A stretch of 64,000 nt of DNA from Microbacter sp. GSS18. Lineage in GTDB: Bacteria > Actinomycetota > Actinomycetes > Actinomycetales > Microbacteriaceae. Location of the stretch: contig CP119753.1 in the NCBI GenBank assembly GCA_029319145.1, positions 124,001 through 188,000 of the forward strand. The letters run 5' to 3'. Positions 1-64,000 of the stretch are shown piece by piece (within the stretch, counting starts at the first letter, position 1; each line of letters opens with the position of its first letter). The notes under the pieces were generated by a model that saw only the letters and a program-made list of their open reading frames with translations, searched no databases and was not told the origin of the DNA. A program made the translations under genes and the position numbers.

Positions 1-1101
1 ATCGAGGAGTTCGCCGCGACGAGCCTCGAGGAGATCGACTACATCCACGAGGCCGCCAACGCCGCGCGCTTCGCGGAGGACTTCGCCGGCGACCCGCGTG
101 TGCGTGTGCCCGAGGTCGCGTGGGAGCGCTCGACGCGACGCGTGCTGACGCTGCAGGACGTCTCGGCGATCAAGATCAACGACCACGAGGCGCTCCGGGC
201 GGCCGGGATCGACCCGAGCGAGGTCGCCCGTGTGTTCGCCGACGTGATGTTCGACCAGATGTTCGCGCACGGCTACTTCCACGCCGATCCGCATCCGGGC
301 AATCTGTTCGTGACTCCCACTCCGGAGGCCGCGGACGGTCCGGGCTTCGCGCTCACCTTCGTCGATTTCGGCATGATGGGCCAGGTTCCGGATCGGCTGC
401 GCAGCGGCATGCGGCAGCTGATGATCGCGGTCGCGGGGCGCGACAGCAGACAGCTCGTCGGCGCCATCCGCGACATGGGCGTGCTGCTGCCCACCGCCGA
501 CACCGGCGAGCTCGAGCATGCGATGCGCGAGCTGTTCTCGCGCTTCGGAGGCATGGCGTTCTCCGAGCTTCAGCAGGTCGACGTCCGCGAGTTCGAGGAC
601 TTCGCGGTCGAGTTCGGCGAGACGATGCGCTCGATGCCGTTCCAGCTGCCCGAGAACTTCCTGCTCATCATCCGCGCGGTCTCGCTCACGTCGGGCCTGT
701 GCAGCTCGCTCGATCCCGCCTTCAACGTGTGGGACGCGGCGGAGCCGTACGCGCAGCAGCTGCTGCGCGAGGAGCGCGGCAACATCGTGCAGTCCGTCGC
801 GAAGGAGGTCTCGAGCGTGGCGGGCATCGTGGCGCGGCTGCCGCGGCGCGTCGACGACCTGGTCACCAAGCTCGACGACGGCAAGCTCGCGGTCGACATG
901 TCGAGTCTGGACCGCAGATTCGCCCGTCTCGAGCGCCTCGCGCGCCGCGGCGTGTGGGGAGCCGTCTTCGGGTCGCTGCTCGTCGGCGGCGCGCTGCTGT
1001 ACGGGTCCGAGGCGGCGTGGGGGACGACGCTCATGCTGCTGTCGATCCCACCGGGCCTCGCGGCGATCTTCTCCGGCGTGGGGCGTCGCGGGCCGCGCTA
1101 G
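1..1101 (+). CDS. AarF/UbiB-type ABC1 atypical kinase, 5' truncated by window edge
   Basis: The frame is open from base 1, so the N-terminus lies outside the window; 366 residues are visible. Sequence shows the family motif region DYIHEAANA near the visible start, a catalytic-loop HADPHPGN (about residue 94) and the metal-binding VDFG (about residue 120). The C-terminus has two hydrophobic stretches that look like a membrane hairpin. Members of this family are atypical protein-kinase-like ATPases, often linked to quinone or lipid metabolism; in actinobacteria the substrate is generally unknown. It stands alone, followed by a promoter-like TAGACT and a small membrane protein gene. Identity of the family is secure, the role is not. 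Confidence 0.93.
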   Translation: MEEFAATSLEEIDYIHEAANAARFAEDFAGDPRVRVPEVAWERSTRRVLTLQDVSAIKINDHEALRAAGIDPSEVARVFADVMFDQMFAHGYFHADPHPGNLFVTPTPEAADGPGFALTFVDFGMMGQVPDRLRSGMRQLMIAVAGRDSRQLVGAIRDMGVLLPTADTGELEHAMRELFSRFGGMAFSELQQVDVREFEDFAVEFGETMRSMPFQLPENFLLIIRAVSLTSGLCSSLDPAFNVWDAAEPYAQQLLREERGNIVQSVAKEVSSVAGIVARLPRRVDDLVTKLDDGKLAVDMSSLDRRFARLERLARRGVWGAVFGSLLVGGALLYGSEAAWGTTLMLLSIPPGLAAIFSGVGRRGPR

Positions 1102-1132
1102 CCGCGCCCGCCTCGCGACGCCGAACGCGACC

Positions 1133-1138
1133 TAGACT
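1133..1138 (+). promoter_or_regulatory. Candidate -10 box TAGACT for the small membrane protein gene
   Basis: TAGACT fits the actinobacterial TAnnnT -10 consensus and lies 42 nt upstream of the ATG at 1181, which has its own purine-rich GAGAGGGC ribosome site. No convincing -35 is visible. Confidence 0.4.
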
Positions 1139-1180
1139 GGCCACGAGGGCGCTGGGCGCACCGGCGCCGAGAGGGCAGCC

Positions 1181-1444
1181 ATGCCGGCATCGGATGACGA
1201 TCTGTCTCCCGAGGAGGCGGAGGAGATCGCCCGTCATGCCCGCGAAGGGCGACTCGACACCGGCGATCCCGAGATCCGTCGCGTCGTGCACGAGGCGAAC
1301 CGCGAAGTCGTGCGGCACTCGCTGTGGGGCGACATGCCCGTCAGGCAGCGCCGGCTGCTGCTGATCGGCGGCATCGCCTTCATCGCCCTGTGGGTGATCG
1401 GCCTCGCCGTGCCGCTGCTTCTGACCTTCGGGTCCGGTCCCTGA
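1181..1444 (+). CDS. Small single-pass membrane protein, unknown function
   Basis: An 87-residue protein. The first 60 residues are charged and acidic to amphipathic, including the stretch SPEEAEEIARHAREG; the last 25 residues form one clear membrane segment rich in Leu, Ile and Val, followed by a short GSGP tail. The start ATG is preceded by GAGAGGGCAGCC, a usable ribosome site. I recognise no family; the layout (cytoplasmic charged head, C-terminal anchor) is all that the sequence supports. It sits between the ABC1 kinase and the PEP-utilizing enzyme without overlap to either. Confidence 0.7.
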   Translation: MPASDDDLSPEEAEEIARHAREGRLDTGDPEIRRVVHEANREVVRHSLWGDMPVRQRRLLLIGGIAFIALWVIGLAVPLLLTFGSGP

Positions 1445-1498
1445 CCGGACCGCGATCGGTTCGCCGCGGCCGTGACGCTCTGGCATCCCCGCGTGATT

Positions 1499-1515
1499 GT
1501 GAACGATGCGTTCAC
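1499..1515. promoter_or_regulatory. Palindromic operator GTGAACG-ATG-CGTTCAC, probable TetR site
   Basis: A perfect 7-bp inverted repeat with a 3-bp centre lies directly upstream of a TAGGCT -10 (1520-1525), inside the likely -35/-10 spacer. The operon it precedes ends with a TetR-family regulator gene, so autorepression is the natural reading. The palindrome is seen; the regulator assignment is inference. Confidence 0.65.
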
Positions 1516-1519
1516 TATC

Positions 1520-1525
1520 TAGGCT
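1520..1525 (+). promoter_or_regulatory. Candidate -10 box TAGGCT of the PEP-utilizing enzyme/TetR operon
   Basis: TAGGCT sits 7 nt before the ATG at 1533; GGGAG lies between them, so the transcript is either leaderless or has a minimal leader. The palindromic operator is immediately upstream. Confidence 0.5.
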
Positions 1526-1532
1526 GGGAGAC

Positions 1533-3977
1533 ATGACTGACGACTGGTGTCTCCCCCTCGCCGACCTGACCGCCGCCGATCTCGACACGGCGGGCGGCAA
1601 GGGTGCGAACCTCGGCGAACTCGTGCGCGCCGGGTTCGCCGTGCCCGCCGGATTCGTCGTGACGACAGGGGCGTATCGCGACGCGGTCGCCGGCATTGCA
1701 GGGCCGGCGCACGACACGGTGCTGGCGGCTGAGATGCCCGAAGCGGTGCGCGACGGCATCCTGTCCCGCTACGCAGAGCTCGGTGAGGGGCGCGTCGCGG
1801 TGCGCTCGAGTGCGACGGCCGAGGATCTCCCCGGGGCGGCGTTCGCGGGGCAGCAGGACACGTTCCTGGGGATCGAGGGTCCTGATGCTCTGCTCGACGC
1901 GGTGCGGCGCTGCTGGGCGTCGCTGTGGACCGAGCGCGCGATCGCGTACCGGGCGCGGCTGGGTGTCGACGACGGAACCGTGTCGATCGCCGTGGTCGTC
2001 CAGCGCATGGTGCCCGCAGATCTCGCGGGGGTGATGTTCACCGCCGACCCCGTCACGGGGGCGCGCGACCGTGTCGTCATCGACTCGAATCCGGGGCTCG
2101 GCGAAGCTGTCGTGTCGGGGCTCGTGACCCCCGACCACGCGGTGGTCGGCGCGGACGGGCGCGTGATCGAGCGGCACGCCGGCCGCGCCGAGACCGTGAT
2201 CCGCGAGAGCGCGGCCGGCGGAACAGAAACGGTGTCGACGCCGGTGGCGACGCGCCTGACCGACACGCAGCTGTCGAGCCTGGCCGACCACGGGCGACGC
2301 ATCGCGGCGCACTTCGGCCGTCCGCAGGACATCGAGTGGGCGGTCGTGGGCGATCGGATCTCGATCCTGCAGGCTCGGCCCATGACGGCGCTGCCGCCCG
2401 CGCCCATCGCGCTCACGCGGCGACAGCGGATCACCGGGCCGGTGATCCTCGAGCTCGTGCCGCGCCGGCCGTACCCGATGGAGGTGAGCGCGTGGATCGA
2501 GCCGAACGTCGGTCCGCACGTCGAGAAGCTCGTCGGCGGCGTCGTCGGCGCCCGGTTCTCGCTGCGCGACGTTCTGCCGGCCGAGGACGCGATCGTGCAG
2601 CAGTTCATCCCGCCGAACCCCGAGCCGACCCGGCGTGTGCCCAAGCGCATCGTGCGCACCCTGTCGCGCCTCGGGCGCGATCCGCGGGCGTGGTTCGACG
2701 ATCCGCGCCGCGCCCGCTTCCAAGCCGAGGTCGACGCGCTCGCCGCCCGCGACCTCGGGCGGGCCGCGTGGGCGCAGCTCCTCGACATGCCGGCCGAGGC
2801 GGGGAGTGTCAGCGATCTGATGACCGATCTGCGCGTGGAGTACCTGCCCGCCGCCGGCGGTGCGATGGTGCGACTGCGGATGCTGCTGACGCTGCTCCGG
2901 CGGCGCGAGCTGTTCTCGACCCTTATTCTCGACGCCAAGACGGCCACGCAGGAGGCGAACGCCGCTCTCGCCGGCATCGCCGACCGGATCCGCGCCGCCG
3001 GTCTCGCCGACCGGGCCACGGGTCTCGACGGCCCCGCCCTGTACGACCTCGTGCGGAGCGAACCGGTGGCGGGCGACGTGCGGGAAGCTCTCGACGATTT
3101 CCTCGGCCGGTTCGGTCATCGTGAGACGTCGAGCGTGCTGCTGCCGAAGGACCCGACGTGGTCGGATTCCCCCGAGACCGTGATGGCCCTCGTCGCCGTG
3201 ATGCTCGACGGCGACGCCGACGCGCGGCCGGACCACGATGCCGCGGCGGCCGCGGCCCTCGACGCCGTGCTGCGGCATCCGCTCATCCGCCGCACGCACT
3301 CCGAGGACCGGGTGCGACGTCTCGTGCACAAGGCCTCGGCCGGTGTGACCGTGCGCGAGGACACCCACTTCGAGCTCACCCGCACGATGCCGGTCGTGCG
3401 CGACGTGATCGCCGAGCTCGGACGTCGCCTGACGGATGCCGGCGCGATCGACGACGCGGGCGACATCTGGTTCCTCACGCTCGAGGACCTGCGCGGACTC
3501 CGCGGCCCCGACGACGCGCGCGCCGACCTGCGCGCGATCGTCGAGCGTCGCCGGGCGGCGTTCGCCGAGCTCGCCGGCTCCTCGCTGATCGCGCCGACCA
3601 CGCTGTATCCGGACCTCGGCCGGGGCGATGTCGACGGGGCGCTCGCGAACGGGGTCGGCGGGGGAGGCGGCCGGGCGTCGGGCCCGGTGCGCATCGTGCA
3701 GGGTCCCGACGAGTTCGCGACCCTGCGGGCCGGCGAGGTGCTGGTGTGCCCCGCGACGAATCCGGCGTGGACGCCCCTGTTCGCCCGGGCGGCGGCAGTG
3801 GTCGTCGACAACGGCGGACTGGCGTCGCACGCGGCGATCGTGGCGCGCGAGTACGGCATCGCCGCCGTGATGGGCACCGGCACCGGCACCGCCGTGCTGA
3901 CGACGGGGCAGCGCGTGATCGTCGACGGCGATCGCGGGGTGGTGCTCGCGGAGGACGACAGTGATGGCCGGGGGTGA
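1533..3977 (+). CDS. PEP-utilizing phosphotransferase, rifampin phosphotransferase-like
   Basis: 814 residues. The N-terminal third is a PPDK-type ATP-grasp domain (GGKGANLGEL near residue 20, VRSSATAEDLPGAAFAGQ near residue 100). The middle is a large helical region, and the C-terminus is a swivelling phosphohistidine domain with GGLASHAAIVARE (His about residue 766). The protein ends there: the TIM-barrel PEP/pyruvate domain of true PEP synthase and PPDK is missing. This three-part layout and the length match rifampin phosphotransferases, which modify rifamycins using ATP; the true substrate here is inferred only. The ATG at 1533 is preferred because an in-frame upstream ATG overlaps the operator and promoter. 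It overlaps the following tetR gene by 14 nt, so both form one operon. Confidence 0.82.
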   Translation: MTDDWCLPLADLTAADLDTAGGKGANLGELVRAGFAVPAGFVVTTGAYRDAVAGIAGPAHDTVLAAEMPEAVRDGILSRYAELGEGRVAVRSSATAEDLPGAAFAGQQDTFLGIEGPDALLDAVRRCWASLWTERAIAYRARLGVDDGTVSIAVVVQRMVPADLAGVMFTADPVTGARDRVVIDSNPGLGEAVVSGLVTPDHAVVGADGRVIERHAGRAETVIRESAAGGTETVSTPVATRLTDTQLSSLADHGRRIAAHFGRPQDIEWAVVGDRISILQARPMTALPPAPIALTRRQRITGPVILELVPRRPYPMEVSAWIEPNVGPHVEKLVGGVVGARFSLRDVLPAEDAIVQQFIPPNPEPTRRVPKRIVRTLSRLGRDPRAWFDDPRRARFQAEVDALAARDLGRAAWAQLLDMPAEAGSVSDLMTDLRVEYLPAAGGAMVRLRMLLTLLRRRELFSTLILDAKTATQEANAALAGIADRIRAAGLADRATGLDGPALYDLVRSEPVAGDVREALDDFLGRFGHRETSSVLLPKDPTWSDSPETVMALVAVMLDGDADARPDHDAAAAAALDAVLRHPLIRRTHSEDRVRRLVHKASAGVTVREDTHFELTRTMPVVRDVIAELGRRLTDAGAIDDAGDIWFLTLEDLRGLRGPDDARADLRAIVERRRAAFAELAGSSLIAPTTLYPDLGRGDVDGALANGVGGGGGRASGPVRIVQGPDEFATLRAGEVLVCPATNPAWTPLFARAAAVVVDNGGLASHAAIVAREYGIAAVMGTGTGTAVLTTGQRVIVDGDRGVVLAEDDSDGRG

Positions 3978-4584
3978 CCACCGCAGCCGGCCGCGCCGGC
4001 GCGGAGCCGCGCTCGAGGATGCCATCGTCGACGCGGCGATCGAAGAGCTGCGCGACGTCGGCTATGCCGCCATGACGATGGACGGCATCGCGCGGCGCGC
4101 GGGAGCCGGCAAGATCTCGGTCTACCGCCGCTGGCCCACCAAGGTCGAGCTCGTGCGCGAGGCCGCGTACCGGCTGGTGGGTGAGCCGGTGCTGCCCGCC
4201 GAGCCGAGCACGCTTCGCGCCGACCTCCTGGCGCTGTTCCGCACGATGGCGCGCGAGATGCAGGGCCCGGCGGGCGAGGCGCTGCGGGGGATCGTCTCGG
4301 AGTCACTGTCGGATGCGGCGGCTCCGGCGATCGCCGACGGCTCGCGCGGCGGCAGCGCGAGCATGATGCGCGAGATCGTGCGACGCGCCGTCGAGCGCGG
4401 CGAGGCCGTGGATCCGGATCCGCCGCCCGTTCGCCTGCACGCGGCCCCCGCGCTGCTGCAGCACCGCTTCCTGACGCACGGCGCCGCCGTCGACGACGCG
4501 TACCTCGTGCAGATCGTGGACGACGTCGCGATGCCGCTGCTGGGGTCGGCCCCGGTCCCGGCGCATCCGGCTCCCGGCCGCTGA
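3964..4584 (+). CDS. TetR/AcrR family transcriptional regulator
   Basis: About 206 residues. Residues 15-65 form a TetR helix-turn-helix domain, with the recognition region AGAGKISVYRRWPTKVELV. The remainder is the expected alpha-helical ligand-binding and dimerisation domain. The start lies inside the 3' end of the PEP-utilizing enzyme gene, preceded by GGAGGA; a GTG three bases earlier is an alternative. Co-transcription with that gene and the palindrome at 1499-1515 suggest it represses its own operon and responds to a small ligand of the enzyme, possibly a rifamycin-like compound (inference). Confidence 0.9.
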   Translation: MAGGDHRSRPRRRGAALEDAIVDAAIEELRDVGYAAMTMDGIARRAGAGKISVYRRWPTKVELVREAAYRLVGEPVLPAEPSTLRADLLALFRTMAREMQGPAGEALRGIVSESLSDAAAPAIADGSRGGSASMMREIVRRAVERGEAVDPDPPPVRLHAAPALLQHRFLTHGAAVDDAYLVQIVDDVAMPLLGSAPVPAHPAPGR

Positions 4585-4591
4585 GCGGCCG
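4575..4591. terminator. Short GC hairpin at the tetR stop codon
   Basis: CGGCCGC-TGA-GCGGCCG is a perfect 7-bp inverted repeat whose loop is the tetR stop codon. It lies between converging genes and could stop transcription from both sides. No T-tract follows. Confidence 0.4.
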
Positions 4592-4610
4592 CGGCAAGAC
4601 GAAGCGCTCC

Positions 4611-5021
4611 CTACGGAACTTCCGCCCGCAGCTCCTCTGCCCGCGGCTCCCGCGGCTCCCGCGGCTCCCGCGGCTCCCGCAGCTCCCGCAGCTCCCGCAC
4701 GATGGTCGCCCATGTCAGCAGGAACGCGGGCTCGTCGAGCCGGCGTCGCCGCATCCACGACGTCACCTCGTCATTGCACTTGCTGGCGTTGCACGACCGG
4801 CACGCCGGCACGACGTTCTCGAGCGTGTACCGGCCGCCGCGCGAGATCGGCAGCACGCAGTCCTTCTGCAATGCCGCCCCTTCGCCGCCGCAATACGCGC
4901 AGCACTCCCACGCGTCGAGGATGAGCTGCCATTGCGCGTCGGTGAGATCGCTGCCGGATGCCGCGACGCGGCGCGACCGGCGGCGCGCGGCGCGCGCCTT
5001 GCGCGTCTGACGGACGGCCAT
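4611..5021 (-). CDS. HNH endonuclease-type protein with repeat-encoded tail
   Basis: 136 residues. A basic N-terminus (RKARAARRRSRR) is followed by an HNH/zinc region: CAYCGG near residue 41, DCVLPISRGG near residue 54, and ENVVPACRSCNASK. The usual DH pair of the catalytic strand reads DC here, so catalysis may be altered. The C-terminal tail repeats the triplet REP/REL, encoded by six 9-bp tandem units. A TAGCCT -10 box lies exactly 6 nt before the ATG, so the mRNA is probably leaderless. Stand-alone HNH proteins of this size are common in actinobacteria; no partner gene is adjacent. Confidence 0.75.
   Translation of the reverse strand: MAVRQTRKARAARRRSRRVAASGSDLTDAQWQLILDAWECCAYCGGEGAALQKDCVLPISRGGRYTLENVVPACRSCNASKCNDEVTSWMRRRRLDEPAFLLTWATIVRELRELREPREPREPREPRAEELRAEVP
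4643..4696. repeat. Six 9-bp tandem repeats (GCGGCTCCC/GCAGCTCCC)
   Basis: Four copies of GCGGCTCCC and two of GCAGCTCCC follow each other without gaps inside the 3' end of the HNH gene. Because the unit is a multiple of three, copy-number change would lengthen or shorten the tail without shifting frame. Confidence 0.9.
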
Positions 5022-5027
5022 GACCGA

Positions 5028-5033
5028 AGGCTA
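5028..5033 (-). promoter_or_regulatory. Candidate -10 TAGCCT, leaderless promoter of the HNH gene
   Basis: Read on the minus strand, TAGCCT is followed by exactly 6 nt and then the ATG at 5021. Confidence 0.5.
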
Positions 5034-5064
5034 TCCGTCCATCGTCGTGACACGGCGGCAGCCG

Positions 5065-6399
5065 TCAGCGCGTCGCCGGAACGTCCCGCTGCGTCGTGAG
5101 CACGCGGATGAGCGCGATGCCGCCCGCGATGACCGCGCCGATGGCCGCCGCGACGATGACCGGTGGCAGTGAGATCGACGGTTCGGTGAGCGCGGAGCGG
5201 AACACACTCGAGCCGTAGGCGAGCAGGTCGTCGCCGTTGCGGAAGATCACGCGGTTGCCGAGCGCGTTGGCGACGGCGGTCGTGACGGCCGGGGCGATCC
5301 AGATCATCGCGAGCGCGACGATCGCCGAGATCACGCGGCCCACGGTGTTGAGCCCCGTCCAGGCCATCGCGAGCCCCGTCAGCACCGGCGCGATCCACGG
5401 GACGATCAGCATCACGCCGGCGAACGCGCTGCTGGTGACTCCCGTCGTGAACAGCAGCGTGGTCGTCCACGCGGTCATCCCGATCGCGCCGGCGGTGAGA
5501 CCGAGCAGGGCGCCGGCGCGGGGGGCGGCGGCGATGAGCATCGTGACCAGCACGCCGCTGAGGATCGACAGGCTCGTGCCGGTGACCAGTCCCACGATGT
5601 ACATCGCCGATTCGAACCGGTCCTGCAGGCCTTCGCGCAGTACCATCGTGGCCTGCACCGCCGCCCAGCCCTGGATCCCCAGCACCCCGATCTCGAGGAG
5701 GAACAGGCCGACGCCGCGCAGGTGCAGGGCGCGGCCGAGGATGCCGGCGAGCGCGGCCCCGACGATGAGGTACGAGAACACCGGGATCACCGTCGTCTGG
5801 CTCAGCGGCAGCAGCGCGAACGGCATGGCGGACTGCGGTGTCGCGTCCACCCACAGGTCCTGCAGCGGCAGGCGCGCGCCGGTGAGCGCCCACGGACCGA
5901 GGCCGATGAGCGCCGCGAAGACTCCGGCGGGGAGGGCGAGCAGCGTCGCCCACCAGCGCTGCGCATCGGGGTCACGGGTCTTCTGCGCGGCGACCTCGCC
6001 CGTCGCCGGAGCGGGTTCCGCCGCCTGCGCCGCGGGCGCGGGCTCGGGCGGGGGCATGATGACCGTGTTGTAAGCGTCGGTCGCGTGCGTGTGCGTCGGC
6101 AGGCCGAGGGCGGCGAACTCCTCGTCGGTCTGTCGCGGCGGGTCCAGCTGCACCGTGTCGAAGGCATCCGTGTTGTCGGGCGCGGGTGTGATGCGGACCG
6201 TGTCGAAGCTGTCGGCGTCGAGCGAGTCGCGGTTCAGGCGGACGGTCTCGAATGAGTCCTCGTCGCCCCCCGGGGCGTCGATGCGCGTCGTCTCGGCCGC
6301 GTCGGCGCTCGTGGCGTCCGCTTCTGGCTCGCCGACTCCCGCGGTCGCGTCCGGGACGGTCTCGGGGGTCGGCTGCTCGTTCTCGGGGGTGCGGTCCAT
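5065..6399 (-). CDS. Multi-pass integral membrane protein with acidic N-terminal domain
   Basis: 444 residues. The first 135 residues are acidic and disordered, with a repeated motif of the form (S/T)xxFDTVRL/AYNTVIM; then about nine to ten hydrophobic segments follow to the C-terminus. The ATG at 6399 is chosen because AGGAG lies just upstream on the coding strand; the frame is open further upstream without support. No enzyme motif is visible. The degenerate FDTV repeats could be sites for phosphorylation or FHA-type binding, but that is a guess. It is monocistronic and converges on the HNH gene region. Confidence 0.75.
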   Translation of the reverse strand: MDRTPENEQPTPETVPDATAGVGEPEADATSADAAETTRIDAPGGDEDSFETVRLNRDSLDADSFDTVRITPAPDNTDAFDTVQLDPPRQTDEEFAALGLPTHTHATDAYNTVIMPPPEPAPAAQAAEPAPATGEVAAQKTRDPDAQRWWATLLALPAGVFAALIGLGPWALTGARLPLQDLWVDATPQSAMPFALLPLSQTTVIPVFSYLIVGAALAGILGRALHLRGVGLFLLEIGVLGIQGWAAVQATMVLREGLQDRFESAMYIVGLVTGTSLSILSGVLVTMLIAAAPRAGALLGLTAGAIGMTAWTTTLLFTTGVTSSAFAGVMLIVPWIAPVLTGLAMAWTGLNTVGRVISAIVALAMIWIAPAVTTAVANALGNRVIFRNGDDLLAYGSSVFRSALTEPSISLPPVIVAAAIGAVIAGGIALIRVLTTQRDVPATR

Positions 6400-6526
6400 G
6401 CGGCATCTCCTGCGCGGGCGGCATTGCTCGGGTGCCGCCAGCCTAGGGGAGCGCGGGCGGGGGCGCGTGCGCCATTCCGCGCGGTCGCGCAACCCCGATG
6501 AGCCGCCGCCGGGGTGGTCGGCGGCG

Positions 6527-6925
6527 TCAGCCCTCGTAGCCGATGAGCCACGTGACGCCGAACCGGTCGGTCACCTGGCCGTCGAAGTCGCCCCACGGGC
6601 GCTGCTGCAGCGGGTCCAGGATCGTCCCGCCCTCCTCTGCCAGGGCGGCGAACCAGTGGCTGAGGACCTCTGGTGAAGCGGTGCCGAGCAGCGAGAACAT
6701 GATGCCCTGAAGACCGAGCGGGGCGTCCTGCGGCCCGGCGTCGGCCGCGAAGAGCGTGACGGGACCATTGAGCATCCCGTGAGCGACGGCGTCGCCGGGC
6801 CCGTCGCTGCGCCCGAAGTCCTCGAACGTGTTGATCTCGAGATCGCCGCCGAAGACGTCTCCGTAGAAGGTGAGGGCGTCTCGTGCGGTGCCCGGGAAGT
6901 GCAGGTACGGCGTGAGTCCGGTCAT
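6527..6925 (-). CDS. VOC/glyoxalase superfamily protein (PhnB/3-demethylubiquinone methyltransferase-like fold)
   Basis: 132 residues. The beginning PYLHFPGTARDALTFYGDVF is the typical PhnB-like opening, and the end contains WGDFDGQVTDRFGVTWLI, the usual final strand of this group. Proteins of this family are small VOC-fold dimers; many bind no metal and their substrates are unknown. The ATG at 6925 starts the conserved domain directly; a TACCGT -10-like box lies 7 nt upstream on the minus strand. It is divergent from the oxidoreductase at 7040. Confidence 0.85.
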   Translation of the reverse strand: MTGLTPYLHFPGTARDALTFYGDVFGGDLEINTFEDFGRSDGPGDAVAHGMLNGPVTLFAADAGPQDAPLGLQGIMFSLLGTASPEVLSHWFAALAEEGGTILDPLQQRPWGDFDGQVTDRFGVTWLIGYEG

Positions 6926-7039
6926 GATGCCCACGGTAGGGCGGGCCGCCGACAGGGGGAAGGCCTCGCGCCGTGCGATGCATCCGGCCCTCGCCGTCGT
7001 GCATCGCAATAGTGTGGAGGAGCAGGCGAGAGGAGCTCC

Positions 7040-7687
7040 ATGTCCGAACGCATCCTGATCATCGGTGGCCACGGCAAAGTGGCGCTGCTGCTGGAGCCGA
7101 TGCTCACGCGGCGCGGCGACACCGTCACGGCGGTGATCCGCAATCCCGAGCACGCGCCCGACGTCGTCGCCACGGGAGCCGCGCCGCTCGTGGCGGACGT
7201 CGCGACGATGGACACGGCGCAGCTGGCCGAGCTCATGCGCAGTCACGATGTCGTGGTGTGGTCGGCCGGCGCGGGCGGCGGCGACCCGGCGCGGACCTAC
7301 GCGGTGGACCGCGATGCCGCGATCCGCTCGATCGACGCCGCCGCGACGGCCGGTGCGCGTCGCTACGTGATGGTGTCGTACTTCGGGGCGAGGCCGGACC
7401 ACGGGGTGCCGCCTGACCACTCGTTCTTCGCGTACGCCGAGTCGAAGGCGGCGGCCGACCAGCACCTGCGTGCCAGCGGTCTGGACTGGACGATCCTGGG
7501 ACCGAGCGGGCTCACGCTCGACGAGCCGACGGGCCGGATCGACGCGGACGCCGAGTCGGCGGGGACGGTGCCGCGCGCGGATGTCGCCGCCGTGATCGCC
7601 GCGACCATCGCCGACGACTCGACCATCGGGCGGACCATCCGCTTCAACGCCGGCGACGACGAGATCGCCGCGGCGATCTCCGACTGA
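7040..7687 (+). CDS. NAD(P)-binding atypical SDR / NAD(P)H-binding oxidoreductase
   Basis: 215 residues. The N-terminus IIGGHGKVALLL is a Rossmann dinucleotide loop (GxxGxxx), and the later YAESKAAADQHLRASGLDWT carries the YxxxK pair followed by the DWTILGPSGLT segment typical of atypical short-chain dehydrogenases of the YwnB/NmrA type. These bind NAD(P) and act as oxidoreductases or redox sensors. A strong AGGAG precedes the ATG and a TAGTGT box lies at 7010-7015. The gene stands alone; the precise substrate is not predictable. Confidence 0.88.
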   Translation: MSERILIIGGHGKVALLLEPMLTRRGDTVTAVIRNPEHAPDVVATGAAPLVADVATMDTAQLAELMRSHDVVVWSAGAGGGDPARTYAVDRDAAIRSIDAAATAGARRYVMVSYFGARPDHGVPPDHSFFAYAESKAAADQHLRASGLDWTILGPSGLTLDEPTGRIDADAESAGTVPRADVAAVIAATIADDSTIGRTIRFNAGDDEIAAAISD

Positions 7688-7764
7688 CGGCCGGATAGGC
7701 GCGGGCCGCCGGTCGTCGTGACGTTCACGGCGGGTCCATCGGTAACTCTTATGCCGTTCTCAGC

Positions 7765-7779
7765 TGTGGTCTGACCACA
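7765..7779. promoter_or_regulatory. Palindrome TGTGGTCTGACCACA overlapping a promoter
   Basis: A perfect 7-bp inverted repeat around a central T lies 5 nt upstream of TAGAAT (7785-7790). The half-site TGGTC resembles FadR-type GntR operators. A near-identical element occurs at 21653-21665 with the same position relative to a TAGnnT box. Confidence 0.6.
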
Positions 7780-7784
7780 ATGGG

Positions 7785-7790
7785 TAGAAT
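7785..7790 (+). promoter_or_regulatory. Candidate -10 TAGAAT directing transcription into non-coding DNA
   Basis: TAGAAT fits the -10 consensus. Downstream on the plus strand there is no credible gene before the convergent nitroreductase stop at 8099, so the product would be an RNA of up to about 300 nt. Confidence 0.5.
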
Positions 7791-7796
7791 TGTCCT

Positions 7797-8010
7797 GTCG
7801 CCGATTGCGGTGACAGGGGGAGCGCGCCGGTCTCGACCGAGCGCCGACTCCCCGTTCGGCCGGGCTGCGCCCGACCCGACGCCCCCCATCCGACATACGT
7901 TCCAGCGTTGTCGGCCCGGCGCGCGCTGCTCCGTCCCCCCACGGATCGCGCTGCGCGACCGTGCGGCCGACTGTCGGCGCGGTGCGCTCTGCGCACGCGG
8001 GTCATACCCG
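7797..8010 (+). ncRNA. Candidate structured small RNA, possibly 6C-like
   Basis: No reading frame here looks like protein. The stretch holds successive hairpins: CCTGTC/GACAGG near its start, GCCGA/TCGGC with a C-rich loop (7843-7860), CGGGC/GCCCG (7861-7873), then TCCGT-CCCCCC-ACGGA (7930-7945), a 5-bp stem closed by a loop of exactly six C. C-rich loops of this kind are the hallmark of the actinobacterial 6C RNA. Two tandem hairpins (7982-7996 and 7998-8010) may mark the 3' end. Extent and family are inferred; only one clean C6-loop hairpin is seen where 6C has two. Confidence 0.4.
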
Positions 8011-8098
8011 AGGGTGCGGTTCGGCCGTCCCCGGATTCGGCGCCGTCGCGCGCCGCTGGCTCGTTCTCGCCCCGGCCTCTGCGCGCCGGGCCCGCACA

Positions 8099-8938
8099 TC
8101 ACTCCGAGCGCAGCCCGCGGTTCTCCATCGCCTGGCGCATCCGCGCGCGTCCGTGCAGGCTCGCGGCGTTCCGCACGCGCGCGAGCACCGTCGGCGTCCA
8201 CGGCCGCGCACGCCCCTGGGTGGCGTAGTACGCGGCCACCGTCTCGTCGTATTCGGCGATCGCATCGGCATCCGGCGTCTGATAGGTCTCGCGGTGCCGC
8301 ACGACCGCCTGGGGGAGGCGCGGCTTGACGCCGGCCGGATCGGATGGGTCGGGGTGGCCGATCGCGAGGCCGGCGACCGGGAACGCGCCTGCGGGAAGCC
8401 CGAGCAGGTCGCTGAGCTCCTCGGGGTTGTTGCGCACCGATCCGACGTAGGTGGTGCCGAGCCCCAGAGACTCGGCGGCGATGACGGCGTTCTGGGCCGC
8501 GATGCCGGCATCCACGAATCCGACGAGCGTGCTCTCGAGGAAGTCGATGCCGCCGGTCGGTGCGTCGCGCCGCTCGGCGATCATGCGGTTGCGGGCCCAG
8601 TCGACGACGAAGACGAGGAACACCGGGGCGTCGCGGATGAACTGCTGGTCGCCCGCGAGCACGGACGCCTTCGCCTTGCGCTCGGGGTCGCGCACCTCGA
8701 TCACCGACCACGCCTGCATGTTCGAGCTCGTCGCCGCCGACTGTGCGGCCGCGATGATCGCCGTGATGTCGTCGTCGGCGACGTCCTCGGCGGTGAAGCT
8801 GCGCACCGAGCGGTGCCGCAGCTGCAACGCGATCACGTCGTTCATCGACGGCGTCGGCTCGGGCGCGGCGTCGCCGTACCGGGCGGCGAGGGTCTGGTCG
8901 AGGATGTCGGGAGCAGTCGTCGCGTCGGCGGGAGTCAT
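8099..8938 (-). CDS. Nitroreductase-family NAD(P)H:FMN oxidoreductase
   Basis: 279 residues. The N-terminal half carries RHRSVRSF, the FMN-phosphate contact typical of the family, then a conserved ATSSNMQAWSVIEVRD segment and ESLGLGTTYVG in the middle. The length and C-terminal extension fit the NfsA/FRP (NfrA) branch, which uses NADPH to reduce flavin, nitro compounds or quinones. It lies 57 bp downstream of the desaturase gene on the same strand and may be co-transcribed with it. Confidence 0.9.
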   Translation of the reverse strand: MTPADATTAPDILDQTLAARYGDAAPEPTPSMNDVIALQLRHRSVRSFTAEDVADDDITAIIAAAQSAATSSNMQAWSVIEVRDPERKAKASVLAGDQQFIRDAPVFLVFVVDWARNRMIAERRDAPTGGIDFLESTLVGFVDAGIAAQNAVIAAESLGLGTTYVGSVRNNPEELSDLLGLPAGAFPVAGLAIGHPDPSDPAGVKPRLPQAVVRHRETYQTPDADAIAEYDETVAAYYATQGRARPWTPTVLARVRNAASLHGRARMRQAMENRGLRSE

Positions 8939-8995
8939 GCTGTGAACGACCGCGGCAGTGGCCGGATTATTCCCGGCGGCCGGCGGTCGCGCGCG

Positions 8996-10246
8996 TCACG
9001 CCCGCCGGTAGGTGGCCGTGACGGGGCAGTCGAACGGGTCGCGGGCCGCGAGGCCGACGCGGTTGAGGTAGTCGATGACGATGCCGTACGACCGCCACAG
9101 CGACGTCTCGGTGTACGGCACGTCGAGGTGACGGCACTGATCGATCACGATCTCGCGCGCCTTGGCCAGGTGGGGGCGAGCCATGCTCGGGAACAGGTGG
9201 TGCTCGATCTGGTAGTTCAGTCCGCCCATGAGCCATGTCGCCCACCAGCCGCCGCCGATGTTGCGCGACGTGCGCACCTGCTTGCTGAAGAAGTCGAGCT
9301 TGGCGTCCGGCGCGATGACGGGCATGCCCTTGTGGTTCGGGGCGAACGAGGCGCCCATGTAGACGCCGAACACCGCGAGCTGCACACCCAGGAACGCGAA
9401 CGCCATCCCGAGGGGCAGGAACATGAAGACCGGCACCACGAAGATCGCGAAGCGAGCGGCCAGCAGCCCCAGCTCGATGAACCTGCCCTTGACCGGCTGC
9501 CGGCTGAACAGGTGCTGGAACGCGAGGAAGTGCAGATTCAGACCCTCGAGGGTGAGGAGCGGGAAGAACAGCCACCCCTGGCGCTGGGTGATGAGACGCC
9601 GGAGGCCGCGGGCGCTCGCCGCATCCGTGTCGAGGAACGAGATCGTGTCGACCTCGATGTCGGGGTCCTTGCCGACGCGGTTGGGGTTGGCGTGATGGCG
9701 CGTGTGCTTGTTGGCCCACCACGAGTAGCTCATGCCCACGATGCCGTTGCCGAGCACGCGTGCGAGCTTGTCGTTGGCGGGTCCGGAGGCGAGGATCTGC
9801 CGGTGGGCCGCTTCGTGCGAGAGGAAGGCCACCTGGGTGAACAGGATGCCGAGGGCGCCCGCGATGAGCAGCTGGAACCAGCTGTCGCCGAGCAGGACGA
9901 AGCCGGTGACGGCGCCGCCGAATCCGAGCGCGATGGCGATGCCGACGATTCCGTAGAACCACGGCGCTCGGCGCATCAGGCCGGTTTCGCGGGCGATCTG
10001 CGCGACATCCGTGTAGGCCCGATTGATGGGCGGGAAGTCCTTCGTGCCGGCGTAGGTCTGGCGGATGGGTCCGAGCCGCGGCTCGAGGGTGCTGGAAGAG
10101 ATGGGGATACCCCGGTTTCGATCGTGACCGCTTTGGCCGTTGCGGAGCCAAAGGCGGTTGCCGATCGCTGATGCCAGGCTACGGGGTCCCCCATGGCGCG
10201 GCCGGAATATAGGGCGATTCCCAGGCTTCCGTCGGCATACGTGCAC
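8996..10246 (-). CDS. Membrane fatty-acid desaturase (acyl-lipid/acyl-CoA type)
   Basis: The three histidine boxes of membrane di-iron desaturases are present: HEAAHR, HTRHH and QIEHHLFP, the last with the Q of front-end desaturases. Four membrane segments surround them. The family introduces double bonds into acyl chains at the membrane. The start is unclear: homologous sequence seems to begin around SSSTLEPRLGPIRQTY (near 10100), but no ATG, GTG or TTG occurs there; the only upstream in-frame choice is the GTG at 10246, and a TATATT box at 10207-10212 (minus strand) lies inside that extension. Either an unusual ATC start near 10102 or a sequence error is possible. Confidence 0.88.
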   Translation of the reverse strand: MHVCRRKPGNRPIFRPRHGGPRSLASAIGNRLWLRNGQSGHDRNRGIPISSSTLEPRLGPIRQTYAGTKDFPPINRAYTDVAQIARETGLMRRAPWFYGIVGIAIALGFGGAVTGFVLLGDSWFQLLIAGALGILFTQVAFLSHEAAHRQILASGPANDKLARVLGNGIVGMSYSWWANKHTRHHANPNRVGKDPDIEVDTISFLDTDAASARGLRRLITQRQGWLFFPLLTLEGLNLHFLAFQHLFSRQPVKGRFIELGLLAARFAIFVVPVFMFLPLGMAFAFLGVQLAVFGVYMGASFAPNHKGMPVIAPDAKLDFFSKQVRTSRNIGGGWWATWLMGGLNYQIEHHLFPSMARPHLAKAREIVIDQCRHLDVPYTETSLWRSYGIVIDYLNRVGLAARDPFDCPVTATYRRA

Positions 10247-10340
10247 GAAGCGAGGCCCTTCAGCAACGCACCGCCGAGGCGACTCGCAACCACCGCGATG
10301 CCGCCTCGCCGGGGGCGCTGCAGCGCGGGGCTTCGTGCGC

Positions 10341-10658
10341 TCAGCCCTCGAACATGAGGCTCAGCGACCACGTCGTCGCGTGCGCGAGCGTGTCGGCGAG
10401 TCGCCGGGCATGATGCCGCGCCGTGTCGAGACCGGACGTGGCATGGACGTCGATCGCCAGCGGCGGCGGTTCGCCGAACTTGGGGATCTCGATCTGGGCC
10501 CACACGCCGTCGGCGAGCGGGATGGTGGGGGTCGAGGTCCCGGCGCCGATCACGCGCGATCCGACGGCCTCCGCGATCGCGGTGAGGGCCTCGAGCTTGT
10601 CCACGGCGTCGGCCGCGACGATCGTCGCGACGGCGGTGTCGGTGCGGTCGGCCTGCAT
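10341..10658 (-). CDS. Conserved hypothetical small protein
   Basis: 105 residues, mixed alpha/beta in character, beginning MQADRTDTAVATIVAADA and ending in TTWSLSLMFEG. I recognise no catalytic motif. The ATG at 10658 is chosen because the sequence turns protein-like there, while the open frame further upstream is low-complexity. It is alone between the desaturase and the kinase-like gene, on the minus strand. Confidence 0.6.
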   Translation of the reverse strand: MQADRTDTAVATIVAADAVDKLEALTAIAEAVGSRVIGAGTSTPTIPLADGVWAQIEIPKFGEPPPLAIDVHATSGLDTARHHARRLADTLAHATTWSLSLMFEG

Positions 10659-10698
10659 GCGCCCAGTCAACCACCGGATGGGCGGACCGGGGCGGTCG

Positions 10699-10762
10699 TC
10701 AGTCGGACGGCTGCCATGCGACACCGAGGACGTGGGCTCGGTCGTGCAGGCGCTTGTCGCGC
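10699..10762 (-). pseudogene. Possible remnant of a PIN-domain gene 3' end
   Basis: On the minus strand a short frame reads RTRDKRLHDRAHVLGVAWQ and stops. RDKRL followed by A..LGV is typical of the last helix and strand of PIN-domain toxins. It is cut off by the inverted repeat at 10763-10792. Weak evidence. Confidence 0.25.
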
Positions 10763-10792
10763 GTCCGCATGGCGGCCGAGCGCCATGCGGAC
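10763..10792. repeat. Perfect 12-bp inverted repeat (GTCCGCATGGCG)
   Basis: GTCCGCATGGCG, a 6-nt loop, then its exact reverse complement. It lies 100 nt upstream of the kinase-like gene at 10892 and could be a terminator for the minus-strand remnant or a regulatory hairpin. No T-tract follows. Confidence 0.7.
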
Positions 10793-10891
10793 ACTCTGGC
10801 GACGCGCGGCCGTCGATGCCGAGGGTGGCCTGCGTGTGTGGACAGGTCGCCGGCCGAGCGTGCCCGGGGAGGAAACCGGCATCATGTCGGC

Positions 10892-11626
10892 ATGAGCATC
10901 CCTGCACCCGACGCCGACGTTCCGGCGCGGGTGCGCGAGCTCGCCGGCTCCGCGCGCCTGGCCCCGGTGTGGCGCAACGACGATGGCGGCGTCACCTTCG
11001 AGGCGACGGATGCCGACGGCGCGCGGTTCATCAAGTACGGTCCCCGCAGCGCCGAGACCACCATGGCCGACGAGGCGGCGCGGATGCGCTGGGCCGCTCC
11101 GTTCACGCCGGTGCCGCGCGTGCTCGATGTCGGAGGCGACGACACGCATGAGTGGCTCGTGACCGCGGCGCTGCCCGGCCGGAGCGCTGTCGACCCCCGC
11201 TGGATCGCGGACGCCGCGACGGCGGTGCGGGCGATCGGCGAAGGACTGCGGGCGCTCCACGACAGCCTGCCGGTCGCCGCTTGCCCGTTCCGATGGGACG
11301 TCGAAACGAGGTTTGCGAAAGCCGGCGCCCGACGCATCCGGATTCCCGCCGACCTGCGTACGCCACCGCCCGTCGATCGCCTCGTGGTGTGCCACGGCGA
11401 CGCGTGTGCCCCCAACACACTGATCTCGGATGCCGGCATGTGGACGGCGCACGTCGACCTCGGCGCCCTCGGCGTCGCCGACCGCTGGGCCGACATCGCC
11501 GTCGCGGCGCTCAGCACCGGCTGGAACTACGGCCCCGGCTGGGAGCACGCGCTCGTCGAGGCGTACGGCGTTCCGTTCGACGCGGTGCGGATGGAGTACT
11601 ACCAGCGGCTGTGGGAGGCGACGTAG
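10892..11626 (+). CDS. Aminoglycoside 3'-phosphotransferase-like small-molecule kinase
   Basis: 244 residues. The catalytic loop VVCHGDACAPNTLI (Brenner-type HGDxxxxN) and the metal-binding HVDLGALGVADRWADIA (DLG replacing DFG) are those of APH(3') kinases, as is the FIKYGPRSAETTMADEAARMRW region of the N-lobe. Such enzymes phosphorylate aminoglycosides or other hydroxyl substrates with ATP or GTP; chromosomal copies in environmental actinobacteria are often of unknown substrate, so resistance is not assumed. The 3' end is duplicated beyond the following toxin-antitoxin pair (12250-12312). Confidence 0.85.
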   Translation: MSIPAPDADVPARVRELAGSARLAPVWRNDDGGVTFEATDADGARFIKYGPRSAETTMADEAARMRWAAPFTPVPRVLDVGGDDTHEWLVTAALPGRSAVDPRWIADAATAVRAIGEGLRALHDSLPVAACPFRWDVETRFAKAGARRIRIPADLRTPPPVDRLVVCHGDACAPNTLISDAGMWTAHVDLGALGVADRWADIAVAALSTGWNYGPGWEHALVEAYGVPFDAVRMEYYQRLWEAT

Positions 11627-11629
11627 CGC

Positions 11630-11998
11630 TCAGAGCGACAGATGGAGGCGCAGCGCGGCGTCGACGGCGCCCATCTGCTCGGCACCCAGCCACCCCGTGA
11701 CGGCGCTCACGCGTGCGATCGAGACCGTCCGGACCCGCTCGGCCTGCGCCTTGGATGTGCGGGTGAGCCCGGAGCTCTCGGGATCCACGAGCACCTGGAA
11801 CCCATGCACCCGTGCGACGTTCGAGGTGAGGGGAACCACGGTGATGACGCCGCGGTCGCTGCGGAGCGCACTGGCGTTCGCGGTGTTGTTGCTCACGACG
11901 ATGGCGGGGCGGGTCTTCGCTGCCTCAGAGCCGACCGCGGGGTCGAGATTCACCAGCACGATGTGTCCGCGTCGGAGGAGCGGGAGCGCATCGCTCAC
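11630..11998 (-). CDS. MazF/PemK-type endoribonuclease toxin
   Basis: 122 residues from GTG 11998. It contains RRGHIVLVNLDPAVGSEAAK near the N-terminus and TRPAIVVSNN, the conserved opening and RP.(I/V)V.SN of MazF toxins, followed by VITVVPLTSN. MazF toxins cleave mRNA and are neutralised by the upstream antitoxin. The GTG start overlaps the antitoxin stop by 4 nt (GTGA), implying translational coupling. The stop lies 4 nt from the stop of the convergent kinase gene. Confidence 0.88.
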   Translation of the reverse strand: MSDALPLLRRGHIVLVNLDPAVGSEAAKTRPAIVVSNNTANASALRSDRGVITVVPLTSNVARVHGFQVLVDPESSGLTRTSKAQAERVRTVSIARVSAVTGWLGAEQMGAVDAALRLHLSL

Positions 11999-12216
11999 GC
12001 GGCTGAGATCCCGTCGCCCGATGTGGCATCCCACGCGTCGTCGTCCCACTCCTCGAAGGCCTGGGCGTAGGCATCCGCGAGGCGGCTCTCGCGCAGCATC
12101 CGCGCGGCGTCCTGCACGGCCGCCGATCGGCTCGGGTAGGCGCCCGACAGGGTCTCGGAGTCGAGGAAGGCGACGTCGGCATCGCTGAGGCTCAGACTGA
12201 CCTTGGCGTACGACAT
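11995..12216 (-). CDS. MazE-like ribbon-helix-helix antitoxin
   Basis: 73 residues. The first 45 residues (YAKVSLSLSDADVAFLD, then YPSRSAAVQDAARMLR) form a ribbon-helix-helix domain, and the tail EEWDDDAWDATSGDG is acidic and toxin-binding in character. AAGGAG precedes the chosen ATG at 12216; an in-frame ATG at 12240 is an alternative. It overlaps the toxin start by 4 nt. An imperfect inverted repeat directly upstream is a likely autoregulatory operator. Confidence 0.82.
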   Translation of the reverse strand: MSYAKVSLSLSDADVAFLDSETLSGAYPSRSAAVQDAARMLRESRLADAYAQAFEEWDDDAWDATSGDGISAA

Positions 12217-12232
12217 GCCTTCATGCTCCTTC

Positions 12233-12253
12233 GGTGGCAACGTGATTGCTACC
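12233..12253. promoter_or_regulatory. Inverted repeat GGTGGCAA/TTGCTACC upstream of mazE
   Basis: An 8-bp inverted repeat with one mismatch and a 5-bp centre sits 17 nt upstream of the antitoxin ATG, where ribbon-helix-helix antitoxins usually bind. Seen in sequence; the function is inferred. Confidence 0.45.
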
Positions 12254-12312
12254 GTGTGCCGTTCGGCGCGGTCCCGAGGGACTACTGCCAGCGGCTGTGG
12301 GAGGCGACGTAG
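12250..12312 (+). pseudogene. Duplicated 3' end of the APH-like kinase gene
   Basis: The last 63 bp closely match the end of the kinase gene at 11564-11626, including 25 identical bases up to and including the TAG stop. The copies flank the MazEF-like pair in direct orientation, so the pair is bracketed by a partial duplication of its neighbour. Confidence 0.85.
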
Positions 12313-12366
12313 GTCGCCGGTGTGAAGCCGCAGCGCCGTCCCGCGCCGCGACCGATGAAGTCGGGG

Positions 12367-12819
12367 CTAGGGGCACCGCGCGGTGAACGCCGGGATGACG
12401 ACCTGTGCCGATGGCTGCGGCTGGGAGTTCGCGGTATAGCTCACCGTCAGGACTCGGCCGGCGTACTGGAAGGCCGCGGTCGTCTGGAAGTGGACCTCGG
12501 CCTCCCATTGACCTGAGGCGATGACCCCGGAAACGGGCAGGTTGGTCGGGGTCGCGTTCTCGGCGGTCACCCCGGTGACGCTCACGTTGATTCCGTCCGC
12601 TCCGGTGAACATGATGTAGGCGCGAATGGCATCCGGCGGATTCTGAACGACGTGACAGCCGACGCCGGCGGAGTCCACGCTGACCAGCTGCGAGGCGGCG
12701 AATGCCGGCACAGCGGCCGCGACCATCACTACCGGCACAGCCCACGCGGTTCCTCTGACCACGGTCCGCCGGCTGACGGCGGAACGGCCGGTGTCGGTGG
12801 CCGGGTCGACGTTGCTCAT
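12367..12819 (-). CDS. Tat-type signal peptide secreted protein, unknown function
   Basis: 150 residues. The N-terminus has SRRTVVRG, a twin-arginine motif, then a hydrophobic stretch ending AVPAFAAS, a typical signal peptidase cleavage region. The mature part is beta-rich (repeated V-x-V strands, NATPTNLPVSG) with two cysteines. It resembles the small Tat-exported proteins common in Microbacteriaceae surface loci, but no family is named with confidence. GGGGAG lies just before the ATG. Confidence 0.75.
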   Translation of the reverse strand: MSNVDPATDTGRSAVSRRTVVRGTAWAVPVVMVAAAVPAFAASQLVSVDSAGVGCHVVQNPPDAIRAYIMFTGADGINVSVTGVTAENATPTNLPVSGVIASGQWEAEVHFQTTAAFQYAGRVLTVSYTANSQPQPSAQVVIPAFTARCP

Positions 12820-12936
12820 GGTGCTCCCCACAGATCAGTCGCTCGCAACGACGTGAGCACGATGCGACGTCTTGTAGAAGTATCCGGCGTCCAGGCGCGC
12901 AAAGTCCAGGCTGGCGGAGCCGCGGCACGGCGGGTG

Positions 12937-14208
12937 CTACCCGCCGTGAAGGTCCGATCGGACGGCCCGCGCGACCCGCTCACCCGACACGAGCGCGCCC
13001 TGGATCGACGCGGTGTCGCGGTGATCACCGGCGACGTAGACGCCGTCGGTGACGCGGGCCGGAGCGGTCAGGCGCAGCGGCGCACGCTGGGCCGGGAGCG
13101 CGTGCGGGATGTCGTCGCGGCGCAGCAATCGCCACGAGGCGGCATCCGCTCCCCAGATCTCGGTCAGGTGCGCCCGCACGTGCTTCTCGGTCGGCGCCGC
13201 CGAGGAATCGGTGCGCGCCGCCGTCGGCAGCAGGCACGTCGCCTCGACGAGGTGCCGGCCGGCCGGTGCGTAGGACGGGGCGGTGCGCGACATCACGACG
13301 GTGTTGACGACCGGACCGTGGCGGCGTCCGTCGACCGACAGCAGAGCGGATGCCGGCGCTGCGCCGTCCGCCTCGAACCACCACGTCTGGAGCCCGCGTG
13401 TCTCGGGCGCGGGGACGTCGACGAGGGAGGAGACGGCCTCGGGCCCCACCGCGACGACGACGGCGCGAGGGCGCGGCGTATCGCCGCCGTCGATGGCGAC
13501 CTCGACCGCCGAGCCCCGGGAGCGGATGCCGGTCACGCGCTCGCCGAGACGGATGCGTGCGCCGACGGTCTGTGCAGTGGCCGCGAGCTGGGCGGGCAGC
13601 GCTGCGATGCCGCGCTCGGGGACCCCCGGCCGCCCGAGCGCGAACATGCGGATCAGCAGCCGCACGAACGCGTCCGATGATTCGCCGGTGTCGTCGGCGA
13701 GCACCCCCGCGAGGAAGGGCTCGAGCACCTCGTCCCTGATCGGTCCGCGCAGACCCAAGGCATCCCACGCTCCGCGCAGCGACCGGTCGGGGCCGCGCTT
13801 CACCCGCCCCGGCTGCAACAGCGCCGGCCCCGCCCAGCGTACGAGCGCCACGGCATCCGCCGGGCTCACGAGCCCGCTCCGCAGCGTCGGCGCGATCGAG
13901 AGCGGATGCCGAAGCGGATGCCCGAGCAGAGCCACCCCGTCCTCGCGCCGCACGCGCACGCCGACGGGGAACGAGCGCATCCCGAGGGCGTCGACGTCGA
14001 TGAGGCGCCGCACGGCCGGGTACGCCGGGTTGAGGACCTGGAACCCGCGGTCGAGCAGGAAGTCGTCGACGGTGTCGGTGCGCTGACGTCCGCCGACGAC
14101 GTCCTCCGCCTCGAGCACGACGACCTCGTGGCCGCTCTTGGCGAGGACGGTCGCGGCGCGCAGCCCCGCGAGCCCGGCACCGATCACGACCACATCGGGG
14201 GACTCCAT
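12937..14208 (-). CDS. FAD-dependent amine oxidase/phytoene-desaturase-type oxidoreductase
   Basis: 423 residues. The N-terminus DVVVIGAGLAGLRAATVLAK is a Rossmann FAD loop, followed by VVVLEAEDVVGGRQRTD, the conserved GGR(x) of the amine oxidase/protoporphyrinogen oxidase group, and near the C-terminus VYVAGDHRDTASIQGALVSG, the GD box contacting FAD. The substrate is unknown. ATG 14208 is used because the FAD motif begins five residues later; ATG 14220 is possible. It is divergent from the photolyase-like gene, with which it may share a role in pigment or light metabolism (inference). Confidence 0.88.
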   Translation of the reverse strand: MESPDVVVIGAGLAGLRAATVLAKSGHEVVVLEAEDVVGGRQRTDTVDDFLLDRGFQVLNPAYPAVRRLIDVDALGMRSFPVGVRVRREDGVALLGHPLRHPLSIAPTLRSGLVSPADAVALVRWAGPALLQPGRVKRGPDRSLRGAWDALGLRGPIRDEVLEPFLAGVLADDTGESSDAFVRLLIRMFALGRPGVPERGIAALPAQLAATAQTVGARIRLGERVTGIRSRGSAVEVAIDGGDTPRPRAVVVAVGPEAVSSLVDVPAPETRGLQTWWFEADGAAPASALLSVDGRRHGPVVNTVVMSRTAPSYAPAGRHLVEATCLLPTAARTDSSAAPTEKHVRAHLTEIWGADAASWRLLRRDDIPHALPAQRAPLRLTAPARVTDGVYVAGDHRDTASIQGALVSGERVARAVRSDLHGG

Positions 14209-14269
14209 ACCCGCCACCATAGGGGCCAGACGAAGCGCACGGGCCGGCCCCGGCACCCGCCTGGCGGCA

Positions 14270-14275
14270 TAGGGT
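14270..14275 (+). promoter_or_regulatory. Candidate -10 TAGGGT of the photolyase-like gene
   Basis: TAGGGT lies 46 nt upstream of the ATG at 14322; GGAGGGGGA upstream of that ATG supplies a ribosome site. Confidence 0.4.
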
Positions 14276-14321
14276 CATGACGGGTGGCGCGACGTCTCAG
14301 CGCCGGAGGGGGACGCTCGTC

Positions 14322-15767
14322 ATGAAGGCTGCGCTGGTGCTCGCGACGCAGCTGTTCGAGCGGCATCCGGCCCTCGACGACTCCGACATCGACGTGTTCC
14401 TCATCGTCGAGTCGGACGCCGCGTTCCGCCGGCGCCCGTACCACGCGCACAAGATCGCGCTGCTGCTGTCGGGCCTGCGCCACACCGCCGACCGGCTCGA
14501 GGGCGCGGGCCGACGCGTCGAGCGGCTGACGCTCGCCCACACCGAGGGCGTCGGCGTCGGCGCTGCCGTGAAGCGGATGCTGCGCGAGCACGACATCGAC
14601 GGCCTCGCGTAGATGAGCGCGACCGACCGCGGCATCGACGCGCGGCTGCGCCGGATCTGTAGCGACGCCGGCGTGAAGGTGCGGGTGTATCCGGATGAGC
14701 TGTTCCTCACCGCGGCCGAGGATGTCGACGCGTGGTTCGCGCAGCATCCGTCCTCGTCGATGGAGGACTTCTACCGGGCGCAGCGGAAGCGCACCGGCAT
14801 CCTCATGGATGGCGAGCGGCCCGCCGGTGGGCGCTGGAACTTCGACGCCGACAACCGCGAGCCGCTGCCGAATGACGGCATCGAGGTGCCGTCGCTGCCG
14901 GTCCCCGAGCCGGATGCGATAACGCGGGGCGTGCTCGTCGAGGTCGCCGCGCGGTTCGCCGATCACCCGGGCGATGCGGCCGACTTCTGGCTGCCGGTGA
15001 CGCCGGAGGGTGCGCGCGCGTGGCTCGACGACTTCGTCACCCACCGGCTCGGGAGCTTCGGGCGGTACGAGGACGCGATGGCCGCTGGCGAGCCGTTCCT
15101 CTTCCACGGCGTGCTGAGTCCTCTCATGAACACCGGGCTGCTGCGGGTCGACGAGGTGGTCGAGGCTGCGCTGAGCCGTCGCGACGACGTGCCGATCGCG
15201 TCGCTCGAGGGGTTCGTGCGCCAGGTGATCGGGTGGCGCGAGTACATGCGCGGCGCCTACCGGACGAGACCCGCCCTGATCGAGGCCAACCACTTCGGTC
15301 TCGCGCGCGAGCTCGAGCCGTGGTGGTATTCCGGCAGTGAGGTCCCCGACGACATTCCGGTGCCGGTGCGCACGGTGCTCACCCGCGTGCATCGGTGGGG
15401 CTATGCGCATCACATCGAGCGGCTCATGGTGCTCGGCAACTGGATGCTGCTGCAGGGCTACGCGCCCCGGTCGGTGTTCGACTGGTTCCAGGCGCTGTTC
15501 GTCGACGCCTACGAGTGGGTGATGGTGCCGAACGTGCAGGGCATGAGCCAATACGCCGACGGCGGCGGCGTCGCCACCAAGCCGTACATCTCGGGCGGGG
15601 CCTACCTGCAGAAGATGGGGTCGTGGTGGGGCAGCGAGCGCGAGGCCCGCGAGTCGGCCTTCACGACCGCGTACTGGGACTTCCTCGACCGGCAGGAGGA
15701 GCAGCTGACGGGCAACCACCGCCTCGCGATGCCGCTCGCGCAGATGCGCAGGCGGCGGGACGGGTGA
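14322..15767 (+). pseudogene. Cryptochrome/photolyase-related protein (FeS-BCP/PhrB type) with in-frame TAG
   Basis: The gene reads as one 481-codon frame except for TAG at codon 97 (14610-14612), within DGLA-stop-MSATDRG; one base from TGG (Trp) would restore it. N-terminal LVLATQL opens the photolyase-like fold and the C-terminal half carries WREYMRG, MVPNVQGMSQYADGGG and ATKPYISGGAYLQKM, diagnostic of the deoxyribodipyrimidine photolyase-related family. The cysteines that hold the 4Fe-4S cluster in PhrB are absent; only one Cys is visible in the whole protein. It could be a recent pseudogene, a sequencing error or two polypeptides (ATG at 14613 follows immediately). Confidence 0.85.
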
Positions 15768-15794
15768 GTCACCGTGCCCACCGCGGGCATCGGG

Positions 15795-17516
15795 TCACGC
15801 CCGGGCCGTGCCGACCTCGGTGAGCGCAGCGAGGGCGCGGCCGAGCAGCTCGTCCATCGAGTGGGTCGCGGCTTCGGCCACCGCCCGCCGCGCGGCGTCC
15901 TCGGCGTGCGCGAGGTCCCCGGCGCCGAGCGCCGCCTGCGCCTCGGTCACGAGGATCTCGATCGCCACCCACATGTACGTGTCGGGCTTGCGGCGGAACT
16001 GGTTCATCGCGCGCGCGAGCCATTCCAGCGCGGATCCGTGGTCGCCCTCGTCGAGGTAGGTCAGGGCCAGGGCCTTCGCCGAGATCGCCTCCCAGCAGGG
16101 ATCGCCGATCTGGCACGCCATAGCGAACGTGGCCGACAGCCCGTCCCTGACCTTCGCCGGCTCATCGCCGCGGGCGAGCAGCACGTGCGCGCGCCACGCC
16201 TGCGGCCAGGGGAGGAACGCGTTCCACTGCGCCGCTTCCGCGAGCTCGCACGACCGGTCGGCCCACTCCTCGGCGAGGTCGTAGCGCCCGAGCAGGTAGT
16301 GCGTGCGCGAGCCGACGCCGAGGATCCACGCCTCCCGCACCGGGGCCCGCGCCGCCCGCGCAAGCTCGGCCGCCTCGGCGAAGCGGTCCGAGGCCTCGGC
16401 GAGCCGACCCATGTCGCTGAGATGCATCGCCTCGAATCCCGCCAGTCGTGCCGCGAACTCGGCATCGTGCGGATGCAGCTCGCGCGCTGCTCGCAGGTTC
16501 GGCATCACGTTCGCACGGCGGCCGGCGATCACGTCGAGGTAGGCGAGTTCGCCGAGCGCGGTCGCTTCGGTCTGCTCGTCGCCGGCGGTCTGCGCCTGGT
16601 CGGCGCCGTGCCGCAGGACGATGGCGCCCTCGTCGTCGTAGCCGCGCACCGAGTGCACGAGCGCCGTGCCGAGCTCGGTCAGGCAGCGGCCGTAGAGCGC
16701 CGGGTCCTCGGCGGACTCCGCCGCGGCCGAGGCTCCGCGCAGGCACTCGACGCCGGCGTCCGCGGCGCCCGCGGCGACCGCGGCGATGCCCGCCTGCAGG
16801 AGTGTTGTTGCGGTGGCGCGTGCCGGGATGCCGAGGGCTGGGGAGGCGACGCCGGTGCGCGCGGCGTCGCGGAGGGCGGGCGACGGCGGGACGCCCGTCT
16901 CGTCGAGGAAGACCGCTTCTGCGGCCGCGACCTGGCGCTCGGCGGCATCCGCTTCTCCGGCCGAGGCGAGCGCCTTCACGAGCAGCACGTGCGCGCCCTC
17001 GTCCAGCGGCGTGCGGGCGACCATCGCCTGGCCGAGCTCGATCGCGCGGCCGTGCTGCCGAGCCGACAGTGCGCGCAGCGCCGCCTGCCGCAGCGCTTCG
17101 GAGATCTCGCCGTCGATGCGGCTGCGCTCGACGAGCAGCCACGATTCGAAGCCCGCCGAGCCGCGCACGTCGATGCCGTCGAGGAATCCGCCGGTGACCG
17201 GCCCCAGCGCGGCGGTATCGGGCGAGATGTCGCGGACGTCGATCCAGGCGTCGTCGAGGCCGAGCGCGACGGGGTTCCCGGCGAACGCGTCCGGAGCACC
17301 GAGACTGCGGCGGAGTTCTGCGAGCGTCCAGCGGAGCGTCGCGAACGGGTCGTCGGCCTCGGCGAACAGCTCGTCGACCAGCACCTGTCGAGAGACCGGG
17401 TCCGCCGAGCGGGTGAGCCGTGCGAGGAGCGCCCAGGACTTGTGGCCGCGCGGACCCGCGATCGGCACCCCGTCGCGCTCGGCGGCGGGGCGGCCGATCA
17501 GGTGGATGCGCAGCAC
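15795..17516 (-). CDS. BTAD-domain (SARP-like) transcriptional regulator without central NTPase
   Basis: 573 residues. Residues 1-95 have the winged-helix look of SARP/OmpR-type domains (MLRIHLIGRP..., then RQVLVDELF, DDPFATLRWTLAELRRSL). Residues 95-235 form a bacterial transcriptional activator domain, and the remaining part is a string of TPR-like helices (AEASDRFAEAAELARAA, GSALEWLARAMNQFRR). AfsR-type ATPase motifs are missing. Such proteins activate nearby genes in actinobacteria; no target is evident. TACCGT lies 6 nt before the GTG start, so the mRNA is probably leaderless. Confidence 0.8.
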   Translation of the reverse strand: MLRIHLIGRPAAERDGVPIAGPRGHKSWALLARLTRSADPVSRQVLVDELFAEADDPFATLRWTLAELRRSLGAPDAFAGNPVALGLDDAWIDVRDISPDTAALGPVTGGFLDGIDVRGSAGFESWLLVERSRIDGEISEALRQAALRALSARQHGRAIELGQAMVARTPLDEGAHVLLVKALASAGEADAAERQVAAAEAVFLDETGVPPSPALRDAARTGVASPALGIPARATATTLLQAGIAAVAAGAADAGVECLRGASAAAESAEDPALYGRCLTELGTALVHSVRGYDDEGAIVLRHGADQAQTAGDEQTEATALGELAYLDVIAGRRANVMPNLRAARELHPHDAEFAARLAGFEAMHLSDMGRLAEASDRFAEAAELARAARAPVREAWILGVGSRTHYLLGRYDLAEEWADRSCELAEAAQWNAFLPWPQAWRAHVLLARGDEPAKVRDGLSATFAMACQIGDPCWEAISAKALALTYLDEGDHGSALEWLARAMNQFRRKPDTYMWVAIEILVTEAQAALGAGDLAHAEDAARRAVAEAATHSMDELLGRALAALTEVGTARA

Positions 17517-17522
17517 GCGCTC

Positions 17523-17528
17523 ACGGTA
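17523..17528 (-). promoter_or_regulatory. Candidate -10 TACCGT, leaderless promoter of the BTAD regulator
   Basis: On the minus strand TACCGT is followed by exactly 6 nt and the GTG at 17516. Confidence 0.45.
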
Positions 17529-17534
17529 TCGGGG

Positions 17535-17816
17535 TCACGCGGCGAGGCGATAGAGCTCCGCCACGCGGCGCGCCGCCGTGGCGAGGCTCCGGCCGGAGCG
17601 CTCCTGGCGAACCAGGACGCCGTGGACGAGACCGAAGGCGCGCTGGCGCACGACGTCAGGGGCCAGCGGGTCGGCGAGGACTGCGGCGGCGGCGGGGGCG
17701 TCGCCGCGCGCCTCCTCGGCGAGGAAGGCGAGCTGGGCGTGGTGGGCTTCGGCGCCGTCCTGGGCGATGGCGTGGGCGAGGTCGTCGAGGGTGGTGGCGA
17801 GGTCGATCGTGCACAT
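17535..17816 (-). CDS. Small helical protein, unknown function
   Basis: 93 residues beginning MCTIDLATTLDDLAHAIAQD, alanine-rich and almost wholly helical. ATG 17816 is preferred since GAAGGA lies 6 nt upstream; an ATG 18 nt earlier also exists. It ends 18 bp before the BTAD regulator start and may be in the same transcript. No motif is recognised. Confidence 0.55.
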   Translation of the reverse strand: MCTIDLATTLDDLAHAIAQDGAEAHHAQLAFLAEEARGDAPAAAAVLADPLAPDVVRQRAFGLVHGVLVRQERSGRSLATAARRVAELYRLAA

Positions 17817-17957
17817 GATGTGTCCTTCGTTCATGATCCGGTGAGGTCGTGAGGACAGCATCCGAGGACGGCGTGTGACGCGCCGTGTGAGGTTCTGAAT
17901 TCTTTCTGCGGGGCCGTCACACGCCCGAGTGCACTCCGCGACGAGGCCGCGGGAACA

Positions 17958-18001
17958 CGTCAGCCCGGGCCGACCCCATGCAGGGCCGACCCGGGCTGAC
18001 G
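17958..18001 (-). terminator. Strong hairpin downstream of cspA
   Basis: CGTCAGCCCGGG and its exact reverse complement form a 12-bp perfect stem with a 20-nt loop that can fold further. It begins 9 bp after the cspA stop codon on the minus strand, the expected place for a terminator. Confidence 0.75.
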
Positions 18002-18009
18002 CGCGAAGA

Positions 18010-18213
18010 TCAGAGCGGGCGAATGTTCGCCGCCTGCATGCCCTTGGGGCCACGCTCAGCGTCGAATTCGACCTTCTGGTTCTCCTCGAGATTCTTGAAT
18101 CCCGAGCCGGTGATCGCGGAGAAGTGCGCGAAGAGGTCGGCCGAGCCGTCATCGGGAGCGATGAAGCCGTAGCCCTTCTCAGAGTTGAACCATTTCACGG
18201 TGCCAGTGGCCAT
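18010..18213 (-). CDS. CspA-family cold shock protein
   Basis: 67 residues, the standard length. It contains [15 protein letters not shown] (RNP1) and DLFAHFSAI (RNP2-like), the RNA-binding strands of cold-shock domains, and ends in QAANIRPL. These proteins bind single-stranded RNA and DNA as chaperones. A strong AAAGGAAAG precedes the ATG, and a hairpin terminator follows. The reading frame remains open for at least 111 codons upstream of this ATG, through a protein-like segment described separately. Confidence 0.95.
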
Positions 18214-18546
18214 CGTGTCTTTCCTTTTTCTGCTGGGGCCGCGTGAGCGGCCGGGGGTGCCGTTCCGACGTGTGCGGAGCGGACGTGTGAGGTGCGCGGG
18301 GCGCGCAGGTGTGGGGGCTTTGCGGGTGATGGATGCCGCGACGGCCCGGCCCGCGAGGTCGCGGGTCTCGTGCACGCCGAGGGCGTCGCCGACGGCGCCG
18401 TGGGCCTCGTAACCACGCGGGGTGACGGCGATGAACCCGGCGTATTCGCCGGCGGCGGTCGCCACGAAAACGTCGTGGTCGGCCTGCCGCCACTCGAGCG
18501 CGGGCGCGCTCGACGGAGGGAGGGATGCGGATGCTGTGAGAGTCAA
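18214..18546 (-). CDS. Protein-like reading frame fused in frame upstream of cspA
   Basis: From a TTG at 18546 the frame reads [20 protein letters not shown], then [20 protein letters not shown] and [14 protein letters not shown], which has the strand-turn pattern of a small folded domain, then a Pro/Arg-rich linker that runs without a stop into cspA. Either it encodes a 178-residue protein ending in a cold-shock domain, or a separate small protein lost its stop codon, or cspA simply starts internally. A TAGGCT box lies at 18700-18705. Confidence 0.4.
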
Positions 18547-18699
18547 GGGTCTTTCTGGCGCGCGCCGGCGTCGCGGGTGCGGTGGTGCGCGTAAGTCGAG
18601 TTTGGGTGAAACCGTTCGATGTGACGGTCGGGCGTCAGGCGTTCTGCGGCTCCACGATGAGGCAGAGAGGGACGCGTGCATACCCGGTTGGGTGAGTTC

Positions 18700-18705
18700 A
18701 GCCTA
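18700..18705 (-). promoter_or_regulatory. Candidate -10 TAGGCT upstream of the cspA transcription unit
   Basis: Read on the minus strand. It would give a leader of about 150 nt before the TTG at 18546 and nearly 490 nt before cspA; long leaders are common for cold-shock genes. Confidence 0.35.
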
Positions 18706-18761
18706 CACGAGTGGATTGTGCGGCGCCTGTGTGTGTCGGAGTCCGACGAAGACAGCGGGCC

Positions 18762-18767
18762 TAGGGT
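18762..18767 (+). promoter_or_regulatory. Candidate -10 TAGGGT, leaderless promoter
   Basis: TAGGGT is followed by exactly 6 nt and then the GTG at 18774. Confidence 0.5.
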
Positions 18768-18773
18768 CGTGTC

Positions 18774-19538
18774 GTGGCCATCCCGTTCCGCCCCGTCGCC
18801 GTGGCGTTCCGCATCGTCGCGGTCGTGCTGATTGCGACCGGCGTCATCCGCCTGCTCGATCTGTTCACGCCCGACCCGAGCTGGCGCACGCTGCTGTACT
18901 TCACCGCGCTCAGCAACGTCCTGGCCCTGGCGTGGATGGCGACCGTGGCGGCGGCGACCGTGCGAGATCTCCTCACGCGCGGACCTCGCGGGCTGTCGAA
19001 TCCGTCGCCGGAGTTCCACGGGGCGGTGCTCATGGCCGTCACCGTCACGATGCTCGTCTACACGATCGTGCTGGTGCCGACGCTCACCGAAGACAGCTCG
19101 TATCAGGCGTACACGCTCACCGACACGCTCGTGCACGTGGTCGCGCCGGCGCTGGTGATCCTCGATTGGCTGCTGTTCACCCCCAAGGGGCGGATGCGGT
19201 GGCGCGACCCGCTGCTGTGGGCGCTCATCCCGCTCGGGTACCTCGCGTTCGCGTTCGTGTTCGGGTCGGTCGGCGGCGAGTTCGCCCCGGGCGTGCGGTA
19301 CCCGTATCCGTTCATGAATCTCGACACGCTGGGCCCGGGCGGCGTGGCGCTCTGGATCCTCGCTCTCACCATCGCGCTCGAGGCCGTGGGCTTCGTCGTC
19401 GTCGCGATCGACCGGGCGCTCGGCCGGGTGGGGGACGGGCGGGGCGAGGCAGAAGCGGACGCGGATGCAGGACAGGCGTCCGTGTCCGACCTGCGCGCGC
19501 GGGCGTCGTCCGGATTGTGCCGAGGTCCGGCGAGCTAG
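18774..19538 (+). CDS. Pr6Pr-family six-helix membrane protein
   Basis: 254 residues with six hydrophobic segments. It has the typical features of the Pr6Pr/FAR-17a/AIG1-like family: YFTALSNVLALAWM in the second helix, DTLVHVVAPALVILDWLLF in the centre and a YPYPFMNLDTLG loop. The function of the bacterial proteins is unknown. The GTG start sits 6 nt behind a -10 box, so translation is probably leaderless. The last 40 residues form a charged cytoplasmic tail. Its 3' end overlaps the convergent PIN toxin gene by 4 nt. Confidence 0.85.
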   Translation: MAIPFRPVAVAFRIVAVVLIATGVIRLLDLFTPDPSWRTLLYFTALSNVLALAWMATVAAATVRDLLTRGPRGLSNPSPEFHGAVLMAVTVTMLVYTIVLVPTLTEDSSYQAYTLTDTLVHVVAPALVILDWLLFTPKGRMRWRDPLLWALIPLGYLAFAFVFGSVGGEFAPGVRYPYPFMNLDTLGPGGVALWILALTIALEAVGFVVVAIDRALGRVGDGRGEAEADADAGQASVSDLRARASSGLCRGPAS

Positions 19539-19924
19539 CCGGGTATCTCCACCGAGCAGCGGATACCGGGGGCTGCGGCGATGCGTGGATCGAAGGTGAT
19601 GAGCGGGCAGTCGAGCGCTTCGGCGAGCGCCACGTAGACACCGTCGAACACCGTGAGGTCCGCCCGCAGGCTCAGAGCGCGACTGATCAGCACGGCAGGC
19701 GGATGCCGCTGCAGCCGCAGCCGTCCCAGGTCTGCCACGGCACCCTCCATCGCGCGTTCGTCCACGCGCTGCGCGATGGCGAGCCCACGCAGCGCGGAAG
19801 CGACCTCCACGTCGACGATGTCCGGCGCAACCAGGTCGTCGGCCTCGAGTCTCCAGCGCACCGGGGTCGCTCGAGCCGAGCCGATCAGCGCATCGACCAG
19901 CACCGACGCGTCGACGACGATCAC
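19535..19924 (-). CDS. PIN-domain (VapC-type) ribonuclease toxin
   Basis: 129 residues from GTG 19924. The acidic residues expected of the PIN active site are visible: IVVDASVLVDAL at the start, a central DIVDVEVASAL, and late FDGVYVALAEALDCPLITFD. VapC toxins cleave tRNA or rRNA. The start overlaps the antitoxin stop by 4 nt (GTGA), so the pair is translationally coupled. Confidence 0.88.
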   Translation of the reverse strand: MIVVDASVLVDALIGSARATPVRWRLEADDLVAPDIVDVEVASALRGLAIAQRVDERAMEGAVADLGRLRLQRHPPAVLISRALSLRADLTVFDGVYVALAEALDCPLITFDPRIAAAPGIRCSVEIPG

Positions 19925-20184
19925 GGCATCCGCTCGCGTCCGCGTCGGACCGCCTCGACGATGTCTGCCGGCTCGACGTCGACACCCCCGCCCCGTGCCT
20001 CGATCTCGGCGAACAGTTCGGCGGGCGTCGGCTGGGCGACCAGCTTCGCGAGCTCGATCGACAGGTATTGCTGCAGCGAGCGCCCCTGCCGCTTCACAGC
20101 TACGGCCGACCATTGGTGCCCGGGCGCATACACGACGGTGACGCTCGCCGCCAGACCCGGCCCGTCGATGCCGGGATGCCGCAC
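19921..20184 (-). CDS. FitA/VapB-type antitoxin partner of the PIN toxin
   Basis: About 87 residues. The segment QGRSLQQYLSIELAKLVAQP followed by PTPAELFAEIEARGG and DIVEAVRRGRERMP is typical of FitA-like ribbon-helix-helix antitoxins. The N-terminal strand (ASVTVVYAPGHQWSAV) is diverged from the usual (A/S)I.(I/V)R.(V/L)P pattern. GTG 20184 is a tentative start giving room for the DNA-binding strand. It is divergent from the DUF1232 gene with only 9 bp between starts. Confidence 0.72.
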   Translation of the reverse strand: MRHPGIDGPGLAASVTVVYAPGHQWSAVAVKRQGRSLQQYLSIELAKLVAQPTPAELFAEIEARGGGVDVEPADIVEAVRRGRERMP

Positions 20185-20193
20185 ACTGGAGAC

Positions 20194-20466
20194 ATGTGGT
20201 GGCAGTTCCTTCGGGCGGTGCGCAAGCGCGAGCATCGCGTCGCGCCGACGACGTGGGTCGCGGCGATCGCCGCCACCATCTACACGTTCGCGCCGATCGA
20301 CCTGATCCCCGAACTCGTCCTCGGGCCGCTCGGGTTCGTCGACGATCTCGGCATCTGGGGCGTCTTCGCCGTGCTCTTCGCGCGCGAGAAGGGACGCTGG
20401 CAGGCCGAGGTCGACGCCGCGAAGAAGGCCTCTCGCGACACCGGCGGCGGACAGTCGCAGGCCTGA
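20194..20466 (+). CDS. YkvA-family (DUF1232) small membrane protein
   Basis: 90 residues. The sequence TFAPIDLIPELVLGPLGFVD contains the PxDxIPD-like motif of DUF1232 proteins, flanked by one or two hydrophobic segments (APTTWVAAIAATIYTF). The function of the family is unknown. CACACT lies 6 nt before the ATG, resembling the leaderless promoters seen elsewhere in the window. Confidence 0.85.
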   Translation: MWWQFLRAVRKREHRVAPTTWVAAIAATIYTFAPIDLIPELVLGPLGFVDDLGIWGVFAVLFAREKGRWQAEVDAAKKASRDTGGGQSQA

Positions 20467-20477
20467 GGCGCCGCAGC

Positions 20478-20819
20478 TCAGGACTCCGGGTCGTCATGGA
20501 ACGCCCGGAGCTCCTGCGCGCAGCGGCACGCGGCCGCGATCTTCGCAGCCCACTCCACTGCGGCCTCGCGCGTCGGCACCTCGAGGACGGTGTAGCCGCC
20601 CTCGATCCTCGCGGTCTCGGCGTAGGTGCCCGCCGTGACGGTGCCGTCCTCGGAGACCCTGACCGGCGGGATGTCTTCATCGATGCCGCCGCCGAACACC
20701 CAGACGCCGGCTGCCTTCGCCTCGCGGATCACGGCGTGCGCGGCTTCGGACACCGCGGGCAGGTCCTCGTCGGGGAACTGCATCGCCCCGCTCGGGAACG
20801 AGATCAGGTACTTCGCCAT
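20478..20819 (-). CDS. YCII-related (YciI/DGPF) domain protein
   Basis: 113 residues: MAKYLISFPSGAMQFPDED opens the ferredoxin-like fold of YCII proteins, with later VFGGGIDE and IEGGYTVLEVPTREAAVEWA matching the DGPF-type group. These are small proteins of uncertain function, some linked to sigma factors of the ECF41 type; none is adjacent here. The gene converges on the DUF1232 gene, with a weak CCTGAG/CTCAGG hairpin between them. Confidence 0.82.
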   Translation of the reverse strand: MAKYLISFPSGAMQFPDEDLPAVSEAAHAVIREAKAAGVWVFGGGIDEDIPPVRVSEDGTVTAGTYAETARIEGGYTVLEVPTREAAVEWAAKIAAACRCAQELRAFHDDPES

Positions 20820-20915
20820 CGCCGACTCCTTCTTCGCTGTCGCCGCGAGAAGCCTAGGACGGGGTTCCGACGCCCGCCTCCCCCGTGACAGGTGCGAGGG
20901 TGGTCGGCTCCGGAC

Positions 20916-21302
20916 CTAAGCCGCGAGCACGACGACCCCGCGCGCACGGGCCGCCGAGAGCAGGACCCGGTCGGCCGTGGCGAGGGCGGCTCCCGCCGTT
21001 TCGGCCGCGTGGAGGACGACAGCATCGGGCATCCGCAATCCCGTCGCCGCGCGCACGTGCGCGAGCTCGAGTGCGGCATCCGCGCCGAGGGCGAGAGTCG
21101 TGACGCCCAGCGAGCGCAGGCCCGCATCGATGCGCTCCGCCGCTCCCAGCTGCGCGGGGCGCACCAGCACCTCGGCGAGCGTGAGAGTACTGATCGCGAG
21201 GTCGTCGTCGACGTGCTCGCCCAGGAGCGCGACGGCGGTGTGGTGGTGCGCGTCATCCGCGTCGAGCAGCGCGATCGCGATGCTCGCGTCGAGGACGATC
21301 AC
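20916..21302 (-). CDS. PIN-domain (VapC-type) ribonuclease toxin
   Basis: 128 residues from GTG 21302. VIVLDASIAIALLDADDAHH has the first active-site Asp, TLTLAEVLV the central Glu, and LRMPDAVVLHAAE the third acidic site, followed by LATADRVLL. The start overlaps the preceding antitoxin stop by 4 nt (GTGA). An ATG nine bases upstream is an alternative, but the coupled GTG matches the other toxin pairs in this window. Confidence 0.87.
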   Translation of the reverse strand: MIVLDASIAIALLDADDAHHHTAVALLGEHVDDDLAISTLTLAEVLVRPAQLGAAERIDAGLRSLGVTTLALGADAALELAHVRAATGLRMPDAVVLHAAETAGAALATADRVLLSAARARGVVVLAA

Positions 21303-21568
21303 TCGGGCCACTCGCGCCGCAGGCTCTCGCGGTGGCCGGGCGGGAAGGCTCCGGTCAGACTGCCCGCCAGCGCGGCGAGTGCCGCGCGGCGCCGGGTGAG
21401 TTCCTCGGCGCCGGACGCGTGGAGGCTCTCGTATCCGCGAGCGATGAGGCGGCGGAGCAGGGCCGCGCGGTCATCGTGCAGCTCCGGCCACTCGCGGGAT
21501 GCGGCGTCGAGGGCGCGCGCCACGTCATCGGTCTCGGTGACCATGTGGCGCGGGCGTGTGGTCGGCAT
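21299..21568 (-). CDS. Antitoxin partner of the second PIN toxin
   Basis: 89 residues, helical and acidic in the middle: VTETDDVARALDAASREWPE, then LLRRLIARGYESLHA. No classical ribbon-helix-helix strand is clear; position and overlap with the toxin are the main evidence for the antitoxin role. TACACT lies exactly 6 nt before the ATG on the minus strand, so the mRNA is probably leaderless. Confidence 0.72.
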   Translation of the reverse strand: MPTTRPRHMVTETDDVARALDAASREWPELHDDRAALLRRLIARGYESLHASGAEELTRRRAALAALAGSLTGAFPPGHRESLRREWPE

Positions 21569-21574
21569 GCGGGC

Positions 21575-21580
21575 AGTGTA
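21575..21580 (-). promoter_or_regulatory. Candidate -10 TACACT, leaderless promoter of the toxin-antitoxin pair
   Basis: On the minus strand TACACT, 6 nt, then ATG at 21568. Confidence 0.45.
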
Positions 21581-21652
21581 GCACCGGGGCTCTGAGTGCA
21601 ACACCGAGGCGCAAGCGGTGCGACGACCACATGGGACTTTGGTCCTACTCCG

Positions 21653-21665
21653 GTGGTCAGACCAC
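21653..21665. promoter_or_regulatory. Palindrome GTGGTCAGACCAC overlapping a promoter
   Basis: A perfect 6-bp inverted repeat around a central A, 5 nt upstream of TAGGCT (21671-21676). It is the twin of the element at 7765-7779. Confidence 0.6.
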
Positions 21666-21670
21666 AACGC

Positions 21671-21676
21671 TAGGCT
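21671..21676 (+). promoter_or_regulatory. Candidate -10 TAGGCT upstream of a structured leader
   Basis: It fits the -10 consensus and is followed by about 250 nt of DNA with several inverted repeats and no credible gene before 21986. Confidence 0.5.
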
Positions 21677-21681
21677 GTGAT

Positions 21682-21930
21682 CAACAAATCGCCCCCAGGG
21701 CGACACATACAGAGGAAGTTCCAGACGGTCGCCGCAGAAGCGCCGGTGGAGCGCTCGCGCTGACATGCTCCGTTCCCTGAAGGACATTCGCGCACAGCGC
21801 CGGAGCCGGCATTCGAAATGTGGCCGCGGTGGCCGTCGGACTTCCTCGAAACCGGGAGCGCGGAGGATCGTCACCCAGCGCACCCGCGAATCCGGCCGGG
21901 CCCGAACGATGACAGTTCGGACCCGGCCGG
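21682..21930 (+). ncRNA. Candidate structured small RNA or leader ending in a strong hairpin
   Basis: The stretch starts with TCGCCC-cca-GGGCGA (21690-21704), then holds ACATAC and GTTCCAG, words that also occur together in the candidate RNA at 7893-7904. It ends in a long hairpin: CCGGCCGGG-C-CCGAAC, 7-nt loop, GTTCGG-A-CCCGGCCGG (21892-21930), a 15-bp stem with one mismatch. It may be an independent RNA or an attenuated leader of the prenyltransferase gene at 21986. Ends are inferred. Confidence 0.4.
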
Positions 21931-21985
21931 ACCCCTGTCCGGGTACAGCACCCGGGCCGCCGCACGAGCCGTGAGACCATCGAGC

Positions 21986-22828
21986 GTGAGCACGCTGCGT
22001 GCACTGTGGGGATCGTCGCATCCGGGGCCGACGCTGGTGGTCACGGCGCTCGCGCTCGCGCTCGGCTGGGCAGCCGGACTCGATCCTGCGCGAATCGCGC
22101 TGCTCGGCGTCGCCGTCTTCGCCGGGCAGCTCTCGGTCGGCATCTCCAACGACGCGATCGACGCGCCGCGCGACCGCCGCACGGGTCGCGGCGACAAGCC
22201 CGTCGCGCGCGGCGACGTCGGGCTGTCGGTCGCGTGGGGCGCGGCGTTCACACTGCTCGCCCTCGCGCTCGCGCTGTCGGCGATCCTCGGATGGCGGATG
22301 CTCGTCGCCCATGCGCTCGCGCTCGGGTCGGCGTGGGCGTACAACGCCGGCCTGAAGTCGACCCCCGCCTCGATCGTGCCGTTCGTGGTGAGCTTCGGGA
22401 TCTTCCCGAGCCTCGCGACGCTGTCGTCCCCCGACCCCGCGTTCGCCCCCGGATGGGCGTGGATCGCCGGCGGGGCGCTCGGCGCGGCCGTGCATCTCAC
22501 CAACGTCCTGCCCGACCTCGACGACGACGCGGCCACGGGTGTGCGCGGTCTGCCGCATCGGTGGGGACCCCGCACGTCGACGGTCGCCGCGGCCGTCGCG
22601 GTCATCGCCGGGGCCGTGGCGGTGCTCGCGGGTGCCGCCGGCGGCGACCTGGCGACGGTGACGCCCATCTCGTGGGTGTTCTTCGCGGGAGTCATCGCGG
22701 TGGCCGCGGTCACCGTGATCATGGTCGTGCGACAGGCGCCGTCGCGCGCACTCTTCCGGCTCGTGATGCTCGCCGGGCTGCTGCTCGCCGCGCAGCTCGT
22801 CGCGACCGGGCGAGCGCTCGTCGGCTGA
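21986..22828 (+). CDS. UbiA-family membrane prenyltransferase
   Basis: 280 residues with eight to nine membrane segments. Both aspartate-rich motifs are present: GISNDAIDAPRDRRTGRGDK (NDxxD) and NVLPDLDDDAATGVRG (DxxDD), which bind the prenyl diphosphate through magnesium. UbiA enzymes attach isoprenoid chains to aromatic acceptors. The gene is convergent with the type III PKS operon, so its acceptor may be the resorcinol or quinone made there (inference). GTG 21986 begins the protein-like sequence; a GTG at 21971 is an alternative. Confidence 0.9.
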   Translation: MSTLRALWGSSHPGPTLVVTALALALGWAAGLDPARIALLGVAVFAGQLSVGISNDAIDAPRDRRTGRGDKPVARGDVGLSVAWGAAFTLLALALALSAILGWRMLVAHALALGSAWAYNAGLKSTPASIVPFVVSFGIFPSLATLSSPDPAFAPGWAWIAGGALGAAVHLTNVLPDLDDDAATGVRGLPHRWGPRTSTVAAAVAVIAGAVAVLAGAAGGDLATVTPISWVFFAGVIAVAAVTVIMVVRQAPSRALFRLVMLAGLLLAAQLVATGRALVG

Positions 22829-22844
22829 TCCCGGCACCGCGGAT

Positions 22845-23987
22845 TCAGGAGTCGGCGTCGAGGCCCATGGCGTACGCGCGGGCGAACACGCGCCCGGTGG
22901 CGGGACTCAGCGCGCCGCGCAGCGCCGCCACGCGCACGCGGTGCGCGAGGGGCGGCAAGGGCCTGCCGAGCGCGGTGTTCATCGCCGCGAGTCTCGCCGC
23001 CGTGCGCGCCGAGCGCACGCGGCGCTGCTCCCACCGGTGCAGCTCCGGCTCGGGCGCGACGCCCGTCCGGCTCCACTCAGCGAGGAGCGGCGCGAGCGTG
23101 ATGGCGTCGAGCAGGCCGAGGTTCATCCCCTGGCCGCCGATCGGGCTCACCTCGTGGGCCGTGTCGCCGATCACGAAGAGGCGCCCCCGGCGCAGACTCG
23201 GTGCGATGACGCGCCGCACGCCGAACGCGGTGGCCGACTCGACGGCATCCGCCGCGATCTCTTCGCCGCGGGCCCGCAGGGCCGCACGCAGCCGCGCGGT
23301 GCGGATGCCGGGATCCGGGTCGCCACCGGGCGGGTCCCACGCCACGAACCGCCGGATGCCGCCGGGCAGCGGGAACGACTCCAGCACGCCCGTCCGGTCG
23401 AGGTGCACCACCGCGGTCGTGTCGTCGTCGCGTGCCTGGACCGCGGCATCCGTCATGAGGTAGCGGTCGTGGTACTCGTGCGCGGAGAGCCCCGAGCCGC
23501 GGTACACCAGCCCGCGCCCCCAGACTCCCGCGGCCACCACGACGAGCGGCGCTTCGACCTCGATCGGGTCGGCGTTGCGGAGCGCCCGGATCCTGACCGA
23601 TGCGGATGCCGGCTCGACCGCGGTCACCTCGACGCCGCGCACCGGGTCCGGCGCGTCGCGCGCGAGCACCGCCTCGGTCGCCGCCTGCGGCAGCGTCGCC
23701 ACGAACCCGAACCTCGTCGCGAGCCGGTCGAAGCGCACGGTTCCCAGCCGCCGGCCGTCGGAGCGTGCTTCGCCGCGCGGCACGCGCTTGGCGACGGCGA
23801 GCAGGGCATCGGTGCGGCCCGAGGGTTCGAGCGCAGCGAGCACCGGCGCGTGTACGCCGATCGCGCGCGTTCCGGCGCCGGGGACGGGACGGCGCTCGAG
23901 GACCGTGACGTCGAGTCCGTGCCGGGCGAGCTCGCCGGCGAGCAGCATCCCGACCGGCCCCGCGCCGACGACCGCGACGTCAGGCAT
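22845..23987 (-). CDS. FAD-dependent monooxygenase of the type III PKS operon
   Basis: 380 residues. DVAVVGAGPVGMLLAGELAR is the FAD Rossmann loop; later LFVIGDTAHEVSPIGGQGMN is the GD..H...P..GQG motif of aromatic-ring hydroxylases. In Streptomyces griseus the equivalent SrsC hydroxylates an alkylresorcinol made by a type III PKS. The start overlaps the methyltransferase stop by 8 nt, so the gene is the third of a tight three-gene operon. Confidence 0.9.
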   Translation of the reverse strand: MPDVAVVGAGPVGMLLAGELARHGLDVTVLERRPVPGAGTRAIGVHAPVLAALEPSGRTDALLAVAKRVPRGEARSDGRRLGTVRFDRLATRFGFVATLPQAATEAVLARDAPDPVRGVEVTAVEPASASVRIRALRNADPIEVEAPLVVVAAGVWGRGLVYRGSGLSAHEYHDRYLMTDAAVQARDDDTTAVVHLDRTGVLESFPLPGGIRRFVAWDPPGGDPDPGIRTARLRAALRARGEEIAADAVESATAFGVRRVIAPSLRRGRLFVIGDTAHEVSPIGGQGMNLGLLDAITLAPLLAEWSRTGVAPEPELHRWEQRRVRSARTAARLAAMNTALGRPLPPLAHRVRVAALRGALSPATGRVFARAYAMGLDADS

Positions 23988-24684
23988 GGCCGGTCCCCAC
24001 GGCGAGCAGGCGGAAGGTCGTGGGGCGCTCGACGCGCCACGAGCCCGACGCGCGGGTCTCCAGCTGCTCGCGCAGCTCGGGCACGGTGTAGCTGCGCCGG
24101 ATCGAGCGCAGCCCGTCGGTGCGCAGGAAGGTGCCGGGGGCGAGCGGTGTGATGCCCAGCGCGTACAGCGTGTACGCGAGCCGGCCGCGTTCGATGTCGC
24201 TGTGGAGCACCGGTCCTCGCGAGAGCGCGGCGGAGTCGTCGAGGAATCCGTGCAGGTGGTCGTCGAGATGGTGCAGCACGTGGTTCGAGATCACGATGTC
24301 GAACACGGCGCCCTCGGCTCGCAGGGTCGCGGCATCCGTGCACAGGAACGACACGGTCGCCGGCGCCCCGCGCGACGTGGCGACGGCGTGCGCGCGGGTG
24401 TCCGGGTCGGCGCCCAGCCACGACGCGTCGAGCCCGTCGCGGTGCGCCCACGCGGCGAGGCGCGCGATCACGTCGCCGCCGCCGCTGCCGAGGTCGAGGA
24501 CGCGGGCGGGGCGTCCGAGACCGGCGAGGGTCGGGCGCACGTGCGTGCGGTAGACGGCGTCCCAGCCGGCGACGAGCCGGTTGACGGTGTCGAAGCGCCG
24601 GAGCGTCGAGCGCAGGCGTTCCGGGTCGCACGCCGGATCGTCCATCAGCTCGCGCAGCGCGTCGTCGCGCACCGACAGGTTCAT
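23980..24684 (-). CDS. SAM-dependent class I methyltransferase of the type III PKS operon
   Basis: 234 residues. ARVLDLGSGGGDVIARLA is motif I of Rossmann methyltransferases and FDIVISNHVLHHLDD motif IV/V. Its position between the PKS and the flavin monooxygenase matches SrsB, which O-methylates alkylresorcinols. The start is embedded in the PKS stop (ATGA overlap), implying coupled translation. Confidence 0.88.
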   Translation of the reverse strand: MNLSVRDDALRELMDDPACDPERLRSTLRRFDTVNRLVAGWDAVYRTHVRPTLAGLGRPARVLDLGSGGGDVIARLAAWAHRDGLDASWLGADPDTRAHAVATSRGAPATVSFLCTDAATLRAEGAVFDIVISNHVLHHLDDHLHGFLDDSAALSRGPVLHSDIERGRLAYTLYALGITPLAPGTFLRTDGLRSIRRSYTVPELREQLETRASGSWRVERPTTFRLLAVGTGHA

Positions 24685-25814
24685 GCCACGGCGGGGGAGC
24701 GCTTGGTCAGGAGCGCCGACTCGACGGTCAGGCCCGGCCCGAAGGCCAGGGCCGCGACACGGGCGCCGTCGGCGAGCGCGTCGTCGTGCAGGAGCGCGCG
24801 CAGGATGAACATGATCGTCGCGCTCGACATGTTGCCGTAGTCGCGCAGCACCGTCCGCGACGTCGACAGCGCATCGGGGTCGAGCTCGAGGCCCGCCTCG
24901 ACCCGGTCGAGGATGCTCCGCCCTCCCGGGTGCACCGCCCACGCGTCGGGAGGAGGGCTTCCGTCGAGGAACCGATCGACGGCTCCGCGGATCTCGCGGC
25001 CGACGATCCGTGGCACCTCGGCCGACAGGATCATCTCGAACCCGCGGTCGCCGATCGTCCAGACCATGTCCTCCTCGCCGTCGGTCGTCAGCGCCGTGCC
25101 GAACCGGTCGAGGTCGAGTCCGCCGGGGGTGCCGATCGCCGGGTCGGCGGTGATCACGGCGGCTGCCGCGCCGTCGGCGAAGACGGAGGCGGCGACGATC
25201 TGCTGCGGATCGGGGGAGTCCCGCACGTGCAGCGTGCACAGTTCGGCGCTGACGACGAGCACGACCGCGTCCGGCTCGGCCGCGGTGATCTGGGCCGCGA
25301 GCCGAAGTGCCGGCATCGCCGCCGCGCACCCGATGAAGCCGAGGTGGTACCGCTGGACCGTATCGGACAGGCCGAGGTCGCGCACGAGCCGGTAGTCGGG
25401 GCCGGGGGCGAAGAACCCGGTGCACGAGACCGTCACGACGTGGGTGACGGCGGATGCCGGGATGCCGGCATCCGTCATCGCCGCGCTCGCCGCGCTCGCG
25501 TACAGGTCAGGGGCGAGGCGCTGGTACGTGTCGTTGCGGGCTCCCGTCGTCGGCGCGAGGAGAACGGCGGCTTCGTCGACGAAGTCCACTCCCTCGACAT
25601 CCTCGCTGCGGTCGGCGGGGATCGCGGCGGGATCGGCGAGCTGGGTGAGCACGGTGTGACGGTTCTCGATGGCCGCCGCGTCGAACACGGCGCGGATGCG
25701 GCGCTGCGTGAGTCGATCGGCTCCCGGCTGCGCGGCGAAGAAGTCCCGAACGCGGGTTTGGTCGATGCGGGTCGGGGGAACCGCAGTCCCGATCGCCACG
25801 ATGCGAGCCGTCAT
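24681..25814 (-). CDS. Type III polyketide synthase (alkylresorcinol/alkylpyrone synthase-like)
   Basis: 377 residues. The Cys-His-Asn triad of chalcone-synthase-like enzymes is visible: VTVSCTGFFAPGPDY (Cys about 131), WAVHPGGRSIL (His about 295) and DYGNMSSATIMF (Asn about 328). The GFFAPGPD loop after the cysteine is typical of bacterial alkylresorcinol or alkylpyrone synthases. It extends an acyl-CoA starter with malonyl units and cyclises the product. ATG 25814 has AAGGTG upstream. The methyltransferase and monooxygenase follow in overlapping order. Confidence 0.93.
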   Translation of the reverse strand: MTARIVAIGTAVPPTRIDQTRVRDFFAAQPGADRLTQRRIRAVFDAAAIENRHTVLTQLADPAAIPADRSEDVEGVDFVDEAAVLLAPTTGARNDTYQRLAPDLYASAASAAMTDAGIPASAVTHVVTVSCTGFFAPGPDYRLVRDLGLSDTVQRYHLGFIGCAAAMPALRLAAQITAAEPDAVVLVVSAELCTLHVRDSPDPQQIVAASVFADGAAAAVITADPAIGTPGGLDLDRFGTALTTDGEEDMVWTIGDRGFEMILSAEVPRIVGREIRGAVDRFLDGSPPPDAWAVHPGGRSILDRVEAGLELDPDALSTSRTVLRDYGNMSSATIMFILRALLHDDALADGARVAALAFGPGLTVESALLTKRSPAVA

Positions 25815-25877
25815 GGTCACACCTTGGCACGGCCGCGGGGTGGGTGGGGCCGGGGTTGCGCGACGCTCGAAGAACTG

Positions 25878-26612
25878 TCAGGTCATCTCGGGCACCGGGC
25901 GATCCGGGTAGATCTCCCGCATCGCGCGGTCGTACCGCCGCTTCATCAGCAGGGCGTAGAGCAGCCGGATCGGGGCGGGGACGTTGGCGTGGTACCACTC
26001 GTCGCGCTCGTCCTCGGGAACGCTCGCCAGCAGCAGGCCGAGCTGCAGCGACATCACGTCACGCGGCAGCTCCTTGCGGTGCGCGAGCAGGGCGGCGCGG
26101 GTGTGGCCTTCGAGCTCGTCCCATTCCTTCTGCGTCAGCACGGCGGCGGCGACGGGCATGATGTCGTCCTCCTCCTGCCCGAGGTGGCCGAACAAGGTGT
26201 CGCGCAGGGTCTCGATGTCGGTGGCGAACGCGTCGCGCAGCCGCGGATCCGCCGTCGCGACCCACGGCGCGAGCTGCGGTTCGAGGAGCGTGAGCTGCCG
26301 CGCGACCTCGGCGTGCTGCGCCTTCATCTGGTCCACGTGCGCGACGCACGCCGGGTCGCGTGCGGTGAGGCGATCCCACAGGACGGTGTCCTCGGTCTCG
26401 TGGTGCAGGTGCAGGGCGAAGAAGTCGAGGGACGCGTAGTCCCCGACCAGCGACGAGCGGGCCGTGTCGCCCGCCTTCACCTCGCGCACGAGCAGCGGGA
26501 GTTCGCGATAGAGCCACCGGAAGATGCGATGGACGAGGATCAGTCCCGACGGGTCGCAGCCGGGGGTCTGCCCCTCCGGCAGGGCTCCGGACGACGGCAG
26601 TCTCTCAGCCAT
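25878..26612 (-). CDS. Hemerythrin HHE-domain protein
   Basis: 244 residues. Two His-rich helices are visible: FFALHLHHETEDTVLW and later LFGHLGQEEDDIMP, the H..HHE...(D/E) and H..(E) spacing of di-iron hemerythrin cation-binding domains, with LVHRIFRWLYRE at the start. The C-terminal 60 residues (RLLYALLMKRRYDRAMREIY) form an extra helical tail. These bind oxygen, nitric oxide or iron. ATG 26612 is supported by a GAGGTCGAG element. Confidence 0.88.
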   Translation of the reverse strand: MAERLPSSGALPEGQTPGCDPSGLILVHRIFRWLYRELPLLVREVKAGDTARSSLVGDYASLDFFALHLHHETEDTVLWDRLTARDPACVAHVDQMKAQHAEVARQLTLLEPQLAPWVATADPRLRDAFATDIETLRDTLFGHLGQEEDDIMPVAAAVLTQKEWDELEGHTRAALLAHRKELPRDVMSLQLGLLLASVPEDERDEWYHANVPAPIRLLYALLMKRRYDRAMREIYPDRPVPEMT

Positions 26613-26826
26613 CTCGACCTCGATCCCGCCACGGACGTGCGACGGATGCCGCCTGCGTGGCGAACAGCCGCAGGCTACACCCGGGACGTCCGCGCCGCAC
26701 CGCCCTCGGCGCGCGCTCGCACGCCGCGCGGACCGTTGTGCGGGCCCGAACGTGGTCGTACGCTCGGGACCGAGGGACGGTGCCCGCGGGCTGGGACGCG
26801 AGCGGGCATGGACGATAGGGGTCCTC

Positions 26827-27348
26827 GTGAGCGCGACCCGGCGCGGCTGGGAACGTCGCGTCACCGTCGACGCGACGGTGCATCACCCTGTCGAGGCGGT
26901 GTTCCCGTACCTCGCCGACCCGCTGAAGTGGCGCGAGTTCGCCCCCGCCGCCTTCTTCCGGGTGCAGCTCGACGACGGACCGCCGCGCGTGGGCACGCGA
27001 TGGATGGCGACCGATCAGATCGGACCCTTCCAGGCCCACTTCATCGACACGCTCGACGCCCTCGAAGACAACGAGCGCGTGGTGTGGCTGTCATCGGCGC
27101 CGTGGAACTCGCGCGTCGAGTACGCGTGCGAGGCGGTCGGGGGCGAGACGCGCATCCGCGCGGAGTACGCCGGCGTGCTGAGCGATGCGATGCGCTGGCA
27201 GCTCGGCTGGCTGCCCGATTGGGCGACGCACGCGATCCTCGCCCGGGACTTCGTGCGGCTCGATCGTCTGCTGACGCGCCGCGTCTACGCGTCCCGGACG
27301 TGGCAGCGGAATCACGCGATCCCGGAGCGCGGCGTCGTGGAGGTGTGA
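26827..27348 (+). CDS. SRPBCC-fold (START/Bet v1-like) protein
   Basis: 173 residues. The beginning WERRVTVDATVHHPVEAVFP and the segment PLKWREF are typical openings of polyketide-cyclase-like SRPBCC proteins, and the alternating strands continue through GTRWMATDQIGPFQAHFIDT. The fold binds hydrophobic ligands; the ligand is unknown. A TAGGGG-like box lies just before the GTG start. The gene is divergent from the hemerythrin gene. Confidence 0.78.
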   Translation: MSATRRGWERRVTVDATVHHPVEAVFPYLADPLKWREFAPAAFFRVQLDDGPPRVGTRWMATDQIGPFQAHFIDTLDALEDNERVVWLSSAPWNSRVEYACEAVGGETRIRAEYAGVLSDAMRWQLGWLPDWATHAILARDFVRLDRLLTRRVYASRTWQRNHAIPERGVVEV

Positions 27349-27462
27349 GGATGGGGGTGTGACCGCCATCTCCGCTCGACCCCGCCCCCGTCTGCTGCGG
27401 GGCCACGGCATCCGTCGTGCTGCCGTGCGGTCGTCCGCCGCGCCGGCCGGAGCGGGACGCCG

Positions 27463-27783
27463 GTGAGCGAGTCGGCAGAACGGACCCGCCGCATCGAGCT
27501 GACGCTGACCAGGCCCTGGTTCGCGCTGTACGTCGGCGTCCGGCCGACCGTCGTGGTCGCCGGTCGCGGGAACCCGGTGCAGTGGGGCGTCGGCACGTGG
27601 CAGCTTCCCGCCGACCACACGGCGACGATCGGGGTGTACCTCTTCAACCGGCTGTGGCGCTTCGGTCAGGCCGAATTCGCCCTCGAGGCCGGGGACCCGC
27701 CCGCCATCACCTACCGGGCGCCCGCCATGCCGTTCGGCCGAGGACGGATGCGGCTGACGCCCGAGCAGCGCGGCGACCGCTGA
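27463..27783 (+). CDS. Conserved hypothetical protein
   Basis: 106 residues, beta-rich: RRIELTLTRPWFALYVGVRP, TVVVAGRGNPVQWGVGTWQL, then HTATIGVYLFNRLWRFG. The regular strand pattern suggests a compact beta-sandwich, but I recognise no family. GTG 27463 follows a GGAG-containing stretch. It is followed by a strong bidirectional terminator. Confidence 0.65.
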   Translation: MSESAERTRRIELTLTRPWFALYVGVRPTVVVAGRGNPVQWGVGTWQLPADHTATIGVYLFNRLWRFGQAEFALEAGDPPAITYRAPAMPFGRGRMRLTPEQRGDR

Positions 27784-27819
27784 GCGGCATCCGCGCGCGC
27801 CGGACCGGGGTTCTCAGAG

Positions 27820-27858
27820 AGACGGGCGGCGGAGCGTCAACCGCTCCACCGCCCGTCT
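27820..27858. terminator. Strong bidirectional hairpin terminator
   Basis: AGACGGGCGGCGGAGCG and CGCTCCACCGCCCGTCT form a 17-bp stem with a single mismatch and a 5-nt loop. It lies between two converging genes, 36 bp after one stop and 21 bp before the other. Confidence 0.85.
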
Positions 27859-27879
27859 GCTCATGCCGAGGCCCGGCGA

Positions 27880-28056
27880 TCAGTCGCGCTTGAACGCGTC
27901 CTGGACGTCGTCGGCGGCCTGCTTGAGGTTGGCCTTGGTCTGGTCGACCTCGCCCTCGCGCTCGAGGTCCTTGTCGTCGGTCGCCTCGCCCCACTTCTCC
28001 TTGGCCTTGCCGGCGGCCTCTTCGGCGTGGTGCTTGATGTCGTCGTCCATACCCAT
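27880..28056 (-). CDS. CsbD-family stress protein
   Basis: 58 residues: MGMDDDIKHHAEEAAGKAKE then KWGEATDDKDLEREG and KANLKQAADDVQDAFK, the standard charged helical CsbD pattern and length. Members accumulate in general stress; their activity is unknown. AAGGAG precedes the ATG at 28056. It shares the bidirectional terminator with the preceding gene. Confidence 0.93.
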   Translation of the reverse strand: MGMDDDIKHHAEEAAGKAKEKWGEATDDKDLEREGEVDQTKANLKQAADDVQDAFKRD

Positions 28057-28211
28057 GTCGTGCTCCTTCCTGGGATGAACCTCCATCACACGTCACGAGC
28101 GCGGATTCGGGGAGGGGCTGGAACGAATGGTCGTCACGTGCTACATGGGCGGTCGAGCGCCTCGGTCGGCACGGGCGGGTGCCGCGCCGAGGCGGTGTCG
28201 AGGGCCGGCTC

Positions 28212-28217
28212 TAGGCT
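28212..28217 (+). promoter_or_regulatory. Candidate -10 TAGGCT, leaderless promoter
   Basis: TAGGCT, exactly 6 nt, then the ATG at 28224. Confidence 0.5.
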
Positions 28218-28223
28218 TTCGGG

Positions 28224-28634
28224 ATGGCCCTTCTCGACCACCTCGGCATCACCGTCGACGATCTGAACGCTGCCGTCGCGCAGTTCGACCCCGTGCTGAC
28301 GGCACTCGGCTACACCCGTCATGACGAGGACGGATCGGTGTCGTGGGACAACGCCGACGAGACCGAGCTGATCCTCTTTCCCGCGCGCGAGGACGGGACC
28401 GGGCCGCACCGGCACGGGCGTGTCGGCTGGCAGCACCTCGCCTTCGACATCGCCACGCGCGCCGACGTCGAACGCCTGCACGCCCTCGCGCTCGCCGCAG
28501 GATGGACCGAGGTGCGCGAGCCCAAGGCGTATCCGCGGTTCAACGATCGCTACTACGCCTCGTTCGTCGAGGACGACAACGGCATCCGCATCGAGTTCGC
28601 CTACAACCCGCCCCGGAGCGCGGCGACCGCTTAG
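28224..28634 (+). CDS. VOC-family (glyoxalase/bleomycin-resistance fold) protein
   Basis: 136 residues. LLDHLGITVDDLNAAVAQFD opens the fold with the first metal-ligand His, RVGWQHLAFDIATRADVERL supplies the second module, and YYASFVEDDNGIRIEFAYN the final strand with Glu. This arrangement is the metal-binding VOC type. Substrate unknown. The ATG lies 6 nt behind a -10 box, so the mRNA is probably leaderless. Confidence 0.88.
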   Translation: MALLDHLGITVDDLNAAVAQFDPVLTALGYTRHDEDGSVSWDNADETELILFPAREDGTGPHRHGRVGWQHLAFDIATRADVERLHALALAAGWTEVREPKAYPRFNDRYYASFVEDDNGIRIEFAYNPPRSAATA

Positions 28635-28814
28635 GCGCGGGTTCCCCGCATCTTCTTCGCTCCGTCCGTGCGGCTTGCGGGTGAGCCGCGGGCGACTGAC
28701 CGCCCCGACCGTCTCCGCCCGTTGGCACCCTCACCGAGGCGGCGGGCGACGAAGGCGAGCCGAGGCTGAGGCTGGGTATCTCCTGATCCGGCCCACACCG
28801 CCCCCGGGCAGTCC

Positions 28815-28820
28815 TACGCT
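28815..28820 (+). promoter_or_regulatory. Candidate -10 TACGCT, leaderless promoter of the ATPase/VWA operon
   Basis: TACGCT, exactly 6 nt, then the ATG at 28827. Confidence 0.5.
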
Positions 28821-28826
28821 CTCGTC

Positions 28827-30218
28827 ATGGAAGCATCGCCGCCCGCCATCGCCACGACCGGCCAGCTCCGCGCATCCGGTCACACGTACCGGCCGGTGCG
28901 GATCGAGCTGCGCGAGAACCTCCTCGACGCCCTCGCACAGGGCCGGGATCCCTGGCCGGGCATCCACGGCTTCGACACGACGGTCGTCCCGCAGATCGAG
29001 CGCGCCCTGCTCGCCGGCCACGACATCGTGCTGCTCGGCGAGCGCGGGCAGGGCAAGACGCGGCTGCTGCGCAGCCTCGTGGGGCTCCTCGACGAATGGT
29101 CGCCGGTCATCGAAGGATCCGAGCTCGGCGAGCATCCGTTCCACCCGATCACGCCGGCATCCATCCGACGCGCGGGCGCGGAGGGCGACGACCTTCCGGT
29201 CGTGTGGCGCCATCGCACCGAGCGGTATGCCGAGAAGCTGGCGACGCCCGATACGTCGGTGGCCGACCTCATCGGCGACGTCGACCCGATCAAGGTCGCC
29301 GAGGGTCGGTCGCTCGGGGATCCCGAGACGATCCACTACGGGCTCGTGCCGCGCAGCAACGGCGGCATCGTCGCGATCAACGAGCTGCCCGATCTCGCCG
29401 AGCGCATCCAGGTGTCGCTGCTGAACGTCATGGAGGAGCGCGACATCCAGATCCGCGGGTACGTGCTACGGCTCGACCTCGACGTGCTCGTCGTCGCCAC
29501 CGCGAACCCCGAGGACTACACGAACCGCGGCCGGATCATCACGCCGCTGCAGGACCGCTTCGGCGCCGAGATCCGCACGCACTACCCCCAGACGATCGAC
29601 GAGGAGATCGCGGTCATCCGGCAGGAGGCCGATCTCGTCGCCGAGGTCCCGTCGCACCTGCTCGAGGTGCTCGCGCGCTTCACGCGCAACCTGCGCGAAT
29701 CGGATGCCGTCGACCAGCGCGCCGGCGTCTCAGCGCGGTTCGCGATCGCGGGTGCCGAGACGATCGCGGCCGCGGCCCTGCATCGCGCGACGCGGCAGCA
29801 CGAGGACGCGGCCGTCGCCCGCCCGGTCGACCTCGAGACCGCCGTCGAGGTGCTCGGGGGCAAGATCGAGTTCGAGACGGGGGAGGAGGGCCGGGAGCGC
29901 GCCATCCTCGAGCACTTGCTGCGCGTCGCGGTCGCCGAGACCGCTCGCGCACACCTGCGGGGTCTCGACACCCGCGTGCTCGCCGACGCCCTGCACGACG
30001 GCGCGACCGTCATGACCGGCGAGCAGGTGACCGCCGCCGACGTGCTGGCGGCGATGCCGGTGCTCGGCGAGTCCGACCTGTACGACGAGGTGGCCGATCG
30101 CCTCGAGGCGAGCACCGTCGGCGAGCGCGCCGGCGCGCTCGAGCTGCTGCTCGAATCGCTGTACCTCGACAAGCGCATCGGCAAGGACAGTGCGGGCGGG
30201 GAGACCGTCTATGGCTGA
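28827..30218 (+). CDS. MoxR/magnesium-chelatase-like AAA+ ATPase
   Basis: 463 residues. IVLLGERGQGKTRLLRSLVG is the Walker A (about residue 70); GGIVAINELPDLAERIQVSL is the Walker B with the Asn-Glu pair of this clade; VVATANPEDYTNRGRI is sensor 1; ISxRF-like QRAGVSARFAIAGAE follows. A C-terminal helical lid ends the protein. The downstream gene encodes a VWA protein, the usual partner of ChlI/MoxR ATPases, in metal insertion or complex remodelling. Bases 29481-30126 are duplicated at 33160-33806. Confidence 0.92.
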   Translation: MEASPPAIATTGQLRASGHTYRPVRIELRENLLDALAQGRDPWPGIHGFDTTVVPQIERALLAGHDIVLLGERGQGKTRLLRSLVGLLDEWSPVIEGSELGEHPFHPITPASIRRAGAEGDDLPVVWRHRTERYAEKLATPDTSVADLIGDVDPIKVAEGRSLGDPETIHYGLVPRSNGGIVAINELPDLAERIQVSLLNVMEERDIQIRGYVLRLDLDVLVVATANPEDYTNRGRIITPLQDRFGAEIRTHYPQTIDEEIAVIRQEADLVAEVPSHLLEVLARFTRNLRESDAVDQRAGVSARFAIAGAETIAAAALHRATRQHEDAAVARPVDLETAVEVLGGKIEFETGEEGRERAILEHLLRVAVAETARAHLRGLDTRVLADALHDGATVMTGEQVTAADVLAAMPVLGESDLYDEVADRLEASTVGERAGALELLLESLYLDKRIGKDSAGGETVYG

Positions 30219-30251
30219 GCACACTGCGGCGCGCGGAAGAGGCATCCGCTG

Positions 30252-32297
30252 ATGCCCCGCGGCTTCCACCGGAACCCCGCGCACACGGCGCGGTACGGGC
30301 GGTACACGGGCGGCGATCCGCTCGCGCCGCCCATCGAGGTGCAGGCCGCGCTCGAGGCGATCGGGCAGGACGTGATGGCCGGGACCTCCGCCGAGCGGGC
30401 GCTGCGCGAGTACCTGCGCCGCGGCGACCGCCGCAACGAGGGGCTTGACGACCTCGCTCGCCGGGTCCGCGAGCGCCGCGCCGAGCTGATGCGACGCCAT
30501 CGGCTCGACGGCACGCTCGACGAGGTCCGAAAGCTCCTGGACCGCGCCGTGCTCGAGGAGCGCAAGCACCTCGTGCGCGACGTGCAGCTCGACGACGACG
30601 TCCGCGCTTTCTCCGAGATGCGGCTCGAGAACCTGCCGCCCGGCACTGCCGCCGCCGTCACCGAGCTCACCGACTACGACTGGCAGAGCCCGAGCGCACG
30701 CGCCGACTACGACCGCATCCGCGAGCTCCTCGGCCGCGAGCTCCTCGACCAGCGGTTCGCGGGCATGAAGAACGCGCTCGAGAACGCGACGGATGCCGAC
30801 CGCCAGGCGATCCGCGACATGCTGAACGACCTCAACGACCTGCTCGAGAAACGCCGGATGGGCGACGACACGCAGGAGGACTTCGACGAGTTCATGCGCA
30901 AGCACGGGGATCAGTTCCCCGAGAACCCGAAGAACCTCGACGAGCTGCTCGACACGCTCGCGCAGCGCTCGGCGGCCGCCCAGCGCATGCTCAACTCGAT
31001 GACCCCCGAGCAGCGGAACGAGCTGATGAGCCTGTCGGCCCAGGCGTTCGGCTCGCCCGACCTCATGCGGTCGCTGTCGCGCCTCGACGAGAACCTGCAA
31101 TCGCTACGCCCCGGCGAGGACTGGACGGGCTCGGCATCCTTCTCGGGGGACGAGCCAACCGGTCTCGGCGAGGCGACCGGCATCATGCAGGACCTCTCCG
31201 ACCTCGAGGCACTGGCCGATCAGCTCGCCCAGTCGTATCCGGGCGCGCGCATGGACGACATCGACCTCGACGCCCTCGAGCGCCTCGTCGGCGAGGACGC
31301 CGCCGTGAGTGCGCGGACGCTGCGTGAGCTCGAACAGGAGCTGCGCGACACCGGGATGCTGCACCGCGCGTCCGACGGGCAGCTGCGGCTCACCCCGCGC
31401 GCGATGCGGCAGCTGGGGCGGGCGCTGCTGCGCGACATCGCGACGCGGCAGTCGGGGAGAACCGGTCGCCGCGAGACGCGTCACGCCGGAGCTGCGGGCG
31501 ACCGCACCGGGGCGACACGCGAGTGGGCGTTCGGCGACACCGAGCCGTGGGACATCCCGCGCACGGTGTCGAACGCGGTGCTGCGGACCGTGGCCGATGG
31601 CGGCGATGCGTCGTCCGGCATCCGGCTCGACACGCGTGACGTCGAGGTGGTCGAGACCGAGCAGCGCACGCAGGCCGCGGTCGCGCTGCTCGTCGACACG
31701 TCGTTCTCGATGGCGATCGACGGCCGCTGGGTGCCGATGAAGCGCACGGCTCTCGCCCTCCACCACTTGATCTCGACCCGCTTCCGCGGCGACACCCTGC
31801 AGCTGATCGAGTTCGGGCGCTACGCGTCGGTCATCGACCTCGAGCAGCTCACCGCGATGGACGCCGATTGGGGCAACAAGGGCACCAATCTGCAGCACGG
31901 GCTGCTGCTCGCGCAGCGGCACTTCCGTCGCAACCCCACGGCGCAGCCGGTGCTCCTTGTCGTGACCGACGGCGAGCCGACCGCGCACCTGCGCCCCGAC
32001 GGCCGCGCGCACTTCGCGTACCCGCCCGATCCCCGCACCGTGGCGGTGACGGTGCGCGAGCTCGACACCGTTCAGCGCATGGGCGCGCAGACGACCTTCT
32101 TCCGCCTGGGCGAAGACCCGGGGCTCGCGCGCTTCCTCGACGCGCTCGCCCGACGCGCCGGCGGTCACGTCGTGGCCCCCGAGCTGGACGACCTCGGCCG
32201 CGCCGTCGTGGACAGCTACCTCGGCTCCCGTCACACCGGCCGCGGGTCGCCCGAGGACTTCGGCGAGATGCTCCAGGGGCGGTCATGGTGGTGGTGA
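30252..32297 (+). CDS. VWA-domain protein partnered with the AAA+ ATPase
   Basis: 681 residues. The N-terminal 440 residues are charged and helical, with long Arg/Glu-rich segments. The C-terminal 200 residues form a von Willebrand A domain: VALLVDTSFSMAIDGRW (MIDAS DxSxS), then GTNLQHGLLLAQ and VLLVVTDGEPTAH. It begins 33 bp after the ATPase stop and is surely in the same operon. The pair resembles ChlI/ChlD-type chaperones whose client is unknown. A hairpin follows the stop. Confidence 0.92.
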   Translation: MPRGFHRNPAHTARYGRYTGGDPLAPPIEVQAALEAIGQDVMAGTSAERALREYLRRGDRRNEGLDDLARRVRERRAELMRRHRLDGTLDEVRKLLDRAVLEERKHLVRDVQLDDDVRAFSEMRLENLPPGTAAAVTELTDYDWQSPSARADYDRIRELLGRELLDQRFAGMKNALENATDADRQAIRDMLNDLNDLLEKRRMGDDTQEDFDEFMRKHGDQFPENPKNLDELLDTLAQRSAAAQRMLNSMTPEQRNELMSLSAQAFGSPDLMRSLSRLDENLQSLRPGEDWTGSASFSGDEPTGLGEATGIMQDLSDLEALADQLAQSYPGARMDDIDLDALERLVGEDAAVSARTLRELEQELRDTGMLHRASDGQLRLTPRAMRQLGRALLRDIATRQSGRTGRRETRHAGAAGDRTGATREWAFGDTEPWDIPRTVSNAVLRTVADGGDASSGIRLDTRDVEVVETEQRTQAAVALLVDTSFSMAIDGRWVPMKRTALALHHLISTRFRGDTLQLIEFGRYASVIDLEQLTAMDADWGNKGTNLQHGLLLAQRHFRRNPTAQPVLLVVTDGEPTAHLRPDGRAHFAYPPDPRTVAVTVRELDTVQRMGAQTTFFRLGEDPGLARFLDALARRAGGHVVAPELDDLGRAVVDSYLGSRHTGRGSPEDFGEMLQGRSWWW

Positions 32298-32340
32298 TCG
32301 CGCCCTCCGGTCGCTGAGCGCCCTGCACCTCGTCGCCGCG

Positions 32341-32362
32341 CTCCTGGCCCAGGGCCAGGGAG
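32341..32362. terminator. Hairpin between converging genes
   Basis: CCTGGCC-cag-GGCCAGG, extended by CTC/GAG with a bulge, lies between the VWA gene and the minus-strand gene ending at 32427. Confidence 0.5.
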
Positions 32363-32403
32363 CGAGACCTCTCGGAGGTGGCGGCGCCGCCCGCGGAGCG
32401 GAT

Positions 32404-33160
32404 GCCGCGAGCGGCGGCGCCACTGGTCAGTCCGTGTACTCGATCTTCTCGTCGCCGTGGTAGGCGGTGCTGATGGGTGCGGGCTCGCCGCCGGTCAGCA
32501 GGTACTGGGTCGCGCGGGCGGGGGTCCGGCCGTAGCGCAGGTGCAGCGGCCAGTTCGCCCAGCCCTCCGGGATGATCACGTATGTCGCCGGTCCTGGGCT
32601 CAGGTCGCGGGTGTCGGGGTCGAGGATCTGGTATTTGCCGGCCGGGATGTCGACCCGGAAGCGGTCGGGATGCGCCGCCTCGTCGAGAAGCTCGCGCCGG
32701 CGCAGCGCCGAAATCGTCTGCATCAGCACGTAGTACTCGAGGGGGCCGAAGCCGTTGGCGTGCATCGCGGCGCCGAAGCGCGACCAGCGTGGCGACACGT
32801 CCGTCCTGCCTGCCAGCGCGGCGCGGGCCATCATGTTCATCGCGAAGGCGCCGGGGAACGCCGGCGGGTAGTCGATGAAGTACCGCATCCAGATCGTGCG
32901 CTCGGCTTCGGGGACGTCGCCCCAGTCCTCGGGCCGGGGTCCGGTGTATTTGGGTGTGTGCTCGGTGTCCATGGCGGTCACCTTCCCGGGACGCCGCAGC
33001 GCCCCTGAGAGCGGATGCCGCGGCTCGCGGCATCCGTCGACTTGCCCGACGCGGTCGCGGCGGGCCGGTTCTTCCCCTGGGGCACCCCGCTCGACGGAGA
33101 GGGTTGCCGGGCAGCCGGCCGGGTACCGACAGCTGCCACTCGTGAACCTGGCTGCGAATG
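32404..33160. repeat. Direct repeat copy A, about 757 bp
   Basis: Nearly identical to 36871-37627 at a constant offset of 4467 bp. It contains a complete 181-aa gene plus about 190 bp upstream of it. The right end fuses abruptly to a piece of the ATPase gene. No transposase or terminal inverted repeats are seen. Confidence 0.93.
32427..32972 (-). CDS. Unknown 181-aa protein, copy A of a duplicated gene
   Basis: Starts MDTEHTPKYTGPRPEDWGD; contains ERTIWMRYFIDYPPAFPGAF, then GPLEYYVLMQTISALRRRE and IIPEGWANWPLHLRYG. No known domain is recognised; aromatic residues are abundant and there is no signal peptide. The twin at 36894-37439 differs at only about seven positions (for example ELLDEAAHPDR against ERLDEAVHPDL). 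The ATG is followed by conserved sequence and preceded by GGTGACC; the open frame upstream lies in repeat DNA. Confidence 0.75.
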   Translation of the reverse strand: MDTEHTPKYTGPRPEDWGDVPEAERTIWMRYFIDYPPAFPGAFAMNMMARAALAGRTDVSPRWSRFGAAMHANGFGPLEYYVLMQTISALRRRELLDEAAHPDRFRVDIPAGKYQILDPDTRDLSPGPATYVIIPEGWANWPLHLRYGRTPARATQYLLTGGEPAPISTAYHGDEKIEYTD

Positions 33161-33806
33161 ACGTGCTCGTGGTCGCCACCGCGAACCCCGAGGACTATAC
33201 GAACCGCGGCCGGATCATCACGCCGCTGCAGGACCGCTTCGGTGCCGAGATCCGCACGCACTACCCGCAGACGATCGAGGAGGAGATCGCGGTCATCCGG
33301 CAGGAGGCCGACCTCGTCGCCGACGTCCCGTCGCATCTGCTCGAGGTGCTCGCGCGGTTCACGCGCAATCTGCGCGAGTCGGATGCCGTCGACCAGCGCG
33401 CCGGAGTCTCGGCGCGGTTCGCGATCGCCGGCGCCGAGACGATCGCGGCCGCGGCCCTGCACCGAGCGACGCGGCAGCACGAGGACGTGGCCGTCGCGCG
33501 CCCGGTCGACCTCGAGACCGCCGTCGAGGTGCTCGGCGGCAAGATCGAGTTCGAGACGGGGGAGGAGGGCCGGGAGCGCGCCATCCTCGAGCACCTGCTG
33601 CGCGTCGCGGTCGCCGAGACCGCCCGCGCCCACCTGCGAGGCCTCGACACCCGCGTGCTCGCCGACGCCCTCCACGACGGCGCGACCGTCATGACCGGCG
33701 AGCAGGTGACCGCCGCCGACGTGCTGGCGGCGATGCCCGTGCTCGGCGAGTCCGACCTGTACGACGAGGTGGCCGATCGCCTCGAGGCGAGCACGACCGG
33801 CGAGAC
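33160..33806 (+). pseudogene. Truncated copy of the MoxR-like ATPase gene (central part only)
   Basis: It matches 29481-30126 of the ATPase gene at a constant offset of 3679 bp, beginning in the sensor 1 strand (DVLVVATANPEDYTNRGR) and running to DRLEASTTGE, with scattered substitutions such as TIEEE for TIDEE. Walker A and B are missing and the frame runs into unrelated sequence, so it is non-functional. The left edge coincides with the right edge of repeat copy A. Confidence 0.92.
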
Positions 33807-33812
33807 CGCATC

Positions 33813-34091
33813 GTGGTCGGCTCGGGCATCGCCGAGCTGGTGCTCGGCGGCGCGCTCGTCGCGGCCGCGCGCGAGCGGCGGACGGAAGGCGCCGCCGCGG
33901 CGCTGTTCTTCGTCGCGGTGTTCCCCGGCAACGTCCACCACTGGCGCACGGGCCGGTCGGCGCCGCTGCTGCGCACCGAGCGGGCGCGCTTCATCCGGCT
34001 GTTCCTGCAGCCGGTGTTCATCGCGTGGGCGCTGTGGGGCACCGGGCCCTGGAACGGCCGCACGACTCGTCGCCGCAGCCGGCGGGGCTGA
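33813..34091 (+). pseudogene. C-terminal fragment of a DoxX-like membrane protein
   Basis: The frame reads GIAELVLGGALVAAARERRT, then LFFVAVFPGNVHHW and RFIRLFLQPVFIAWALWGTG, the last three membrane segments of a DoxX-like protein. The N-terminal part is absent and the left edge abuts the ATPase fragment, so it is a fused remnant. Confidence 0.7.
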
Positions 34092-34353
34092 GCGCGGCGA
34101 CGGACGGGATGCCGACGAACCCGAGGACCGTGCCAGGTCGTTCTGGAACAGGTCGAGCGTCTCGACCTCGAGATCGGGCACGCGCGGCGATTCCCTCGAG
34201 TACGGCGGTCGAGACCCGCAGGGTGTTAGAGCTCTCCAGCGGCTCATTGAGCCGTGGATCGCACCGGGTGGCAAGAGCGGTGGTGCGAGACCCGACGTCG
34301 GCCCTGGACCCGCGGCGGTGGGCGTCCAGGCGCTGCAACTGCGCCTCTGGCGG
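34092..34353. other. No recognisable gene
   Basis: 262 bp between the DoxX-like fragment and the membrane-anchored operon. The minus strand shows a short protein-like stretch (VPDLEVETLDLFQNDL) that may be another gene remnant; nothing else is supported. Confidence 0.5.
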
Positions 34354-35475
34354 CTATCCCTGTGCGCGCCGAGCGCCGTGACGAATCACGAACTGTCGCA
34401 CGATCGCGACCACGAGGGCCGAGAACAGCGAGAACATGACGCCCGCGAGGAAGAGAGCGGAGTCGCGGAAGGCCGACGACTGACTCGATGAATAGTTGAT
34501 CGAGACATCCGGGTACGACACGACCGGCTCCACATCGGAGAAGGCGTCGATGACCGTGCGCCGTCCGTCGAGTCCGGGCCAGTTCTCGTCGACGTCGGCG
34601 TCGTCGAGCCCTTCGGCTCTCGAGTACGCGAACGACGTGAGCTCCCGATTCCGGTAGACGCCCACGCGAGCCTCGACGTGGCTCGCGCCCTCGGTTGACG
34701 GGGTGGCCACCGACAGAGCGGGAAGCTCGAAGCGGACTCCCCACGTCTGCGGCCACCAGAGCCCCGCCAGCGAGACGTCGCACTGGAAGAAGGCCGAGTG
34801 CCCGGTCGCGCCGCGCGTGTCGGTTCCCCCGGCCTCGCTCGACTCTGTTGATTCAGGTGGCGTTCCGGTCATCGACCACTCGTCCGGGTCCAGCCAGTCC
34901 GGCTCGAGAATCGTGAACGTCATCGCCTTGGCGACGTCGATCGCCGCGATGTTCGACTCCTGGACAGGGCGGCCGTACTGGGCCTCGCGGTCGGACTGCT
35001 GGGTGTGGACGCTGTCGACGACGGCCACCCTCTCAGCCGGGGACAATTCGTCGAACAGGACATCCGGCCACACGGTGACTTCGTCCGCGTCGCAGTCCGC
35101 GAACTCGTCCGCGGCATCGCCTCCGGCGATGACCGTGATGCCCTGCCGACTGTCACCCGTGGGCTCTTCGTCGGAGGGATCGCTTCGGGAGAGGATCGAC
35201 TCAGCGCCGGTCTCGTCCGGAGAACCGGTCTTTCCCATGCCGGCCCAGACAGAGATTCGTCCTGCTCGCGGATTCTCGGGAGTCAGGCCGACGAAATTGA
35301 TGTCGCCCACCACGGCGGCGCTCGGGGTCAATGCGACGACCGCGAGAGCCGACGTCACGCCGCGGTCGGTGGTCTCCGAGTTCGACTGTTCAGCCAACCA
35401 CCATCCGGCGGCGAACACCGACGCCGCCACGATCGTCGTCGCGATCGTCCTCTTGACCGATGGGACACCACTCAT
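34354..35475 (-). CDS. Membrane-anchored protein with large extracytoplasmic domain (second gene of operon)
   Basis: 373 residues. An N-terminal membrane segment (TIATTIVAASVFAAGWWLA) is followed by about 300 acidic, mostly beta-type residues, then a C-terminal hydrophobic segment (ALFLAGVMFSLFSALVVAIV) and a short basic tail. I recognise no family. It shares this two-anchor layout with the preceding gene, whose stop codon overlaps this start (ATGA), and both carry a central DxxxAKAMTF/AKDEAESW-like helix and Trp-rich strands. It lies between the two direct repeats. Confidence 0.7.
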   Translation of the reverse strand: MSGVPSVKRTIATTIVAASVFAAGWWLAEQSNSETTDRGVTSALAVVALTPSAAVVGDINFVGLTPENPRAGRISVWAGMGKTGSPDETGAESILSRSDPSDEEPTGDSRQGITVIAGGDAADEFADCDADEVTVWPDVLFDELSPAERVAVVDSVHTQQSDREAQYGRPVQESNIAAIDVAKAMTFTILEPDWLDPDEWSMTGTPPESTESSEAGGTDTRGATGHSAFFQCDVSLAGLWWPQTWGVRFELPALSVATPSTEGASHVEARVGVYRNRELTSFAYSRAEGLDDADVDENWPGLDGRRTVIDAFSDVEPVVSYPDVSINYSSSQSSAFRDSALFLAGVMFSLFSALVVAIVRQFVIRHGARRAQG

Positions 35476-36485
35476 CGCGTCCCCCAGCTGGACCGGCTCA
35501 CGCCGTAAGCGATGGCTGCGGACAGTGTCGCGAGGCTCAACGATGCGAAGAGGCCCGCGAACAACTGCGATCTGCTCCGCCAACCGGGCGCATCCGACGG
35601 CTCCCAGTGAGTCGCGCCGGCCGCCAGTGTGATGCCGATCTCGCCGGTGTAGTTCCGCGCCCACCAGTCCCCGGTGTAACTCGTAATGAGGTCCCGACTC
35701 TCATCGATACGACTCTCTGAACTGGTGAATGTCGACCGGTAGAACCTGATGGGCTCGTCCGACTGGATCTCAAGGTCGTAGTCGACCCTCAGGAGGTTGT
35801 CTCCGTCCTGCGAGCTGTGGGCGACGATCAGATCGATTCCCCTGAATCGTGTGCGGTAGAGAAGTTCCTGGGTCAGGGCGGACCTGTCGAACGTGCATGT
35901 CATCGTCGCTGTACCGAGCTCATAGCTGGTCATCTCGGTCGAGTCGTCCGGCTGCCACTCTCTCGTCACCGAGCCTGCGAGCGAGACGTTCCGCGCGATG
36001 AACAGGTCCTGTTCGCGCAGCCAGGACTCGGCTTCGTCTTTCGCCCGTGCGTCGATCCCCGCGACGCCGAAGATCCTCCCTGTTCCTGGACGACGCTCGT
36101 TGTAGGCGGTCAGCATCGGCCAGAGGTCGTCGTCGCTGTTGATCCGTTCGGGTTCACCGACGTTTGCGGCCATCCCAGAGCACGTTGGATCGGCCGCCGC
36201 CAGTGATCCGCCGATCACCAGGTGCGCGACGGATCCGGGCTTGCCGAGAACTTCGGCGGTGATCTCGAAGCGGCTGCTTGGATCATCGGCGGAGATTGGC
36301 TCCGGTGTGGAGATGTCTAGCCAGAGCGGCCCGGTCTTCCCTCCGGTCTGCACGCCGATGAAGGGGACGTCCTCTCGCAGGCTGAAGATCGGCGGTTGGG
36401 ACAGACTCAGCAGACCCAGCGCGATTGCGGCGAGCGCAACCGCGCCGCCCACGCCGACAAGGACACGTTTTGCGACCTGGCTCAT
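35472..36485 (-). CDS. Membrane-anchored protein with large extracytoplasmic domain (first gene of operon)
   Basis: 337 residues. N-terminal membrane segment (VLVGVGGAVALAAIALGLLS), an extracytoplasmic region with a pair of cysteines (DPTCSGMAANVG and TMTCTFDRSA), and a C-terminal membrane segment (LFAGLFASLSLATLSAAIAY). No family is recognised. GGGGGAGAGGC lies before the ATG, and a TATATT box (36529-36534, minus strand) about 45 nt upstream may be its -10. Codon use is slightly lower in GC than the flanks. Confidence 0.7.
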   Translation of the reverse strand: MSQVAKRVLVGVGGAVALAAIALGLLSLSQPPIFSLREDVPFIGVQTGGKTGPLWLDISTPEPISADDPSSRFEITAEVLGKPGSVAHLVIGGSLAAADPTCSGMAANVGEPERINSDDDLWPMLTAYNERRPGTGRIFGVAGIDARAKDEAESWLREQDLFIARNVSLAGSVTREWQPDDSTEMTSYELGTATMTCTFDRSALTQELLYRTRFRGIDLIVAHSSQDGDNLLRVDYDLEIQSDEPIRFYRSTFTSSESRIDESRDLITSYTGDWWARNYTGEIGITLAAGATHWEPSDAPGWRSRSQLFAGLFASLSLATLSAAIAYGVSRSSWGTR

Positions 36486-36870
36486 GCCTCTCCCCCGGTA
36501 GAGCCGACCTTCACCCCTATGCACAGTCAATATAGGGGGTAGGAACGCCATGAGCGCGAGCACCCACCCGATCGGACGGCGGCGCGGCGGCGGCCGACGA
36601 ACAGGTCGAGGCGGTGGAGGGCGAGCGACATGGGGTCTCCCGGGCGGGCGCGGTGGTGGACGGCATCCAGCCCACCGAACGCGCCAGACGGGAGCAGTCC
36701 CGCGAACCTGACGGATCGCTGACGGCTTCGCTCGCGGGTGCGGGCGATCGCCGTGCGCATGGGAGCTCGCCGTCTGCCTCGCCCGCCCCGCCCCGGCGAC
36801 CGCTCGCCCGCGCCCGCGACGCCCTACAGCAGCGTGCGGATTTGCGAGGCGGACGGTCGTGGTGGTTCTA
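36486..36870. other. Intergenic region, no supported gene
   Basis: 385 bp between the membrane-anchored operon and repeat copy B. Apart from the TATATT box near 36530 (minus strand) it shows only low-complexity frames rich in Arg, Ser and Pro. Confidence 0.5.
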
Positions 36871-37627
36871 GCCGCGAGCGGCGGCGCCACTGGTCAGTCC
36901 GTGTACTCGATCTTCTCGTCGCCGTGGTAGGCGGTGCTGATGGGTGCGGGCTCGCCGCCGGTCAGCACGTACTGGGTCGCGCGGGCGGGGGTCTGGCCGT
37001 AGCGCAGGTGCAGCGGCCAGTTCGCCCAGCCCTCCGGGATGATCACGTAGGTCGCCGGTCCTGGGCTCAGGTCGCCGGTGTCGGGGTCGAGGATCTGGTA
37101 TTTGCCGGCCGGGATGTCGACCCGGAACAGGTCGGGGTGCACCGCCTCGTCGAGTCTCTCGCGCCGGCGCAGCGCCGAAATCGTCTGCATCAGCACGTAG
37201 TACTCGAGGGGGCCGAAGCCGTTGGCGTGCATCGCGGCGCCGAAGCGCGACCAGCGTGGCGACACGTCGGTCCTGCCAGCGAGCGCGGCGCGGGCCATCA
37301 TGTTCATCGCGAAGGCGCCGGGGAACGCCGGCGGGTAGTCGATGAAGTACCGCATCCAGATGGTGCGCTCGGCTTCGGGGACGTCGCCCCAGTCCTCGGG
37401 CCGGGGTCCGGTGTATTTGGGTGTGTGCTCGGTGTCCATGGCGGTCACCTTCCCGGGACGCCGCAGCGCCCCTGAGAGCGGATGCCGCGGCTCGCGGCAT
37501 CCGTCGACTTGCCCGACGCGGTCGCGGCGGGCCGGTTCTTCCCCTGGGGCACCCCGCTCGACGGAGAGGGTTGCCGGGCAGCCGGCCAGGTACCGACAGC
37601 TGCCACTCGTGAACCCGGGTGCGAATG
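36871..37627. repeat. Direct repeat copy B, about 757 bp
   Basis: Twin of 32404-33160 in the same orientation. Its right end continues into GTAGCAGAGGCGG-type intergenic DNA rather than the ATPase fragment, so one of the two junctions is secondary. Confidence 0.93.
36894..37439 (-). CDS. Unknown 181-aa protein, copy B of a duplicated gene
   Basis: Same length and start as the gene at 32427-32972, with about seven amino-acid differences. Both copies keep an intact frame despite the duplication, which hints that both are expressed or that the duplication is recent. No domain is recognised; there is no signal peptide or membrane segment. Confidence 0.75.
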   Translation of the reverse strand: MDTEHTPKYTGPRPEDWGDVPEAERTIWMRYFIDYPPAFPGAFAMNMMARAALAGRTDVSPRWSRFGAAMHANGFGPLEYYVLMQTISALRRRERLDEAVHPDLFRVDIPAGKYQILDPDTGDLSPGPATYVIIPEGWANWPLHLRYGQTPARATQYVLTGGEPAPISTAYHGDEKIEYTD

Positions 37628-37695
37628 TAGCAGAGGCGGCCGACATCGCTGCGGGAACTGTCCACAGCGCGGCGAGGCCGGGCGCCGAATCCCGT

Positions 37696-37723
37696 CAGGG
37701 CCCAGGGCCCAGGGCCCAGGGCG
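37696..37723. repeat. 7-bp tandem repeat (CAGGGCC), four units
   Basis: Three exact copies of CAGGGCC and a fourth ending in G follow repeat copy B in the intergenic region. Confidence 0.85.
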
Positions 37724-37773
37724 CATCGCCGGGTGGCGGAGCGTGGCTTGGTGAGCCGGGGCCGTGCCGAACT

Positions 37774-38277
37774 TCAGTCCGCGCTGTCGGAGGCCGAGGC
37801 GGATGCCGGGACCGCCTTGCGCATGAGCCGGCGCCCGCCCTGGGTGTCGACCGTCTCGTAGCCGAGGGAGTCGTAGAGTCCGCGGGCGACGGTGTTCGCG
37901 TCGCTGACCGCGAGGGCGATGGTCGCGTAGCCTTCGGCGCGCGCGAGCTCCTCGGCGGCGAGCATCGCCGACCGTCCGAGCCCCATGCCGCGCCAGTCCT
38001 CGTCGATCTCGATGTCCCACACGTAGAACTCGTCGCCGGACGGTCCCGGTCCCACCCACAGGTACCCGGCCTCGTCGTCGTCGACCGAGATCTCGAACAC
38101 GAAGTGTCCCTCGCGCGGGCCGTGGTCGGTGAAGAGCTCGGGCTCGACGCGAGCGACGTGCGCCTCGATCTCGTCGGCGGTCCGGCCCGACGCGGCGAGG
38201 TCGCTGCGGTATCCGGCCATCGCCCGCTCGCGCCACGCCGCGAAGCGGTCGTCGGGGAGGGGCTCGAGGACTATCAC
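37774..38277 (-). CDS. GNAT-family N-acetyltransferase
   Basis: 167 residues. FYVWDIEIDEDWRGMGLGRS contains the acetyl-CoA binding R-G-x-G-L-G loop, followed by LAVSDANTVARGLYDSLGYE, the classical N....Y...GF/Y ending of GNAT enzymes. The substrate is unknown. The GTG start at 38277 lies exactly 6 nt behind TACGCT, giving a probable leaderless mRNA. Confidence 0.92.
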   Translation of the reverse strand: MIVLEPLPDDRFAAWRERAMAGYRSDLAASGRTADEIEAHVARVEPELFTDHGPREGHFVFEISVDDDEAGYLWVGPGPSGDEFYVWDIEIDEDWRGMGLGRSAMLAAEELARAEGYATIALAVSDANTVARGLYDSLGYETVDTQGGRRLMRKAVPASASASDSAD

Positions 38278-38283
38278 GGCACC

Positions 38284-38289
38284 AGCGTA
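38284..38289 (-). promoter_or_regulatory. Candidate -10 TACGCT, leaderless promoter
   Basis: On the minus strand TACGCT, 6 nt, then the GTG at 38277. Confidence 0.5.
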
Positions 38290-38373
38290 GGGCGGTCGTG
38301 GCGGTCGCGGGGCCCATCGGATGCTGCCGCAGCGGCATCCGTCCGAGAACGGTGATCGCGGGATGATGGACGT

Positions 38374-38811
38374 ATGGCAGGCCCTCACCGTCCCGGACTT
38401 CGGGTCGACGCGCGGCTCACGATTCCCGAGCCCGAGCTGTCGTGGCGGTTCTCGCGGTCCTCCGGTCCGGGTGGGCAGGGGGTCAACACGACGGACTCGC
38501 GCGTGGAACTGTCGTGGGACGTCGGCGGGTCGGCAGTGCTCTCACCGCACCAGCGCGAGCGCCTGCTCGAGCGGCTGAGCGGTCGCCTCATCGACGGGGT
38601 GCTGACGGTCGCGGCATCCGAGCACCGCGCCCAGCTGCGCAACCGCGACGCCGCCCGCGCCCGTCTCGCGGCGCTCGTCGCCGACGCCCTGCGACCGCCG
38701 GCGCCCAAGCGGCGGCCGACGAAGCCGAGCCGAGGGTCGCAGGAGCGGCGCCTGAAGGCGAAGAAGCAGCGCACCGACGTCAAACGTCTGCGGCGTCCGC
38801 CGAACGACTGA
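38374..38811 (+). CDS. arfB: Peptidyl-tRNA hydrolase ArfB (ribosome rescue)
   Basis: 145 residues. RFSRSSGPGGQGVNTTDSRV contains the catalytic GGQ of class I release-factor-like hydrolases, and the C-terminal tail (KRRPTKPSRGSQERRLKAKK) is the basic extension that enters the mRNA channel of stalled ribosomes. Length and layout fit ArfB/YaeJ, which frees peptides from non-stop ribosomes. GATGAT lies 6 nt before the ATG, another possible leaderless start. Confidence 0.94.
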   Translation: MAGPHRPGLRVDARLTIPEPELSWRFSRSSGPGGQGVNTTDSRVELSWDVGGSAVLSPHQRERLLERLSGRLIDGVLTVAASEHRAQLRNRDAARARLAALVADALRPPAPKRRPTKPSRGSQERRLKAKKQRTDVKRLRRPPND

Positions 38812-38946
38812 CCGCCGCAGCGGCCCTCGAGACCGCTGCACGGCGGGCCGCCTACGCGCGGCCACCCCCGAAGTCAAGGCCGTTGCTCGTGATCCCGCAC
38901 GCGCGAAGTCTGGGACCTGACAACCCACGACGCGAGGAACGATGCC

Positions 38947-39273
38947 ATGACCAGCGACCCGCAGACCGAAGACCCCGGACGAGAGGCCGAGGAGCCCACC
39001 GCGGAGCAGCTTGAGGAACCGAGCACCGAGACGGAGCCCGGCGACGAGCCGAAGGCCGGCGATACCTCTGACGCCGAGCCCAGCCACGAGGCGGTGGGCA
39101 TCGGCGTGATCACGAGTGGCGACGAGGCCGAGCCGCATCAGGGCGCGGGGGAGGAGAGCGGCGACGCCTCAGTCGCCCAGACAAGCGGAGACGAGGGCGA
39201 ACAGGGCGGCGACCCTCCGAGCCCCGCTATGACCGACGAGGTTCGCCGGGAAGCCGCCGAGTCTCAGGGATAG
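38947..39273 (+). CDS. Acidic low-complexity protein, unknown function
   Basis: 108 residues, dominated by Glu, Asp, Pro, Gly and Ser (EDPGREAEEPTAEQLEEPST), with no hydrophobic core. It appears intrinsically disordered. GAGGAACG precedes the ATG. Small acidic proteins of this sort are common in Microbacteriaceae and have no assigned role; it could also be a spurious frame, although the start signal supports it. Confidence 0.55.
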   Translation: MTSDPQTEDPGREAEEPTAEQLEEPSTETEPGDEPKAGDTSDAEPSHEAVGIGVITSGDEAEPHQGAGEESGDASVAQTSGDEGEQGGDPPSPAMTDEVRREAAESQG

Positions 39274-39327
39274 CGAGGAACAGCGCCGCGAAACGACGCC
39301 ACCCCTGCTGGTCGATGAGCAGCCTCA

Positions 39328-39348
39328 CCGCCCCCATACGCGGGGCGG
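39328..39348. terminator. Hairpin CCGCCCC/GGGGCGG between converging genes
   Basis: A 7-bp perfect stem with a 7-nt loop lies 3 bp from the antitoxin stop and 54 bp after the acidic protein gene. It could serve both strands. Confidence 0.5.
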
Positions 39349-39351
39349 CCG

Positions 39352-39618
39352 TCACCGGTGCTCTCGGGAGTCGGCGACGATCTCTGCGCTACTCCGTCCG
39401 GCTCGTCGGCGCTGAATCGTGTGTAGCTGGGCCAGGGTGCCCCGTGCTCGGCGCACCTGCCCCCGCCCAGCGAGGTTATCGATCGGTGCCTGTCCGGCGG
39501 GGCCGATCACGGCAGTCGCGCGGCCTCGATTCGTCACAATCAGCGATTCACCCGCCTCTACGCGTCGAATCACATCGGCGCTCTGGTCGCGCAGTTCTCG
39601 GTGACTGATCGAATCCAT
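39352..39618 (-). CDS. Phd/YefM-type antitoxin without adjacent toxin
   Basis: 88 residues. MDSISHRELRDQSADVIRRV then GESLIVTNRGRATAVIGPAG is the canonical Phd/YefM DNA-binding half, and the tail SSAEIVADSREHR is the toxin-binding region that normally runs straight into a VapC or Doc start. No toxin frame follows the stop at 39352: the next 80 bp hold a hairpin. It is therefore an orphan antitoxin. ATG 39627 is an alternative start. Confidence 0.85.
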   Translation of the reverse strand: MDSISHRELRDQSADVIRRVEAGESLIVTNRGRATAVIGPAGQAPIDNLAGRGQVRRARGTLAQLHTIQRRRAGRSSAEIVADSREHR

Positions 39619-39645
39619 GTGCCTCACCGTGGCAACCGGGCCTCC

Positions 39646-40560
39646 CTACGCCCCGACCTCCGCGAACGCCCGCACCGGGAACGTCCCGAACCCCTCGACC
39701 GCGGGCGGCGCTGCGGTGAACCGTGCGCCGCGCGGCGGCAGCGCGCCGAGGTTCGTGAGGTGCTCGACCACGTGCACGCCGGCGCCGAGCAGCAGCGTGT
39801 GCGCGGGGCGCTCGCCGCCGGATTCGGTGTCGTCGATGTTGACCGAGTCGATCCCGACCAGCACCGCGCCCGCCTCGATCAGGTACGCGGCGCCCTCGCC
39901 GGTCAGGAACGGCGCGCCCTTCCCGTACGCCTCGGTGCCGAAGTGACGGTCCCACCCGGTGTGCAGCAGCACCGCGGCTCCGGCGACGTCGCGATCGGCG
40001 AGCGTCTCGGGCCGGATGCCGCGGCGGCCGGCATCCCACGCATCCTCGAGGTGGAACACCTCGGCGCGCAGCCCCACGAGCTCCTCGAGCGCGAGCCCCG
40101 CGAGGTCGGGCCCCTCGGCGTACCGGTGGAACGGCGAGTCGAGGTAGGTGCCGGTGTTGCCGATCATCGTGATGACGTCCATCGCGAACTCGGTGCCCGG
40201 CGCGTAGCGCGAGCGCGAGTCCTCGCGCGTGAGGTGCGGGGTGATCGTGGGCGCGGGCAGCCCCGGATACGTGACGAGCCCCGCCCGGATCGGGTGGCTG
40301 AGATCCACGACCCGCCGCCCGGATGCCGGGGGAGCGGCCGGCACATCCCGGCTGCCGCGGTGCGGCTCCTCGACGATCCGCAGCCCGGTCAGCTCGACCC
40401 GCTCGACGAGCGCGAGCCCGAGGTGGCGCACCAGCATGAGCCCGATCGCCGCCTCGTCGGCATGCGGCCCGGGCAGGTCGAGCCGGAACCCGGTGCCGTG
40501 CAGGTCCCCGCCATTGGCGAAGGCGATCTCGAAGTCGAAGTGGGCGCGGTACTCGGGCAT
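39646..40560 (-). CDS. Cyclase-family (kynurenine formamidase-like) metal hydrolase
   Basis: 304 residues. The C-terminal 215 residues carry DLSHPIRAGLVTYPGLPAPT, then GNTGTYLDSPFHRYAEG, which corresponds to HxGTHxDxPxH of the cyclase fold with Tyr in place of one His ligand, and SVNIDDTESGG later. The N-terminal 85 residues are an extra domain (YRAHFDFEIAFANGGDLHGT). The substrate is unknown. A TACTCT box 6 nt before the ATG makes it probably leaderless. A decayed partial copy lies at 45372-45715 in the same orientation. Confidence 0.87.
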   Translation of the reverse strand: MPEYRAHFDFEIAFANGGDLHGTGFRLDLPGPHADEAAIGLMLVRHLGLALVERVELTGLRIVEEPHRGSRDVPAAPPASGRRVVDLSHPIRAGLVTYPGLPAPTITPHLTREDSRSRYAPGTEFAMDVITMIGNTGTYLDSPFHRYAEGPDLAGLALEELVGLRAEVFHLEDAWDAGRRGIRPETLADRDVAGAAVLLHTGWDRHFGTEAYGKGAPFLTGEGAAYLIEAGAVLVGIDSVNIDDTESGGERPAHTLLLGAGVHVVEHLTNLGALPPRGARFTAAPPAVEGFGTFPVRAFAEVGA

Positions 40561-40914
40561 GGGATGAGAGTAGGGGCGAGCGGATGCTGGGAGCCGCGCT
40601 ATCCGCGGGGTTGGCGGTACGGGGTGGAGGGTTGGCAGGACGGCATGCACACGCTCCCGCACACCTGGGGGATCTCACAACCTCGCGCGATGGATCGACC
40701 GTCGCAGTCGCCGCGCAACTGAGAAGCTTCGGCTCGCGCGCTTGTGCGCACACCTTCAGCTTGAGTGGCGCAGATTGACTTGGTCGGCGCTCCAATACGA
40801 CAACGCGAATGCGTTTCGCGCGCCTGAACTCGTGCCCGGCGCCCGGTGATGTCGTCGGACGGGGCGACCTTGGGCCGGTCGCGGTACTGTGGGTCTTCGC
40901 CGAGGGGACCTCCA
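40561..40914. other. Left boundary of the defence island, promoter region of the RT gene
   Basis: 354 bp without a gene. It contains TACTCT (40567-40572, minus strand) for the cyclase, an inverted repeat CGCGAA-tgcgt-TTCGCG (40804-40820), and TACTGT (40885-40890), a possible -10 for the RT gene. GC content falls here relative to the left flank. An RNA partner of the RT could lie here; I see no decisive structure. Confidence 0.5.
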
Positions 40915-42420
40915 ATGAAGCTCGATTCCGCCGTCATGAAGAAGCTCGACTTCAAGACGAGTGCTGCCTCATTGACTGCAAATGCCCTGGATCGACTACC
41001 GCTTCTGATTTCAGAGAAGTGTCTGGCTGGAAACGAGGCAACGATTGTCCGGGAGGTGACCACGGATTACTCGGCCGGCCGAGCCGTCACGTCCTCAACA
41101 TTCAGCATGCCTCGACGTGGCTTCGGCCCGCGTCCAGTGACTGTCTTGGCTGGGATCGACCGAGTCGCCTACGGTGCGCTCGCGGACAGCCTGCGCCCCG
41201 ACCTGCCCGCGGAGTCGAGGACTCCGGAGAACTGGGCTGACTTCCGTGGGTTTGGGCTTCCCGGGGCGAACGAGCAGGGCAAGTACATTGTGACCATCGA
41301 CATCGCTTCGATGTACGAGTACGTCGATCACGAAGTGCTACGGCGAGAGCTGCTGACGCAGTCATTGAACGCGCCAGTGGTCGGGCCTCTCATCGACCTA
41401 CTCGGAGAAGCATTTCAACGGCCCCGCGGCCTCCCACAGATGATGGGTACCAGCGATCTCTTGGGGGATGTCTATCTCGGGCGGCTTGAGCGGTCCCTGC
41501 TGCAGCAGGAGCGACGATTTCGTCGGTATGTGGATGACTTCCGGGTGCTTGCCGACGATTGGGGCGCAGCAAACCAGATCATTGAGGAAGCTGCGGAAGT
41601 GGCACGTTCACTCGGCCTGATCCTCTCCTCGGAGAAGACCTCGATCAAGCGTTCAAAGCGATTCCAGGAGGAGGATTCACTCCTTCAGCAGATTGTCCAG
41701 AAGTACTTTTCCGAGGCGGTGGATTCGCTCACCGTGACCTTCGATGACCTAATTGGGCCGTACGGCGAGCCAGCCGTCTTCGAGGACGAGCCTGACCACG
41801 ATGAAGCGCTTCGTGAGGCGTATCGGCAGGTGCTCAACGACTGGATGGAGAACTCACGCTCGGAGAGCGGCATTCCGACGCGCCTTGCGGGTCGAGCTAT
41901 CCAAGGACTTGACGAAGCGCCTGAGCGCGTGCCGAACAGGGTGCTCCGGGAGTTGGTGTTTCGCGATCCCTTGCGTCTTTCGACTGTGATTCGCTACATC
42001 GCGAAGCGCTCAGAACCGGAGGAGAACTGGAAGTCGCTGAGGAAGCTCGTCACGATGAAGCGCCAGAGTCCGTGGGCGAAACTCTGGCTGCTTCAGGCGA
42101 CTTCTGACCAAGGGGTGGTGGGAGAAGCGAAAGACAAGCATGCAAAGACGGTCGCCACGTGGGTTCGTGCACAGCTCGAAGATCCTCATGAGGTGGTTCG
42201 TGCTCAGGCGGCGTGGGTGGTGGCGGAGATGGGCGTCCTGCGTCCGCGGGATGTTGGTCGTCTGTACAGCGCGGCAACGTCCATCACGCGCAACGGACTT
42301 GCAGCTGCTCTAGGAAGGTCCGGAGCATCAGACTCGGACCCAGTGAGTCGTGCGATCACGCAGTCCTCGCGATTGAGCCGGGCGGCCTTTGGGTGGGGGA
42401 GCAAACAGGCTGACGGATGA
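40915..42420 (+). CDS. UG/Abi-type reverse transcriptase with helical C-terminal domain (AbiA-like)
   Basis: 501 residues. RT motifs in order: KYIVTIDIASMYEYVDHEVL (motif A, Asp about 129), GLPQMMGTSDLLGDVYLGRL (motif B), RRYVDDFRVLADD (motif C, YVDD at 205-208) and GLILSSEKTSIKR (motif D). The retron VTG and the group II intron maturase regions are missing. From about residue 260 to the end it is alpha-helical with HEAT-like pieces (EDPHEVVRAQAAWVVAEMG), as in AbiA/AbiK-class UG RTs. These act in phage defence. GGGGACC precedes ATG 40915. GC is near 50 percent in places, well below the flanks. The next gene overlaps by 4 nt. Confidence 0.85.
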   Translation: MKLDSAVMKKLDFKTSAASLTANALDRLPLLISEKCLAGNEATIVREVTTDYSAGRAVTSSTFSMPRRGFGPRPVTVLAGIDRVAYGALADSLRPDLPAESRTPENWADFRGFGLPGANEQGKYIVTIDIASMYEYVDHEVLRRELLTQSLNAPVVGPLIDLLGEAFQRPRGLPQMMGTSDLLGDVYLGRLERSLLQQERRFRRYVDDFRVLADDWGAANQIIEEAAEVARSLGLILSSEKTSIKRSKRFQEEDSLLQQIVQKYFSEAVDSLTVTFDDLIGPYGEPAVFEDEPDHDEALREAYRQVLNDWMENSRSESGIPTRLAGRAIQGLDEAPERVPNRVLRELVFRDPLRLSTVIRYIAKRSEPEENWKSLRKLVTMKRQSPWAKLWLLQATSDQGVVGEAKDKHAKTVATWVRAQLEDPHEVVRAQAAWVVAEMGVLRPRDVGRLYSAATSITRNGLAAALGRSGASDSDPVSRAITQSSRLSRAAFGWGSKQADG

Positions 42421-42947
42421 TTCCCAAGACAGTTGGTCGACTGGCGGAGCGCGCGCTCTGGGCGATTGCCGATTCTCACTCCAACGGCACCTCGCCGGAA
42501 CTTGTCGTTCTGAGGTCATGCGCGTTGACGGAGGGCTACGTCGATGACTTGCTCGACCAACTCTCGGCCGCTGATCTCCACGCAGCTAGCGACTTCCAGG
42601 AGCTCGCGTTCGGCCAGGTGCGGACTCAGCTTCACCAGTCCTGGCAGAGTCGTAGGCAGTGGTTGAAGGATGGGTTCGGCATATCGATCGCTGGGAGTCA
42701 GGCCGCACAGGAGTTCGATGTGCTGGTGGAACTCAGAAACGCGCTCACGCACGGCGCCGGCGAGCTCACGAGGCTCCAGAGGAATCGGCTGTCGGACCAG
42801 CTCGCGCTGGAAAGCAAGCTTGTCTCCGTCATGAAGCTCGGAATGCGTGGCAATCGTCTCAACTTGACGGCCGAGACTTCGGTAGCAGCGGTCAAGATCG
42901 CATGTAGCTACGTGATCGCGCTTGACTCGGGGGCTCGGGCAAGGTGA
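42417..42947 (+). CDS. HEPN-type putative RNase coupled to the reverse transcriptase
   Basis: 176 residues, all-helical. FDVLVELRNALTHGAGELTR carries R107-N-A-L-T-H112, the Rx4-6H signature of HEPN ribonucleases. The start overlaps the RT stop (ATGA), so the two are co-translated. In AbiA a HEPN domain is fused behind the RT; here it is a separate protein, which supports the AbiA-like reading (inference from known family layout). It probably cleaves RNA when the RT-dependent signal is triggered. Confidence 0.75.
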   Translation: MIPKTVGRLAERALWAIADSHSNGTSPELVVLRSCALTEGYVDDLLDQLSAADLHAASDFQELAFGQVRTQLHQSWQSRRQWLKDGFGISIAGSQAAQEFDVLVELRNALTHGAGELTRLQRNRLSDQLALESKLVSVMKLGMRGNRLNLTAETSVAAVKIACSYVIALDSGARAR

Positions 42948-43255
42948 GCGGTCTACGCAAGCGAATCTTCCACGCGTGTGTTCCTGACGCCCTTAATGTA
43001 GGGCAACCCTTGGGGGGAAATGCCGACCAACCGATCGAGCACGCTCACGCGCAGGTTGGGCCAGTCGCGGGTCCGGAGAGATGGCCGAAGCGCAGCGCCG
43101 CAACAAGCAGTTTCAGACCAGCCCAGCAGAAGATCAGATCGGAGCCGTGCGAGTAAAGTGTCGCAGCGGCTGGGTAGTGGCTTGGCGCGTGCGCGAATTG
43201 CGGCCGAGTGACGTCGATAGGATCGGCCAAAGAGCTAGCTCGAACGGCGGGGGCA
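42948..43255 (+). other. Gap between the RT-HEPN pair and ptuA, possible ncRNA and promoter
   Basis: 308 bp with no convincing gene. CCCTTAATGTAGGG (42990-43003) can pair as a small hairpin followed by a G-run, and TAGGAT (43217-43222) is a plausible -10 for ptuA. Whether an RNA is made here is unknown. Confidence 0.4.
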
Positions 43256-44755
43256 ATGCAGGGCACAAGATTGATCTCCATCGCGTCGGACTTTTCCCGA
43301 ACCGGTATGTTCGTTGATGCGGCGGCGACGACGATGTCGCTTGAGGTTTCGCCCGACAACAACAGCCCTCGGACTCAGCCGGAGTCTTGGGTGTCAGTGC
43401 TGATTGGAAGGAATGGGCTCGGCAAGAGCAGGGCCCTCGGCGCCATCGCGTCCGTATTCGCATCGGCGCGGAGCGGGCGCATGCCACTTCGGAGTCGCAG
43501 CGACTCCAATTGGCGACTCCGCTACCGGGTCGGCGACGACGATTGCGAGCTATGGACGGCGGAGCGTGGTCGAATATATGGGACAAGAAATGGGCAAAAC
43601 TGTGATCCGGAAGTGATCCCCTTGCCCTCAAGGGTTATCGCCATTAGCACTACTGCGATGGACAAGTTCCCGTTGCCACCGAGGGAGGATCTTCGGGGTG
43701 ACTCTATCCACGAGGGCATATACAGCTACCTCGGCCTGCGCGACCGCTCGGGACGGGCGTCCGCCACCGCAGTGGCACTCTACGCACTCGAGGCGTTGGT
43801 CGAGGCGACAGAATCGACTCAGCAGCGGCGAAGGAGAATCGCTCAGGTCTTCAAGTTCTTGGGGTACGCGCCACGTGTTGAACACACGTATAGATGGCGC
43901 TACTCGTCGATCCTTCGTTCTGAACGTGGTCTGAGGGACCTGCTGGACGAAGAGGAGGGGGCGGTTGCTGCGCGCAGCGTCTCCGTTCGCCTTCAACGGA
44001 TGGTGGACCGCGACGAGAGCATTCTGGATGAGCTCCAGACGATCGTCGATAACTTGAGATCTAGCCATCCGACGCGGGAGGTGCGCCTTACCGCTGACTT
44101 TCGAAGCGTCGGAACAACCGAGCTAGATCGATTTCGGGACATGCAGCTCCTCAAGAGAGCCGGGCTTGTCGAGCTGAGCGCCGTGGAGCTAGAACGCGAG
44201 GACGGTGGGTTGAAGGTGGACCTTCGCGAGGTTAGTTCGGGGGAGCTCTCGCTGGTGACGGCGTTTCTCGGGCTTGCCGCCGTAATTGAGAACGACGCGC
44301 TCGTCCTCATTGACGAGCCTGAGGTTAGTCTTCATCCAGAGTGGCAATCGCAGTATCTCGGCTTACTAACGAAGGTCTTCTCGAGCTACTCAGGTTGCCA
44401 CTTCGTTGTCGCCACCCATTCGCCACTCGTTGTCTCCGATGTTTCCCCTGATGCCGCGAATGTCGCTTCCTTCGATCCGAAGCGTCAGGTCGCTGAGCCG
44501 GGCGCTGACTATGCGGGCGACTCAGTCGATGAAGTTCTGGTTCGCGCATTCGACGTGCCGGGCAACAACAATCTCTACCTCAAGCAACGATTGGTGGAAG
44601 CGCTGCGCTTGGCGGCAGACGGCGCCGCGGCATCGCCAGAATTCAGAGCCGCGATGGAGCCCTTATTGGAGATAGCACCTCGCCTCGATCCTGGTTCTCC
44701 GACGCTTGGACTGATAGAGCAGCTCCGCAAAGCACGAGAGCGTAGCGCAGACTGA
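43256..44755 (+). CDS. ptuA: PtuA-like AAA ATPase (Septu-type)
   Basis: 499 residues from ATG 43256 (a GTG at 43208 is possible). VLIGRNGLGKSRALGAIASV is the Walker A (Lys about 57); the long middle region is helical; LREVSSGELSLVTAFLGLAA is the ABC-type signature and DALVLIDEPEVSLHPEWQSQ the Walker B (Asp-Glu about 353-354), followed by HFVVATHSPLVV with the switch His. This is the ATPase layout of PtuA and OLD-like proteins. The next gene, an HNH protein with 1-nt overlap, identifies a PtuAB pair. Septu degrades nucleic acids upon phage infection. Confidence 0.85.
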   Translation: MQGTRLISIASDFSRTGMFVDAAATTMSLEVSPDNNSPRTQPESWVSVLIGRNGLGKSRALGAIASVFASARSGRMPLRSRSDSNWRLRYRVGDDDCELWTAERGRIYGTRNGQNCDPEVIPLPSRVIAISTTAMDKFPLPPREDLRGDSIHEGIYSYLGLRDRSGRASATAVALYALEALVEATESTQQRRRRIAQVFKFLGYAPRVEHTYRWRYSSILRSERGLRDLLDEEEGAVAARSVSVRLQRMVDRDESILDELQTIVDNLRSSHPTREVRLTADFRSVGTTELDRFRDMQLLKRAGLVELSAVELEREDGGLKVDLREVSSGELSLVTAFLGLAAVIENDALVLIDEPEVSLHPEWQSQYLGLLTKVFSSYSGCHFVVATHSPLVVSDVSPDAANVASFDPKRQVAEPGADYAGDSVDEVLVRAFDVPGNNNLYLKQRLVEALRLAADGAAASPEFRAAMEPLLEIAPRLDPGSPTLGLIEQLRKARERSAD

Positions 44756-45366
44756 TGGAGGTCGTGAGTTTCTCCGCTGATCAGCTTGCGTTGATAAAGG
44801 ACTTGTGTGGCGCGGAGCCGTGCGCGCCGAGCGCGTGGGCTGAAGACTCGGTCAAAGATCTCAAGGCGACGATCAAGTCGCACTACATTCATGCGCAAGC
44901 CACCACCTGCTGCTACTGTCAGCGCCACCTCGCTTCCGAGAATCACCGCGTATGGGATATTGACCACGTTGTTCCTCGGTCGACGCACCCGAGATTCATG
45001 TTTGAGCCGCTGAACCTCGTCGCATGTTGCCCCGACTGCAACCGTGCGAAGAAGGACCAGCGGGTCCTCAAGAACAACCGACGGAAAAAGTATCCGACGA
45101 AGTCGACCGACTTCCTGATCCTTCATCCGCACTTTGACGAGTATGCGGACCACATATTTCGGCAGCAACATGTCTATCTCGGCAAGACAGAGAAGGGCAA
45201 GCGGACCATCTATGTTTGCGATCTGCTGCGGTTCGCTCAGAAGTACATCGCGTGGCCGAACGCCATAACCGACTCGCGGTTCGAATCCGAAGTGGACGTG
45301 ATTGTCGCGGGTGGCTCAGACGGCGCCGCGGCGGTCCAGCAGATCGCTCGGTCGCTTCAGATTTAG
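44755..45366 (+). CDS. ptuB: PtuB-like HNH endonuclease (Septu-type)
   Basis: 203 residues. TCCYCQRHLASENHRVWDID and HVVPRSTHPRFMFEP then LVACCPDCNRAKKDQ make a full HNH module with two CxxC zinc pairs and the catalytic His about residue 71. Its start overlaps the PtuA stop (TGATG). Size, motif order and neighbour fit PtuB. The C-terminal 90 residues are helical and could contact PtuA. Confidence 0.87.
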   Translation: MEVVSFSADQLALIKDLCGAEPCAPSAWAEDSVKDLKATIKSHYIHAQATTCCYCQRHLASENHRVWDIDHVVPRSTHPRFMFEPLNLVACCPDCNRAKKDQRVLKNNRRKKYPTKSTDFLILHPHFDEYADHIFRQQHVYLGKTEKGKRTIYVCDLLRFAQKYIAWPNAITDSRFESEVDVIVAGGSDGAAAVQQIARSLQI

Positions 45367-45371
45367 GATCG

Positions 45372-45715
45372 TCGGAGCGAACCCCGAGGAGTTCGTCAAG
45401 CACGAGCCTCGCGAGGTCGGTCCCGTCGTCACAGGGGCGGAACGAAGAGTCGACGAAGGTGCCGGTGTTGCCGAGCAACGTGATGACGTCCATCGCGAAC
45501 GCGGTGCCCGGCGCGTAGCGCGAGCGGGAGTCTTCGCGCGTGAGGTGCGGGTGATCGAGGGTGCAGGGAGGCGCGGGTAGGTGCCGAGCCCTGCCCGGAT
45601 CGGGTGGTTGAGATCCACGACCCGCCGCCCGGATGCCGGGGGAGCGGCCGGCACATTGCGGCTGCCACGGTGGGGCTCCTCGACGATCCGCAGCCCGGCC
45701 AGCTCGACCCGCGGG
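45372..45715 (-). pseudogene. Decayed partial copy of the cyclase gene
   Basis: The minus strand shows ELAGLRIVEEPHRGSRNV, then DLNHPIRAGLGTYPRLPAP in one frame and HLTREDSRSRYAPGTAFAMD, GNTGTFVDSSFR in another, matching the middle of the intact cyclase gene at 39646-40560. A frameshift separates the two parts, and both ends are missing. It directly follows the ptuB stop. Confidence 0.93.
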
Positions 45716-45785
45716 ATCACTGCGGCTTCGTGGGCAGAGGGTGGGGATCCGCGCATGGCGCCCTGATCGTTGTTCGGGTCTCAAC

Positions 45786-45791
45786 TAGGTT
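45786..45791 (+). promoter_or_regulatory. Candidate -10 TAGGTT of the first DUF262 gene
   Basis: TAGGTT lies 37 nt upstream of the ATG at 45829, which also has GGAG as a ribosome site. Confidence 0.35.
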
Positions 45792-45828
45792 GGCAGCTGG
45801 AGCACTTGCAGCGCAGATCGGAGCATCG

Positions 45829-47928
45829 ATGAAGGCAGTGGACGCGAACCTCCTGGATCTGTTGAAGGTGACGAGCCAGTTTGAAGTGCCGATCTACCAG
45901 CGAGCGTATGCCTGGGGCGAGGACGAGTGCGACCAGCTGTGGAGGGACATCCTCCAGGCTGGAGCAAGCGACGAGCTCGGAGCGCACTTCACCGGCTCTG
46001 TCGTCTATGTAGAGAAGGCAGCGGGAACGAGCACGAACCAAGCCCCCAATCTCATCATCGACGGCCAACAGCGGGTGACGACACTGACCCTGATTCTCGC
46101 GGCCCTTGTTCACCGCTTGGACCGTGAGCCGGCTGACCGTCAGGAACCACTCGAAGGCTTTTCGCCCGAGGAGATCCGCGTCTCCTACTTGGTCAATCGG
46201 TTCAAGTCAGATGACAGAAGATACAGACTCCTCCTCTCCCAGGGTGATCGGGAGGCGCTCATGGCAGTGCTAGACGAGCGGCCTGATGTACGTCGCGTTG
46301 GGAGGGTATGGGAGAACTACGACTTCTTCGTTTCCAAGATCGCAGACAAGAAGCTCAATCTGGCCGCGCTCTGCGCCGGGCTGGCAAAGCTCACTGTTGT
46401 CGACGTGCGTTTGCAGCTCGGAGTCGATCATCCGCAACTGGTGTTCGAGGCGATGAACTCGACGGGTAAGAAGCTTTCGCAGGCAGACCTGATCAGGAAT
46501 TTCGTGCTCATGGATCTGCCGCCCGATCATCAGTCTCATCTTTATCGGAACTACTGGCGACCGATGGAACTCGATTTCGGACGCTCCGGACAGGACTCTC
46601 GATTCGACGACTTCGTTCGGCACTACTTGACTGTGATGACAGGGAGCATTCCCCGGCTCGCGGATGTGTACGACGCGTTCAAGGAACACGCCAGGGCCCG
46701 AGCCCAGGAGGGTCAGTCCATAGACGAGTTGGTGATCGAGTTGCGCGACTATTCGGTCCGCTACGGTGCTATCGCTCTTGGCATGGAAACGCACCCTGGG
46801 CTGAAATCGGCATTTGCGGACCTCGCGCAGATTCGTGCAGATGTTGTGTATCCCTTCCTTCTCGAGGCGTACACAGATCGCGACCTCGGGGTCCTGAGTG
46901 CCGACGAGCTTCTCGAGATCGTCCGACTTGTCGCGTCCTATGTCTTCCGCCGCGCGGTTGTCGGACTCGCAACGAATTCGCTGAACACAACCTTTCAGAC
47001 CTTCTCACGTGCTGTTCGCAAGGACGCATACGTCGAGAGCGTCAAAGCCCACTTCTTGAAGATGCAGGGCTATCGCGTCTTCCCGAAAGATTCCGATTTC
47101 GAAGAGAGCTTGCGGTCAATAGACCTGTATCACTTCAAGCGTCGCTCGTACTTCCTCCGGCTACTTGAGAATCATGGGCGCAAGGAGCATGTGTCGATTG
47201 AGGAGTACACCATCGAGCACATTCTTCCTCAGAATCCTCACCTTCGCGCTGAATGGCGGCAGGACTTGGGGCCAGAGTGGACCGAAGTGCAGGCAAAGTA
47301 TCTCCACACGCTGGGGAACCTTACGCTAACCGGATACAACTCCGAGTACTCGGATCGACCGTTCAGCGAGAAACGTGACATGGAGGGCGGATTCCGCGAT
47401 AGCCCGCTCCGACTGAACCGCGGTCTCGGGCAGCTGACTACGTGGAACGCCTCAGCGATCGAGGAGCGCGCACGGGCTTTAGCCGGTGAAGCTATCGCGA
47501 TCTGGTCGAGGCCGGTGCTCTCGCCGGAGGTTCTCTCGAAGTACCAGGAGTCCCGCGCGATTTCGGGGTACTCCATCGAGGACCACACATACCTGATGCG
47601 CCCAGCCCGCCGCGCCGACTTCGAGCGACTACGAACGGCTATCGTCGCACTTGATCCATCCGTCACGATTCACTTTCTGAAGCTCTATGTCGCATTCAAG
47701 GTCGAGACGAACTTCGTCGACGTGATTCCGCAGGCAGCGCGGTTGCTCCTCACTCTGAACATCCCGGCAAACACTCTGGTTGACGAGCGCGGGATCGCGC
47801 GCGACGTCAGCGGAATGGGGCGGTGGGGCAACGGTGACTACGAGGTGCCACTGGACGAAACCAGCGACTTCACATACGTCATGGGTCTTGTGCGGCAGGC
47901 GTACGAGTATCAGCTAGGAGACTCATAG
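45829..47928 (+). CDS. GmrSD-type protein (DUF262 + DUF1524) with extra C-terminal domain
   Basis: 699 residues. DUF262: FEVPIYQRAYAWGEDECDQL near residue 20 and IIDGQQRVTTLTLIL (Asp about 78), the DGQQR nucleotide-handling motif. DUF1524: YTIEHILPQNPHLRAEW, His-containing nuclease motif about residue 464, then LGNLTLTGYNSEYSD. The last 120 residues (FERLRTAIVALDPSVTIHFL ... LYVAFKVETNFVDVI) are an added domain resembling DUF5655. GmrSD proteins are Type IV enzymes that cut modified (for example glucosylated) phage DNA. Start ATG 45829 has GGAG upstream. Confidence 0.9.
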   Translation: MKAVDANLLDLLKVTSQFEVPIYQRAYAWGEDECDQLWRDILQAGASDELGAHFTGSVVYVEKAAGTSTNQAPNLIIDGQQRVTTLTLILAALVHRLDREPADRQEPLEGFSPEEIRVSYLVNRFKSDDRRYRLLLSQGDREALMAVLDERPDVRRVGRVWENYDFFVSKIADKKLNLAALCAGLAKLTVVDVRLQLGVDHPQLVFEAMNSTGKKLSQADLIRNFVLMDLPPDHQSHLYRNYWRPMELDFGRSGQDSRFDDFVRHYLTVMTGSIPRLADVYDAFKEHARARAQEGQSIDELVIELRDYSVRYGAIALGMETHPGLKSAFADLAQIRADVVYPFLLEAYTDRDLGVLSADELLEIVRLVASYVFRRAVVGLATNSLNTTFQTFSRAVRKDAYVESVKAHFLKMQGYRVFPKDSDFEESLRSIDLYHFKRRSYFLRLLENHGRKEHVSIEEYTIEHILPQNPHLRAEWRQDLGPEWTEVQAKYLHTLGNLTLTGYNSEYSDRPFSEKRDMEGGFRDSPLRLNRGLGQLTTWNASAIEERARALAGEAIAIWSRPVLSPEVLSKYQESRAISGYSIEDHTYLMRPARRADFERLRTAIVALDPSVTIHFLKLYVAFKVETNFVDVIPQAARLLLTLNIPANTLVDERGIARDVSGMGRWGNGDYEVPLDETSDFTYVMGLVRQAYEYQLGDS

Positions 47929-48068
47929 GAGGACCCCGGCGAATCACGTCGCGGGATCGCGCGCGCTGAGATCGACCGCGCAGTGGACTCGCGAGTTGAA
48001 CGGATGCCGCGCCGTGCTGAGAGCGGCGAGACCACAAGCAGTCTCGTGGAGCTGCGCGACGCGCCCGA

Positions 48069-48074
48069 TAGGGT
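48069..48074 (+). promoter_or_regulatory. Candidate -10 TAGGGT, leaderless promoter of the second DUF262 gene
   Basis: TAGGGT, exactly 6 nt, then the ATG at 48081. Confidence 0.5.
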
Positions 48075-48080
48075 CGGAAT

Positions 48081-49925
48081 ATGGGTTATCTGCCGCCGCT
48101 GACGATCGCCGAGACACTCCGTTCGATCCAGAAGGGCGAGCTGATCCTCCCGGCTATCCAGCGCGAGTATGTCTGGCGGCCCAAGCAGATCATCGCGCTG
48201 TTCGACTCCATCATGCGCGGCTATCCCATCGGCGGATTCCTTTCCTGGCGAGTCGAGCCCGCGACCGTCGATCAGTTCCGGTTCTACGGATTCATGCGCG
48301 ACTTCAATGAGTTCAGCAACCGGCACAATCCGACTCTGGACCTTGCCCCAGGCCAGGCGGTGCGTGCAGTACTCGATGGGCAGCAGCGACTCACTTCGCT
48401 GAATGTCGGTCTTCGCGGCTCGTACGCGTTCAAGAACGCACGCGCCTGGAGCAACAACCCCGACAACTACCCCACGCGTCGCCTCTACCTCAACGTCATG
48501 ACGGAAGCGGGAGACAACGAGGCCGGGCTCCGATACGACTTCCGATTCCTCACCGACGCGAACGTCAAGGAGGCTGCGGCCGCCGAAGACCCGACACGCG
48601 TGTGGTTTCCGGTCTCCAAGGTCTTCGAAACCGATGACTTAGGCGACCTGTGGGATCTCGCTGGAGAAGCGGGCCTCGCGAACACCAAGTCGGCGCGCAG
48701 CATGCTCAGCCAGCTGTGGAAGGCGGTCCACAGCACGCAGTCGCTGTATTTCTACGAGGAGGCGGAGCAGGATGTCGAGCGCGTGCTCGACATCTTCATT
48801 CGCGTGAACTCGGGTGGGACCGTGCTGTCGTACAGCGACCTTCTCCTCTCGATTGCGACGGCGCAATGGAAGGAGCGCGACGCGCGTGCTGCGATCCACG
48901 GTCTCGTCGATACGCTGAACACGACAGGCGGAGGATTCAGCTTCTCGCGCGACGTCGTGCTCAAGTCCGGACTCGTGCTCGCCGGCGTGAACGACATCGG
49001 GTTCCAGGTCAAGAATTTCACCGCCGACAACATGGCGAGGCTCGACGAGCAATGGGACGCCATCAGCGACTCCTTGAAGGTGGCGGCGGGACTCCTCAGC
49101 GACTTCGGTCTGTCCGGCGCAACCTTGTCGGCGAACAGCGTCCTCATCCCGGTTGCGTACTACATCCACCGCCGCCGATTGACCCAGTCCTACCGAACCG
49201 CACCGGCCGAGGCAAGCGACCGGGCAGCAGTGAAGTCGTGGGTGCTCCGCTCGCTCATCATGCGCGGGATCTGGGGTTCAGGGCTGGACTCGCTTCTCCG
49301 CGACTTGCGGCAGGCCATCCTCGACCACGGCGCGACCGCGTTCCCGGTCGCGGAGATCGAGCGCCGTATGGCCGCCCGCGGAAAGTCGCTGCTATTCGGC
49401 CCGGAGCAGATCGAGGACATTCTTGCGCTCGCCTATGGCGGTGCTCGCACGTTCGCCGTTCTCGCGACGCTCTTCCCTCACGTCAACACGCGAAACGTGC
49501 ATCATGTGGACCACGTCTTCCCGCAAGCGTTGCTGAGTCGGGGGGCCTTGAAAGATGCCGGCATCGCGCGCGATGACATCGAGAACCTGATCGGTGCGAA
49601 GGATCTGCTCCCGAACCTCCAGCTGCTCGAGGGGCCTGAGAACATCTCCAAGTCGGACCGTTCGCCGGCGGCATGGGCCGCCGAGACCTTCGACTCGCAG
49701 GATGCTCTCGAGGCCTACAAGGCACGAAACGCCCTGCCGTGGCTGCCCGCGTCTGCGACTGACTTCGCACAATTCGCTGAGGAGCGCCGGACGATGCTAC
49801 GCGGTCTGTTGGAGCGCACCCTCAATGCCGGCCACGAGGCCGAGGTGGCCGCGCCCGCGAGCGCGACAACCGCGGAAATGAGTATCGAGGACGAGCTTGC
49901 CGAGGCAGCGTTCGATGAACAGTGA
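48081..49925 (+). CDS. DUF262-domain GmrSD-like protein with C-terminal HNH region
   Basis: 614 residues. DUF262 features: GELILPAIQREYVWRPKQII, SIMRGYPIGGFLSW and RAVLDGQQRLTSLNVGL (Asp about 99), then DIFIRVNSGGTVLSYSDLLL. The C-terminal nuclease region has NVHHVDHVFPQALL (His about 478) and IENLIGAKDLLPNLQLL. It belongs to another branch than the preceding DUF262 protein. It is probably leaderless. The HNH endonuclease gene that follows starts 11 nt before its stop, so both act together (inference). Confidence 0.88.
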   Translation: MGYLPPLTIAETLRSIQKGELILPAIQREYVWRPKQIIALFDSIMRGYPIGGFLSWRVEPATVDQFRFYGFMRDFNEFSNRHNPTLDLAPGQAVRAVLDGQQRLTSLNVGLRGSYAFKNARAWSNNPDNYPTRRLYLNVMTEAGDNEAGLRYDFRFLTDANVKEAAAAEDPTRVWFPVSKVFETDDLGDLWDLAGEAGLANTKSARSMLSQLWKAVHSTQSLYFYEEAEQDVERVLDIFIRVNSGGTVLSYSDLLLSIATAQWKERDARAAIHGLVDTLNTTGGGFSFSRDVVLKSGLVLAGVNDIGFQVKNFTADNMARLDEQWDAISDSLKVAAGLLSDFGLSGATLSANSVLIPVAYYIHRRRLTQSYRTAPAEASDRAAVKSWVLRSLIMRGIWGSGLDSLLRDLRQAILDHGATAFPVAEIERRMAARGKSLLFGPEQIEDILALAYGGARTFAVLATLFPHVNTRNVHHVDHVFPQALLSRGALKDAGIARDDIENLIGAKDLLPNLQLLEGPENISKSDRSPAAWAAETFDSQDALEAYKARNALPWLPASATDFAQFAEERRTMLRGLLERTLNAGHEAEVAAPASATTAEMSIEDELAEAAFDEQ

Positions 49926-50856
49926 CTTCGGGTCGACCCTCCGTCCGCCTGTGCTGAGCGGGGTTCCGGAGGAGGATCTCGCGGCCGAGCTTGCGTGGAG
50001 GTCGTCGGCATGGCGCGCCCTTGTGTCGCGTCACCCGACCGCCGTCGCTCCCGCCGCCACGATTCGCGAGCTCGAACTCTACAAGGGCTACCGCGGCGTG
50101 TGGGTCGATAAGAAGCGCACGGCATCGGTGTGGTCACCGAACGGCATCACGATCGGCGTACGCCACGATGGTTCGAGCTACGCCGACCGGTTGTCTGAGA
50201 CGGGGCTGATCTACAAGTTCCCCGAGACGGAGGTGCCCGGGTACGACGAGATGGAGGTGGAAGCGACACGGACCGCAATGCGTCTGGGCCTGCCGATCTT
50301 CGTGGTCAGCGGGCACAAGGACGCGCCAACGAGGGACGCGCGATTGGCGTATATCGCAGCCTGCAACGACGAGGCTCACGAGTTCCTTCTGACGTTCGTA
50401 GATGCGCCGATCGCAGCACCCGCATCCCTCTCTGTGTCCGTCTCGACCACCCAGCGCGGCTGGATCGCGGAGCGCGTGGTGTCGAAGCCGAATGATCGTC
50501 GCTTCGCCTTCGAGGTCGTCGAGCGGTACGGGCCGGCATGTGCTGTGTGCGAGATGGGGGAGCGCGAGCTTCTCAACTCCGCACACCTGCGCCCGCGATT
50601 CGCGAAGGGGACGGATGACCCTGCCAACGGTCTCGTTCTCTGCGCCAACCACCACATCGCAATGGATGCAGGATTGTGGCGGATCGATCCGGAGGGGTTG
50701 CGTGTTGTGCCGCGACCGGGAAGGGACCTCGCGTACATCGGCATCACTCGGTTCGACGTGTCCCATCTTCGCGCTCGTCCGAGCCGGGAGTCACTCGAAT
50801 GGCTCTGGCATCTGAAGTTCAAGCACGTCAATTCCGCCATCCGGCCCCGTCGATAG
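49915..50856 (+). CDS. HNH endonuclease with N-terminal domain resembling SRA/YDG-type base readers
   Basis: 313 residues. The N-terminal half (GVWVDKKRTASVWSPNGITI, DRLSETGLIYKFPETEVPGY, EATRTAMRLGLPIFVV) resembles domains that precede HNH in modification-dependent nucleases. The C-terminal half is a clear HNH: CAVCEMGERELLNSAHLRPR (Cys about 209 and 212), then NGLVLCANHHIAMDAGLW. It overlaps the DUF262 gene by 11 nt. Cutting of modified DNA is inferred from family layout. Confidence 0.82.
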   Translation: MNSDFGSTLRPPVLSGVPEEDLAAELAWRSSAWRALVSRHPTAVAPAATIRELELYKGYRGVWVDKKRTASVWSPNGITIGVRHDGSSYADRLSETGLIYKFPETEVPGYDEMEVEATRTAMRLGLPIFVVSGHKDAPTRDARLAYIAACNDEAHEFLLTFVDAPIAAPASLSVSVSTTQRGWIAERVVSKPNDRRFAFEVVERYGPACAVCEMGERELLNSAHLRPRFAKGTDDPANGLVLCANHHIAMDAGLWRIDPEGLRVVPRPGRDLAYIGITRFDVSHLRARPSRESLEWLWHLKFKHVNSAIRPRR

Positions 50857-50869
50857 CCGTGGCCGGGTC

Positions 50870-51292
50870 TCAACGTCCGGTGATGCTCCTCACCTGGCCC
50901 TCGATCCGCGACGCGACATCCGCAGGATCCTGATGCTCCCAGAAACGCATGACGGTCCAGCCCGCGTTCTGCAGCCGTTCATCCGTGTCGCGGTCCCGCT
51001 CGACGTTCGCGGCGAGCTTCGGCCCCCAATAGTCCGCGTTCCGCTTGGGCGTGGTCCCGTGAACAGGGCATCCGTGCCAGAAGCATCCGTCGATGAAGAC
51101 CGCGATGCGTGCGCGGGTGAAGACGACGTCTGCACGTCGTCGCAGATTGGGAACGGGCGCGAAGTCCACGCGATATCGAAGACCGCGCGCGTGCAGCTCC
51201 CGGCGCACCGCCAGTTCCGTCGATGTGTCGCGACGCTTGTTCGCGAGCATCGACTTCCGCGTTCCTTCGGAGGAAGCCCAGGATTCGGTCAT
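50870..51292 (-). CDS. vsr: Very short patch repair (Vsr) endonuclease
   Basis: 140 residues. RRDTSTELAVRRELHARGLR is the conserved Vsr opening; LRRRADVVFTRARIAVFIDG followed by CFWHGCPVHG holds the catalytic Asp and the zinc-site Cys/His; NADYWGPKLAANVERDRDTD and MRFWEHQD complete the fold. Vsr nicks at T:G mismatches that arise by deamination of 5-methylcytosine. It starts 9 bp after drmC on the same strand, so it looks like the last gene of the DISARM operon, although the methylase here is of the adenine type. Confidence 0.93.
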   Translation of the reverse strand: MTESWASSEGTRKSMLANKRRDTSTELAVRRELHARGLRYRVDFAPVPNLRRRADVVFTRARIAVFIDGCFWHGCPVHGTTPKRNADYWGPKLAANVERDRDTDERLQNAGWTVMRFWEHQDPADVASRIEGQVRSITGR

Positions 51293-51301
51293 CCTTCACC
51301 C

Positions 51302-52006
51302 TCAGCCCAGATCGCTGATTGCTCCGGCCTGCCGCAGCTTGGTGAACCGCTGCCGCATGTGCGAGGCGAACCCAGCGTCGTGCACGATGACACCCGCCTC
51401 GAGGTTTCGTTCCGCTCCAGCAGTCGAGAGATTCGCGCTCGTCACGAACGCGCTCCGTGAATCCACGATCACGACCTTCGAGTGCTGCGCGGAGTAGTGC
51501 CCGTCCGGATGCACGTACGTCCAGAACCTCGCACCAGCGAGCTTCTGCTGCAGCATCGCTGCCGTCTGCCCGTCCTTGAGCTTGGAGTCTACGAGCAGGG
51601 TCGTGCGGACACCGCGCGCGATCGCCCGCCACAGCGCCTTCACGAACTCCGAGTCAGCTGTCGCCGAGAAAGTGGAGGCGAAGACGTCCTCATTGGCCTC
51701 GTCGATGAGGTGCGCGATCGCCGACGTGGTGTGATCACCGTCGCCATCGAAGGTCGGGCCGCTCCAAACCGCGCGGATGTCGGTCGCATTCGTCTGTGCC
51801 GCGGTGGCGAAGCCGCGCAGCACCGCCGCCAGCATCGGGCCGCCGACCGCCTCGTACCCGGCCTTCAACGGCGTCGCAGCCGGGGAGCCCTGCGGGAGCT
51901 TCTCGACCGCTTTCGATAGTCGTCCGTCGATCTCCAAACTCGAGGCCACCTTCAGCGCTGCCGCTGGGGTGAGCGTCGAGGCGAGTTCGACGAACGGCTC
52001 GGCCAT
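51302..52006 (-). CDS. drmC: DrmC, phospholipase D-like DISARM protein
   Basis: 234 residues. The C-terminal half has YSAQHSKVVIVDSRSAFVTS, the HxKxxxxD catalytic motif of the phospholipase D superfamily (His about 175, Lys 177, Asp 182), followed by ANLSTAGAERNLEAGV. The N-terminal 100 residues are helical. The start overlaps the drmB stop (TGATG). DrmC belongs to the DISARM core but is not always essential for protection. Confidence 0.9.
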   Translation of the reverse strand: MAEPFVELASTLTPAAALKVASSLEIDGRLSKAVEKLPQGSPAATPLKAGYEAVGGPMLAAVLRGFATAAQTNATDIRAVWSGPTFDGDGDHTTSAIAHLIDEANEDVFASTFSATADSEFVKALWRAIARGVRTTLLVDSKLKDGQTAAMLQQKLAGARFWTYVHPDGHYSAQHSKVVIVDSRSAFVTSANLSTAGAERNLEAGVIVHDAGFASHMRQRFTKLRQAGAISDLG

Positions 52007-54090
52007 CAGCTGAAGCTCGCCGAGATGCCTGCGAGTAGCGGCTTCACGTCCAACGATCCTGCGTGGAGGTCGAGGATGAACCGGCGGTCGAGGAAGCGAT
52101 TCGCTCGCTCGCATGACGTCTCCGACAGGAATGCGCAGAAATGGCAGGCCGCGCCGTGCAGGAAGTCCTCCTGGTTCTTGGGCACACGGTGCGCGCAGAT
52201 CGGATCGGATGAGCACCGCTGCGCACGATGCACCGCATCCTGCATCACGGACTCCAGACGCTCGGTACGAGCCAAGTCCACCAGGCCACCGAGCGTTCCT
52301 TCGCTATCGGGCGATGTGGTCGTGATCAGGATGCCGGCGGCCGGATCCCGTCCGTCTGATCCACGCCATGCGTAGATGCGCTCGGAAAGTGATGCGGACC
52401 CATACCCGCTCGACATGGCCATCTCTCGAATCAGCAGATGCGACAACGTGTGGAGGGCCCAATAGCGTGGCGGCGGCATCCGGTCATCGGCGCTGACGGC
52501 CACTGCCGTCGTGCTCTGCCGGCGGGCGAGGTTCCGCTCGTGGGCCGCGCAGTGGTCAGCCCAGACCTCGCTGTTCAGGACGCCACTCTCCCAGGCCTCG
52601 ACGGTGGCTTCGTCGAAGCGAACGAAGACTCCCTCGCCGCGGTCTTCGGTCGCGGGTACCCATTTCGGCTTGCCCGACAAAGCGATCGGAGCGATGCGCG
52701 TCGCGTCGTCCCCGACGCGGTCGAGTGCGTCGATGCGGGTGAAGCCGATGAACGCGTTGGCCTTTCGGATGCGGTCCACCGCCACGACATCGCTGATCGC
52801 CGAGCCGAGCGTCGCGGCGACGGGAACGGGATGCACCTTGAAGCCGTTGCGCCGGTCCTCGGCGAGGAACTCCGTCGGATGCGTCAGCGTCTCCCACTCG
52901 GGAACGAGAAGGTGGTTCGGGTCGTATCCGACCGGGCCGGAGGCCTCGGGCGTAAGAGGCGGGAGCGTGCCGCGAGCGACCTGGACGGCCGTCCAGAGAT
53001 CCTCGTCGGAGATCCCCTCGAACCGCTCGGTGATGCTCTCGGGTGCGTACATTCGCCATCCGCTGACCGCCGCAAGAGATGTCAGCTTCGACACCTGTAT
53101 GGGCGGCAGGCCCAAGACTTCCGTGACCGTGTCGGCAGGCTGCGGCACCTTGCGTGAAGGCAGGACGAGAACACTGATGGTCGCGGGGAACCACTGGTTC
53201 GCCGCACCGAGGAGCATGAGTCGGACTTCACCCTGGCACGGGTCGTCTGCGGACGCGTACGACGGAAGATGCGGATGCCGCCCGCGACAGTTCGGCAGCG
53301 AGTCCGCGCCGCCGGCCCGCGTCAGTTCGACGATGTTCCGGGATGTGCCGCAGGCGACGCACTTGATCGATACTTGTGGTCCGAGGTTCGAGCGCCATTC
53401 GAGCATTCGCATCTTCGGCTGCGCAACGCACTCTGTGCGGTGGCCGTCGGCGCCGTGCACCCAATCGACGTACGGGAACTCGTCCAGGTGCCCATTCGTG
53501 CAGGCGATCAGGTACCGGGCCGGTACGGCGACGCGGTCACGGGCCTTGCCGCCGCTGTGGCGCCCCTTGCACCCTTTGTGCACGAACCGAGCCAGATCGG
53601 GGCGGTGCTTGCGCGTGTTCTCGAACTCGAAGGTACTCGCGGCGGACGCGGGCGCGAGCAGATCGCATCCAGTACAGCGGAGCCATTGAGGGAAGACCCG
53701 GGTGGGAATGCCGATGGGCGTCGTGTCGCCGCCGCGCTCGTCGGGCAACCACGGCGGCTGGCGGAGTTCGCCGACCTGCTGACCGAGCTGACGGCGAACA
53801 GCCTCGACCAGACGCGGAACGAGTACGAGCGGGGGGTCGCCACCCATCCTCGCGTACGCCTTGTCCCAGGAGTCGATCCCCTGGGGCATGACGGCGATCT
53901 GAGGGAGGTCGACGGTCGCGCCGATGCCCGACGTGTACAGCATCGCGTTCGGCCGGATCGAACCGATCCGCGCGCGATTCTTCGGCTGCCCTGCGCCCGC
54001 GTAGGGGTCCGCGACGTCACCAGGGACGCCGACAACAGGGTCTTCCGCATCGGCGGTCGCCTGCGCGGCGGAACCGTTCTCTTCAGTCAC
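52006..54090 (-). CDS. drmB: DrmB, DUF1998-domain DISARM protein
   Basis: 694 residues from GTG 54090, which overlaps the drmA stop by 4 nt (GTGA). N-terminal: IRPNAMLYTSGIGATVDLPQ. Zinc pairs: RCTGCDLLAP and KCVACGTSRNIV. C-terminal DUF1998: LHTLSHLLIREMAMSSGYGS, then GILITTTSPDSEGTLGGLVD and Cys-rich SSDPICAHRV...ACHFCAFLSETSCE. DrmB forms a complex with the DrmA helicase in DISARM. Confidence 0.93.
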   Translation of the reverse strand: MTEENGSAAQATADAEDPVVGVPGDVADPYAGAGQPKNRARIGSIRPNAMLYTSGIGATVDLPQIAVMPQGIDSWDKAYARMGGDPPLVLVPRLVEAVRRQLGQQVGELRQPPWLPDERGGDTTPIGIPTRVFPQWLRCTGCDLLAPASAASTFEFENTRKHRPDLARFVHKGCKGRHSGGKARDRVAVPARYLIACTNGHLDEFPYVDWVHGADGHRTECVAQPKMRMLEWRSNLGPQVSIKCVACGTSRNIVELTRAGGADSLPNCRGRHPHLPSYASADDPCQGEVRLMLLGAANQWFPATISVLVLPSRKVPQPADTVTEVLGLPPIQVSKLTSLAAVSGWRMYAPESITERFEGISDEDLWTAVQVARGTLPPLTPEASGPVGYDPNHLLVPEWETLTHPTEFLAEDRRNGFKVHPVPVAATLGSAISDVVAVDRIRKANAFIGFTRIDALDRVGDDATRIAPIALSGKPKWVPATEDRGEGVFVRFDEATVEAWESGVLNSEVWADHCAAHERNLARRQSTTAVAVSADDRMPPPRYWALHTLSHLLIREMAMSSGYGSASLSERIYAWRGSDGRDPAAGILITTTSPDSEGTLGGLVDLARTERLESVMQDAVHRAQRCSSDPICAHRVPKNQEDFLHGAACHFCAFLSETSCERANRFLDRRFILDLHAGSLDVKPLLAGISASFS

Positions 54091-57000
54091 TTGGCATCCT
54101 TCTTCGCCTTGACGGTGAATGTCCACTTCGGCGTCGTCGCGGTCACGGGTTCGGCGAGCTTGCCGGGGAAGGGCGACACGAGCAGATCGATTTCGGGCTG
54201 CACCTCGCGCATCGAGTTGGCCACCTGGAAGAGGCGATCGCCTTCCTCGCCGATGGAGTCCTCGGGGCTGATCAGCAGAGGTTCGACGATCTGGTGAGGG
54301 AGTGTCTTCTTCGAGTACGTGAGCGCGCCCGACGTCGCTGTCGCCCGGTCCGTCCACTTGTCGAGCCGCAGCACGATCTTGCTCTTCATGCTCGATGCCG
54401 CCCCGGTGTCGGCTGCGATATCGACACGCGCGACGAGCTTGTCGACGATGGCATCGACAGTCGAGCGTCGGACTGTGATGCGGCCGGCGCCGGTGTTGGC
54501 TTCTGCAGAGAGCGACTCGCTGGGTGTCGCTGTTGCGTCGATCACACGCGCAGCCGAGACGATGAGGCCGGTGAGCCCGCGCTCGAGCGCGGCTTCTGAG
54601 AACGGCGTGACAGACAGCGCCTCGACGTTCGCGTAGAACGTGTCGTGGTAGTGCTCGAACTGCTCGTAGTGAGCCATGTCGCGCGGTCGCGCACGGTTAG
54701 CTAGCGTCACCACGAGCCCCGGCTTCGCTCCTTCTCGTCCGACGCGGGAGGACGCCTGGATGTACTCCGCGGTGTTCTTCGGCTGACCCACGATCATCAT
54801 CAGGCCGAGTCGAGGTACGTCCACGCCCACCTGGAGCATCGAGGTCGCGAGCACGACGTCGTACGGCAGTTCGCGCGGGGCGAGTTGCTCGCCGGCCTTG
54901 AGCTTGGCCGCGATGACGGCCCTTCCGGCGGTCGTGTCAGTATCGGCGTCGAACGGCGATGCCAGGTGCGTGAGCGTCTTCCCGATCTCGGAGGATGAGA
55001 TGCGAGAAGTCAGCTCGCCGAGCTTGAGCGGTGTGCGCCGTCGTGGATATCCGGTCGACTTGTCAGGGTTGCTCACCCGTGTCGTCACGTCATCCTCGAG
55101 GTACCGGCGCATACCGGCCAGTTCTCGCGTCGCCGAGAAGTAGTCGACGAGGGTGAGGTACGGCTCCGCTGCCGCGCCATGCGCGTCGAACAACCTCTGA
55201 CCGGCGAGCAGGAGGATCTCGCTGAGGCGGATCTCTGCCAGTGTCAGGCGAGCGCCGTGAAGGCACACACCGAGGTAGCGACGTCCCGGGGCCTCGTCGA
55301 GCGGCACTTCCTTCGAGAAGAAGGTGTCGCTCACGCTCAGCACCTGCGGCGGGAACACCTCGACGTCTCGGGCATACAGCCGTTGGACCTGCGCGGCCGC
55401 CTTCCGAACGGTAGCCGTCGATGCGATGACGAGCGGCTTCACCGGCTTCGCTGCACCGGGCGCACCCAGTTCCCAGCTCGACAGGACGTCGATCGCGCCT
55501 TCGAACAGCCCGACCGCGGTGCCGAGTGCTCCGGTGATGAGGTGGAGCTCGTCCTGGATGATCAGGTCGGGCGGGCGCAGCCGGCCCACCGTCGTGACTT
55601 GCGTCGCGGGGTAGGTTCGTCCATTCGCGGTCTTGGTGTTGTGCGTGTCGGCGCCGCAGACGCTGCCGTCGGTGTCGAGGTGTTTGTAGCCGTGACGCGG
55701 GCACTTCTTCGCGACATAGCCGAAGATGCTCGCCGCTTCGCCCTCGCGAGCCAGCCGAGCGAACTTGTCGACGGTCGCGAGCAGGAAGGTCGGCGGATGC
55801 CGGTAGATCTCATCATCGACGGTGAGAACGGGAAGCCCGACTTCGGCAGACCCGCCGGTGGCGAACGGACAACGGGCTCGACGATCGCCGCAATACACAC
55901 GGATGCGCTTCTCGACGTCGTCGGCTTCGACGTTCGCCTTCGGGTTGATCTCGGTACCGCACCAGGGGCAGTGGTCGAACTGGAGGACGGTGAGACCGTA
56001 GGCGGAGCTCCCATCCCGCTCGCGGACATCCTTCACCTGCTCTGCCGCCTCGGTGTACCGCTTCGGGCTGACGCTCGAGCCCACCCATAGGCCGATCGTG
56101 AAGGGTGTCTCGCCCCACGTCTCCGGAGCCTCTCGACGGACGACCTCGGCGGCACACATAAGTGTGGTTGCGCGCAGGAACTGCTGCGATGTGAGCAGTC
56201 GCAGCGTGTACCGCATGACAACGGCGACGCCGTCGCCGCCGTCGAGCAGCCCTTCGGGCGTCTCGACCTTTCCTTGCAGGCGCCGGATGCCGAACGTGAA
56301 CGCGGCCAGGCCAAGGTAGGCCTCCGTCTTACCACCACCGGTGGGGAAGAACAGCAGCTCGGCGCGGGCGAAATCGGTCGAGCGCCGCACGTGAGTCGGG
56401 TCGACGACCGAGGGGAGCTGCATGAGAATGAACGCGAGCTGGAAGGCGCGCCAGGACGCCGCCTTCTCGCCGCGCGAATCGACTGCTGCGACGGCATCGG
56501 CGATCGACAGATCCTTATCCTCGATTCGGAGTGCCGCGACCTGTGAGCGCAGGCGCTGATCGCGCATCGTGCGGTTCATGAACCAGAACGCGTGCTGCGC
56601 CTGCTCGTTCGACGTGAGGAGGTTGAGGCCGGCACGCAGCCGCACGAGCGCTGCGTCGCCGTCCTCGAGCCCGATGCGCCCCTGCTCCCGAAGCCACTCC
56701 GGAAGCCTCGAGTTGTCTTCCTCCCGTTCCTTCAGCCAGCCGGCGTACCCGTCGATGAGCGGCTGCAGGCCCGCTTCGAGCTCTGCCGGGGATGCATCCA
56801 TGAGCGCTCGCATGCTGAGTACCGCGCCCTCAACCGCGGGAGCCTGCGTCTGCGGAACCTCTGCGGTGGGGAGCCAGGTCGTCCTGACCGCCGTCGCCCG
56901 ACGCGTGTCGGTTTCGGAGAGGTCCCAGTCCACAGAGGCTGTGCGGCCGACGGCGAACTCGAGGCGGTCGCGGTAGAGCAGGTCGAGACGGCGCACTTCC

Positions 57001-57785
57001 AGGTCTCGAGAGCCGCGATCGGACACCATCGCATCGCGAGCGGGCAGGAAGACGGCGTCCCCGCTCGGCGCGGTGACCTCGAGCTCGGCCTGGAACATCC
57101 ACAGCTTCGGCGGCAGCTCACGTCCTGTGATCGCCGTGTTGAGGAGGGCCGCTTCGACGACACGACGTCCCTCGACGTCGAACACCTCGACGCTGATCTC
57201 GACGTCTCCGGGCAAGACTCGTCTCGTCGAGCTGCCGTCCTGCAGGATGGAGATGTCGATCTCGGCCAGCTCTTCGAAGGGCGTCCGGTCGTAGTACGTC
57301 TGTGTCCGGCCCTGGTCGTCCACGTCCCGCCGAGCAGCGTACTTGCCCCAGCGTGCGGTGAACCGGAGCAGCCCATTGTCCGCTGGCACCTGGAATCGCA
57401 GGCCCATCGACGACGGGGCGATGATCTTCGACTCGGGTCCGCGATCCTCGTCGGGTTCGCTCGGCGATGCTTCCGCGATGGGCTCCTCTTCATCGGCGGG
57501 CAGGCCGTGAACATCGCGCACGCCGCTGAGATCGGCGACGGCGAGGGACTCGTCCGCGCGAACGTCGGCGAGCGTGGCGTCGAGGGCGTCGGTCGACGAT
57601 TCGGCGGCGGGTGTGCCGCCATCGAGGAGCGAGATCGGGGCGAGCGCGCCGGCGAGGTAGCGGGCGCGGGGTGTGCCCACGATCGTCTCGTCGGGTCCGT
57701 CCCACGGGCCGACGAGGTCGCGACTGATCAGATCGACTAGCTCTTCGCGGACTTGCGCAGAGTTTGTCGGGGATTCCGTGGACAC
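54087..57785 (-). CDS. drmA: DrmA, DISARM helicase
   Basis: 1232 residues from GTG 57785, sharing one base with the drmMI stop. LLFFPTGGGKTEAYLGLAAF is the Walker A (Lys about 486); DLIIQDELHLITGALG is the DExH motif (about residue 743); VIASTATVRKAAAQV is motif III, and EYIQASSRVGREGAKPG motif VI. Two Cys clusters (HCPWCGTEIN, CPRHGYKHLD...CGAD) interrupt the helicase. The N-terminal 450 residues carry strand-rich accessory domains. DrmA with DrmB is the DISARM core that acts on incoming DNA. Confidence 0.95.
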   Translation of the reverse strand: MSTESPTNSAQVREELVDLISRDLVGPWDGPDETIVGTPRARYLAGALAPISLLDGGTPAAESSTDALDATLADVRADESLAVADLSGVRDVHGLPADEEEPIAEASPSEPDEDRGPESKIIAPSSMGLRFQVPADNGLLRFTARWGKYAARRDVDDQGRTQTYYDRTPFEELAEIDISILQDGSSTRRVLPGDVEISVEVFDVEGRRVVEAALLNTAITGRELPPKLWMFQAELEVTAPSGDAVFLPARDAMVSDRGSRDLEVRRLDLLYRDRLEFAVGRTASVDWDLSETDTRRATAVRTTWLPTAEVPQTQAPAVEGAVLSMRALMDASPAELEAGLQPLIDGYAGWLKEREEDNSRLPEWLREQGRIGLEDGDAALVRLRAGLNLLTSNEQAQHAFWFMNRTMRDQRLRSQVAALRIEDKDLSIADAVAAVDSRGEKAASWRAFQLAFILMQLPSVVDPTHVRRSTDFARAELLFFPTGGGKTEAYLGLAAFTFGIRRLQGKVETPEGLLDGGDGVAVVMRYTLRLLTSQQFLRATTLMCAAEVVRREAPETWGETPFTIGLWVGSSVSPKRYTEAAEQVKDVRERDGSSAYGLTVLQFDHCPWCGTEINPKANVEADDVEKRIRVYCGDRRARCPFATGGSAEVGLPVLTVDDEIYRHPPTFLLATVDKFARLAREGEAASIFGYVAKKCPRHGYKHLDTDGSVCGADTHNTKTANGRTYPATQVTTVGRLRPPDLIIQDELHLITGALGTAVGLFEGAIDVLSSWELGAPGAAKPVKPLVIASTATVRKAAAQVQRLYARDVEVFPPQVLSVSDTFFSKEVPLDEAPGRRYLGVCLHGARLTLAEIRLSEILLLAGQRLFDAHGAAAEPYLTLVDYFSATRELAGMRRYLEDDVTTRVSNPDKSTGYPRRRTPLKLGELTSRISSSEIGKTLTHLASPFDADTDTTAGRAVIAAKLKAGEQLAPRELPYDVVLATSMLQVGVDVPRLGLMMIVGQPKNTAEYIQASSRVGREGAKPGLVVTLANRARPRDMAHYEQFEHYHDTFYANVEALSVTPFSEAALERGLTGLIVSAARVIDATATPSESLSAEANTGAGRITVRRSTVDAIVDKLVARVDIAADTGAASSMKSKIVLRLDKWTDRATATSGALTYSKKTLPHQIVEPLLISPEDSIGEEGDRLFQVANSMREVQPEIDLLVSPFPGKLAEPVTATTPKWTFTVKAKKDAK

Positions 57786-60700
57786 TAAAACATCGCTCCT
57801 TCGGGCGCGGCGGATTCTTCGAAGCTCTTGGCTCGCTTCGACTTGGCTGTCGGAGCGGACTCGCCTTCTAGCTTCGCTCGCCGGTGGTTCTCCTCCAGCA
57901 AGCGGTCGAGGATCTCGACTCGAGCAGCTGGGCTCACCGTCCACCGCTCCATCTGGCGGTAGGTGTGGAACCCGTGTCCGAGCGGGATGTCGGCCCAGCC
58001 ATACGCCTCCATCACGGCTTCGTCAATCTGGCTATGGAGAGATCGGATGGATTCGATATCGGGGTCCCCAAGCACGTCCGGAGAATTTGCGAGGTTATAG
58101 AGCGCTGTTAGGCCAAGTCCCCTCCGGTGCATGACATCACGTCGACTCCGGTCGAGGAGGTTGCCGAGTAGCCGCATCTCGTCGCTATTCGCCGGTCGCG
58201 GGAGCGTTTCAAAGACGTCCGATGGGGTGTAGCGCGGATCGTTTCGCATACCTGATCCGTACTTGATTGCCCACGTCTGATGCGGCATTGAGGAAAGGAA
58301 TGCGAAGTCCGCCGTATCGTCCGTCGCGAACACGACCACTGCGTGACTGAACACTTGCCGGGTTGTCACCATCAGGGGCATCACTGTCTTGCTCGTCACT
58401 GCCATGGCTACGGTTCGCTCAAGGCCGTCAATCGCGGCATATAGCTTGAGCGCGCGAGCTTCGAACTTCCACCACTCGTCCACGATGCGAGGCTTGTTCT
58501 TGATTGTCATGCGATGCGACCGCAGGTCTCCTTCGATCCAATGCCAAGGTTCTACGAAGCTGCGCGCGACCGCCTCGGTGCGGTCGCCAAAGTCGACAAC
58601 CCACCGCGAAGCTTCGGCGCTGGGACTGGAATTGAGGTCGTTGCCGACTAGGTACGGTGCGAGCACCTCGCGGTTGGCTATTCGCACAGCCAGCATCTTG
58701 CTGGCCTCGGACGGCGACATCGTGAAGCCCACCCCATTGATGAAGGAGCCAATGAACGCAGTGTTCCTGTTCTCCGCCAAGCGATGCGGTACACCGAGGA
58801 CGCGGCCCTCAGGTTCAAGCAGCGTCGAGATTCGCACGACTCGTGCACCATCGAGCCACGGCATGGTTACAGATGAGCGCTGCCCGAGCCACATTGCCGC
58901 GTACTGGAGGTTGGCGCTGCGAGACGGCCAAGCCTTGCTCTGAACCGCTCTATCGAGTACCGCTCCTCTCTTTTCGAGCTGATCCAGGCCGACCTCGCGA
59001 TTGTCCCCTTGGGCGACGCTATTTGTTGTGATCACACCGAGACGGCCGCGCGGGTTCAGCATGCCGTAGCTGCGCAGTAGGAAGAACACCACGAGGTCGG
59101 TATTACCGGGTTGCCCCGAAGCGATCGCCTCGATTAGGAATTCTCGCGTGTTGACACCCAAGGCAGGAGACAACTTCTTGCCTCCAAGGAACGGTGGGTT
59201 CCCGATAATGGCGTCGAAGCCGCCGTGGGTATGGATAACATCGGGGGCTTCGAGGATCCAGTGGAGGGGCTTCCAACGTGCCTCACCTGTGTCGACGGTG
59301 GGGGTGAGGCCCGCGGCGATGATGGAATCGAGTTCGGTGCGGTCGGGCGCGGCGTTCTCATCGGAGGGATAGGCAGCGCGGAGCGCGTCGGCGAGGTCGT
59401 CGTAGCGGTCGTCGAGATTCTTGCCGGGTTTGCCGCCTTCGAGGAGACCGGCGGCGATGATGCCGTCGGCCACGTCGCTGAGCTTCGCGGTGACCTGCTC
59501 CGCCTGTGCGAGGAGGGCGTGCTTCGCCTTGGTGGAGCGCATCCGGTCGGCGTCGTCGACCTGCCCGGAGGCGAGCTCACGTCGGATGCGTGCGGCATCG
59601 TCGAGGTCCTTGTCGACGTCGAACCAGAGCAGCTGCTCACGGCCGTGGCGCCGCTCAGGGTAGATGTGCTGTGCCTTCAGCTGCTCCTCCGTGGTGACGC
59701 CGAGGAGGGAGTTGCCGTGGAAGACGCGGTCATCCACGAAGGAGAACGGCTTACCGGGGTCCATGGAGATGAGCCAGAGCGAGAGCTTGCACATCTCCAC
59801 CGCCATGCCGTTGATGTCGGCGCCGTAGAGGCAGCGGGCGACGATCTCGCGTACGGCCCACCGCTTCAGGTCGGACTCGTGGCTGACATCGAGGCCCTCG
59901 TTCGCGCGTGCTTCGATGAGCCGGTCGGCCAGGTACCGGGCAGCCGCGACGAGGAACGCGCCTGAGCCGGCGGCGATGTCGGCGATCTTCAGGTCGAGGA
60001 TCTCCGCCGACGACTTGAGCCTCCACTGGCTGCGGTCTTCGATGTCGAGCGGGCCGGGGGAGTAGACCAGTGGCTCCAGCGCGTGCAGCACCACTTCTTC
60101 GGCGAGGGAACGGGGCGTGTAGTGAGTGCCGGTGTTCGCGCGTTGCGGCGATTCGGTCATGACCAGCCCACCCGCGGGGACAACGTAGGGGAACCCGCGC
60201 AGGTCGTTGCGGATGAGTCCGTGGAACGGCTCCAGCCGTGCGGCGAGGTCGTCATCGCCGAGGAGCGCGTGCCGCAGGCGAGTGCGGGCATCGGCGGTGG
60301 CTGTCTGGTCATCGGCCCCGTAGGCCTTGGTGATCTGGTTCGCGGTGCGGGGCTTCGACTGCTCTTGAGTCTTCTTCAGGTGCTCGATGAGGCGCTTGGC
60401 GAAGTCGGAGGGGGTGATTGCGGCGTTCGCGATCTCTTCGAGCTCGACGAGTGCGATTTCGGGCTCGAACCCGCTCTTCCTTCCCTCTAGCCCGACGGTG
60501 ACGTCGGACACGTATTCCGCGGAGTAGCCGAGCAGGCCCTCGTAGACGTAGCCGATCTGCTCGACGTCGAGGTCGCGGAACGACAGCTGCATCGCGCCGT
60601 CTTCGATCGTCTGCACAGCGCGGAGGACAGCGAACATGGCGCGGTCGGACAGTCGCACCCGCAGGCGGCCCTGCGCGTCGGTGGCATGCAGCCACGGGAA

Positions 60701-61786
60701 CCGGGCGGGGTCGAACAGCGAACCGCCATAGGCCGGCATCCGCATGTCTTGGAAAGACGCCCCGCCGAAGACGGCGTTGCTCGCGGCAAGCAGACGGTGC
60801 CACGCCTCCCACGAGTGGTCGAGCGCTTCCACCGAAGTCGCCGTCGCATCGCGCTGCAGCTGCTCCCGCACCCTGGAGATCGCGTACGACGACCGGTACA
60901 GGTCGTGCTCGGGAAGCAGCCCGCGTTCTTCGGCGAAGAGGAGGAAGACGATACGCATGAGTACCGTTACCGCTCCCTCGTAGGCCGCCTTCGGATCCTC
61001 GGGCAGCGGGGAAGGTTCACCCTCGGCCAGGGCACGCAGGTGGGTATCCGACATGGACTGCAGCACGAGTTCTACAGCTCGGCGCACCTGGTCACCGAGC
61101 GCCTCGGTGATCTCCTCGGCGCTGGCGACACTCTTGGCGAATACGAGCGGCAACCGCTTCTTGTCGTCCCCGCCCGCGATCGAGGTGTAGCTCGCGAGGG
61201 TGAGGAACGCATCCCTGCTCGGGCGTTCCTCACGCCAGAGCAGGGCATCCCACACGCCGCTGGCGGTCGTGACGTCCTTGGCCGCCGAGACCAGAGCCCA
61301 CCATCGGCCATCAGTGACGATGCCGATTGTCACCCCGGTCTCGCGAAGCAGCACCGCCATCCGATCGATCGCGTTCGCCGACCAACCGTCGGTCCCGGTC
61401 TTCCGTAGATCGTCGGTGCGATCCACCATCGTGACCAGCGCCGTGGGCCCGCTGTGCCCGGCCAGGGTTGCCCACGGGGTCACCGTCACCGCACCGTTGG
61501 GCGATTCCGCGGAAAGATCCGCGGGGGAGAGCTGCAGGTCCTCGGACCAATCCAGCAGGCGGCGCAGCACGGCCGTCACCCAGCGGTCCCGTGCCGCTTC
61601 GTATACATCCTCCGTCGCGGACCACGCGGCGGACCAACGGACGAACTCATCCACGAAGACCGTGCTGGTGTCGTCTGCGCTCGGCCGAGGCAGCCCGGAG
61701 GGATAGAACGACTTCAACGCGGCTTTCGACAGGAAGGGGCCGTCATGGTCGATCAGCGACAGCCACTCCCACACATCAACGGGCAC
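57785..61786 (-). CDS. drmMI: DrmMI, class 1 DISARM adenine-N6 DNA methyltransferase
   Basis: 1333 residues from GTG 61786. The N-terminal 580 residues resemble the accessory part of Type IIG/BREX PglX-like methylases. Motif I is IADIAAGSGAFLVAAARYLA (about residue 600), and the catalytic motif IV is FDAIIGNPPFLGGK (about residue 862), the NPP(F) of gamma-class adenine methylases. The C-terminal 400 residues should contain target recognition. It overlaps the drmD stop by 11 nt. The modified site is unknown. The 3' third appears to use somewhat less GC-rich codons. Confidence 0.93.
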   Translation of the reverse strand: MPVDVWEWLSLIDHDGPFLSKAALKSFYPSGLPRPSADDTSTVFVDEFVRWSAAWSATEDVYEAARDRWVTAVLRRLLDWSEDLQLSPADLSAESPNGAVTVTPWATLAGHSGPTALVTMVDRTDDLRKTGTDGWSANAIDRMAVLLRETGVTIGIVTDGRWWALVSAAKDVTTASGVWDALLWREERPSRDAFLTLASYTSIAGGDDKKRLPLVFAKSVASAEEITEALGDQVRRAVELVLQSMSDTHLRALAEGEPSPLPEDPKAAYEGAVTVLMRIVFLLFAEERGLLPEHDLYRSSYAISRVREQLQRDATATSVEALDHSWEAWHRLLAASNAVFGGASFQDMRMPAYGGSLFDPARFPWLHATDAQGRLRVRLSDRAMFAVLRAVQTIEDGAMQLSFRDLDVEQIGYVYEGLLGYSAEYVSDVTVGLEGRKSGFEPEIALVELEEIANAAITPSDFAKRLIEHLKKTQEQSKPRTANQITKAYGADDQTATADARTRLRHALLGDDDLAARLEPFHGLIRNDLRGFPYVVPAGGLVMTESPQRANTGTHYTPRSLAEEVVLHALEPLVYSPGPLDIEDRSQWRLKSSAEILDLKIADIAAGSGAFLVAAARYLADRLIEARANEGLDVSHESDLKRWAVREIVARCLYGADINGMAVEMCKLSLWLISMDPGKPFSFVDDRVFHGNSLLGVTTEEQLKAQHIYPERRHGREQLLWFDVDKDLDDAARIRRELASGQVDDADRMRSTKAKHALLAQAEQVTAKLSDVADGIIAAGLLEGGKPGKNLDDRYDDLADALRAAYPSDENAAPDRTELDSIIAAGLTPTVDTGEARWKPLHWILEAPDVIHTHGGFDAIIGNPPFLGGKKLSPALGVNTREFLIEAIASGQPGNTDLVVFFLLRSYGMLNPRGRLGVITTNSVAQGDNREVGLDQLEKRGAVLDRAVQSKAWPSRSANLQYAAMWLGQRSSVTMPWLDGARVVRISTLLEPEGRVLGVPHRLAENRNTAFIGSFINGVGFTMSPSEASKMLAVRIANREVLAPYLVGNDLNSSPSAEASRWVVDFGDRTEAVARSFVEPWHWIEGDLRSHRMTIKNKPRIVDEWWKFEARALKLYAAIDGLERTVAMAVTSKTVMPLMVTTRQVFSHAVVVFATDDTADFAFLSSMPHQTWAIKYGSGMRNDPRYTPSDVFETLPRPANSDEMRLLGNLLDRSRRDVMHRRGLGLTALYNLANSPDVLGDPDIESIRSLHSQIDEAVMEAYGWADIPLGHGFHTYRQMERWTVSPAARVEILDRLLEENHRRAKLEGESAPTAKSKRAKSFEESAAPEGAMF

Positions 61787-64000
61787 CGGCGGCCTCCAGC
61801 TTCTGGGCGTCTTCGGGGGTCAGCGCGAACACGAGCGCGGCGACGAACGTGTGCGGCTGCACATCGCGGTACCTGCGCTCGACGGCGTCGCGTTCGGCAT
61901 GCAGCTCGTCCTCAAGGTGCGACAGGCGCCTGCGAATACGTTTGAGATCGTCGTCGCGCTGCTTCTTCTCCTCCGCGAGCTGAAACAGAGTCTCCTCGCC
62001 TGCACGACGTGCCTCCTCAGCGGCGGCGAGGGTGCCTTCCAGCGTTGAGCGGAACCGCGCGAAGATCTCGTCGACGGTTTCGAGGTCGGCGTCTCGACGC
62101 GCCTGCAGATCCGACTCCACGCCGCTGCGGAGGCGCTCCGCCCGCCGTTGGATGGCGGCATTGACGCGACTGCGGAGGCCGTCGGCCGCATCCGACTCCG
62201 CGTTCCAGTCGGCGGCGAGGGCAGTGAGCACCCGCTCATTCGGCTGCGTCAGGCGAATGCCGTCCAGTGCGGAAGACAGCAGATCCTCCGCCTTCTCCAT
62301 GCCCAGCTCCTGGCGGCGCGACAGGCGCGTGCCCGCGAGGAAGATCTCTTCGTGCAGGCGCGTGCCACCCTCGCCGACGAGTACGAGGCGGGCGACACCC
62401 GCCGCGAACGACTGGTCCAGACCGTCGACGACCACGGCGCTCACGCCGCGGATGTGCTCGGTGCGCGTCCACACCTGCCCGCGGAGTTCGCGAGCCGCGC
62501 GCTGGATGAGCGGGTGGCCGAGGTGCGCATAGACGACGTCCGTCTGGTGGCGCGCGCGTTCCTCGTCGAAGGTGATCGGCCGCATGACGTCTGGCGCTAG
62601 GCGCGTATTGAGGCCAGTCAGTGCAGGTACCCAGGTGCGCGAGAGCCCAGGCGGGACTTCGAATAGCCGAGCTTCCTCGCGGGGGTCGCCAACCTCGATG
62701 AGGTCGGGCTGCCCTGAGATCCGGAGCCCCTCTTCGAAGACGCGGAGCAGGTTGCCCTCGTGAAGATGCATGCGGTCGCGCGAGCCTTCGAGTCGCTCGG
62801 CGAGGCGTGTGAGGTTTGCGCCGAGCGTGTGCTCGGCCTGCAGCACGCGGTTGATCACCTTGCCGCCCGCATCCGTCTGCGTCTTACGAGTCGGACCGTC
62901 GCCGTAGCCGAGATCTCGCTGCAGATCGGGTGCGATGATCTCGTTCGCGGAAATGCCGTCGTGTTCCGAATTCGCGATCTTGCTCGCGAGGCGAGCCAGC
63001 AGGTCATTGTCCTTCGCGTAGTCGGAAGTGTTGTGCTTGGACGCGCGCGGGTGCCACACGAGGGGTGTTTCGGTCTGGCCGTAGCGGTCGATGCGGCCGA
63101 TGCGCTGTTCGAGACGGTTCGGGTTGAACGGGATATCGAAACTCACGAGGCGGTGGCAGTAGCTCTGCAGGTCGATTCCCTCGCCGGCAGCATCCGTCGC
63201 CAGGAGGATGCGGACCGGCTCGTCACGCGGAGGCGCGTTGAAACGCGCACGGATCTCTTCGCGGGTCTCGGCATCCGTCGACCCGTCGATGATCGCGAGC
63301 CTTTCGCCACCGAGGCCGCGCGACTCGAGGACGTCGCGGAGCCACTCCAGCGTCGTGACGTACTCGGTGAAGACGACGATGCGCTCGTCGCCCCAGCCGT
63401 GGCCGGGGACGAGCAGCTCGCCTTCGATGAGTCGGAGGAGCGCGTCGAGCTTCGAATCGGGACGACCGTCGTAGCCGCGGCCCCACGTGATGAGATCTTC
63501 GAGGTCGGAGATGTCGCCAGGGGTGAGCGCGACCTGGGCGCGCTTCGCGGTGCGGAGCGCTTCGAGCTCGGGCTGCTCGGACCGGCCCTCCTCCTCGTCG
63601 GACGCCTCGTCGCCGAGGACGTCGTCGTACTCGGGAAGCTGCACGTCCTCGTCGCCGCGTGCCTCGAGATAGGCCTCAGCAGTCGTCGCGAAGGCGACGG
63701 GGGAGGAGAAGAAGCGCTTCTTGAGGATGATGGTGGCGAGATCCGACGCGCGTCTGCCACGTTCCTTCTGCACGGCGTCGTTGCGCCGGCGGGTGAAGGC
63801 GATCAGTTTCTCGTATGCCTCGGACTCGCCGTCCGAGGGATCGAACCAGAGCGGCCGGACCTGCCGCAGTTGGAAGCCCTCATTGGGCAGGTCGCTCTTC
63901 AGGCGGCGCACCGCCACCTGCCTCAGCGCCGTCTCGTCCAGGTCGGCGCCACGTGCGAAACGCTGCGGATCGATCATCTCCAGCAGGGCGGTGAAGGACT
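61776..64000 (-). CDS. drmD: DrmD, SNF2-like helicase of class 1 DISARM (5' end outside window)
   Basis: The frame is open to the right edge, so the N-terminal ATPase lobe is missing here; about 741 residues are visible. Helicase C-terminal motifs: ERIVVFTEYVTTLEWLRDVL, ILLATDAAGEGIDLQSYCHR, FNPNRLEQRIGRIDRYGQTE (motif VI). The last 200 residues form a coiled coil (RRAERLRSGVESDLQARRDA and RAGEETLFQLAEEKKQRDDD). It is the first gene of the DISARM operon and identifies class 1, which pairs drmD with drmMI. Confidence 0.93.
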   Translation of the reverse strand, partial: SFTALLEMIDPQRFARGADLDETALRQVAVRRLKSDLPNEGFQLRQVRPLWFDPSDGESEAYEKLIAFTRRRNDAVQKERGRRASDLATIILKKRFFSSPVAFATTAEAYLEARGDEDVQLPEYDDVLGDEASDEEEGRSEQPELEALRTAKRAQVALTPGDISDLEDLITWGRGYDGRPDSKLDALLRLIEGELLVPGHGWGDERIVVFTEYVTTLEWLRDVLESRGLGGERLAIIDGSTDAETREEIRARFNAPPRDEPVRILLATDAAGEGIDLQSYCHRLVSFDIPFNPNRLEQRIGRIDRYGQTETPLVWHPRASKHNTSDYAKDNDLLARLASKIANSEHDGISANEIIAPDLQRDLGYGDGPTRKTQTDAGGKVINRVLQAEHTLGANLTRLAERLEGSRDRMHLHEGNLLRVFEEGLRISGQPDLIEVGDPREEARLFEVPPGLSRTWVPALTGLNTRLAPDVMRPITFDEERARHQTDVVYAHLGHPLIQRAARELRGQVWTRTEHIRGVSAVVVDGLDQSFAAGVARLVLVGEGGTRLHEEIFLAGTRLSRRQELGMEKAEDLLSSALDGIRLTQPNERVLTALAADWNAESDAADGLRSRVNAAIQRRAERLRSGVESDLQARRDADLETVDEIFARFRSTLEGTLAAAEEARRAGEETLFQLAEEKKQRDDDLKRIRRRLSHLEDELHAERDAVERRYRDVQPHTFVAALVFALTPEDAQKLEAAGAR

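Follow-up and report, generated by a model that had tools for sequence, protein, structure and literature searches.

The window, a stretch of 64,000 nucleotides from Microbacter sp. GSS18 (contig CP119753.1, positions 124,001 to 188,000), carries a UG22-type reverse transcriptase (RT) gene overlapping a separate gene for a HEPN protein, and among the loci that we found this RT-HEPN pairing is near obligate. We propose, with middling confidence, that the two genes form an anti-phage cassette in which a polymerase performing protein-primed, untemplated DNA synthesis would control a HEPN RNase. The features of the pair are as follows.

40915..42420, plus strand: UG22-type UG/Abi reverse transcriptase-like polymerase, 501 aa; predicted palm and fingers to about residue 272, predicted helical domain at about residues 295-500
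41299..41301, plus strand: catalytic aspartate of motif A, D129
41527..41538, plus strand: YVDD catalytic motif, residues 205-208
41761..41763, plus strand: Tyr283 in the loop that joins palm and helical domain, a candidate for DNA priming
42417..42420, plus strand: ATGA shared by the RT stop and the HEPN start, a 4-nt overlap
42417..42947, plus strand: HEPN-type partner of the RTasHEPN family, 176 aa, from profile match and fold model
42531..42533, plus strand: invariant HEPN Glu39
42735..42752, plus strand: HEPN R-N-x3-H motif (R107, N108, H112), read as RNALTH

Identity of the polymerase

The ORF tables and the sequence place the RT frame from an ATG at 40915 to a TGA at 42418-42420; an alternative in-frame GTG lies upstream at 40846, and the aligned homologues favour 40915. 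The protein matched Pfam RVT_1 (1.1e-9) and, in PADLOC-DB v2.0.0, the RT_UG22 profile (PDLC03760) at 492.4 bits and 4.1e-148 over positions 2-476 of 476, with UG21 as the second-best PADLOC family at 107.7 bits. By this match, the RT is a member of the UG22 group of UG/Abi (DRT) reverse transcriptases. The first-pass annotation had correctly recognized an RT with YVDD, but its suggestion of an undescribed branch was ruled out by the RT_UG22 match (492 bits, next family 108); the partner likewise fell into a catalogued family, RTasHEPN (125 bits), and both families were present in a 2023 release. Identity to the nearest homologues was at most 55%, and judged from sequence the RT is a divergent UG22 member with no feature that makes it a new kind.

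The structural model of the RT had a pLDDT of 95.4 and a pTM of 0.92, with values of 81 and 77 in the loop blocks at 271-290. It contained the helical C-terminal extension that had been claimed from the sequence, and as modelled the RT is a polymerase whose thumb is replaced by a helical domain. In structural comparison, the model aligned whole-length with DRT6, DRT4, AbiK, AbiA and Abi-P2; group II, DGR and retron RTs matched mainly the RT core, and the DRT2 and DRT9 rows extended only to residue 326. The predicted fusion of an RT to an alpha-helical HEAT-like repeat domain is the architecture of Class 1 UG/Abi enzymes, by the class criteria in PMC13174585.

Other kinds of RT were considered and rejected. 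NCBIfam models for group II, Drt and retron RTs all scored the protein far under their cut-offs: the group II equivalog model gave 53.1 bits against a cut-off of 300, and the one retron model listed (St85) gave 11.5 bits against 235. A DGR RT was ruled out solely by partial-length fold matches.

We aligned 57 of 81 RT homologues, omitting fragments and some others. The YxDD box and catalytic aspartate that mark UG22 were present throughout, with D129, D207 and D208 invariant (57/57), so that selection appears to maintain catalysis. Tyr283 was tyrosine in 56 of the 57 proteins and phenylalanine in one (P0041), giving an entropy of 0.13 bits in a hypervariable linker loop whose surrounding positions ranged from 2.0 to 3.4 bits; in the alignment used for the tree, the position was tyrosine in 24 out of 24 paired UG22 RTs and in 3 out of 3 UG22-like RTs. 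Three RT tyrosines were fully invariant (134, 187 and 361), all of them in helical segments of the model. The cited account of AbiA places priming at Y298/Y303, within the 290-310 loop that joins the RT and helical domains (PMC11077055), and by matching position Tyr283 is a candidate priming residue.

The HEPN partner

The second gene starts within the ATGA at 42417-42420, the 4-nt overlap reported at first. Its product matched the PADLOC RTasHEPN model (PDLC03820) at 124.8 bits and 7.2e-37 (residues 28-174, profile positions 5-146 of 148), a model for which the PADLOC output names no RT group; against RiboL-PSP-HEPN, the one Pfam HEPN model listed, it gave 0.21, under the cut-off. The predicted structure (pLDDT 92.8) was all-helical except for a short hairpin, and its top structural matches were HEPN domains, so that profile search and structure prediction, both proposed at the outset as checks on the HEPN reading, bore it out. 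A sequence search of the PDB with the HEPN profile recovered no HEPN.

The RNALTH string had been offered as the HEPN signature. This stood in part: the bare R-x4-6-H string was discarded as evidence by itself, occurring in 62% of 10000 shuffles of the partner, whereas its conservation in all 26 aligned partners does count as evidence for HEPN. The alignment comprised the window protein, partners from 24 loci and one of two other proteins found, with 18-41% identity to the window HEPN, and E39, W76, R107, N108 and H112 were identical in 26 out of 26. These five invariant HEPN residues and the conserved linker Tyr283 are new here.

Pairing and distribution

A search with the window RT yielded 81 proteins, including the window's own, among the 8000 best word candidates scored; the named homologues were all actinobacterial, for example from Microbacterium, Arthrobacter, Streptomyces and Nonomuraea. 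A scan of genome contigs gave 22 RT loci, all from named genomes and in records titled as actinobacteria. With a search profile built from three HEPN sequences, 21 of the 22 proved to have a HEPN frame downstream, on the same strand as the RT. The pair thus recurs in other actinobacteria, a point on which the first-pass annotation had asked for evidence. HEPN frames also lay downstream of the RT at L038, L040 and L041, bringing the paired total to 25 with the window. In 24 of the 25, a HEPN start codon fell between -34 and +5 nt from the RT stop, and in nine at exactly -4 nt; at L024, the RT frame was short and the HEPN lay about 0.5 kb away.

No HEPN was found at L020 (Streptomyces turgidiscabies), where the RT matched only over residues 1-238, nor in about 1.4 kb downstream of three UG22-like RTs (L042, L043 and L044; 252-312 bits) or of a partial RT of 118 bits (L045). 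The upstream frames of L042 and L044 share, by eye, an RPASL(G/D)GTG stretch and perhaps represent a different partner.

Among 396 genomes of the order, RT_UG22 occurred in five (at 1e-30) and RTasHEPN in five (at 1e-3); four genomes had both, side by side. Of the two unpaired cases, G052 carried a weaker UG22-like RT of 274 bits and G138 gave a marginal HEPN match of 20.6 bits. A phylum-wide draw of 396 genomes gave RT_UG22 in five (1e-30), two of them already counted. The window RT had no match in 34 other genomes of its genus, and one further genome of the genus (G102) had a distant one. Plasmid records at 1e-20 and phage records at 1e-10 gave no match, and 12 IMG/VR relatives reached 65 bits or less with the profile.

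In all 25 paired loci, the window included, RT and HEPN were separate genes, not the single polypeptide of AbiA. No fused RT-HEPN within UG22 was seen among the 57 aligned proteins, and in the two of 642 aa (P0017 and P0019) the extension was N-terminal. Over 24 pairs, distances between RTs correlated with those between their HEPN partners, with a Mantel r of 0.84 (0 of 10000). The next called gene past HEPN lay on the opposite strand in 10 out of 12 loci, with exceptions at L006 and at L005, where a short frame overlaps, and two genes therefore look sufficient for the cassette.

Phylogeny of the RT

In a tree of 47 rows (245 columns), a branch with values of 100/97 had the 24 UG22 RTs that are paired with HEPN on one side, and the window RT lay outside five group II rows, all verified by NCBIfam (5/5 above cut-off); this was the outcome of the phylogenetic placement that had been suggested at first. 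The three HEPN-less UG22-like RTs lay outside the paired group, and the window RT grouped with three Microbacterium loci (100/99). UG22 had not come out as one clade in an earlier 50-row tree, because a UG17 row on a branch 5.94 long was placed inside it; that row and two distant proteins (P0080 and P0081) were removed for the 47-row tree. The tree took only 12 of the 81 RT homologue proteins, omitted L002, L020, L024, L030, L032, L037 and L045 as duplicate, partial or surplus, and was built without retron, AbiA, AbiK or DGR sequences; a St85-type retron RT sought in 100 genomes was not found. Long branches were flagged where the Drt8 rows meet the group II rows, and two changes were required for the remaining UG rows, so the deeper order is unsure.

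Flanking DNA and genomic setting

Comparison of the window with 16 loci revealed no common stretch within roughly 450 nt on the upstream side and 300 nt on the downstream side. Three Streptomyces loci were the exception, being alike over longer upstream flanks. Upstream sequence was counted from where the tblastn match starts, which in some loci lies a few codons inside the gene. Rfam gave no match at 40400-43400 up to E 0.1. For an adjacent retron msr-msd ncRNA, too, the observation is that neither conserved flanking DNA nor an Rfam match was found. These results argue against a conserved template RNA, although a fast-evolving RNA could escape such searches.

The pair sits in a lower-GC island, as had been noted from the letters alone: GC was 0.604 for the RT and 0.61 for HEPN, against 0.718 for window positions 1-40000. 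In window coordinates the island spans about 40.7 to about 84 kb, past the window end, and it contains further defence genes, including GmrSD-type proteins (Orf5/HEC-06 and HEC-05 models) and the following.

43208-45366: PtuA/PtuB Septu pair, directly after RT-HEPN
51302-63977, minus strand: DISARM genes DrmC, DrmB, DrmA, DrmMI and DrmD in one run

Between 1.0 and 12.8 kb past the right end of the window (L060, 1041-12840), we observed a DruM-type cytosine methylase and a DruE-type helicase. A frame of 786 aa lies between the two and one of 1105 aa beside DruE, neither having a PADLOC match at 1e-30. ARAGORN called a tRNA-Phe at 43848-43940, inside the PtuA frame, which is probably spurious. 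The RT is preceded by a cyclase gene on the minus strand (Pfam Cyclase, 39646-40662), a 342-bp piece of which (40061-40402) recurs at 45372-45712 with 87% identity. This repeat, which flanks the RT-HEPN-PtuAB block, is perhaps the scar of an insertion; no empty site was found, since in three relatives the cyclase gene matched but its flanks did not. Elsewhere in the window, two longer direct repeats were present (32404-33160 and 36871-37627, 757 bp, 97.6%; 29481-30125 and 33160-33804, 645 bp, 95.3%), and five frames within them, chosen by length, had no Pfam match at 1e-5.

Elsewhere, 10 neighbour proteins from eight loci were scanned. Three of them matched TrwC relaxase, Replic_Relax and rve integrase, while a Tex protein and an MFS transporter were among the others, so that mobility is no more than suggested. 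L018 is one of the three Streptomyces loci with alike upstream flanks, and in its flank we noted by eye frames resembling FtsK/TraB, GntR and NUDIX proteins, as might be carried by an integrative element.

Proposed mechanism and alternatives

In the mechanism that we favour, the RT would make template-free DNA primed on its own Tyr283, and the separately translated HEPN dimer would be held by the RT or by its DNA adduct. If a phage interfered with either this adduct or the complex, the HEPN RNase would be freed, cut cellular RNA and stop growth. From the near-obligate pairing and the conserved residues, we infer the control of toxicity; the mode of DNA synthesis, the complex, the RNase activity, the trigger and defence itself are likewise inferred. 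A rather unlikely version casts UG22 as a toxin-antitoxin of the retron-like sort, split over two genes: DNA of random sequence, grown on Tyr283, would be the antitoxin that locks the stand-alone HEPN RNase, and any phage enzyme acting on single-stranded DNA ends would release it. A literature search, which did not cover Mestre et al. 2022, found no paper on UG22 defence.

A serious contender, though less probable than our own reading, is a split AbiA, with HEPN as a non-catalytic dimerization and nucleic-acid-binding subunit needed by the polymerase and the DNA product as the antiviral agent. The UG22 RT aligned structurally with AbiA over 3-477, so RT and HEPN together rebuild the AbiA domain set. 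In published accounts of AbiA, HEPN is required for polymerase activity: the protein lacking it (a SUMO fusion, for which the authors allow other effects) neither dimerized nor polymerized, and its HEPN motif is dispensable, motif mutants still defending. Against this, the R, N, H and two further residues conserved in 26 out of 26 partners look like a kept active site, an argument drawn from these partners and so incomplete as a contrast with AbiA. We favour a polymerase-controlled HEPN over a structural one because of the literature on Class 1 enzymes, AbiA, DRT1 and retron-Kva2. As the cited account has it, Class 1 UG RTs have a helical-repeat domain and, where studied, make DNA without a template, some of them protein-primed (PMC13174585); the role of this untemplated DNA in defence is described as unresolved, and so is that of undefined DNA in general. 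Reports on DRT1 (Class 3) have DNA synthesis activating an effector that DNA adducts quench, and those on retron-Kva2 a HEPN RNase that is sequestered and released on phage attack.

A templated, Class 2-like system with an unrecognized ncRNA is improbable. DRT2, DRT3, DRT9 and DRT10 are reported to act with ncRNA, but the flanks and the Rfam search speak against a template here, fast-evolving RNA apart, and the whole-length folds are those of AbiK, AbiA, DRT6 and DRT4. Very improbable is a toxin-antitoxin pair with HEPN neutralized by the RT polypeptide itself and polymerase activity as an incidental property. The tight gene coupling and the adjoining RT in four of the five HEPN genomes of the order (the fifth being marginal) would fit it, but the invariant catalytic aspartates speak against it.

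Comparison with known systems

The RT-HEPN pair resembles two described systems in its parts. With AbiA of Lactococcus (PDB 8oz7), it shares an RT-like core, a helical domain replacing the thumb, a HEPN and a linker tyrosine; it differs in that its HEPN is a separate gene rather than a fused domain, its HEPN motif is R-x4-H rather than R-x6-H, and its RT has one conserved linker tyrosine where AbiA uses two. With the type IX retron (retron-Kva2), it shares an RT and a separate HEPN protein in one operon, although there the RT is a retron RT with msDNA, a winged-helix protein is present as the third component, and the HEPN lacks the canonical motif. AbiK and Abi-P2 differ from AbiA in having no counterpart of its HEPN domain. 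The RT-HEPN pair is ordinary as a family and useful as a test case: with polymerase and HEPN on two genes, the polymerase (D207/D208), the candidate priming residue (Y283) and the putative HEPN active site (R107/H112) can be mutated or removed separately, which is harder in the fused AbiA.
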